From a virus: 26,706 bases of DNA. The position numbers and the translations under genes were made by a program. The stretch covers positions 1 to 26,706 of the IMG/VR virus record IMGVR_UViG_3300010392_000507. One strand, given 5' to 3'. Below are positions 1 to 26,706 of the stretch, in pieces. Within the stretch, counting starts at the first letter, position 1. Each line of letters opens with the position of its first letter. The notes under the pieces are model-generated. The model made no database searches and was not told where the DNA came from. It saw only the letters and a program-made list of their open reading frames with translations.

Positions 1-63
1 ACTTAAATCTACTGTGTATCTATACTTTTCGACTATTTGTTTTATTTCCCCTGTTTTACTCAT
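1..63 (-). CDS. Partial ORF running off the left edge, unknown function
   Basis: An ATG at 63-61 opens a frame that stays open to the window edge (21 codons, beginning MSKTGEIKQIVEKY). Its start overlaps the 3' end of the ninG-like gene by 8 bases (ATGAGTAA), the same tight overlap used by other genes here. Only the N-terminus is visible, so no family can be assigned. It would be the next gene of the replication/recombination operon. Confidence 0.55.
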   Translation of the reverse strand, partial: MSKTGEIKQIVEKYRYTVDLS

Positions 64-691
64 TTCCTTTTTGGTATTCGTTTATAATTTTCTTTGCTTC
101 TTCTCTAATCTCTAACAACTCCTCCCGAGTCCATTTCTTGGTAAACTTTTTATCGAGTTCCGCTTTCCTTTGTAATTTTTTAAATTCTTCCTCTCCGATC
201 CGTTGAGGAAGAAGTAAAACATATTCTTCATTCATACCCGTTGGAGTTCTATTACATTTCATACATTGACCGTTAATGTTATGAAATTCAAATCTAATTG
301 AATTGTATCTGGTCGGGTAACAATGTCCTGCCTCGAAATTTTTCCTCCATTGGCAACCGCAAGTAATACAAGGCTTTCCTTTGTCTCGTAGTCTAACCAT
401 CTTGTGAACTAAATCCTTAGTCTGTTTTATTGCTATTTGCAACCCTTTACTTTTATCTTTCTCCTCGATTGCTTTCTCCAATGATCTGCGAGGCTCAGTT
501 ACTTTTAGAGTAGCGTTAGCGATTTTCTTCTTTCCTTCCTCTGAGTTAATTAACCAACTCCCGTAACATCCGCAGGACTTACCAAGACCGTAAACTCTGT
601 TAGCCTTTCCGAATTGAACGACTGGAACCTCAACTCCACATCCAAAGCCTAAAGCCTTTCCGGTTCCTCTACATTTTTTAAACTCTTTCAT
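56..691 (-). CDS. ninG: NinG/Rap-like recombination endonuclease
   Basis: The 211-residue protein fits the phage NinG (lambda Rap) family, small Cys-rich HNH-like nucleases that act on branched recombination intermediates. Visible features are an N-terminal Cys cluster (C7, C18, C40, C42), then a long helical segment, then a CxTCGC motif at C108-C113, GHC at residues 122-124, and a CMKCN pair at 143-147, which together look like a zinc-stabilised HNH-type core followed by a Lys/Glu-rich helical tail. It sits downstream of the PP-loop gene with a 4-base gap, in the same operon as the exonuclease/annealing pair, consistent with a role in phage recombination. Family assignment is from pattern recognition; nuclease activity is inferred. 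Confidence 0.82.
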   Translation of the reverse strand: MKEFKKCRGTGKALGFGCGVEVPVVQFGKANRVYGLGKSCGCYGSWLINSEEGKKKIANATLKVTEPRRSLEKAIEEKDKSKGLQIAIKQTKDLVHKMVRLRDKGKPCITCGCQWRKNFEAGHCYPTRYNSIRFEFHNINGQCMKCNRTPTGMNEEYVLLLPQRIGEEEFKKLQRKAELDKKFTKKWTREELLEIREEAKKIINEYQKGNE

Positions 692-695
692 AACT

Positions 696-1559
696 TTATA
701 TTCCGCAATAACCTCCGCAGTCGTCGATCATATCAAATAAATCAATCTGGTTATCGAAGTCGACATCCTTTAGCGGAATTCCTTTTTTATAAATAAATGA
801 TTGTTTCTCTAGTTTTGGATTATTCCTAATAGCTTCGTCGAATTCTATCGCTTTTTTAAATTCATTAGGGTACTCTTTTTTTAAATGTTTCCAATAGCTA
901 TGAGAATGAAACGGACAAAAATAACAAGCTGATCGAGGCGGCTCTTTTAATCCGTGTCTATTAACTAGGTCTATTGTCTTTTGTCTCGTGAATCCTTCCT
1001 CGACTAAAGGATATAGAATTACTTTCCACCATTCGGTCGAATATTTCATTCTTTGCGCCTCGTCGATAGATATTCCCATATAAATAGCTACGTTTTGAGT
1101 CTGCTCGACATTCTTTCTCCTTATCTCTAAACGCTTCTTAATATATTTATCCGATGGATTGATTCTGTAATCTCCAGTACATTGTCGGATTAGCTTTCCT
1201 ATTTCTGATCCATCGCCTTTTAAAAATAATGGAATATTTGCGACTCTCTTTCTGTTCCCTTTCATATATTCGAGAGTCTCCTTTTCTAAAGACATCGGTT
1301 TGTTTTCTTTATTTATGGTTTTAACCGTTACAATTTCAACTCCATACTCTTTCCTAACGTATTCGGAAAAATATTCTTTGTATTCGATAACGTGTTCCGG
1401 TTCTCCTCCGGTGTCAGCAAATAACGCAAAATCTAGAGGTTGCTCTCGTTCTATTAGGTCGAGTATCATCCCAGTTGATTGAGTTCCGGCTCCATACATA
1501 GCGACATAATTTTTAATATTATCCAAGGCGCTTTGGTTTAAATAGGTTGTTCGTTTCAT
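696..1559 (-). CDS. PAPS reductase-family PP-loop (adenine nucleotide alpha hydrolase) protein
   Basis: This 287-residue protein has the layout of phage 'phosphoadenosine phosphosulfate reductase' family proteins: a variant PP-loop GAGTQST at 23-29, FADTGGE at 47-53, RQCTGDYR at 125-132, MGISIDE near 161-167 and a CYFCPF motif at 212-217. It ends with an unusual CGGYCGI tail (C281, C285). The family binds ATP or PAPS-like nucleotides and activates or transfers sulfur, or in relatives modifies tRNA or DNA. The true substrate is unknown: this variant loop is not the SGGxDS of classical CysH/DndC, and true sulfate reduction is doubtful. It starts with an ATGA overlap with the helicase-loader gene, so it is co-translated with replication genes, hinting at a nucleic-acid role. 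Confidence 0.72.
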   Translation of the reverse strand: MKRTTYLNQSALDNIKNYVAMYGAGTQSTGMILDLIEREQPLDFALFADTGGEPEHVIEYKEYFSEYVRKEYGVEIVTVKTINKENKPMSLEKETLEYMKGNRKRVANIPLFLKGDGSEIGKLIRQCTGDYRINPSDKYIKKRLEIRRKNVEQTQNVAIYMGISIDEAQRMKYSTEWWKVILYPLVEEGFTRQKTIDLVNRHGLKEPPRSACYFCPFHSHSYWKHLKKEYPNEFKKAIEFDEAIRNNPKLEKQSFIYKKGIPLKDVDFDNQIDLFDMIDDCGGYCGI

Positions 1560-2356
1560 TTCCTTTGACTTTTTCCGTTAAACTCAATAATATTAAACAT
1601 AGCGAATAACCGATCGTAAACCCTTCCGCCGTAAATAAAGTTAAACTCGTTCAAAGCCTCGTCTAAACTGTTCGTTGAGTCTCCTTGTCGATAGTTACAA
1701 GTTATAAACGTCTTCGCTTTATTGATATATCTCTCCTCGATTATATCCTTAAATAAATTATGTTTCCCATAGTTAGACGCGATTTTCTCCGTTTTAACGT
1801 CGTCAAAGTACGCAACCCCTGTTTTGGTACGGTTAAGGCATTTGGAACGCTCAGAGGCGATAGAATGTCCCTCAAACTCGCTAACAACTCTATTCGCAAC
1901 GAACGACTTAAACGAAAGCGGAGTATAACTAAATAATTGTTTTAACGTTCTCATTGTTGAGGTTTTCCCGTTTCCATAGCTTCCAACGATTAACAATCCT
2001 TTCCTAAACGACGGAGTAGACTTATCGCTCAAGTTGTTACAATCAAAGAAACGCTCATCCTTTGCGAAGTAATAAAGAACCGGTTCGATATTTGGAATCA
2101 TATCCTCGTTAAATTCAACTCCTTCTAATTCCTTATACTTGGCTTTAAACTTCTTCAAAAGGATTTCATAACTCGGTTTAAAGTTTTCCGGAGTTGGTTC
2201 TTCCTTAAATACTTTAGCGGAGTACGCTTTTAAAAACTCTGATTTATCCGAGGAGCCGTTCGCCTTTTCAAATTCTTCGATTTGTTCTCGATCCGCATCG
2301 GTTAGAGCCGACTCGCTTAATTGTTTTAGGTAGTTATATTTTCTTCGTGATATCAT
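1556..2356 (-). CDS. DnaC-like AAA+ helicase loader / replication ATPase
   Basis: The 266-residue protein has an N-terminal helical region (about 1-90) and a C-terminal AAA+ ATPase core. Walker A is GSYGNGKT at 125-132, Walker B is AYFDD at 182-186, a sensor-1-like TFITCN lies at 216-221, and a GGRVYDRL segment at 243-250 resembles the arginine-finger region of DnaC/DnaA-type loaders. By family it would load the replicative helicase at the phage origin or forks. It is translationally coupled (ATGA) to the preceding replication protein gene, and the DnaA-domain gene lies just upstream, which supports a replication module. No phage replicative helicase is seen in the window, so it may recruit the host DnaB; this last point is inference. 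Confidence 0.78.
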   Translation of the reverse strand: MISRRKYNYLKQLSESALTDADREQIEEFEKANGSSDKSEFLKAYSAKVFKEEPTPENFKPSYEILLKKFKAKYKELEGVEFNEDMIPNIEPVLYYFAKDERFFDCNNLSDKSTPSFRKGLLIVGSYGNGKTSTMRTLKQLFSYTPLSFKSFVANRVVSEFEGHSIASERSKCLNRTKTGVAYFDDVKTEKIASNYGKHNLFKDIIEERYINKAKTFITCNYRQGDSTNSLDEALNEFNFIYGGRVYDRLFAMFNIIEFNGKSQRK

Positions 2357-2925
2357 CGGTTTGTCGTTGTTTCTTTTTTGGCGGAACTTTTTTCTTTGTT
2401 CCAGTTACTTAGTAATAAATTAAAACGTGCATTTAATTTTTTAAAGTTAAAAGGGATGTCCTCCATTATACACTTATTTTCAAAAAAATCGAGAAACTTC
2501 TCCTCGTTAATCCCTCGGAGTTTCATTTTCATTTGATCAAAATTAATTCCGTGTTTTTTTTCTAAAAAATCTCTATAGATATTATCCTTTACTTCTTCTT
2601 CTTCTTCTTCTTTCCCTTTCCCTTTCCCTTCTACTTGTTCGGTAGGGTTGTTTTCACCCCTTATTACCCCCCCTTGGCATGGGTTAAGTTTTAACCCTGT
2701 CTTATCCTCCCAACCCTTGACTTGATTGTCTATACTGTTAACTTGACTAACCCAAGCGAACTCCGCCTGACCTTTTAATCCTTTTGGTTCCAATCCGAGG
2801 AATTGTTTCTCGAGTAGAGCGTCAATAAAAGCGACTTTATCCTCCGGAGTTGGTAACATATTGTAAACATCGAAATAACTTCGGAAAAAGTTAAATCCTT
2901 TTCTTTTGGTTTCTTTTATACCCAT
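2353..2925 (-). CDS. Phage replication protein, DUF6291-like N-terminus
   Basis: The 190-residue protein begins with a region (about 8-80) that resembles the DUF6291-type domain common in replication-initiation proteins of phages, with a FFRSYFDV segment and regular helices. A low-complexity linker around residues 97-112 (alternating Gly-Lys, then Glu run) joins it to a C-terminal helical region (about 115-185) of the kind that contacts a helicase or loader. The gene lies directly upstream of the DnaC-like loader with an ATGA overlap, a common initiator-plus-loader arrangement. The linker is encoded by short tandem repeats (see the repeat feature). Function is inferred from arrangement and family resemblance. 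Confidence 0.6.
   Translation of the reverse strand: MGIKETKRKGFNFFRSYFDVYNMLPTPEDKVAFIDALLEKQFLGLEPKGLKGQAEFAWVSQVNSIDNQVKGWEDKTGLKLNPCQGGVIRGENNPTEQVEGKGKGKEEEEEEVKDNIYRDFLEKKHGINFDQMKMKLRGINEEKFLDFFENKCIMEDIPFNFKKLNARFNLLLSNWNKEKSSAKKETTTNR
2593..2629. repeat. Short tandem repeats encoding the Glu- and Lys/Gly-rich linker
   Basis: On the plus strand, about five CTT-type triplets are followed by three or four TTTCCC-type hexamers. They encode the Glu run and the GKGKGK stretch of the replication protein linker. Such microsatellites change length easily in whole triplets or hexamers without breaking the frame. Confidence 0.6.
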
Positions 2926-3017
2926 AACTTTTTTTGATTCCTTTCTCTAGCGGAGTCGAACGGAGAAGGTTTAACTCCCTCCGCTAGATACTCGGATATT
3001 TTTTTCTTGGATTGCAT
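2916..3017 (-). CDS. Small ORF (33 aa) filling the gap before the replication protein
   Basis: An ATG at 3017-3015 opens a 33-codon frame (begins MQSKKKISEYLAEG) that ends at TAA 2918-2916 and overlaps the start of the replication protein by 10 bases. The frame is also open upstream to near 3065 with possible TTG or ATT starts. It is the only minus-strand frame that covers this 133-base gap in an otherwise gapless operon. It may be a real basic small protein or a leader peptide that couples translation. No family is recognised. Confidence 0.4.
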   Translation of the reverse strand: MQSKKKISEYLAEGVKPSPFDSARERNQKKLWV

Positions 3018-3058
3018 TGCCTTTTTAGATTGTTCGAGTTCCAAAGTTAGTAAATTAA

Positions 3059-3481
3059 TTACAATATTATTTTAACTCTTCTTGTTTTCGCTTTCTTCGC
3101 TATTGCGGATCGTACTTTATTAACATAAACCTCAACGTCTTTTGAAACAGAGATATCCTTTATAACAGTCTTACAAGAGTATAAAACTGTCGCGTGATCC
3201 CTTCCGGTTTGCTTTCCAATATCCGATAAACTAAGCGTTGTATATTCTCGTAAATAATACTGCATTATTTGACGTGCTTGTCTAATTTTTTGAGAACGTC
3301 CTTTTTCTTTTATCTTATCTATAGACGTATTAAATACATCAAGAACAGCCTCGATTATAATATCTTGAACTTGAAATTCGTTAGGTCTAATGGAAAACTG
3401 TTTTTCTCCTCCTACAAGGTCGAAAGCTATACCAGCGAACGCCCAAGGATTAATCCCTCTATTTAATGGTTTGAAACTCAT
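3059..3481 (-). CDS. Stand-alone DnaA domain IV-like DNA-binding protein
   Basis: This 140-residue protein has no ATPase motif, but residues about 40-115 match the C-terminal DNA-binding domain (domain IV) of bacterial DnaA: a helix with IRQARQIMQYYLREYT, then LSLSDIGKQTGRDHATVLYS at 83-102. The RDHATV loop (94-99) corresponds to the DnaA signature that reads the DnaA box in the major groove. The N-terminal 35 residues are unrelated to the DnaA AAA+ core. In a replication operon such a protein could bind phage origin sites, recruit host factors, or compete with host DnaA. I saw no clear DnaA box (TTATCCACA) in the window. Domain assignment is confident, role is inference. Confidence 0.8.
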   Translation of the reverse strand: MSFKPLNRGINPWAFAGIAFDLVGGEKQFSIRPNEFQVQDIIIEAVLDVFNTSIDKIKEKGRSQKIRQARQIMQYYLREYTTLSLSDIGKQTGRDHATVLYSCKTVIKDISVSKDVEVYVNKVRSAIAKKAKTRRVKIIL

Positions 3482-3483
3482 AA

Positions 3484-3900
3484 CTAAACCCCTATTTTGT
3501 TTAAATACTTTAATTCCGTTTCTATTACTTCCGAAGTGAATACACTCGAAAACATATCCTCGAAATCTTTTAGATTGTTTAGAAGCCTTTTAAACTTCTC
3601 CTCTCGGATTCTTTGACGGTTCTCCGCCTGTTTAAACTCGTCCGGCTCAAATGAATAGAAGCTATATTTTGTATCGTTCCAGATTGTCTCGTCGGATACG
3701 TAAATTAATCCAAGTTCAGTTAATACGGAAAGCCGACTCGTTATCGTGCTTTGTTTTAACTTTAGCAATTCCAGCATTTCCGGAAGGGAGTTCGCCTTGT
3801 TAGTTTTAATTAGTTTTAGAATGTAGGCTCCGTTAGTTTCTATATCTCCGGAGTTGATTTGATTTTTTAGGGCGTCTATCGCCGCGATTGTTGTTGCCAT
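3484..3900 (-). CDS. Winged-helix (MarR/ArsR-like) DNA-binding protein
   Basis: The 138-residue protein has a helix-turn-helix pattern at about 25-70 (NGAYILKLIKTNKANSLPEM, then a segment with KQSTITSRLSVLTELGLIYV), the classic 'recognition helix plus wing' arrangement of small winged-helix proteins. The rest is a charged helical region (about 90-125). It lies 2 bases upstream of the DnaA-domain gene. It could be a transcription regulator of the early operon or a replication accessory protein; the sequence does not decide. Confidence 0.55.
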   Translation of the reverse strand: MATTIAAIDALKNQINSGDIETNGAYILKLIKTNKANSLPEMLELLKLKQSTITSRLSVLTELGLIYVSDETIWNDTKYSFYSFEPDEFKQAENRQRIREEKFKRLLNNLKDFEDMFSSVFTSEVIETELKYLNKIGV

Positions 3901-3904
3901 AATT

Positions 3905-4192
3905 TTAACCTTTTTGATTATTATTAATTACTTTATTTACTTGTTTTGCGTTTTTATTGTAAAAATATTCTCTTCTACCGTTAGATAAATTCTCAACTAG
4001 AACCGTTAATGTAGTACTGTAAATAGTTATATAAACGTGATCCGTTAAAAGACTTTCAAATCGTATTGAACCAGTATTATAATCGATTTGAATTGGAGAG
4101 AATAACTTATCCTCCGCGTTCTCTATAATCGAGTTTATGAATTGTAGGTTCTTTCTAGCCTTTTTAGGAAATTTATCAATATTTATTTTCAT
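3905..4192 (-). CDS. Hypothetical small protein (95 aa)
   Basis: I do not recognise the family. The product is basic and mixed alpha/beta: an N-terminal helix (about 8-28) followed by a beta-rich region with alternating hydrophobics (about 32-72) and a Lys/Asn-rich tail. It has no signal peptide or membrane segment. Its start overlaps the end of the exonuclease gene (ATGA at 4192-4189), so it is co-translated with the recombination pair and is probably an early accessory protein. Confidence 0.6.
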   Translation of the reverse strand: MKINIDKFPKKARKNLQFINSIIENAEDKLFSPIQIDYNTGSIRFESLLTDHVYITIYSTTLTVLVENLSNGRREYFYNKNAKQVNKVINNNQKG

Positions 4193-4959
4193 GTTTTCAG
4201 CATTTTATTTAATTCCTTAATAGCTAATTCAATTCTAGAGGTTAGGAAGTCCTTATCCTCTTGAGGAACTTCAAACTCTAACGTATTGAGGTCGTTGTAA
4301 AATCCTCCTTCGATTAAATACGGGAGTTCCTCGTCTTCCGCCCAGTTGATAAAGGCGAACCTCTGATCCAACTCGTCCGAGGCTAGTTTTCTAATCTCTA
4401 CCAAGTCCTTTTGATAAGGGCAATAAATGATAATTAAAGCGTTTGGACGGTCGCAAAGAATAGAATTACTCACGAGTTGCCAATAGTATTCCGGATATTC
4501 TTCTTTGAATGTTTTAACATCCTCCAAAGCCTCGACGAGTTTACAGAAACTTTTCATCGTCCAAGGGCTTTTAATATCTCCTACTAAATCCTCGGTTATG
4601 ATGTCAGGCATACCAGACCAATAATCTGAATAATCTGGATGTCTATAACGTTCTTTAGAAACCAGAGAGTATTCCAATCCTAATTGATTAAACGCTTGTT
4701 CTTCAACTAACGTTCCCCAAGCTGTCGGACGGGAATAGTTCTCCGAGTTTAACATTCTTCCGAGTTGTCTCTCGAAATACTTCTCCTCCACGTAAGTATA
4801 AAACTTACTGTCGGGAGTGTCCTTCGCTTTTATTGTTCGTGCTTTGGACTTTGGGTTCTCTCGCTTGTGGTCTACGAGTTCGAGTTCTGTCATTTTACGA
4901 GAACCGATTCCGGTTAACCTTGATACTTCACTACTTGAAAAATTTCCTACTCTGCTCAT
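4189..4959 (-). CDS. YqaJ/lambda-exonuclease-like PD-(D/E)XK recombination nuclease
   Basis: The 256-residue protein carries the motif order of YqaJ-type viral recombinases: AWGTLVEEQA at 80-89 (helix with Gly and Glu), SGMPDI at 115-120 giving the metal Asp D119, GDIKSPW at 127-133 giving the D-x-K pair, and YYWQLVSNS at 158-166 as the downstream Tyr/Gln helix. These enzymes resect linear double-stranded DNA 5' to 3' and hand the single strand to an annealing protein. The gene immediately upstream (1-base gap) encodes a Rad52-like annealing protein, making an exonuclease/annealase pair. The N-terminal ~70 residues are longer than in lambda exonuclease and include a basic region. Confidence 0.78.
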   Translation of the reverse strand: MSRVGNFSSSEVSRLTGIGSRKMTELELVDHKRENPKSKARTIKAKDTPDSKFYTYVEEKYFERQLGRMLNSENYSRPTAWGTLVEEQAFNQLGLEYSLVSKERYRHPDYSDYWSGMPDIITEDLVGDIKSPWTMKSFCKLVEALEDVKTFKEEYPEYYWQLVSNSILCDRPNALIIIYCPYQKDLVEIRKLASDELDQRFAFINWAEDEELPYLIEGGFYNDLNTLEFEVPQEDKDFLTSRIELAIKELNKMLKT

Positions 4960-4960
4960 C

Positions 4961-5596
4961 TTAAAGTTTATTAAGTTCTGTAATAGCTTTCTTATAGCTT
5001 CCCTCTTCCTTTTGCTCGATGATCCGTTCGATATTCATTTCGTCGTCTGGACTTAATTTATCTCGCTTCTCTTTGAATAGTTTCTCCACTATCTCGAGAC
5101 TAACCTCCGTTACTGTTATCTCTCTAAACTCCTCCGCGTTATAAATATCTGCGGCGATTCCAATCTCCGAAGCACATTTTTTAAGGCAGTCCGTCGCGGC
5201 TGACTTTAAGTCATTACCAATAGAGAGAGGAATATCCGTTCCCCTTTTGCAAATTATATCTTTGTTCCCGTACTGGGTTTTTATAATGGTGCTTCCATTG
5301 CTTCGGATAGTTAGTCGACCTCTGACAACTACCTCTTTAGCATCAGAATAAACCGTCTCGTTAAGGATTTCAAAATCCCAATCCCAGCCAAACATCAAAT
5401 TTAAAACCTTCTTTACGTATCCTCCAGTTACGTAAGTCCACGTACCACCACCTTTAGCCGGTCTGGTTCTCTTGTACTTGTCTGGAGTCTTTTTTAATAA
5501 GTGTCCGAGTTGCTTCTCGTTTAAAGAGTTGTCCTCTATTAAACTCAACTCGTCTTTTGTTGCTACTAATTTGAGCGTGTTTTGTTGCTTAGACAT
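4961..5596 (-). CDS. Rad52-family single-strand annealing protein
   Basis: The 211-residue protein resembles phage Rad52/Sak-type annealing proteins. Supporting features are a GGGTWTYVTGGYVKKVLNLM segment at 49-68 followed by GWDWDFEI at 70-77, a beta-strand block with VVVRGRLTIR at 89-98, YGNKDI at 109-114, and the conserved helix region IGNDLKSAATDCLKKCASEI at 126-145. The last ~50 residues are a charged helical tail. Proteins of this group coat single strands and anneal complementary DNA in phage recombination. It is paired with the adjacent exonuclease gene, and NinG lies further downstream, so the phage likely carries its own recombination route. Could also be labelled ERF-like; the Rad52 type fits better. 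Confidence 0.75.
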   Translation of the reverse strand: MSKQQNTLKLVATKDELSLIEDNSLNEKQLGHLLKKTPDKYKRTRPAKGGGTWTYVTGGYVKKVLNLMFGWDWDFEILNETVYSDAKEVVVRGRLTIRSNGSTIIKTQYGNKDIICKRGTDIPLSIGNDLKSAATDCLKKCASEIGIAADIYNAEEFREITVTEVSLEIVEKLFKEKRDKLSPDDEMNIERIIEQKEEGSYKKAITELNKL

Positions 5597-5834
5597 TTGC
5601 TCCCTCCTTTTTTGGTTCGTATTTTAAAATCCATTTCCAAAGATCGTCCCCGTTCTCGATATAAAGTTCGAGTAACCTTTCTGCGATTACTTCCTTTTGA
5701 GATTGTCCCTCCTTGGAATCTAAATCCGAGTCCTTCGCCTTTCTAACGAAGTCGTCGTAAATCGTTTTATCTACTCGGAAAAAGGCTCCTGTTATGGTTG
5801 CCTTTCCTTTTTCGGTTGTTTCCTTCTTTCCCAT
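5589..5834 (-). CDS. Small ribbon-helix-helix-like protein
   Basis: The 81-residue product has a short beta-strand (AFFRVDKTIYDDFVRKAKD, about 17-35) followed by a polar turn and a helix (SQKEVIAERLLELYIENG, about 45-62), the spacing expected of a ribbon-helix-helix DNA-binding fold. It overlaps the annealing protein gene by 8 bases and follows the preceding gene by a TAATG junction. A DNA-binding regulator of the early operon is plausible, but the resemblance is weak and could be chance. Confidence 0.5.
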   Translation of the reverse strand: MGKKETTEKGKATITGAFFRVDKTIYDDFVRKAKDSDLDSKEGQSQKEVIAERLLELYIENGDDLWKWILKYEPKKEGANV

Positions 5835-6157
5835 TAGTCAATAAATTGTAATTGTTTATACTCCTCCTCGATTTTCTCCTCGATTGCGGTTTTAGTTGTG
5901 TTCGGTAGCGTTAACGCTTCTCCGTCGATTGTGTAGGCGTTTGTTATTTCCGCGTCGGCGTCCGTGATTTCTTTATCCTCGATAATCCTCGTCCCATTAG
6001 AGAGAGAGTCGTCCCCTTCCTCGATAAATTTATCCTTGAACTCGATATCGACTACTCCGTCGGCTAATAAATAGCTTCCGTCGGGGAATATCGCTTTAAT
6101 TTCGTGAAAATATACACGACTACTGGAAACGGATTTCCGGTTAATTTCTACTTCCAT
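5834..6157 (-). CDS. Hypothetical acidic early protein (107 aa)
   Basis: I do not recognise this family. The protein is acidic, with a beta-rich N-terminal half (about 1-45, alternating hydrophobic and polar residues) and an acidic helix near the C-terminus (about 88-104, EEKIEEEYKQLQFID). No membrane segment or signal. It is the second gene of the early operon, linked to the next by TAATG. A 48-base AT-rich spacer separates it from the first gene. Confidence 0.6.
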   Translation of the reverse strand: MEVEINRKSVSSSRVYFHEIKAIFPDGSYLLADGVVDIEFKDKFIEEGDDSLSNGTRIIEDKEITDADAEITNAYTIDGEALTLPNTTKTAIEEKIEEEYKQLQFID

Positions 6158-6198
6158 AATATAATCTTAAATAATTAAACTGATTTTTAAACTTGAGA

Positions 6199-6215
6199 GC
6201 CGGACTCACTCCGGC
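6199..6215 (-). other. Small GC-rich hairpin at the end of the first early gene
   Basis: GCCGGA and TCCGGC form a 6-bp perfect stem around a 5-base loop, overlapping the stop codon of the 67-aa gene. The minus-strand sequence after it is only weakly T-rich, so it is a poor terminator. It may stabilise mRNA or attenuate transcription. Confidence 0.3.
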
Positions 6216-6409
6216 GCGTTGGAGTGAGGATCGTCGTTATCCTCGCTAGGAGATTCTTCTTTAAATACCGCCAAAGCGTCGGCGTTATCCTTTTTCATTT
6301 TTTCCAATTCCTTACCGTTCATTCCGGCAGGAACTTGTAAAACTAAACCGTTTCCGTCTTTAGTAACTACGGTTACTCCGCTAGGAGATTTTAACTTTAA
6401 ATTTTCCAT
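6206..6409 (-). CDS. Hypothetical small protein, first gene of the early operon
   Basis: The 67-residue product is unrecognised: a compact beta-like N-terminal part (about 1-30, with SPSGVTVVTKDGNGLVLQVP), a short Lys/Glu helix (about 32-48) and an acidic, probably disordered tail (SEDNDDPH). It is the first gene after the candidate early promoter and the large palindrome, so it is probably expressed early and at high level. First-position early genes in phages are often host-takeover or regulatory proteins, but nothing in the sequence shows that here. Confidence 0.6.
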   Translation of the reverse strand: MENLKLKSPSGVTVVTKDGNGLVLQVPAGMNGKELEKMKKDNADALAVFKEESPSEDNDDPHSNAPE

Positions 6410-6449
6410 TTTTTAACCTTTTTAATGAATTAATAATTATTCGATAGTT

Positions 6450-6457
6450 CAAAGGTA
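6450..6457 (-). promoter_or_regulatory. Candidate Bacteroidota-type promoter (-7 element) for the early operon
   Basis: On the minus strand the octamer TACCTTTG matches the Bacteroidota -7 consensus TAnnTTTG, about 41 bases upstream of the ATG at 6409. There is no good TTG at the usual -33 distance; instead the expected position falls inside the palindrome at 6464-6485. This is the largest non-coding gap between the late and early genes, which is where an early promoter is expected. Confidence 0.5.
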
Positions 6458-6463
6458 ATAAAA

Positions 6464-6485
6464 CTTTTCTATAATTATAGAAAAG
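6464..6485. promoter_or_regulatory. Perfect 22-bp palindrome: operator or late-operon terminator
   Basis: The half-site CTTTTCTATAA is followed directly by its exact reverse complement TTATAGAAAAG. It lies 7 bases upstream of the candidate -7 element and covers the -33 region. A dimeric repressor bound there would block the promoter. On the minus strand it is followed by TTTTATT, so it could instead act as an AT-rich terminator of the lysis operon. The two roles cannot be separated from sequence. Confidence 0.55.
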
Positions 6486-6496
6486 GCAGTAAAGAA

Positions 6497-6517
6497 ATTA
6501 ACAATTTGTATGTTAAT
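6497..6517. repeat. Second inverted repeat in the early/late intergenic region
   Basis: ATTAACA and TGTTAAT are perfect 7-bp arms around a 7-base spacer (ATTTGTA), just downstream of the spanin stop codon on the minus strand. It could be a weak terminator hairpin or a second protein-binding site next to the 22-bp palindrome. Confidence 0.4.
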
Positions 6518-6522
6518 AACTG

Positions 6523-7119
6523 TTATCTATCTGATTTAGAGGAGAATAATTTTCTTAATCTTTCTCGAAAAAGAAGTAAAATAAATATAATTAGAAGCCA
6601 AGGAACAAAACTCCAAGCGTTATCGAGGAGTTTTTCGTACCAAGTTAATTCGATTGGAGAAACCTTTTCGACCTCTGTGATCGTGGTTCCTTTTATGTTC
6701 CTCTCCTTTATCGTTATTTCTGGGATAATAACTCCGTTTACGATTTGGATTCGCATCGAATAAAGAGAGTCCTCGATTAATGTATCGAGTTTAAAGTTCT
6801 GCTCGATAAAACGAGTAATATATTTAATCTTTGTTTCGTTCGATTTAAGCGCGTTTAATTTATTTACTAAGCTATCGACCTTAGAGGAGTCGATAATCAC
6901 TCTAATCGAATCTTTTATAGTTAATTCGGGGACTTTTACCTCGAACGGAACCTCGATAGTATCCGTCTTTAATAAATCCGGACATTTCTCGACAACCCTC
7001 TCGAGTTTTCGGTTACACCTTTTTTTCTTCCTAGCCTCTTTAGTTAGGAAAGGATTGCACGATCCGAGTAGGACGGAAAGCGCAATCCCTAGAAGAAAGG
7101 TAAAGGTAGTACTTTTCAT
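6523..7119 (-). CDS. Predicted unimolecular spanin (u-spanin) lipoprotein
   Basis: The 198-residue protein starts with a lipoprotein signal (hydrophobic 5-19, lipobox LGSC with C21) and ends with a transmembrane segment (about 171-184, WLLIIFILLLF) followed by a basic cytoplasmic tail. Between them lies a periplasmic region with beta-rich and helical parts. A protein tethered to the outer membrane by a lipid and to the inner membrane by a C-terminal helix is the defining topology of u-spanins such as T1 gp11, which fuse the two membranes as the last step of lysis. It is the last gene of the lysis block, next to a small membrane protein and the DUF5675 gene. Topology is clear; function is inferred. 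Confidence 0.72.
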   Translation of the reverse strand: MKSTTFTFLLGIALSVLLGSCNPFLTKEARKKKRCNRKLERVVEKCPDLLKTDTIEVPFEVKVPELTIKDSIRVIIDSSKVDSLVNKLNALKSNETKIKYITRFIEQNFKLDTLIEDSLYSMRIQIVNGVIIPEITIKERNIKGTTITEVEKVSPIELTWYEKLLDNAWSFVPWLLIIFILLLFRERLRKLFSSKSDR

Positions 7120-7302
7120 TTATTTAGCTTTTAATCCGATTAACGAATCCTTTGAGCGTAGGAATAGGAACGCAATCGCTCCAACCTCTGCGGCTTCTCT
7201 CTTGTTAAATGTGTCCGGATGTAGGTACATATAAACGGCAACGCCTAAAGCGATAACGCCTAGTAATGTCGTTGCATAGTTTTTAAATAGTCTCTTTTTC
7301 AT
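7120..7302 (-). CDS. Small membrane protein, holin candidate
   Basis: The 60-residue product has a basic N-terminus (MKKRLFKN), one clear transmembrane segment (about 10-28, TTLLGVIALGVAVYMYL) and a second, weaker hydrophobic stretch (about 38-48). It lies between the DUF5675 gene and the predicted spanin, with start and stop codons directly adjacent (TAA-ATG). Size, topology and location suit a holin, and similar short membrane proteins are common in lysis regions of Bacteroidota phages. It could also be a structural or anti-holin protein. Confidence 0.55.
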   Translation of the reverse strand: MKKRLFKNYATTLLGVIALGVAVYMYLHPDTFNKREAAEVGAIAFLFLRSKDSLIGLKAK

Positions 7303-7319
7303 AGTATATAGGTTTTAGT

Positions 7320-7739
7320 TTATACAATTTTTAATATAAATTCTTTCGGTAACAACTTGTTTAAATCCTTCATTGTTCCTTTACTTGCGGTTACATCTTT
7401 GTAACCATCTTTGTTAATATCCGCGTGAGTTCTTCCGACCAAAATACAGCCCAATATATCGCGGTTATAATTTCCGTGATGTATTAATATATAACTTCGG
7501 TTAGGAACGTCTAAAACATGGAAGTGATTTCCATATTTTGCCGAATAACGTTTAACAACTTTGTAAGTCCCTTTAGGGATACAGTCGTCTCGCTTTGCGT
7601 TTTTATCCTCCTCAAGTTCCAAAGTCTTACAATCAAAGACCGGTTTAATTCTGTCTTCGTAAATAGTTAATTCGCCTAGCGTTTGCTTATCCTCATAATC
7701 CTTTCGCTGGATCAGTACGTCGAAATCTAGTTTTCCCAT
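7320..7739 (-). CDS. DUF5675 family protein, candidate cell-wall enzyme in the lysis block
   Basis: The 139-residue protein fits the DUF5675 family: CIPKGTYKVVKRYSAKYGNH at 53-72, FHVLDVPNRSYILIHHGNYN at 73-92, LGCILVG at 96-102 and a conserved Ser near 119. The HHGN...GCI arrangement is reminiscent of the HG...GC core of L,D-transpeptidases (YkuD), which suggests a peptidoglycan role, but the match is loose and the family is formally of unknown function. It is the only enzyme-like gene in the lysis block and no classic amidase, lysozyme or endopeptidase is visible in the window, so it is the best local endolysin candidate. Family call is firm; activity is inference. Confidence 0.72.
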   Translation of the reverse strand: MGKLDFDVLIQRKDYEDKQTLGELTIYEDRIKPVFDCKTLELEEDKNAKRDDCIPKGTYKVVKRYSAKYGNHFHVLDVPNRSYILIHHGNYNRDILGCILVGRTHADINKDGYKDVTASKGTMKDLNKLLPKEFILKIV

Positions 7740-7747
7740 AGTTTAGT

Positions 7748-8200
7748 TTAATATGAAGCCTCCGGAGAGCGTCTTCGTTTAGCTAATTTAATAATTACTT
7801 CGTTTACCTCGGTTTCTAATTGTTCCTTCGTTATAATCGTTCCTTCTTTATAGGAGGTTAATAATTGAACGAGAAGCGGCTCGAGGTCTTCGTCTCTGAT
7901 TCCGATTTCCTTTGCTAAATCCTTTAGGCTTCCAATCTCTTTCTTTACATTTTTTGCGATTCTAACTCCGGCGCTATCTGTAAAGTGTGTAACCTCTGGA
8001 GCGTTTAGAAGCGTTGTAATAACTCCGGATTGTTTCAACTTCTCTTGAAAGGCTAATTCGATTCTCTCATCTATAAGCGCGTTTAAATCCGCGTTTGCTC
8101 CTTTCTGAACGTACTCGAGAACTTTATCTCCAGCAAAAGTTAAAGCCAATCCGATAATGTAAGTCCTCGGATTTTTAAACAACGCTTTAATCGTTTCCAT
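7748..8200 (-). CDS. Membrane-anchored protein of the lysis/tail region
   Basis: The ~150-residue product starts METIKALFKNP; this ATG at 8200 is preferred to an in-frame TTG at 8206. A hydrophobic N-terminal stretch (about 12-24, TYIIGLALTFAGD) could be a membrane anchor, followed by a mostly helical, charged region with several predicted helices and a basic end (KRRRSP). No family is recognised. It overlaps the next upstream gene by 14 bases and precedes the DUF5675 gene, so it probably belongs to the lysis or envelope block. Confidence 0.6.
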   Translation of the reverse strand: METIKALFKNPRTYIIGLALTFAGDKVLEYVQKGANADLNALIDERIELAFQEKLKQSGVITTLLNAPEVTHFTDSAGVRIAKNVKKEIGSLKDLAKEIGIRDEDLEPLLVQLLTSYKEGTIITKEQLETEVNEVIIKLAKRRRSPEASY

Positions 8201-8573
8201 CCTCAATAAATTTAGCGATTAATTTATCCTTCTCTTGGATAATTGATTCATATTTAGAGCAAGTATTCTCATATCGTTTTAAATTGTTGCTTTGGTCTTT
8301 TATTATGTCGTCCTTTGTTTTATTGTCAGCAATCAAAACGGAAATCTTTTCGCTTAGTTCGGATATCTCCGACTTTAATTCTTTGATTTCCGCCTGTTCT
8401 TTGGCTCTCTCCTTTTGAATGTCCTCGATTAAGGTCTTATAAAAAACTTGTTCTTTTAATTGGACTTCGAGGTCGTCCTTTGCCTTGTTTAATACTTTAG
8501 CAATTAACGCTCCTCCGGCAGAGCCTCCGATAAAGGTTCCGATTAAATACAGTATGAATTCAGTAGTACTCAA
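8187..8573 (-). CDS. Transmembrane plus coiled-coil protein (TTG start)
   Basis: The 128-residue protein has an N-terminal transmembrane segment (about 5-26, with a GGSAGGAL glycine-rich face) and then a long heptad-patterned coiled coil from about 30 to the end. There is no ATG anywhere in the frame before the conserved-looking membrane segment, so a TTG at 8573 in an A-rich context is the likely start. The single-pass-plus-coiled-coil layout resembles inner-membrane spanins or holin partners, but the predicted u-spanin further down makes a spanin role here less necessary. Function unknown. Confidence 0.62.
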   Translation of the reverse strand: MSTTEFILYLIGTFIGGSAGGALIAKVLNKAKDDLEVQLKEQVFYKTLIEDIQKERAKEQAEIKELKSEISELSEKISVLIADNKTKDDIIKDQSNNLKRYENTCSKYESIIQEKDKLIAKFIEDGND

Positions 8574-8585
8574 TTTTTTAATGTG

Positions 8586-8864
8586 TTACAAATCGTAAAC
8601 CCTTACCGAACCAGAATCTAATTCTAACCTAGTAATTATCCAGCCCGTAGGAACTACGTACTCCTCGTTAACTATCATTGTGATATACCAACCCCAGTCG
8701 TTACCAACATCTGTCGAAGCGTCTCCGAGGTAAGAGGCTTAGATGGTTGCGATTGTTGCCGCGTCTCTAGCGACGATTTTCCATATATTTTGATCTGTTC
8801 GGTCGTTAGTATCCGAGATTGTTCTCGTTCCACCCATCGCCGCGATTCTTTCTAAAGCTGTCAT
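8586..8864 (-). pseudogene. Small virion-region gene split by one in-frame stop codon
   Basis: An ATG at 8864 opens a frame of 41 codons (MTALERIAAMGGTRTISDTN...), reaches TAA at 8741-8739, and continues in the same frame for 50 more good codons (ASYLGDASTDVGNDWGWYIT...) to a TAA at 8588-8586. Both halves look like real protein and no frame change is needed, so one base substitution (for example from CAA, GAA or AAA) explains the break. The second half lacks a good start; the first ATG after the stop is at codon 63. The product family is unknown; the position between virion and lysis genes suggests a small tail or host-contact protein. Alternatives are stop readthrough or a sequencing error. 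This explains the gap between 8573 and 8886. Confidence 0.7.
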
Positions 8865-8885
8865 AAATTTTTGTTTTTTAAGTTT

Positions 8886-9134
8886 TTATTTGAATATTTT
8901 TAAAGTCTCATCGTTTTTAATAAAGTTTAGGATGTCCTCGCTTCCGAGTTCCTTTCCTCCTTCATTGGAATAGACAAACGTTCTGTTATGTTTAAAAACT
9001 CCGTCTCCTTCGGTAAAGTTAATATCAATACTAACCGTCTGCTTTATCCAATCATAACGAACTGATTCAATCTCCAAGTTAGGATTGTTTAACTCTAACT
9101 CGTCAGTTATTTTTATTTTTCCTTTTGCTTTCAT
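8886..9134 (-). CDS. Hypothetical small protein (82 aa)
   Basis: The product is unrecognised, mostly beta: alternating hydrophobic and polar residues across about 1-55, with a segment YDWIKQTVSIDINFTEGDG, then an acidic turn and a C-terminal helix. There is no membrane segment. It lies one base after the tail-terminator/Lcl fusion gene and is probably a small virion or tail accessory protein by position. Confidence 0.6.
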   Translation of the reverse strand: MKAKGKIKITDELELNNPNLEIESVRYDWIKQTVSIDINFTEGDGVFKHNRTFVYSNEGGKELGSEDILNFIKNDETLKIFK

Positions 9135-9135
9135 C

Positions 9136-10284
9136 TTAATAATGTTTTCTAACTAATAAATAATTATGCGCTCCTGTTCTCGCTTCTCTTGTCATGTTAT
9201 ATGCTTGTGTTGCGCTAATAACTGTCATAAAAACATACTTTCTTAAAGTATCTGTTAAGTTGGTTGTAGGAGTCCAAAACCTTCTAACTCCGCTAATATT
9301 AAAAGGAGCATAGTTTAGGGTTTCGTTCATTTCAGCGTTTGCGATTGTTAAATACTGCTCGAATAAAGGTATCATCCAATCGGAATAACCTCCCTGAGTA
9401 CTAGCGGCGGCATTATCAATAGCCGCGTTCCAACTATTAGTACCTTGTAGAACGTTGTACCACATCCAGCCAGTTAAATGGCATATAACTAAACCACTCG
9501 CGTAGATTTGAGTTCCTAAGTCGTCCGTTAATCTGTTCTTATTTCCAAAAGCATTATTTGAAACTAAAGTTAAAAAAGGGTTAGCCGCGCTTTGGTCGAG
9601 TTCTGCATAACTAACAGGAGAAGCCGGAGAGGTTGTATCATAACTACCGTTAGCAACGTGCCAAGCCTCGTCTCCGGTTCTATAAGATGTTAGTTGTCCG
9701 GTTGTAATTATGTTTTTATACGCTATTCCGCTTGTAACGTTGGGAGTACATACAAACGATGCTCCCGAAGCTACTTCATAAATAGTAACCCCGTCAGAAT
9801 CGGTAATCGTTACCGGCAAACAGGAAGGAATCGGAGTAACTCCGTCGATTGGTAAATCACATTTACCGTTGTCTTTTACTAATCTAAATTGAATAGACGC
9901 GATCCATCCGGACGCGACGTCCTGAGTCCTGTCGACTAACTTAGTTGCGCTGGGAGTTACGATAACTTTAGCATATCTCCAAGCGTCGTCGATGTTTATA
10001 TAGTTGATTAGGTCGCCTATAATCGCCAAAGTGTTAGACTCTATCTCGTGAGCGTTCTCGTTTCCTTTTAACACCTTGTCAATACAAGCTAACTGAATAG
10101 TTACGTTAATAAAATTAGGCTCGTAGGTCGCAGATTGAGCAACGGTTAAAATAGTCGCGTGAGTAATCTCGTTCGACTTGTATAACTCGACGATACTGTC
10201 TCCGTGATAGTAGGAGTTAACTTGTTCGTGAGCCTCACAAAGCGTTTTAAGTTGGTATAGTGCTTCCTTTAAAGATACGTACAT
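9136..10284 (-). CDS. Tail-terminator-like domain fused to an Lcl/DUF1566-like domain
   Basis: The 382-residue protein has two parts. Residues about 1-145 form a mixed alpha/beta domain that, by position after the portal and adaptor genes and by general pattern, resembles a tail-terminator/tail-completion protein. After a linker with PIPSCLPVTITDSDGVTIYE (about 150-170), residues about 215-382 resemble the Lcl/DUF1566 type domain: a SDWMIPLFEQY segment in place of the usual DW(R)LPT-E-L motif, a FWTPTTNLTDT segment like the W-[ST]-[ST]-T motif, and a C-terminal YLLVR. That fold is often used for surface or receptor contact. The junction with the adaptor is TAATG. The Lcl-like call is moderate; the N-terminal call relies largely on context. 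Confidence 0.6.
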   Translation of the reverse strand: MYVSLKEALYQLKTLCEAHEQVNSYYHGDSIVELYKSNEITHATILTVAQSATYEPNFINVTIQLACIDKVLKGNENAHEIESNTLAIIGDLINYINIDDAWRYAKVIVTPSATKLVDRTQDVASGWIASIQFRLVKDNGKCDLPIDGVTPIPSCLPVTITDSDGVTIYEVASGASFVCTPNVTSGIAYKNIITTGQLTSYRTGDEAWHVANGSYDTTSPASPVSYAELDQSAANPFLTLVSNNAFGNKNRLTDDLGTQIYASGLVICHLTGWMWYNVLQGTNSWNAAIDNAAASTQGGYSDWMIPLFEQYLTIANAEMNETLNYAPFNISGVRRFWTPTTNLTDTLRKYVFMTVISATQAYNMTREARTGAHNYLLVRKHY

Positions 10285-10793
10285 TATTTCCCAAACATTG
10301 TAAAGTTTTTACTATAACTATTGTCTTTTCCTTCCGGCTTAATTCCGTACTCGTTTGTATCCTCATACAAAGGATATAAATCCTCATTTTCGCAAAGGTA
10401 TCGTTTTAATCGATTACGATAGAACGTTAAGTCTTTATAGGTTATATCCTTGGTTCGCTCCATTTGATTGGAGGTATTCGCTAGATAGTTTTGTTCAGTA
10501 GCAATCCCGACTCCAATATTTCTAATCTCGGTAGTAATGGCGTCCGCGATTCTTAACTCGACCGAAATCGAAAGAACCATCGCAATATAATCATTAATAA
10601 GTGTTAACTCGTCTGCTGTTAAATCGTCGTCCTCCACTCCTTGAAGTAATCTCTCATACAATGCAGAACCGAGAACCGGTTCAATATACATATCCTGAGA
10701 GCGTCTAAGTACGTTTCTAATAACTTCGACCTCTACGTTAGTATGAATTAACGAGAGCCTTTTTAACGAGTCTATATCAATTAAATAATTCAT
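10284..10793 (-). CDS. Head-tail connector/adaptor protein
   Basis: The start at 10793 (MNYLIDIDSLKRLSLIHTNV...) is preferred to an upstream TTG at 10820 because it makes a TAATG junction with the portal gene, the pattern used at other junctions here. The ~169-residue product is an all-helical protein resembling the small head-completion (gp6-like, DUF6712-type) adaptors of Bacteroidota phages: a helix with LSLIHTNVEVEVIRNVLRR, EPVLGSALYERLLQG, then two long helices ending RNRLKRYLCENEDLYPLYED. Such proteins form a ring under the portal. Position directly after the portal supports this. Confidence 0.65.
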   Translation of the reverse strand: MNYLIDIDSLKRLSLIHTNVEVEVIRNVLRRSQDMYIEPVLGSALYERLLQGVEDDDLTADELTLINDYIAMVLSISVELRIADAITTEIRNIGVGIATEQNYLANTSNQMERTKDITYKDLTFYRNRLKRYLCENEDLYPLYEDTNEYGIKPEGKDNSYSKNFTMFGK

Positions 10794-12586
10794 TATTCTA
10801 AAATTATATTTTGTTGCCAATAGTGCCTACAGAAAGGAGTATTTCTATCTGTGTTAGGATTATGATACCATCCTCCGCGATAAAGCCAGACGTCGCGATC
10901 AACTAAGGCAGAAACTTGTTCGATTTCTCCTCGAGTATAAACTCTATTGAGTGCGATTAATTCTCTACAGAAACCGCGAGTTGTTGGAATTACTTCCGGT
11001 TGTCCTAACTCTGGTCTAACCTCGTAGGTATAAACTACAGAAAGAGTTACTTTGTCGTGTCCTGCTAGTAGCTGGATTCCGGCGTCGGTTACTTTGTTGC
11101 CCTTATAATGTCCTTCGCTTTTAAGGTTGTCTATCATTTGAGATAGCTTAGAAGCTGGTACATTTATCGCCTTACGAATAGTGTCGAAGTCGCTACCTTC
11201 GTGAAGCATAGACAAAACGTTTACTTGAATGTCCGTTACCTTATCAAATTTTTTGTATTTCTTTAAAATTCCTTCCTCGTTTAATCTCTTCGGGTTAGCC
11301 TCTTGAGTATGTAGAATCCTCATTCTCTTTTTACGCTTTCTTCCAAACTGCTTAAACGCTTCGACTACCGGATCGGTATTGGCTCCAAAGTTAAAAGTAT
11401 TGTTATTCGCTTTTTCCTCTTCCGGAAGGTCGAGAGAAACCTCTTTAAAACAGATGTCTCCATCTCTACCGAGTAATGTTTCCCAAATGTACTGCAAAGG
11501 CGTTACGATTGCCCTTTGACGATATTTAAAGTATCCGGACTTCATTAACTCATAAGATATTTTTAACTCCGTTGCTCCTCCGAGTTGCCCTTCGGTTTTA
11601 ATTCCGAATAACATAGGATTAGTAACAGAGTGAGATAACAGAATATTTTCTTTGTTGTCTTTAGATAACGCCATATAACGCTGGTCTAAATTATTCCCCG
11701 TTAGATTCGTTACCGTTGTCTCCTTATCCTTTCCATTGTTAAAGGTAGCGAACACCCCTCCAGCGTTTGAGGAGCCTTGTCCGGCTCTCCTAACGTCGTT
11801 TACGATGTCGTCTCTATCTGAGTCCTCGGTCGGTTGCCCGTTGTTAAAGTTTATGATAGTTCCTAACGAGAAGTTGTTATAAATTTCGTTTCTTCGGTAG
11901 TTGTTTATTTCGATGTCGGTTTCTATCGCTAAGATTCCTCCAGAGTAAGGAGGAGCCGGATAGATTGCCTTTGTTACCTTGCTTTTAATTTTGATTTGCT
12001 TCGGTTGCTCTTTATAGTAGACTATTCTCGAGCCTGTCAAATCCGAAGTATCTAGTTCTTTATAACCTCGAACTCCTTCCTTCTTATCGCTCCAATCCGC
12101 AGAAATATAATAGGCGAACTCCTCATCGTTGTAAGCCTCTCTCGCTTGTTCAAAAGGTATATGATCGACTTGAAAAGGCTTTTTATTAACAAAGTTGATA
12201 ACAAAACAATAACCGTTATACACTTCTAAGTCCTGAGACAACAACTCTGTTATTTCATCCATGTTATAATCGGAGTTCCCATTTCTTAGAAACCTTTCAA
12301 ACTCTTGTAACTGAGTCCCTTTGTATCCTAATCCTCCCGAAACTGTATAGTGAACCTTTTGTCTAATAACTCCGTTATGAATAGCGCAATTATAATAAAG
12401 AGACGCCAAATAATAAGGATAAAGATTGTCCGAACCCCATTTATAAATATTTAGCTTACGATCGAAGTTCTCCGTCGGGTTAACCGTCGGTAGTGTCTTA
12501 GTCGCGTCGTAAAACTCGTATTGTTTCGGAGTGCTTCCTTCCTGTCTAATAGGTTTTTGTGTATCTATTTTAATCGATTCGCTCAT
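10793..12586 (-). CDS. Portal protein fused to a minor-head (Mu F/SPP1 gp7-like) C-terminal domain
   Basis: The 597-residue protein has a portal region at about 30-400, with KWGSDNLYPYYLASLYYN (49-66), the clip/wing segments around YNGYCFVINF, and TNPMLFGIKTEGQLGGATEL leading to a helix KISYELMKSGYFKYRQRAIV typical of portals of this phylum. After it, about 435-500 looks like a small winged-helix insert (ILKKYKKFDKVTDIQVNVLS), and the last ~90 residues carry TTRGFCRELIALNRVYTR and LYRGGWYHNPNTD...PFCRHYW, the Cys/His-containing signature seen at the end of Mu gpF-like minor head proteins. The fusion would combine the DNA entry ring with the head-morphogenesis protein. The portal call is strong; the C-terminal call is moderate. 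Confidence 0.8.
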   Translation of the reverse strand: MSESIKIDTQKPIRQEGSTPKQYEFYDATKTLPTVNPTENFDRKLNIYKWGSDNLYPYYLASLYYNCAIHNGVIRQKVHYTVSGGLGYKGTQLQEFERFLRNGNSDYNMDEITELLSQDLEVYNGYCFVINFVNKKPFQVDHIPFEQAREAYNDEEFAYYISADWSDKKEGVRGYKELDTSDLTGSRIVYYKEQPKQIKIKSKVTKAIYPAPPYSGGILAIETDIEINNYRRNEIYNNFSLGTIINFNNGQPTEDSDRDDIVNDVRRAGQGSSNAGGVFATFNNGKDKETTVTNLTGNNLDQRYMALSKDNKENILLSHSVTNPMLFGIKTEGQLGGATELKISYELMKSGYFKYRQRAIVTPLQYIWETLLGRDGDICFKEVSLDLPEEEKANNNTFNFGANTDPVVEAFKQFGRKRKKRMRILHTQEANPKRLNEEGILKKYKKFDKVTDIQVNVLSMLHEGSDFDTIRKAINVPASKLSQMIDNLKSEGHYKGNKVTDAGIQLLAGHDKVTLSVVYTYEVRPELGQPEVIPTTRGFCRELIALNRVYTRGEIEQVSALVDRDVWLYRGGWYHNPNTDRNTPFCRHYWQQNIILE

Positions 12587-12926
12587 CGTTTAGATTTATT
12601 GTATGATAGTTATCGCTCGGAGGCGTTTTATAGATTCTAGCTTTACTCACATAAGCCGGAGTTAGTCCCGTTAAGTCTGGACTCGGATCGTTCGTCGATA
12701 ACTCGTAAACGTTTAAAACCCATTCTCCGGTCTTCATTGGATTAGCTGTCGTATCCATTGCAAAGGTATAGAATCGCTCACTAATATACGAAGGAGTTAG
12801 AAACAATTCAACAACTTTTCCGTTGAGGTCGTCTAACTTCCAATGAAAATACCAATAAGGAACCGAAATCGTCGGAACCAACTCGATATTAAGTTCGTTA
12901 CTCGTTAATTGTTGGAGTACTAGCAT
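12570..12926 (-). CDS. Hypothetical virion protein (118 aa)
   Basis: Beta-rich 118-residue protein with repeated aromatic strands (VPYWYFHWKLDD, ERFYTFAMDTTANPM, GEWVLNVYEL). I do not recognise a family. It overlaps the portal start by 17 bases and sits between the capsid genes and the portal, so a small head-surface, decoration or neck protein is likely by location. Confidence 0.55.
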   Translation of the reverse strand: MLVLQQLTSNELNIELVPTISVPYWYFHWKLDDLNGKVVELFLTPSYISERFYTFAMDTTANPMKTGEWVLNVYELSTNDPSPDLTGLTPAYVSKARIYKTPPSDNYHTINLNDERID

Positions 12927-12931
12927 TTAGA

Positions 12932-13165
12932 TTACTTCTTTGCTGGTTTCTTCTTTTTTACTTCTTTCTTCTTTTCCGGTTCAGACGTCTTCTCCAACTT
13001 TGGAACCGCCTCAACTGGGATAACCTTTTTTGGTTCGGGAGTTACAAAAAACTCTCTTTTGTTGTGTTGTATTAAAATAGATTTATTTTCTTCGCATACC
13101 TCGACCTCACGATTAAGAGCGGCAACAAATACGAATGATCCGATAGATTTCTTCTTTAATTCCAT
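12932..13165 (-). CDS. Small virion-region protein with Lys/Pro-rich tail (77 aa)
   Basis: The first ~45 residues form a compact beta-type domain (GSFVFVAALNREVEVCEENK, then ILIQHNKREFFVTP), followed by a disordered tail of repeated Pro, Glu and Lys ending in KKKPAKK. This layout suits a small protein that binds DNA or acidic capsid surfaces through its basic tail. No family is recognised. It is the first gene downstream of the terminator at 13187-13222, so it probably depends on readthrough or on its own weak promoter. Confidence 0.55.
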   Translation of the reverse strand: MELKKKSIGSFVFVAALNREVEVCEENKSILIQHNKREFFVTPEPKKVIPVEAVPKLEKTSEPEKKKEVKKKKPAKK

Positions 13166-13186
13166 ATCCTTTTTTTGATTTTTTTA

Positions 13187-13222
13187 AAATAAAGGCTCGA
13201 AAGATTCTCCGAGCCTTTATTT
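13187..13222 (-). terminator. Rho-independent terminator after the capsid/tail-tube genes
   Basis: AAATAAAGGCTCG at 13187-13199 pairs perfectly with CGAGCCTTTATTT at 13210-13222 (13-bp stem, 10-base loop). On the minus strand the stem ends in TTTATTTT. It starts 13 bases past the stop of the tail-tube-like gene, so it would partly separate the abundant capsid and tube genes from the portal operon. Confidence 0.85.
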
Positions 13223-13234
13223 AATTGCTAACTA

Positions 13235-13753
13235 TTATGATCCTGCTAATAGAATCTGCTCTGCTAAAGCCGTTGAGATAGTAGGCGCGGTTAACACCTC
13301 TTTCCCTGACATCGCTACAGTATTTCCGTTTCGGTTTCCTAATTCGGTTCCCGAGTCGTCCGTATCTGTGTCGACCATCATTCCATTGATTAACCCAAAG
13401 TGTCTATTTAAACCGTTTTCATAGAAAGCGATTACCCCTAAACGTCCTTTGTTTAATAACTCTAGCAAATCGATTCCGTCCTGTGTTTTGTCGGCGAAAA
13501 TCATTTGTACCGCTTGAGCATAGAAGAAAGTTCCATCCGCTCTCGAACCGGTTCCGGTTTGAATAGCGTTTGAAAGTTCCATTTCCACTTGGAAGTCGTA
13601 AGCCATTTTGCCGTTTTTCATAACGATTCCGGTAATAGCGTTAGCCGTTCTAGTGTACGAGAATCTATTCTCTAGATTGTACATAATAAAACGTTTAACA
13701 CCGCCTACACTTCTACAGTTGCCCTTGGTATATCCTGCTGTTAATTCACACAT
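13235..13753 (-). CDS. Probable tail tube / major virion protein
   Basis: The 172-residue protein (MCELTAGYTKGNCRSVGGVK...) fits a family found next to the major capsid gene in Bacteroidota phages, with conserved Cys and GGVK at the N-terminus and an extended beta core (about 30-120) typical of tail-tube folds. Its place directly after the capsid gene and before a strong terminator suggests a protein made in large amounts. The family is usually left unnamed; 'tail tube' is inference from size, beta content and location, and a head-associated protein is the alternative. Confidence 0.55.
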   Translation of the reverse strand: MCELTAGYTKGNCRSVGGVKRFIMYNLENRFSYTRTANAITGIVMKNGKMAYDFQVEMELSNAIQTGTGSRADGTFFYAQAVQMIFADKTQDGIDLLELLNKGRLGVIAFYENGLNRHFGLINGMMVDTDTDDSGTELGNRNGNTVAMSGKEVLTAPTISTALAEQILLAGS

Positions 13754-13787
13754 AATTAAATGTTTTTAAGATTAGTAATTCAATTAA

Positions 13788-14759
13788 TTATGATGCTGGT
13801 AAAATCCATTTAACGAATTCGTTAGAATTAACATACTGAACACCTAAACGGTATTTAATATCTACGTGAATTTTATCCTCATCCTGAGAATAACCTACGA
13901 AGAAATCCTCCCAATCAGACTGCAAGTCAGTACCGATAAACATTCTGTCTAGTGGTCCTGCATAGATTGAGTTAGTTCCATCTAATCCGTGAACTAATTC
14001 GATAGTCGTAGTAGTTCCGTGTAACATAACCGAAAGGTTATCGTTGTTTGGATCGTAGTGGAAAAGGTTCGCGTTAGTTACCGCAGTTAAATATAAATCG
14101 TAAGTTTCTTTACCTACAAAGATTCTGTGATCTCTTCTCAATACTGGAGTCGGGATAGTGTTTCTAACCGATTGTAAGATAGCTATCACGTTAGCCGCAG
14201 TAATTGAAGCGATCGCCGTAGTATTTGCATTAACTACCGCCGCGTCAGCATCGAATAATTTCTTGAAACCATCGATTTTATTTAAGTTCGGAGCAACGTT
14301 CCCTAAAGAACCTTTCCAAATTAAATCCTCGTTAATCTCTTGGATTTTTCCGATTTGATGCGCGATAATTAAATCCTCGTAAGGCATTTGCTCCTGTCCG
14401 GCTCTGAATCCGTTAGGTAATCCTAACTGTCCCCAAGTATTAACCAAGTCCTCAGAGCAAAAATCTTGCTGTGATTTGATTGGTTTAACCGTCATTGCTT
14501 TGTCTGTTAAAGTAGTTGTACCACTTGCAGAACGTCCACAAGAACTCGCGTCCTGTAATACGATTGTATTATCTACTAGTTTAATTTCCTCAGAACCCTT
14601 AACTCCTTCCATGATTTGAACTAAAGACGCTGTTCGTCCTTCGTATATCATAGCTGGAATAATTTGTTCCGCTTGTTCGTCGACATAAGTTCCTAAACCG
14701 GTTACATCCCAGTTAAACTTTGCCTCGATTCTTTTTGCTAATTTGTTTCTTCTTGACAT
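13788..14759 (-). CDS. Major capsid protein (HK97-fold type)
   Basis: The 323-residue protein has the expected size, position (directly after the protease/scaffold) and pattern of an HK97-type major capsid protein without a long delta domain: an N-terminal arm with basic residues, a helix with EDLIIAHQIGKIQEINEDLIWKG (about 126-148), a DGFKKLF segment, RRDHRIFVGKETYDLYLTAV as the spine/A-domain transition, and a C-terminal strand region with YAGPLDRMFIGTDLQSDWED and YRLGVQYVNSNEF. The cleavage site cannot be placed with confidence. An extended AT-rich intergenic stretch upstream of the protease gene is the likely promoter region for this pair. Confidence 0.8.
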   Translation of the reverse strand: MSRRNKLAKRIEAKFNWDVTGLGTYVDEQAEQIIPAMIYEGRTASLVQIMEGVKGSEEIKLVDNTIVLQDASSCGRSASGTTTLTDKAMTVKPIKSQQDFCSEDLVNTWGQLGLPNGFRAGQEQMPYEDLIIAHQIGKIQEINEDLIWKGSLGNVAPNLNKIDGFKKLFDADAAVVNANTTAIASITAANVIAILQSVRNTIPTPVLRRDHRIFVGKETYDLYLTAVTNANLFHYDPNNDNLSVMLHGTTTTIELVHGLDGTNSIYAGPLDRMFIGTDLQSDWEDFFVGYSQDEDKIHVDIKYRLGVQYVNSNEFVKWILPAS

Positions 14760-14778
14760 TTTGTTTAAAATTTAAAAG

Positions 14779-15231
14779 TTATTTACTAGGCGTGGTTAAG
14801 TCCTTCCAAGTTTTTTTGTCTTTACGCTCGAATTTTTTCTTACCGTCAACTTTTGACTGTTCTAAGGCTTCAAACTTCGCCTCCATTTCTACTTTGTACG
14901 CTTCAAAGTTTTCGTTTAACGTCTTCATAACGTTAACAACTTCCGCTAAAGTTACATCCTCTAAGGCTTCCTCTCCTTCTTCTTCAACTTCTACAACTTC
15001 CGTTACCATACCGTCGGCATCGATAACGATAGTTCTTCCATCTTCTAGAACGTGAGAACCTTCCGGAGCCGCGATTTGATTTCCTTCGTCGTCAGTAATA
15101 AATACAGCCGTTCCGACCATAAGGTCTCCTTCGTATGTTAAAACAACGCCGTCAGTAGTCGTAGCTTCGGCGAACTTCTTCTCGTCTTTTCCGAAAACTA
15201 GCGTAAATAATGATTTTTTAGATTTACTCAT
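14779..15231 (-). CDS. Possible nested scaffold protein from an internal start
   Basis: An ATG at 15231-15229 begins MSKSKKSLFTLVFGKDEKKF within the protease frame. The bases before it (AATAATAAAAACCAAAACAA) are strongly A-rich, like the leaders of other genes here. The product would be a 150-residue scaffold protein without the protease, comparable to lambda Nu3 inside gene C. Not proven: the same DNA also encodes a low-complexity Asn/Lys linker in the full-length protein. Confidence 0.45.
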   Translation of the reverse strand: MSKSKKSLFTLVFGKDEKKFAEATTTDGVVLTYEGDLMVGTAVFITDDEGNQIAAPEGSHVLEDGRTIVIDADGMVTEVVEVEEEGEEALEDVTLAEVVNVMKTLNENFEAYKVEMEAKFEALEQSKVDGKKKFERKDKKTWKDLTTPSK

Positions 15232-15774
15232 TTTGTTTTGGTTTTTATTATTAGATTTAATTTTTACTGGAATCTGGTCGAATATACCCTCGACTGAAAA
15301 GCCGACATACTTTCCGGATTTAATCTCATTATAAAGGGCTTCGTTCTCTACATAGTAAGTCATAACATACGATCCGTTTTGGACGTTCTCGTCGTCGTTT
15401 GGCGGTCGCTTAGTATCCGAAACAAAGTAACCCTCAACGAAAGTAATTCCGTTAACCACCTTCTCCGAGTCGTGCATTAAGTTTACAGAACTTAACAACT
15501 GCTGTCTCGACATTTTTAGAACCATCTTTTCGACTTCCTTAGGCTCAAAGTATACGTAATACTCTCCGAGGTCGTGGTCGTGTCTAAAAATTAATTGATT
15601 TGCTGAGATAGCTACTCCAGTAATCATTCGCTTTGAATCGTTAAAATGGAGTTCTCTTTTTTGCTCTTTATTAAAAGCTAGAAGGCTCTTATTGTGAGCC
15701 GGTCTATCAACTAAAGCGTTGAAGGTCAGACCGGTTTCGTCTTCGAGGTCAATTATTAGTTTAAATACTTGCAT
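14779..15774 (-). CDS. XkdF-like prohead protease fused to a scaffold domain
   Basis: The 331-residue protein starts with an XkdF-type serine protease (Peptidase_S78_2): ALVDRPAHNKSLL at 20-32, MITGVAISANQLIFRHD at 50-66, NLMHDSEK at 98-105 with the putative catalytic His101, VEGYFVSD at 113-120 and GKYVGFSVEG at 154-163 with the putative Ser160. An Asn/Lys-rich joint (174-181) leads to a second part: a beta segment with the pattern of Bacteroidota scaffold proteins (TTDGVVLTYEGDLMVG), an acidic stretch, and a coiled coil (about 285-320). This layout of protease then scaffold is classical for capsid maturation genes. An internal ATG at codon 182 may start the scaffold alone (see next entry). 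Confidence 0.78.
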   Translation of the reverse strand: MQVFKLIIDLEDETGLTFNALVDRPAHNKSLLAFNKEQKRELHFNDSKRMITGVAISANQLIFRHDHDLGEYYVYFEPKEVEKMVLKMSRQQLLSSVNLMHDSEKVVNGITFVEGYFVSDTKRPPNDDENVQNGSYVMTYYVENEALYNEIKSGKYVGFSVEGIFDQIPVKIKSNNKNQNKMSKSKKSLFTLVFGKDEKKFAEATTTDGVVLTYEGDLMVGTAVFITDDEGNQIAAPEGSHVLEDGRTIVIDADGMVTEVVEVEEEGEEALEDVTLAEVVNVMKTLNENFEAYKVEMEAKFEALEQSKVDGKKKFERKDKKTWKDLTTPSK

Positions 15775-15800
15775 ATAACTTCCTAATTATTAGTTATTTC

Positions 15801-15848
15801 CAAAAATATAGGAAAGTATCCGAAGAAAAAAAGTTTTTTTCAAAAATA
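15801..15848 (-). promoter_or_regulatory. Candidate promoter region for protease and capsid genes
   Basis: The 76-base gap between the glycosyltransferase stop and the protease ATG contains two TATTTTTG octamers matching TAnnTTTG (15841-15848 and 15801-15808), a third weak -7-like TACTTTCC at 15818-15811 with TTG 22 bases upstream, and an A7/T7 tract (15825-15841) that is an inverted repeat. It is one of the few true intergenic gaps, so a promoter is likely, but which -7 element is used is unclear. Confidence 0.42.
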
Positions 15849-15850
15849 TT

Positions 15851-16525
15851 TTAATCAAAGTACTTTTTAAGGTCGTAGATTTCGTTAGCTAGTTCTATCT
15901 GACGCCCTTCGTTCCTTGAGTGTTTTGAATAAATAGAGTCGTTTACAACTTGTGGTTTAATGAATCCAGCCTCGTGAGGAAGTATAACGATTTTCTTTCC
16001 TTGCTTCTTCGCTTCGAGTCCGAAAACGATATCGCTCATACATTGATCCGGCGAGTTATAGATTTCAGTTGGCTTAAAGTATCTGGTATCGAACGCGGTT
16101 ACTCCGGTTCCGGATACATCAATATAATAGGCTCCTTCGACTGTGTTCGCACAATGGAAGAACTCGTGTCCTCGGTAATAACTTACGTCCTTATCAACTA
16201 AAATCCTTCCGTGATAAGTTACAATAGTCCCGTACTTTTCAATCCCTTGTTTCATATCCCTAACGAGCGTCGGAGGGTAAATAATATCATCGTCTAAACA
16301 AATATAAATCTCGTCCTGCTCTATAATACTCAATCCGTAAAACTTTCCGTTATCTGTTAGGTCGTCCCCTTGGAAATAGGTATGTTTTTTAATGAAGGTC
16401 GGAACGTAATCGAAGCCATTAAGATAGATTCTTATTTCGTCCGCTTGTCCTTTTAAACTTTCGAGCGTTGCGCCTAGTTGGTCGATTCTGCTCGGCATCG
16501 TTGCGATGTTTATCGTTGTTCTCAT
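15851..16525 (-). CDS. GT-A type glycosyltransferase (family 2-like)
   Basis: The ATG at 16525, which makes an ATGA overlap with the upstream gene, is preferred to a TTG at 16534, giving about 224 residues. The protein begins INIATMPSRIDQL, continues with DNGKFYGL (58-65) and IYICLDDDIIYPP (73-85) carrying the DxD metal/sugar-nucleotide motif at 77-80, HGRIL at 105-109, FHC near 123-125 and a SGTGVTAFDT segment, the pattern of a small GT-A family seen in capsule/LPS clusters. It would transfer a nucleotide-activated sugar to an acceptor in the cytoplasm. It lies in a three-gene cassette with another glycosyltransferase and a sulfotransferase-like gene, inside the virion gene block. Confidence 0.75.
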   Translation of the reverse strand: MRTTINIATMPSRIDQLGATLESLKGQADEIRIYLNGFDYVPTFIKKHTYFQGDDLTDNGKFYGLSIIEQDEIYICLDDDIIYPPTLVRDMKQGIEKYGTIVTYHGRILVDKDVSYYRGHEFFHCANTVEGAYYIDVSGTGVTAFDTRYFKPTEIYNSPDQCMSDIVFGLEAKKQGKKIVILPHEAGFIKPQVVNDSIYSKHSRNEGRQIELANEIYDLKKYFD

Positions 16526-17148
16526 ATATACCAACTTCTAATGGTTGTTATTTGTTCTTTCCTCATATCCTGATAAGCCTTAGATTTGTTTCCGATACTC
16601 TTTTGCTCCTGATGTAATCGGTAGTAATATAAAACCTTATCAACGTAGCCTATTTTAAATCCGTGCGACAACGCTCGAAGGTTTAACTCGTACTCTTCGC
16701 CAGTCCATAGAGACTCATTAAAAAGCCCTATCTCCTCGAATACGCTCCTTCTATACATTAAGGAACCTCCATGAATATAGTTATGTGTTATTAAACTGTT
16801 TAGGCTTACGTTCTTTTTTGGAGGTCTGTAAATCAAACCATTTTGAACTAATCCCGAGAAACTCTTCGCGTTTCCATGTATAAAGTCTATTCGCTTATTA
16901 AAGCCTTTTAAGGAACTTTCTATCGAGTCGGGAGGTAGTATATCATCGTCGCAGAGATACTTTATAAAATCGCCGCTAGACTTCCTTATCCCGTTGTTTA
17001 GATTCTCAGAAACTCCGGCGTTTCCTTGTGATAAAATTAACTCGACGTTTTTGTGAGTTTGATTCTCTACCGAACGGATCGCCTCGTCTAACCAGCCTCT
17101 ATCCTCTCGATATGGAATTATTACGCTTACCTTTTTAGAGTTGTTCAT
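16522..17148 (-). CDS. Family 2 glycosyltransferase
   Basis: The ATG at 17148 (MNNSKKVSVIIPYRE) is preferred to an in-frame TTG at 17163; it gives 208 residues. Motifs in order: VSVIIPYRED at 7-16, NQTHKNVELILSQG at 29-42, CDDD at 66-69 (DxD metal/UDP site), GGSLMYRRSVFEEIG at 127-141, GEEYELNLRA at 150-159 (acidic catalytic region) and YRLHQEQKS at 176-184. This is the standard layout of GT2 enzymes of the LPS/capsule type. It overlaps the sulfotransferase-like gene by 14 bases and the next glycosyltransferase by ATGA, so the three genes are made together. Confidence 0.85.
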   Translation of the reverse strand: MNNSKKVSVIIPYREDRGWLDEAIRSVENQTHKNVELILSQGNAGVSENLNNGIRKSSGDFIKYLCDDDILPPDSIESSLKGFNKRIDFIHGNAKSFSGLVQNGLIYRPPKKNVSLNSLITHNYIHGGSLMYRRSVFEEIGLFNESLWTGEEYELNLRALSHGFKIGYVDKVLYYYRLHQEQKSIGNKSKAYQDMRKEQITTIRSWYI

Positions 17149-17728
17149 AGTTAAATTTTTCAAAGATTTTTTTACTAACGTTTTTATTAATAAAAGAAAT
17201 GTCCTCCTTTGTTAATTTAGATTTCCACTCTTCCTCGAGGTAATACTTTAGCCGGTTAAACTTTCCGATTAGGTTTCCTCCGGAGTTAACCTCTTTGTCG
17301 ATATTCTTAAACGGTCGGAGTTTTAAATCGTAGTGCTTCGACAATTCTTTTAAAATAGCCTCGGGATTTCTTTGCAAGTCTTCCGACCTAATTAAAAAGG
17401 CGTTACCTCTCTGCTCTAGAAAGTCGATATAACTTTTGTAAATGTCGTTATACCTTTCGACCGCGTTCGAGTACTTCCTCCACTCGGTACGAAGAAACTC
17501 GTCGAATGAAAGGTAAATATACTTTTGTCTAAACTGGAAACTTCCGTGAGGCTTCTTCCAGAGGCTTAATAACCACGAATAAGGATTTTTAACCAATACG
17601 ATATGAATATCGCCGTTTGTGTATGTCGGGAATTGGTGCGACTTGGAAACCTCAACTCGAAAGTTAGTCTCGATTAATTTAACGAGGTAGTTGTTGCACG
17701 AGTTCCGCTCTCCGTAAATCTTTATCAT
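17135..17728 (-). CDS. Sulfotransferase-like protein
   Basis: The 197-residue protein has the P-loop-like start and 3'-phosphate site pattern of PAPS-dependent sulfotransferases: YGERNSCNNYLVKLIETNF at 5-23 (the place of the 5'-phosphosulfate-binding loop), KSHQFPTYTNGDIHIVLVKN at 29-48 and NPYSWLLSLW at 48-57 (the R/K-x-P...S motif), then FLIRSEDLQRNPEAIL at 111-126. The usual GT pair of the loop is CN here, so activity is not assured. Genes of this type occur in surface-glycan clusters. The start overlaps the tape measure stop as ATGA, so the cassette is tied to tail gene expression. A role in sulfating virion glycans is inference. Confidence 0.68.
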   Translation of the reverse strand: MIKIYGERNSCNNYLVKLIETNFRVEVSKSHQFPTYTNGDIHIVLVKNPYSWLLSLWKKPHGSFQFRQKYIYLSFDEFLRTEWRKYSNAVERYNDIYKSYIDFLEQRGNAFLIRSEDLQRNPEAILKELSKHYDLKLRPFKNIDKEVNSGGNLIGKFNRLKYYLEEEWKSKLTKEDISFINKNVSKKIFEKFNYEQL

Positions 17729-19893
17729 AATTGAGACGTTGATACGCTTTGCTCGTTCTCTTCTACCACTCGAGTAATATCGGAAGCTAGAACCGTTACT
17801 CGTCTTTCTCCGGTATCCGTTGGAGGATTTAAAAGGTCGTCTGTTAAAGTTCCCTCTCCGGTTTCTCCGGTTTGCTGGTTTTGGAAGTCCGTACTTCCTC
17901 CGCCTCCGCCGCCTGTAATATTTCCAGCGATTTGAGGTATTGTTATTCCTCCTCCGCCCGGCAATTTAGCTTGTGCTAAAGCGTTACGAGCGTTAACCAT
18001 ACCGGCTAAAACCGTACTAACTCCCGTTGCTATTGCTGGGATATTAGACGGGAACGGTAGTCCTGCTCCGGCTTTAATTGCTCCGGAGATTCCTACTCCC
18101 GTATCGATTGCAATCTGAGCAATCGCGACAGTCTTTTGGAACGCGGCGTTCTCCCCGCTTAGTTGCGATATACTTCCTAAAATATTGGCGGTAGACTGAG
18201 CAACCGAAAACGCGGATTGTATTTTCGCGTCGTTAATCTTTTGAGTGAACTCCGCCTCCTCTTTTTGTATCTTTTTACTCGCGTTACTGTTTTGCTGTTC
18301 GATTAAATTCTTTCTTAGCCCGAACTCTTCATCGGTTAAATTCTCCTGCTCCTTTTGGAGTTGCAAGTCTTCTAACTGAGCCTCGAAGTTTTCTCGCTGG
18401 ATATCTCTTCTAGCGGCGAAGAATTCTCTCGCTTCTTCCGGAGAGGAGTTGTCGTCGAGTTCTCCTTGTGATTCCTCCTTTATTTGGAGTCTCAGGTCTC
18501 GTAGTGCTTTCATTTGCTCTCCTTCGGCGATTAACTTATCGTCCGCGAATTGTTGCTCAATCTCTGCGATTTCTTCCGCCTGTTTAATCATTAACTCTTT
18601 TTCGAGTTCGGCGTTTCCTTCGGCGAGAGCGAACTTCTCATCGTACTGTTTTACTAAATCCGATATCTCTTTTTCCTGCGCGGACTGTCTTAACTCCTCC
18701 ATTAACTCGAATTGAGCATCCGCTCTCATTTGCTCCTCCTCCATTAACTTTTGTTCCTCTTCGGCTTTCTTCTCTCCAGCTTTTACCCGTTCGTCGACTT
18801 CCTTTTTAAAGTTGTCGGTTACTTTCTTTTGTTGAGCGATTTCCGCGACAGCCATTTCTCGAGATAAGCGCTTAAATTCTTCATTCAATTCCTTCGCTCT
18901 CGCCTTTTGGTCGTCGTTAAACTCGCCTGTTAACTTGGCTAACTGGATTAACGCTTTTCCTTCGGCTCTAACTCTTTCAATTAACGCTTTTCGCTTCTCT
19001 TGTTCAAGTTCAAAAGTTGCTTTTCCTGCGGCTTGTGCTTTTGCTATCTCAAAATCGTAACGGTTGTTAATTGCTTCCTCCTCATCCTTCGCCGCTTGGA
19101 GTCTAGCCTCTGCTAACTTCTTAGCGATTTCGGTTTGTTCGCTCTCTAAAATCCCGAGAGTCCTTAATCCTTCTTTGACTAATTCGATTTGCTTAATAAA
19201 GGCGTCTACTACCGGCTGTAAAAACTCAAAACGTTCGATTGTTTTGTTGATCCAATTAACAAACTCCTTCCAGTTAGCAATCAACGCTCCAATTAGTACT
19301 ACTATCGCTCCGATACCAGTAGCAATCAACGCTAACCTAAACAATTTTAACGCTCCGGTAGATGTTCCAACGGCTAAACCGTAGGCTTTTTGTACTGCGG
19401 CTAATCCTTTGGTTATTACGCTATTACGTTGAAGCAATGAAGCCCGAGCCGCCTCTAGTGAGTTCAATAATTGTTGAGCCGCTTGGAGTTTTACCATCGT
19501 CTCGAGAAGTTTCTCGTTCTCAACTCCTACAATAGCGGAAACCGCTTGAAATGCTCCGTAACTATTAATAGCTGTTTGAGATATTCCTACAACACTCCTA
19601 AAAGTATCGAAGTCCGTATTGTTTCGGGTTACTAATTCGTTAACCTTGTCGAGTTCTCCTTGTAGTTGAGCGGCTTTTTGGATTGCCTCTTTTCCGATTG
19701 GCGTCTCTGCTCCAGCCTTTAACGCGGCGGACTTATAGAGTTCAATCTTTTTAGTCATTGCCGCGACTACTTCGCCGTTCTCCTTTGTTTGTTCCTCAAG
19801 GTCTACGAACTTCGCCTCGACTTCTTCAATCGCGTTTACCGAGTCGTCCGCGTCAATACGGAGGTTTAATATTACATCTTTTTCCTCTGCCAT
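17725..19893 (-). CDS. Tail tape measure protein
   Basis: The 722-residue protein has the hallmarks of a tape measure: long helical, Ala/Glu/Lys/Gln-rich coiled coil (about 20-180 and 250-560), one hydrophobic membrane-like segment (about 184-208, LALIATGIGAIVVLIGALIA), a second Ala/Gly-rich hydrophobic region (about 575-640, with GTGVSTVLAG type motifs) and a Gly-rich, disordered C-terminus (about 650-690). At roughly 1.5 Angstrom per residue, the general rule for these proteins, it would predict a tail near 100 nm; that is an estimate. It suggests a long-tailed (siphovirus-like) virion. No peptidase or lysozyme domain is obvious in it. Confidence 0.85.
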   Translation of the reverse strand: MAEEKDVILNLRIDADDSVNAIEEVEAKFVDLEEQTKENGEVVAAMTKKIELYKSAALKAGAETPIGKEAIQKAAQLQGELDKVNELVTRNNTDFDTFRSVVGISQTAINSYGAFQAVSAIVGVENEKLLETMVKLQAAQQLLNSLEAARASLLQRNSVITKGLAAVQKAYGLAVGTSTGALKLFRLALIATGIGAIVVLIGALIANWKEFVNWINKTIERFEFLQPVVDAFIKQIELVKEGLRTLGILESEQTEIAKKLAEARLQAAKDEEEAINNRYDFEIAKAQAAGKATFELEQEKRKALIERVRAEGKALIQLAKLTGEFNDDQKARAKELNEEFKRLSREMAVAEIAQQKKVTDNFKKEVDERVKAGEKKAEEEQKLMEEEQMRADAQFELMEELRQSAQEKEISDLVKQYDEKFALAEGNAELEKELMIKQAEEIAEIEQQFADDKLIAEGEQMKALRDLRLQIKEESQGELDDNSSPEEAREFFAARRDIQRENFEAQLEDLQLQKEQENLTDEEFGLRKNLIEQQNSNASKKIQKEEAEFTQKINDAKIQSAFSVAQSTANILGSISQLSGENAAFQKTVAIAQIAIDTGVGISGAIKAGAGLPFPSNIPAIATGVSTVLAGMVNARNALAQAKLPGGGGITIPQIAGNITGGGGGGSTDFQNQQTGETGEGTLTDDLLNPPTDTGERRVTVLASDITRVVEENEQSVSTSQL

Positions 19894-19897
19894 AATT

Positions 19898-20218
19898 TTA
19901 TAATAAAGCGGTTATTTTATCTATTAAATCGTTTTGTGAACTCGGAGCGGCTCCGTCTATGGTATCAACTATCATAAAATGATCTCCGGAATAATTTTCG
20001 TCGTGTGTTAAGTTCCATTTTTGGCGATCTGTTCCTTCATATACAACCCTTACTCCGTTGTCTCCGTCTTTTACTTCCGGCTCTATGTTTTCCACATAAC
20101 AAGCGTTATAACCTTGAGGGCTTCGTAAAATTCCAATAGGAGTTTGCTTTCCCACATAGTCTCCGAAGTCTACGTAAATTCCGTTAGTTCCTTTTGATGT
20201 TATTACTATGTTAGGCAT
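19898..20218 (-). CDS. Hypothetical small virion protein (106 aa)
   Basis: Mostly beta 106-residue protein (NIVITSKGTNGIYVDFGDYV, VRVVYEGTDRQKWNLTHDEN) with a short C-terminal helix (NDLIDKITALL). No family recognised. It lies between the adhesin-like gene and the tape measure with gaps of 4 and 11 bases, so it probably belongs to the tail assembly set. Confidence 0.6.
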   Translation of the reverse strand: MPNIVITSKGTNGIYVDFGDYVGKQTPIGILRSPQGYNACYVENIEPEVKDGDNGVRVVYEGTDRQKWNLTHDENYSGDHFMIVDTIDGAAPSSQNDLIDKITALL

Positions 20219-20229
20219 AATTTGATTTT

Positions 20230-21243
20230 TTAGTTAGTTGATATTATTCCGTTTATTTGTGCGGATAGCTGAGTATTATTATCGGATACATCAGAGACTC
20301 CCCATTTAAAATCCGTTTTTTCTGGTAGTGGCAAAATATAGCCCTCTCCAGTTTGAAAAGGAGATTTGTCGCTTATGTATTCATCGACTTTATTATTAAA
20401 GACATTGCCTCCTACATAGCGAGTTGAAAACTCAACGTTTGCGCTTCCATCTGCTCCGGTACTCCTTGCCATTTTACAGGACATATCAGTTATATAAAGA
20501 GTCTTTCCAGCCGGAACCGTATCACAAGCGACGAGAGTTTGTTCTTTCCCTGCGGTAATAAACCAGAATACGTTAGCCGTTGTTGTGGTTTGTCTTCCTG
20601 TGATATCTCCTTGAGCGCCGTTATTTGAACCTGATAGAACGACAAGCGCTCTGGAGTTACGGATGTAACTCGTCCCCGAAGTATCTACTCCGGTCGCTCC
20701 GTTTAGGATTACGTATTCAGAATATTCTAGATAATCGTTGTCTAATAACTTGGTTAGCTTAACAACCGCCGCTCCGGTTCCACTTGCGTTAACCACTCTA
20801 TAAGAATCCGTGTCTACTGGGATATACGTAGTCTTTGCGAGTCCTCCGTCTACAAACTTAACAACGGTTAAGAACGTTTCGGAGGACACCTCTTTAACTA
20901 CTCCGTGAAAGTCTTGAGTATCGTTTAAAATAATGTCTCCGACCGCTACTCCGTCGGTTATAAATGTCGCTCCAGAATCAACTAGAGTTGTAGCGGTTCC
21001 GCCCGTAGCGGTTCCCGAAGAAACTAAAGAACCCGTATCCGCAACCGAAGAAGAAAACACCTCGACCGCTTGTCCGCTAGTTGCATCGAATCCAGTATAA
21101 AGACCGGAGGAACCCCATAAATCCTCCGGAGCCGAACCCGTATCAACGTCGTTATTTCCTCCAAACTTATTGTATATTGAGTTGTTTGTTACGTCGCCTT
21201 GAGCGACTTCTAACTTAAATATTGTTGTTCCTATGTATGTCAT
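20230..21243 (-). CDS. Virion/receptor-contact-like protein
   Basis: The 337-residue protein resembles a structural family of marine and environmental phages: NKFGGNNDVDTGSAPEDLWG (about 25-44), VEVFSSSVADTGSLVSSGTA, then a C-terminal part with QTLVACDTVPAGKTLYITD and NVEFSTRYVGG. Between them, about residues 80-190 carry repeated beta strands (IILNDTQDFHGVVKEVSS, TTYIPVDTDSYRVVN) that look like an inserted beta domain. It is Thr/Ser/Gly rich, with no enzyme motifs. The start overlaps the upstream tail gene by 4 bases. A tail or virion surface role is likely; the exact place is unknown. Confidence 0.6.
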   Translation of the reverse strand: MTYIGTTIFKLEVAQGDVTNNSIYNKFGGNNDVDTGSAPEDLWGSSGLYTGFDATSGQAVEVFSSSVADTGSLVSSGTATGGTATTLVDSGATFITDGVAVGDIILNDTQDFHGVVKEVSSETFLTVVKFVDGGLAKTTYIPVDTDSYRVVNASGTGAAVVKLTKLLDNDYLEYSEYVILNGATGVDTSGTSYIRNSRALVVLSGSNNGAQGDITGRQTTTTANVFWFITAGKEQTLVACDTVPAGKTLYITDMSCKMARSTGADGSANVEFSTRYVGGNVFNNKVDEYISDKSPFQTGEGYILPLPEKTDFKWGVSDVSDNNTQLSAQINGIISTN

Positions 21244-23804
21244 ATTATACTAAATGAATTATCGTTATTTTTTTGAACCATAACAGAGTCGTTTAATTTT
21301 TTTACAATGAAACTCTCTGCCTCTCCGTCTATCGGATACGGATCGCCTCCGGAGTCGTCCTCTGCGATAACGGTTAGTTTATTTGTAGCGTCTGTTAGTT
21401 TGAAGTTCCAAACGTAACCGACAGGAACGTTAATCGGAAGCGTGATAGTTATATCTCCTCCCGATGTATCTACTAAATAAGTTGAGGCGTTCGTGTCCGC
21501 CGTTTTACTGCTGGAGACTTCCTCGGTTGGAAATTGTGGAGTGTTCCCCATCTTAGAGGAGTCGTTAATAAAGTCGTTGGTTAACGCTAGGTTAAACGTG
21601 CTTTTAGCATCACTCTCCAATACTTTTATTAGTTCACATTTCGTAGTCTCGAAACCGGTAGAGTCGTAGTCTTTTATTAAATTCTTTCTGAAAACTGATC
21701 CGTTGATATTAACGAGGTTCCTCATAAACTCGCCTTGCAAATCCTGTTCATTTACTTTAACCGAAGCCTCAATAAATTTTGAATCCGGCGAGGTTAGTTC
21801 TTTTATCATTGTATCATATCCGGTAGCATACAGATTGTTAGTCGTGTAATTCGTAGCCGTGTAAAATATCTCTTGAGGAACTCCGAAGTTTAAATCAAAA
21901 GTCGGGTTGCTTGGTTCGGCTAAATGATGGACTTGAGGATAATCGGTCTCCGACGTTATCGCGCCGGTTGTTGAATTGATTAAATCCCAAGCGCCGGTCT
22001 TTAGTTTGTTATAAAAGAATATCCTTGGCTTTCCTTTGTATGGGGATACTACATTTGATACCGGATCGAGGTTAACCACTTGAGGGATAATCAAATCGTC
22101 TACTTGAATCGGTACGGTTTGAGCGAATAGAACCTCATACTTTTTTACGTCCTTCTTAAATGTAGTCGGTACGTTGAAATCGTAATCGCCGTAGTCGTGT
22201 CCCCAACGCTCGAAATAGTATTGTTTGTAAGCGTCTCTATCCTCCTTGAATCTAAACTGATAGACCTTTCCGTCTATTCCGGCGTTTGTCTTAATTGTGA
22301 TATCTTTCGAGTGGTCGATTTTCTCAGTCCAGTTTTCCGCCTCGGTTACTGAGTTGTAATAATCCGGAAATTGTTCTATCCTTATCTCGTCGTCCTGATT
22401 AGGATCAGAAAGATAAAGGTTAAACATCGTTATAATGGAGTTTAAGAAATCGCGACATTTGATGTCTGGAATCCATCGAGACATCTCTACGGTATCCCCT
22501 TCGACTAGTTCCGCTTCGATAGAAGTTAGGTCTATTGTACAAGTGTTAATAGTCCAATCGAAATCTACAGTCGGTGCGTTTGCTGGAGTTGTTTGAGCCG
22601 CATAGGTATTGAATAACTCGACGGTTATCTTATACCTCAACTCGTCTCCTGATTTTAGGTTATATTGAAAGTTCCCCGTTACCACCTTGGAACCTGTATT
22701 TAAAAACGTACCGCTTAACGTTTGGTTCTGAGCATTGTTAACCCATACGGCAACGCGAATCCTCCCTCGAATGTTTGAGCCGTTATAAGTTCCTCCGACA
22801 AAGGCGAGAGCGTCGACCTCCATATCTAGAGCAAAGTTAACGTTATACTTTCCAGCCTTTGCCACCGTCATAACTCCGGTAGTCTCATCGAATTGAGTTA
22901 ACGTATCCTGTACGAGCGTAGTAGCTATTGGAGATATATCTCCGACCGAGTAATCCTTTGTAAAGAAATAGATTGCTCTTGAGTCGTTATATACGTTTGT
23001 TATTTGTGAGTAGCTTATAGAGTTGTTCTCTGTTCCTGCGGCTGTGTATTTACTTTGACGGTCGGCAACCTCTGAGGCTGGTAGCTGGATTCTTTCTCCT
23101 CCACCCCAACCATAAATTAACCGCTTCACTAGGTTGGTATCTATCCAGTCCCCGATAATGGTATAACCGCCAACGGCGAAACACTTCTCGATAGTTTCCT
23201 TCACGTATAGAAGAGGAATAATCTCGTTTGTCTTTAACGCCTTTTGATTAAAGGAGTAACCCCAGTTAATAAGCGGATAGATATATCCGAAGCCGTCCGG
23301 ATTAGTTCCTGTAAAGTTAGAAGTAGGTACGCCGTCTACCTCGACGGAAGTATCCCAGCTTAACTCGATGTTGCTAACTGTTAGGTCGTGATCGTATTCG
23401 CTCCAATCTAATTCCGAGAGAGTTTTATCTCCTAAGTCCTCAAACAACTCAATAGAGTTTCCGAATATTTGGAACTTGAAGAAATAACCGGTATTAGGTT
23501 TTTTAACTACCTCGATAAAATTTGCAATCCCTGTAAAGATTAGAGTTCCGTTCCTTACGATTTTAGTTGGGAGTTCCGCGTTCGGGTTAAAGTTTAAACC
23601 AGAGGATAAGTCGTCGATTGAAATATTGTAAGCCGGAAACATAATAGCGAGATTGTTCCTCGTTCCTTTTATCTCGATTGACTTCGAGTGGTTCCGACTC
23701 CTCTTGTTTGGAGATTTTACGTCTGCTATTGAATAGGTAAGCGGAGCAATTATCGAAGAGTCGATATCTATTCTCTCGTTATTTATAAACAGTTGTAAAT
23801 CCAT
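21240..23804 (-). CDS. Large tail-associated (tip/hub) protein
   Basis: The 854-residue protein starts MDLQLFINNERIDID and resembles large tail proteins of Bacteroidota phages: an N-terminal region (about 1-130) with NKRSRNHSKSIEIKGTRNN and repeated beta strands, a central region rich in aromatic beta segments, a likely hub-like domain around 430-560 (ECRDFLNSIITMFNL-type motif: CRDFLNSIITMFNLYLSD), and a C-terminal beta sandwich (about 770-854) with ASTYLVDTSGGDITITLP of the kind found in tail tips and fibres. It is the largest gene in the window. The precise role (distal tail, hub or fibre) cannot be decided without structure comparison. Confidence 0.65.
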   Translation of the reverse strand: MDLQLFINNERIDIDSSIIAPLTYSIADVKSPNKRSRNHSKSIEIKGTRNNLAIMFPAYNISIDDLSSGLNFNPNAELPTKIVRNGTLIFTGIANFIEVVKKPNTGYFFKFQIFGNSIELFEDLGDKTLSELDWSEYDHDLTVSNIELSWDTSVEVDGVPTSNFTGTNPDGFGYIYPLINWGYSFNQKALKTNEIIPLLYVKETIEKCFAVGGYTIIGDWIDTNLVKRLIYGWGGGERIQLPASEVADRQSKYTAAGTENNSISYSQITNVYNDSRAIYFFTKDYSVGDISPIATTLVQDTLTQFDETTGVMTVAKAGKYNVNFALDMEVDALAFVGGTYNGSNIRGRIRVAVWVNNAQNQTLSGTFLNTGSKVVTGNFQYNLKSGDELRYKITVELFNTYAAQTTPANAPTVDFDWTINTCTIDLTSIEAELVEGDTVEMSRWIPDIKCRDFLNSIITMFNLYLSDPNQDDEIRIEQFPDYYNSVTEAENWTEKIDHSKDITIKTNAGIDGKVYQFRFKEDRDAYKQYYFERWGHDYGDYDFNVPTTFKKDVKKYEVLFAQTVPIQVDDLIIPQVVNLDPVSNVVSPYKGKPRIFFYNKLKTGAWDLINSTTGAITSETDYPQVHHLAEPSNPTFDLNFGVPQEIFYTATNYTTNNLYATGYDTMIKELTSPDSKFIEASVKVNEQDLQGEFMRNLVNINGSVFRKNLIKDYDSTGFETTKCELIKVLESDAKSTFNLALTNDFINDSSKMGNTPQFPTEEVSSSKTADTNASTYLVDTSGGDITITLPINVPVGYVWNFKLTDATNKLTVIAEDDSGGDPYPIDGEAESFIVKKLNDSVMVQKNNDNSFSII

Positions 23805-23808
23805 ATCC

Positions 23809-24975
23809 TTAAACTACAGTCGAAGTATCTTTATCAAATACTAAATCAACTTTCAAATTAAAAACCATGTCGTTGGCGTTCGTCTTATACTCATATTTAG
23901 AAGTCCTTACCTTACATTTAACCAGCGTTCCAGATTCGTTTATGTAAACGAGCGGAGACTCTAGCAAGTTCTTAACAAGCCAATTATATTCGTCTTCGCT
24001 TATGAAATCCGTTTGAACTTGGAGACTCCTTTCGGCTGTCTTCACGTAATCGGTTAACCCTCCTTGGTTAAAGTCCCAAGCGTTTGAATCGTCGAAATAT
24101 CCGAATTGCTCTTGAAACTCTTGTCCTTTTATCTTTGCTCCTTCCTGAGAGCGTTTAGTAAATCGATACGTTTCGAGTGATCCGACCTTGGATAGAAACT
24201 CGATTGTTTTATCTGAGGTAGAAACGCAACGCCCGTTAATATCATTATCAACGTAAACCTTTAGCTTTTCAGAATCTACCGCGCCGTTGTCGCAGTAAAT
24301 CTCAAAGTATTTTGTATTATCTATGTTGTTCTGAGTATGTCCGTAGGTCGCTAATAGAACCGCGTTGTTAATTGTGATAATCGAAACAACGTCTCGGATA
24401 GCACTTCCGGAAGAACCCGAAGCGAGTAACGAATCCGAAGAATCGTAAAGGTCGACCGTAAAATCTAACGTATTGCTATCTGTTAAATACATGAAGTGAT
24501 AATCCTTTGCTAGTTCTACGAATCTCTTCTCGGTTCTCGGAAATAGAGTTAACCAAAGTGAAGAAGCGGCGAACTCATAACTCGAAGGAGTCCAGTTAAT
24601 AAAATCTAGTTTGGTTTGTTTTCCTTTATAAGCGACGATAGTATCCTCGTCGGACGCTTGGTCGGCTGGAGGAGTTCCGTAGTTCTCAATTACCTTAACC
24701 TTTAGGAGTTCGATATAGTTCTCCGCGTCGTATATGTCCGTCGATGCAATTTGAGGAGCAACGCAATACCTCTCCGCAAAATCTGAGGCGTTAAAGTGAG
24801 CATATATCCCAGCCTCGGGAAAAACGAAGTGAGTCTCCTTTAAAACTCCGTCGGCGTATAGTTCAACTTTGTAACTGAAATTGTCTTGAGCGGTTTGATC
24901 GGAAGAGAATACAAATATTACAGGGTTTCCGCTTAGTGAGAAGTTGTCCGGAGTTTGAGATATAGTTACTGCCAT
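23809..24975 (-). CDS. Tail-associated virion protein (388 aa)
   Basis: This beta-rich protein starts MAVTISQTPDNFSLSGNPVI, with two or three immunoglobulin-like segments (about 1-130: FSYKVELYADGVLKET; about 140-250: NTLDFTVDLYDSSDSLLASG) and a C-terminal part with EYNWLVKNLLESPLVYINES and KCKVRTSKYEYKT. The pattern fits a tail protein that pairs with the large tip protein in Bacteroidota phages; the two genes are 4 bases apart. No catalytic motif is seen. Confidence 0.62.
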   Translation of the reverse strand: MAVTISQTPDNFSLSGNPVIFVFSSDQTAQDNFSYKVELYADGVLKETHFVFPEAGIYAHFNASDFAERYCVAPQIASTDIYDAENYIELLKVKVIENYGTPPADQASDEDTIVAYKGKQTKLDFINWTPSSYEFAASSLWLTLFPRTEKRFVELAKDYHFMYLTDSNTLDFTVDLYDSSDSLLASGSSGSAIRDVVSIITINNAVLLATYGHTQNNIDNTKYFEIYCDNGAVDSEKLKVYVDNDINGRCVSTSDKTIEFLSKVGSLETYRFTKRSQEGAKIKGQEFQEQFGYFDDSNAWDFNQGGLTDYVKTAERSLQVQTDFISEDEYNWLVKNLLESPLVYINESGTLVKCKVRTSKYEYKTNANDMVFNLKVDLVFDKDTSTVV

Positions 24976-24980
24976 GTTAT

Positions 24981-25559
24981 TTATCTTTGAAAGTCTAAAG
25001 TTACAATTTTTCCTAACTCCTCCGCTAATTCTTTTTCAATTAATTGTAAAAATTCCGGAGTTAACACATTATCAACGAAATGATTAGGCTCTATTCCATC
25101 ACGTTTTAGTTTAACTGCGGCGGCGTAACTGTATGATTCAAAGGACTTAAAGGTCGCAGGAAGCGCAATCCCTTTGAGCGACATTCCTCGCTGTAATGAT
25201 TTAGCCATTGCCCGATTTGGGAAAGGAGTTCGGAACGAGTACGGACTTCCAACGTTTTTCCGGAGACCGTTAACTCCGTCGTTTACATATTTCCAGTATT
25301 CGTTCGCGGAAACTGTAATCTTTACGCGGTCGCCGTCTGTCTCGATTATGTTTGGAGGTGCTTGTCCGATCGATTGGAGAAGGATATCGTTTGTTCCTCC
25401 TCCGGAATCTATGTAACTCTGTTTTAACTGACTGATTATCTGAGTCGCAACCGTTACGAGGTAATTATGCAAGGGAGTATTAGGGATTGGTTTTAAATCC
25501 TCCTTTACTTTTCCGATGCTGTCGAAGAGTCCCTCGAATCCAGTTACTTTTAATTCCAT
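24981..25559 (-). CDS. HK97 gp10-like / tail-completion protein
   Basis: The 192-residue protein has the layout of HK97-gp10-like or neck proteins: an N-terminal helical region with LVTVATQIISQLKQSYIDSG, a strand-turn EYWKYVNDGVNGLRKNVGSP (about 87-106) and a SYAAAVKLKRDGIEPNHFVD segment near 148-167. The YVNDGV...RTPFPNRAM stretch is typical of the family. It starts 2 bases after the -1 frame stop of the upstream tail chaperone. Position at the start of the tail module is unusual for a head-completion protein, so 'tail completion' is only a moderate call. Confidence 0.62.
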   Translation of the reverse strand: MELKVTGFEGLFDSIGKVKEDLKPIPNTPLHNYLVTVATQIISQLKQSYIDSGGGTNDILLQSIGQAPPNIIETDGDRVKITVSANEYWKYVNDGVNGLRKNVGSPYSFRTPFPNRAMAKSLQRGMSLKGIALPATFKSFESYSYAAAVKLKRDGIEPNHFVDNVLTPEFLQLIEKELAEELGKIVTLDFQR

Positions 25560-25561
25560 AG

Positions 25562-25863
25562 TTAACGTTTATGTCTCATTTCTGCAATCTTTATCTTTTT
25601 GTTTTCCTCTCTAACGGTAAAGTTAAAGAAATCAACTTTATGTTTAAACCAGAAATAATTCTTTTGAGTGATTTCGTCCCAAGTCATGTTTAGTTTTTCG
25701 CTTAACATCTGCAAAGTTAACTCCCATTGGTACGGCTCCGCCTCTGGTTCTATCCCTTCCTCCTTTTGTCTTTCTTCTCTTTTTTCTCTGACCGAATCCT
25801 CCTCTGGTTCTTTATTTCCTCGTAGGCGATAGCGTAACTCTCGGACTTCTTTTCCAAAAAAAA
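25562..25863 (-). CDS. -1 frame extension of the tail assembly chaperone (frameshift product C-terminus)
   Basis: In the -1 frame relative to the 196-aa gene, the sequence is open from well upstream of the nine-T run (25856-25864) to TAA at 25564-25562, about 100 codons. The decoded tail reads GKEVRELRYRLRGNKEPEED near the run and continues with PYQWELTLQMLSEKLNMTWD and later FWFKHKVDFFNF, a normal-looking protein. It ends 2 bases before the next start codon, so it fills a 190-base gap left by the zero-frame stop. The fused product would have about 259 residues. The exact slip point is not certain (see findings). Confidence 0.6.
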
Positions 25864-26340
25864 ACCGATATCCAAACTGATATCCGCAGAGAGGTATTCT
25901 CGAAAGTGTTCCGCTCTCATTGCGACGGGATTTAAAACATTGCCGTGTTCATCTTTAGCACAATACTCGAAATCCTCCTCGATATAAACAAAGGCGGCGA
26001 CGACTGCGGCGTCCGATGCTCCAAAGTTTTGTAAATCTATGTGCCAACTCATTGGCATTTTAGAGACTTTCTCAATCCTTTTGAATTTCCTTCCTTCGAC
26101 TTCTAACTTTTTCGGAGGATCAACTCGCTTCGTGTCTCCAATTAGTTTCGTATAGTGGTCGATTATCTGGTTAATCTGCTGGATAGATATCCTCATAACC
26201 GTTTCAAGGTCTAAGCTAGTCAGCTTGTGAACCAGAACGGCTTTATCGTAAACGTGGTAGTTGTCGACGTCGACGTCTGCAATCGCTTCGATGTGATAAA
26301 GTCTTAAATCCTTTATTGATTTTGGAATTTTTAAATTCAT
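25750..26340 (-). CDS. Candidate tail assembly chaperone (frameshift-type, zero-frame product)
   Basis: The 196-residue protein is mainly helical and starts MNLKIPKSIKDLRLYHIEAI, with segments such as MRISIQQINQIIDHYTKLIG (about 50-70) and ISLDIGFFLEKKSESYAIAY (about 154-173), and ends in a very basic run (EKKEKKDKRRKG). It lies at the start of the tail gene block, where the G/GT-type chaperone usually precedes the tape measure. A long -1 frame continues past its stop (see preceding entry). The zero-frame C-terminus is low complexity from about residue 178. The chaperone call rests on the frameshift pattern and context; sequence similarity is not clear. Confidence 0.55.
   Translation of the reverse strand: MNLKIPKSIKDLRLYHIEAIADVDVDNYHVYDKAVLVHKLTSLDLETVMRISIQQINQIIDHYTKLIGDTKRVDPPKKLEVEGRKFKRIEKVSKMPMSWHIDLQNFGASDAAVVAAFVYIEEDFEYCAKDEHGNVLNPVAMRAEHFREYLSADISLDIGFFLEKKSESYAIAYEEIKNQRRIRSEKKEKKDKRRKG
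25856..25864 (-). other. Nine-T run: candidate -1 slippery site
   Basis: The minus strand reads GG-T9-GG, giving zero-frame codons GGT TTT TTT TTG. The last seven bases form T TTT TTG, a canonical X XXY YYZ heptamer in the correct frame for -1 slippage. A homopolymer of nine also favours polymerase slippage. Confidence 0.55.
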
Positions 26341-26510
26341 AAGTAAATAGTTTGAGCGTTACTAAGTTCGAGATATGTATCCCGAATTTTATTCATTCTT
26401 TTTAATTTGTCGTCATATCCGTTAGCCTTTGCATAGGCTCCGCATTTTCCCCTCCATGATAGAAACTTCTTGAAAAATGGATTCTTTGCTTTGTCTATTG
26501 GTCTTGTCAT
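26337..26510 (-). CDS. Small basic protein (57 aa)
   Basis: An ATG at 26510 gives 57 codons (MTRPIDKAKNPFFKKFLSWR... to NAQTIYL) ending with TGA that overlaps the next ATG as ATGA. The protein is basic, with one Cys (C23), and looks helical. It is two bases downstream of the previous small ORF. The consistent overlaps argue that it is real; its function is unknown. Confidence 0.55.
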   Translation of the reverse strand: MTRPIDKAKNPFFKKFLSWRGKCGAYAKANGYDDKLKRMNKIRDTYLELSNAQTIYL

Positions 26511-26512
26511 AG

Positions 26513-26683
26513 TTAATAATAAAATAAATCGTTATATGATTCTGTTACTTTCTTTGTTTTGGCTTCCATTCGTTCCCTCATTATTTGTTCAACGCTTTTC
26601 GAGTTCCTGCTCTTTTCTATTCCATTCTCAATTATCCTTTTATGTATCTCTTTTAAGTAATAGTGTCGAGCGGTTAATTGCAT
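26513..26683 (-). CDS. Small helical protein (56 aa)
   Basis: An ATG at 26683 opens 56 codons (MQLTARHYYLKEIHKRIIEN... to NDLFYY). The product is charged and helical and unrecognised. The start makes a TAATG junction with a frame entering from the right edge, the same junction type as at the adaptor and early genes, which supports it as a real gene. Confidence 0.55.
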   Translation of the reverse strand: MQLTARHYYLKEIHKRIIENGIEKSRNSKSVEQIMRERMEAKTKKVTESYNDLFYY

Positions 26684-26706
26684 TATTCTTTATTAAGTAT
26701 TTTCTC
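26683..26706 (-). CDS. 3' end of a gene entering from the right edge
   Basis: A frame ending EKILNKE and TAA at 26685-26683 overlaps the next ATG as TAATG. Only seven residues are visible, so this is a weak call based on the junction pattern alone. Confidence 0.3.
   Translation of the reverse strand, partial: EKILNKE

Follow-up and report, generated by a model that had tools for sequence, protein, structure and literature searches.

Why does a phage carry three genes for sugar-modifying enzymes in the middle of its virion gene block? The question is raised by a 26.7-kb IMG/VR virus record, analysed here over its whole length and called the window, which has its structural genes on the minus strand. 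The initial annotation had described three coupled genes between the tape measure and the protease, encoding a sulfotransferase-like protein (ST) and two glycosyltransferases. It was right about their coordinates, strand, order and coupling, and both motifs to which it pointed are present, CDDD in the GT2 enzyme and LDDD in the third enzyme. The cassette is followed downstream by the protease, then the likely major capsid protein, then the portal:

17725..19893, minus strand: tail tape measure protein, upstream of the cassette (PHROG tail length tape measure, E 7e-9)
17135..17728, minus strand: predicted sulfotransferase-fold protein, 197 aa (Pfam PF00685 below cut-off, AF2, Foldseek)
16522..17148, minus strand: GT2-family glycosyltransferase with CDDD, 208 aa from the ATG at 17148 (PF00535, E 1.6e-13)
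15851..16525, minus strand: homologue of KfiA and of the heparosan-synthase C-domain, 224 aa from the ATG at 16525 (phmmer, profile against the PDB)
14779..15774, minus strand: XkdF-like serine protease / head maturation protein (Peptidase_S78_2), the downstream neighbour (PF14550, E 1.2e-8; phrog_24921, E 2.6e-36)
13788..14759, minus strand: probable major capsid protein (weak PHROG virion structural match, E 0.0023, and synteny with relatives)
10793..12586, minus strand: portal protein (phrog_33693 portal, E 1.7e-28)

The tape measure stop and the ST start overlap in an ATGA (17725-17728), the GT2 gene, starting at ATG 17148, overlaps the ST gene by 14 bases, and a second ATGA (16522-16525) joins the GT2 stop to the start of the KfiA-like gene. 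For the latter two genes ATG starts were taken, the TTG starts in the program's list of open reading frames being slightly long. None of the three proteins in the window has a transmembrane segment. Nonlabens phage P12024L/S, a phage of marine Flavobacteria, is a distant relative of this lineage (24% identity in the protease). Elsewhere in the window, a PAPS-reductase-like phage protein (696-1559; phrog_424, E 2e-39) shares the contig with the PAPS-type sulfotransferase and is probably unrelated to it. The protein encoded at 9136-10284, downstream of the portal and conserved in L002, L038 and L055, has a sub-threshold match to the Lcl_C domain and is a candidate adhesin or glycan-binding virion protein.

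The enzyme classes that had been proposed are supported, for the two glycosyltransferases by homology and for the ST by its predicted fold. At the level of sequence, the assignment of the 15851-16525 product as a homologue of KfiA and of the C-terminal half of PmHS2 is firm. A phmmer search of the PDB with this protein finds heparosan synthase B (8vh7, residues 302-526, E 1.4e-19) and KfiA (5z8b, E 1.5e-9), and a profile of 16 phage relatives matches 8vh7 (E 3.2e-46), KfiA (E 8.9e-32) and nothing else, the motifs DDD (LDDDIIYPP), GTG(V) and MSD being aligned. In K5 capsule synthesis KfiA acts as the alpha-GlcNAc transferase; its CAZy family is GT45. The gene at 16522-17148 can be assigned just as firmly to an ordinary GT2: the protein scores 51.4 bits against a cut-off of 23.3 for Glycos_transf_2, the Asp pair of its DxD-type motif is invariant in 16 sequences, and its profile matches many GT2 structures in the PDB, the best being the second glycosyltransferase domain of chondroitin synthase (residues 433-591, E 1e-13). 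This profile has a weak match to the N-terminal half of PmHS2 (E 1.9e-5, spanning 39 residues).

Judged by Pfam, the ST is the least certain of the three enzymes, with an E value of 0.0017 for Sulfotransfer_1. Structure prediction, which the initial annotation had recommended, points to a sulfotransferase fold, and we grade this model-based assignment as good. The AF2 model obtained with a 5-row alignment (the window protein and four viral homologues) has a pLDDT of 79 and a pTM of 0.77, against a pLDDT of 35 from the single sequence, and when it was compared with the PDB by Foldseek, the top 50 matches were all sulfotransferases (best E 2.4e-5, probability 0.97-1.00). The family profile has ten matches in the PDB, all weak and all sulfotransferases. 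Ser55 and His31 are invariant in a 6-row alignment. The 5'-PSB-like loop reads GERNSCNNYL in the window against the family consensus GERNSGTNYL, and the 3'-PB-like loop reads KNPYSWLLS against (R/K)DPxxWLxS. Activity is not assured, because SCNN stands in place of SGTN and Lys in place of the 3' Arg, and the window ST may be weak or inactive owing to these substituted PAPS-loop residues.

Homologues of the ST are found on alphaproteobacterial plasmids (best E 5e-14), with the loops GERNSGTNYL and (R/K)xPxxWLxS in common. On plasmid pAU20d of Aureimonas sp. AU20 (L074:2501-4083), a hypothetical homologue directly adjoins cysC, the gene for APS kinase, which makes PAPS; this neighbourhood suggests that the unannotated family is PAPS-dependent. 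Further plasmid homologues adjoin GT2 genes or sit in an exopolysaccharide locus, and other viral homologues occur on unrelated contigs, some adjoining ligase-like genes.

In isolated phages, direct searches returned no homologue of the ST or of GT45, and only distant GT2s. When viral contigs were scanned with the single ST or GT45 sequence there was no match, and alignment-based scans did yield matches; for the glycosyltransferases, alignment-guided scans over 2.9 million viral contigs gave 47 GT45 loci and 22 GT2 loci. Among 84,980 genomes scanned for GT45 with narrow patterns there was one match, on a contig also encoding TerL and therefore probably of phage origin, and bacterial homologues are possible. 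Besides TerL and a GT45 homologue, a contig binned under Candidatus Peregrinibacteria (L072, CALMES010000119.1) carries a gene for a DNA cytosine methyltransferase-like protein; this contig probably comes from a phage and was wrongly binned in a MAG.

The GT2-GT45 pair is present in about 50 uncultured phage contigs. GT2 is followed by GT45 in most annotated loci, often with 1-2 genes between, and the order in L002 and L003 is that of the window. About 18 contigs encode a single fused GT2-GT45 protein of ~410 aa with the domain order of heparosan synthase (in L018 the two halves are 44-47% identical to the GT2 and GT45 of the window), and we therefore take both enzymes to act together. Both genes are under purifying selection, with pN of 0.21-0.24 versus pS of 0.79-0.87 between the window and L002, like virion genes. 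The co-occurrence in related phages that the initial annotation had proposed to survey thus extends to the pair, which recurs in dozens of contigs; the ST is not conserved with it, and one conserved three-gene unit was rejected on this ground. No other phage was found with the window ST at this position, and it has no relative in other GT2-GT45 cassettes.

In most loci the glycosyltransferase genes lie in a structural context, that is, in head/tail or packaging modules. One site of the pair is the junction of TerL with the first tail gene, and a second is the tape measure-protease junction (the window, L002, L050, L038, L055 and probably L006). Where the head module is of a different, HK97 type, the pair lies between TerL and portal-protease-capsid, as in L059, or adjoins the prohead protease, as in L063. 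Placement at the TerL-tail gene, tape measure-protease or TerL-portal-protease-capsid junction speaks for a role in the virion. The GT45 tree calls for no fewer than two moves from one virion-operon junction to another. The divergence of GT45 is correlated with that of a tail protein (r 0.81, 24 phages, 0 of 2000 permutations); correlations of GT2 distances were left out, as the GT2 set holds cross-hits to GT45 domains. Among the relatives, the junction with a structural gene is overlapping or shorter than 10 bases in 17 of 31 cases upstream and in 29 of 34 downstream. Given these tight junctions, the layout of the cassette is not that of an isolated moron. Speaking against a role in the virion, there are also a few contigs where the pair is away from structural genes, near NinG and an exonuclease (L021/L030), near a helicase (L039) or near a sigma factor and the terminase small subunit (L042/L043).

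The cassette is accessory, a module acquired by an operon that is otherwise tight and in which tape measure and protease, where both are present, are usually 4-90 bases apart. Relatives were selected on TerL only, taking the 80 best out of at least 577 contigs, and in 63 of these 80 TerL and the first tail gene can both be seen. The site between the two is without GT2 and GT45 in 60 of the 63, and because of this absence the cassette is considered dispensable. GT45 is present in two of the remaining three (L040 and L084, the latter being the contig of L003, both already known from the GT45 scan), and the third (L092) has GT2 with a GT-B-like protein. The initial annotation had counted absence from close relatives that share the virion proteins against its own reading; such absence is seen in part, for those 60 contigs at the TerL-tail site.

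Relatives without the cassette, together with unrelated genes at the same junctions and an ST that has no counterpart in other cassettes, would also be expected if late-operon junctions were non-specific moron hot spots that gather sugar genes of host origin sharing no target, so that the three genes need not cooperate. We consider this improbable, as GT2 and GT45 co-occur and fuse, the divergence of GT45 tracks that of the tail protein, and glycan enzymes are the neighbours in many cassettes. A Pfam census of 75 cassette-region proteins, a sample that includes some structural genes, counted nine rhamnosyltransferases, several methyltransferases (three of them FkbM), three hexapeptide transferases, two PIG-L GlcNAc deacetylases, two GT25 enzymes, and one each of formyltransferase, RfbT-like protein and GT11 (fucosyl-) transferase. 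From these family assignments, the tailoring repertoire beside the pair appears typical of glycans. Different sulfotransferase-like genes are found in or beside the pair in three other phage loci:

L009, 6083-6703: sulfotransferase-like gene, PF03567 above cut-off, unrelated by BLAST to the window ST
L036/L049, 9390-10004: sulfotransferase-like gene, RSGTTW/RSGSTA-type loop by eye, no Pfam sulfotransferase match
L045, 7670-8158: sulfotransferase-like gene, RSGTTW/RSGSTA-type loop by eye, no Pfam sulfotransferase match

Other genes of these regions were noted in passing. A PIG-L GlcNAc de-N-acetylase (L069:3396-4010, E 1.6e-11) belongs to a gene group downstream of GT2 and fits a GlcNAc-containing glycan. 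A conserved protein of ~305 aa, without Pfam match, is encoded upstream of the GT2-GT45 fusion in L018 (7038-7967) and 15 relatives, and also in L092 (11213-12088), where GT2 is present and GT45 absent; on visual inspection it resembles a GT-B glycosyltransferase. A family of ~210 aa occurs in 13 cassette loci (among them L014:5124-5834, L008:7999-8592, L023:114-737 and L045:6230-6859), has a conserved C-terminal HG(D/A)H(E/D/P/K)S.MH...R..(N/T)PLIS and no Pfam match for the member scanned, and is probably another glycosyltransferase.

What, then, is the acceptor of the sugars? The tailoring enzymes are of the kinds that O-antigen/capsule loci encode, the product of KfiA and PmHS2 is capsular heparosan, and plasmid homologues of the ST family keep company with exopolysaccharide or GT2 genes, all of which would suit a late change to the capsule or surface polysaccharide of the infected host, for superinfection exclusion or for freeing progeny from re-adsorption to receptors. 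We regard this as rather unlikely. The three enzymes are without a transmembrane segment and without a transporter or flippase gene among them, the cassette is embedded in structural operons of several phage lineages, and late expression would leave little time for surface remodelling. Also, no integrase scored above the family threshold in the window and 30 related viral records, which are partial or of unknown completeness (one weak sub-threshold match in G027). Lysogenic conversion by a gtrABC-type O-antigen cassette was rejected for the missing transmembrane segments and the lack of an above-threshold integrase in these 31 records. Together with the position of the cassette inside structural and packaging modules, this agrees with the initial annotation, which had preferred the virion to lysogenic conversion.

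DNA is another conceivable acceptor. Virus-encoded glycosyltransferases are known to act on modified DNA bases (Pyle 2024, as cited in PMC12619734). Hydroxymethylated bases are a frequent target of phage glycosyltransferases, and in the distantly related Nonlabens phage P12024L a TET/JBP gene adjoins one annotated as an HMC-glucosyltransferase, so that glycosylation, with or without sulfation, of modified bases had to be considered. The same 31 viral records, several of them >30 kb and many of them fragments, hold no base hydroxymethylase of the TET/JBP or thymidylate-synthase type, and the TET/JBP model does detect its target in P12024L, which served as positive control; moreover, the cassette is located with structural, not replication genes. 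This explanation is very improbable in our view, and a DNA hypermodification cassette was rejected for want of a base hydroxymethylase in these possibly partial records.

The best explanation, to which we assign a probability of about 60%, is that the cassette is expressed late and serves to glycosylate a virion protein. Cytosolic enzymes that lack transmembrane segments and are translated together with virion proteins have the best opportunity to do so. The soluble glycosyltransferases would be translated along with the tail and head genes, and the glycan would be built in the host cytosol on a new structural protein, before or during assembly. GT2 would add one sugar first, and the KfiA-like GT45 enzyme would then most likely add alpha-GlcNAc from UDP-GlcNAc, an order suggested by gene order and fusion. 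Finally, the ST would move sulfate from PAPS onto the glycan, as a variable terminal cap, a role proposed because of its swappable position. Sulfation of the virion glycan by this putative enzyme with altered cofactor residues is plausible. We infer the virion-protein acceptor, the identities of the sugars, the order of action and the activity of the ST from the genes and their context. A bolder version, which we put forward as speculative and quite unlikely, is that the phage builds a GAG-like oligosaccharide on a virion protein (uronic acid or similar by GT2, alpha-GlcNAc by the KfiA-type enzyme) and sulfates it to a heparan-sulfate-like, negatively charged coat, at least four loci having acquired different sulfotransferase-like genes.

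The breadth and chemistry of protein glycosylation in phage particles are poorly known. If virion decoration is true, sugar coats of virions would be common and chemically diversified, possibly for mask or adhesin variation, and GT2, GT45 and ST might be useful as compact GAG-type tools. Virion glycosylation is already known in mycobacteriophages; we have not found the GT2-GT45-ST enzyme set or sulfation described. A literature search, made mostly without subscription journals, gave nothing matching a phage sulfotransferase with virion proteins or heparosan-type glycosyltransferases in phages, and sulfation of a virion, if true, would be new as far as this literature goes.

Phage-encoded sulfotransferases as such have been reported, including those of cyanophages (PMC8290583). 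The window ST resembles PAPS-dependent sulfotransferases (PF00685/PF13469), cyanophage ones included, in predicted fold and in the position of a P-loop-type motif, but differs in being below the Pfam cut-off, short (197 aa), altered in PAPS-loop residues and coupled to two glycosyltransferases in a virion operon. In the heparosan systems PmHS2 and KfiA-KfiC (E. coli K5), the GlcNAc-transferase half is homologous to the third enzyme of the window. The fusions in its relatives have the domain order of PmHS2, whereas the window has separate genes; the fused phage proteins, at ~410 aa, are shorter than the solved chain of 552 aa, and no export system is seen. The window GT2 is not specifically KfiC-like, its best match being the chondroitin synthase domain. 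In mycobacteriophages, according to Freeman 2023 as cited in PMC11600133 and PMC12363180, glycosyltransferase genes glycosylate capsid and tail tube, and virion glycosylation weakens antibody responses. As described in these accounts, Che8, Corndog and Myrna have, like the phages studied here, phage-encoded tandem glycosyltransferase genes, which in cluster O adjoin an O-methyltransferase. The present system, known from its genes alone, differs from them in phage lineage, in its GT45/KfiA-type enzyme, in its embedding in structural operons and in its sulfotransferase.

Follow-up and report, generated by a model that had tools for sequence, protein, structure and literature searches.

The gene at positions 25562–26340 (minus strand) of the window, the 26.7 kb stretch of viral DNA analysed here, can be taken with near certainty to carry a programmed shift of some kind, as judged from its own reading frames and from those of its relatives. 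The site is a run of nine T's, at which one start codon would serve both a zero-frame product and a longer -1 fusion. Tail assembly chaperones of siphophages use -1 slippage to make G and GT products, and it is likely, taking both parts of the claim together, that the window gene encodes such a chaperone and that its -1 shift is made by the ribosome.

Slip site and reading frames of the window gene

The zero-frame ORF runs from the ATG at 26340 to a stop at 25752–25750 on the minus strand and encodes 196 aa. The codons GGT TTT TTT TTG, spanning 25866–25855, hold the T9 run itself at 25864–25856, within which two in-frame heptamers, T_TTT_TTT and T_TTT_TTG, are correctly phased. In RNA form, U_UUU_UUU and U_UUU_UUG are the classical heptamers for tandem slippage. 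From the T run onward the -1 frame stays open as far as a TAA at 25564–25562, with the ATG of the next gene (25559) two bases on, and fusion through a -1 shift gives a length of 259 aa. The features of the locus, and those neighbours that bear on it, are as follows.

25750..26340, minus strand: zero-frame ORF, probable tail assembly chaperone (G-type product); ORF, profile match and AlphaFold2 model
25856..25864, minus strand: nine-T slip site GGT TTT TTT TTG; sequence, with nine or more T's kept at the site by 157 of 158 related contigs
25562..25864, minus strand: -1 frame extension (putative T-type domain), 100 residues, accessible by frameshift only; open frame, coding score and late first start codon
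25753..25855, minus strand: dual-coded overlap of 34 codons, zero-frame tail atop the -1 domain; both frames score as coding, family-wide selection
24981..25559, minus strand: gene that follows, an HK97 gp10-like tail/connector protein on a weak match; 29% identical to its syntenic counterpart P12024L gp43
23809..24975, minus strand: structural protein of 388 aa; counterpart of P12024L gp45 by synteny, 25% in pairwise alignment
21240..23804, minus strand: 854-aa protein, probably a minor tail protein; homologue of P12024L gp46, 23% identity
17725..19893, minus strand: tape measure protein, with several genes between it and the chaperone gene upstream of it; matches to tape measure PHROGs, the best at E 7.2e-9

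The T9 run is the sole A/T run of nine or more on either strand of the window, which is probably a fragment, against an average of 5.7 in shuffled sequences. Long A/T runs are therefore depleted, and the run at the slip site stands out. Past the zero-frame stop the -1 frame has a coding score of 0.17. True frames of this phage score 0.21 ± 0.07 and shifted frames -0.52 ± 0.21, and the overlap region scores as coding in both frames (0.08 and 0.06). The earlier note on this DNA was correct in its coordinates, its frames, the phasing of T_TTT_TTG and an open -1 frame of about 100 codons, and the product sizes it gave, 196 and 259 residues, agree with the ORF and fusion read from the sequence. Its impression that the -1 product resembles a real protein fits a score near that of true genes, and the A6 run that it had set aside as not a canonical heptamer in this frame is indeed unphased.

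Relatives of the gene and selection on both frames

When the window gene itself was searched directly, as nucleotides and as protein, no match appeared in phages or viral contigs, and scans of genome contigs yielded zero relatives. The route to relatives was provided by the nearby 854-aa tail protein, which matches Nonlabens (Persicivirga) phage P12024L. Gene order in the window and in P12024L is identical except for one extra gene, and directly after the P12024L terminase gene lies a 175-aa ORF with a T9 run (CTT TTT TTT TAT) and an open -1 frame. The isolated phage P12024S, like P12024L, has the same site and frame arrangement, again beside the terminase gene. BLAST of the window protein against P12024L gp40 gave no signal, and the similarity was detected by profiles alone. 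Using hhalign, the window protein matched a profile of 43 relatives with a probability of 94.7% and a score of 49.6, whereas 60 shuffles scored at most 19.0. An alignment limited to the part ahead of the slip site took the place of a MAFFT alignment with the whole zero-frame window protein, which misplaced the site. The -1 domain of the window matched the T domains of the relatives weakly, with an E of about 0.001 in a single comparison, and the window protein alone gave no match to the model of PHROG 32199. Profile homology, together with neighbours that are 23–29% identical and in order, assigns the window gene to the P12024L gp40 family (PHROG 32199). AlphaFold2 models were made for one family member (pLDDT 77.9) and for the window protein (pLDDT 76.9). 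Both match the same uncharacterised viral proteins in BFVD, P12024S included, although the window model was built on an alignment of these relatives and the two models are thus not fully independent.

A first scan with gp40 as the query found 63 relatives, all with the T run, but used a search peptide that spanned the slip site and may have biased the result. The scan was repeated with an alignment ending ahead of the site, and this set forms the main evidence. In this set, all loci that extend as far as the site carry T9 or T10 and have the -1 frame open, over 83–88 codons where the contig did not end inside it. More distant members were added by scans that started from the 854-aa protein and from a second subfamily. 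Among 158 related contig loci, a few of whose contigs occur in more than one scan, the run is T9 in 153, T10 in four and T7 in one; with loci more than 90% identical dropped (n = 78), the corresponding counts are 75, 2 and 1. The direction of the shift is -1 in all 158.

The Phe codons of the slip site are TTT in 156 of 156 cases, compared with 75% for the other Phe codons of the same genes (P about 2e-20, treating sequences as independent). Substitutions were counted by zero-frame codon position on 51 independent pairs. Upstream of the run, substitutions per site at positions 1, 2 and 3 were 0.14, 0.09 and 0.38, peaking at the zero-frame third position; past the zero-frame stop they were 0.05, 0.25 and 0.10, with the peak moved to the third position of the -1 frame. 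Within the overlap the rates were low and split (0.08, 0.13 and 0.14). This pattern indicates that each frame is translated and selected where it codes, and that both are selected in the overlap.

The earlier note named as its alternative that the T run carries a fixed indel or a sequencing error, which would leave the gene as one ORF or a broken one. Errors are common in homopolymers, and the window comes from a single metagenomic contig. However, 158 related contigs and two isolates change frame at this very site, and the zero-frame tail of the relatives past the run is itself under selection, so that the probability left to an indel or error is negligible. For the family, the conserved run and the selection on both frames refute a fixed indel. 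The comparison of homologues that the earlier note had proposed thus came out in favour of slippage, with the T run and both frames conserved across the 158 contigs under purifying selection. A single-ORF homologue does exist in a distant lineage, L156 (9058–9870), which appears to encode the fused chaperone as one continuous ORF with no frameshift. This ORF is placed downstream, not upstream, of the 854-aa homologue and offers a natural contrast to the frameshift form.

RefSeq lists two separate hypothetical proteins at each of the isolate loci (gp40/gp41 in P12024L and gp38/gp39 in P12024S), an annotation that would suit two overlapping genes, the second with its own start. For the window gene such an arrangement is very improbable. 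No ATG, GTG or TTG occurs in its -1 frame ahead of residue 51, the conservation of the -1 frame in relatives begins at the T run itself, and two genes would leave the invariant run unexplained. An independent start of the downstream gene was accordingly rejected, given the late first start codon and the conservation from the run onward. The isolates and the window share a homologous gene, a T9 run at the homologous codon and an open -1 frame; they differ in that TAT follows the run in the isolates whereas the window run ends in TTG, and in that the frameshift is unrecorded in the isolate annotations.

Two further arrangements were seen among the relatives. One subfamily has a second T9 run (L146:5121–5129, and at the same place in L147, L150, L151 and others), which sits between the stop of the -1 domain and the next gene and is missing from L172–L179. 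In the L036 group (e.g. L036:1978–2721) the overlap reaches up to 84 codons and the -1 domain is dual-coded almost throughout.

Identity of the gene product

Tail assembly chaperone is probably the best label for the product of the window gene, on the basis of profile and fold comparisons. The PHROG 166 family, 'tail protein', is matched by 16 of 57 relatives (best E 1.3e-4), and Pfam Phage_TAC_7 (PF10109), a phage chaperone family described as 'E, or 41 or 14', gives weak, sub-threshold matches in three. The named fold matches of both AlphaFold2 models in BFVD are only to tail assembly chaperones or tail assembly proteins, all weak. The window protein had no significant match among named families, and fold searches of the PDB, including solved chaperones such as HK97 gp13, gave no usable match. 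Another weak fold match, gp10 of Flavobacterium phage 6H, was tried as a supporting case and rejected: it has T_TTT_TTC, but its -1 frame closes immediately. In that phage (L181, 10048–10927, minus strand) the heptamer lies at the end of gp10 and a tail-like ORF then follows in the -1 frame.

The chaperone gene typically comes immediately before the tape measure gene, though this order is not a strict requirement. The window gene is co-oriented with and upstream of its tape measure gene, about 5.7 kb and five genes apart, and in P12024L, too, the two would stand apart if gp50 is the tape measure protein. The chaperone identity put forward in the earlier note is therefore held as probable; the tail-protein and weak fold matches speak for it, and the position away from the tape measure gene against it. 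It is improbable, though not negligibly so, that the frameshift is real and programmed but belongs to a tail or connector gene with a role other than chaperone, a reading compatible with either slippage mechanism. The gene adjoins terminase and gp10-like genes, lies far from the tape measure gene and encodes a protein without a significant named domain, as such a gene might; the PHROG tail-protein and weak Phage_TAC_7 matches of the relatives, the chaperone-annotated fold matches and the G/GT design of the products all point away from it.

Among known systems, the closest parallel to the putative chaperone gene lies in P2, whose E/E' genes slip at TTTTTTG without downstream structure (PMC3091744). 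In both, the -1 slip falls on a heptamer within a T run, close to where the first ORF ends, and in the window family, too, no downstream structure was detected; the likeness extends to Phage_TAC_7, which relatives of the window gene match weakly, while sequence similarity between P2 E and the window family is sub-threshold. The window gene differs from P2 in its run of nine T's, its longer proteins and a tape measure gene that is not adjacent; its overlap spans 34 codons, and overlaps in relatives reach 84. The slip sequence of lambda differs from that of the window. In lambda, gpG and gpGT arise as two products from a single start by a -1 shift into the T domain (PMC5009743), and the same design of one start, two products and a -1 shift into a T domain is read in the window gene; no sequence similarity to gpG/gpGT was detectable.

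Several other genes of the window are of separate interest. The structural genes at 10284–19893 have an unusual order, in that the tape measure gene precedes the protease gene, the probable major capsid gene and the portal-like genes. Between the tape measure and protease genes, at 15851–17728, three genes that appear glycosyltransferase- or sulfotransferase-like by eye may be concerned with glycan modification, a Pfam match being absent for two of them. At 56–1559 a NinG homologue (E 2e-22) stands beside a gene that is PAPS-reductase-like by eye, with no Pfam match, and at 7320–7739 a DUF5675 protein (E 2e-31) is encoded near small membrane genes in a possible lysis cassette.

Slippage by the ribosome or by RNA polymerase

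Slippage itself, its rate, its ribosomal origin and the chaperone function are what we infer for the window gene. In the proposed mechanism, one start codon would give rise to two proteins. Most ribosomes would stay in the zero frame and produce the 196-aa G-type chaperone, while a minority would slip one base back on U_UUU_UUU or U_UUU_UUG within the U9 run to produce the 259-aa GT-type fusion. If lambda gpG/gpGT is a guide, the N-terminal part common to both products would bind the tape measure protein and the domain read in the -1 frame would bring in the tail tube protein, in a ratio of products set by how often slipping occurs.

Tandem-tRNA ribosomal slippage on a heptamer is favoured by the sequence comparison because the direction is always -1 and because one homologue, L159, has T7 only. 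This locus reads ACA AAT TTT TTT ATG and contains exactly one phased heptamer. A constant -1 direction is a sign of ribosomal rather than polymerase slippage, whereas families that use polymerase slippage tend toward mixed directions (PMC3711429). A search for pseudoknot-free stimulatory RNA structure downstream of 79 sites gave no signal (mean z -0.06), and Shine-Dalgarno-like motifs upstream of the site were mildly more frequent than background (22 of 79 versus 16%). Stimulators of these kinds often accompany programmed -1 sites but are dispensable. The host is inferred from P12024 to be a member of the Bacteroidota, in which Shine-Dalgarno pairing is generally ineffective and mostly ignored by ribosomes (PMC8710568).

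Alternatively, RNA polymerase may slip on the T9 run, so that some mRNAs gain a U (U10) and are translated normally into the fusion. This is unlikely, yet several observations are in its favour. The sites at which polymerase slips frequently consist of 8 or more identical bases (PMC3711429), a length reached in 157 of 158 relatives, which have at least nine T's. The last slip codon is TTC in 0 of 78 loci, compared with 25% TTC elsewhere, even though TTC there would preserve both proteins and the heptamer U_UUU_UUC. In the window the Gly codon supplies one upstream T and nine are still attained via TTG, and no ribosomal stimulators were detected. Against polymerase slippage are the -1 direction in every relative and the persistence of the arrangement in L159 on seven T's. 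In addition, coding accounts for two of the nine T's in relatives, one being the middle T of Leu, Ile or Val and the other a T common to zero-frame Tyr and -1-frame Leu, and U_UUU_UUU may simply outperform U_UUU_UUC as a ribosomal site in these hosts. Shigella mxiE and Thermus dnaX are genes of transcriptional slippage on U9 or A9 runs. The window family resembles them in having a homopolymer of nine or more, but differs in that its shift is always -1 and in that one homologue keeps only seven T's.

On either mechanism, the comparisons give good support to a known kind of recoding that is newly seen in a large phage family and unannotated in the records examined. A guess made on a single contig becomes a family-wide, selection-backed recoding site in phages with nearly all genes unnamed; P12024L and P12024S, both isolated phages, gain a corrected annotation, and a chaperone label is suggested for PHROG 32199. 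There is some chance, though a limited one, that a widespread and unannotated siphophage family, probably of Bacteroidota, makes its chaperone fusion by polymerase slippage, or by polymerase and ribosome together. If this is true, slippage of that kind on a near-invariant T9 run would stand in place of the shift that lambda and P2 are known to leave to the ribosome alone. The family would offer a clean natural system in which to separate ribosomal from polymerase slippage, where ribosomes mostly ignore Shine-Dalgarno sequences (PMC8710568).
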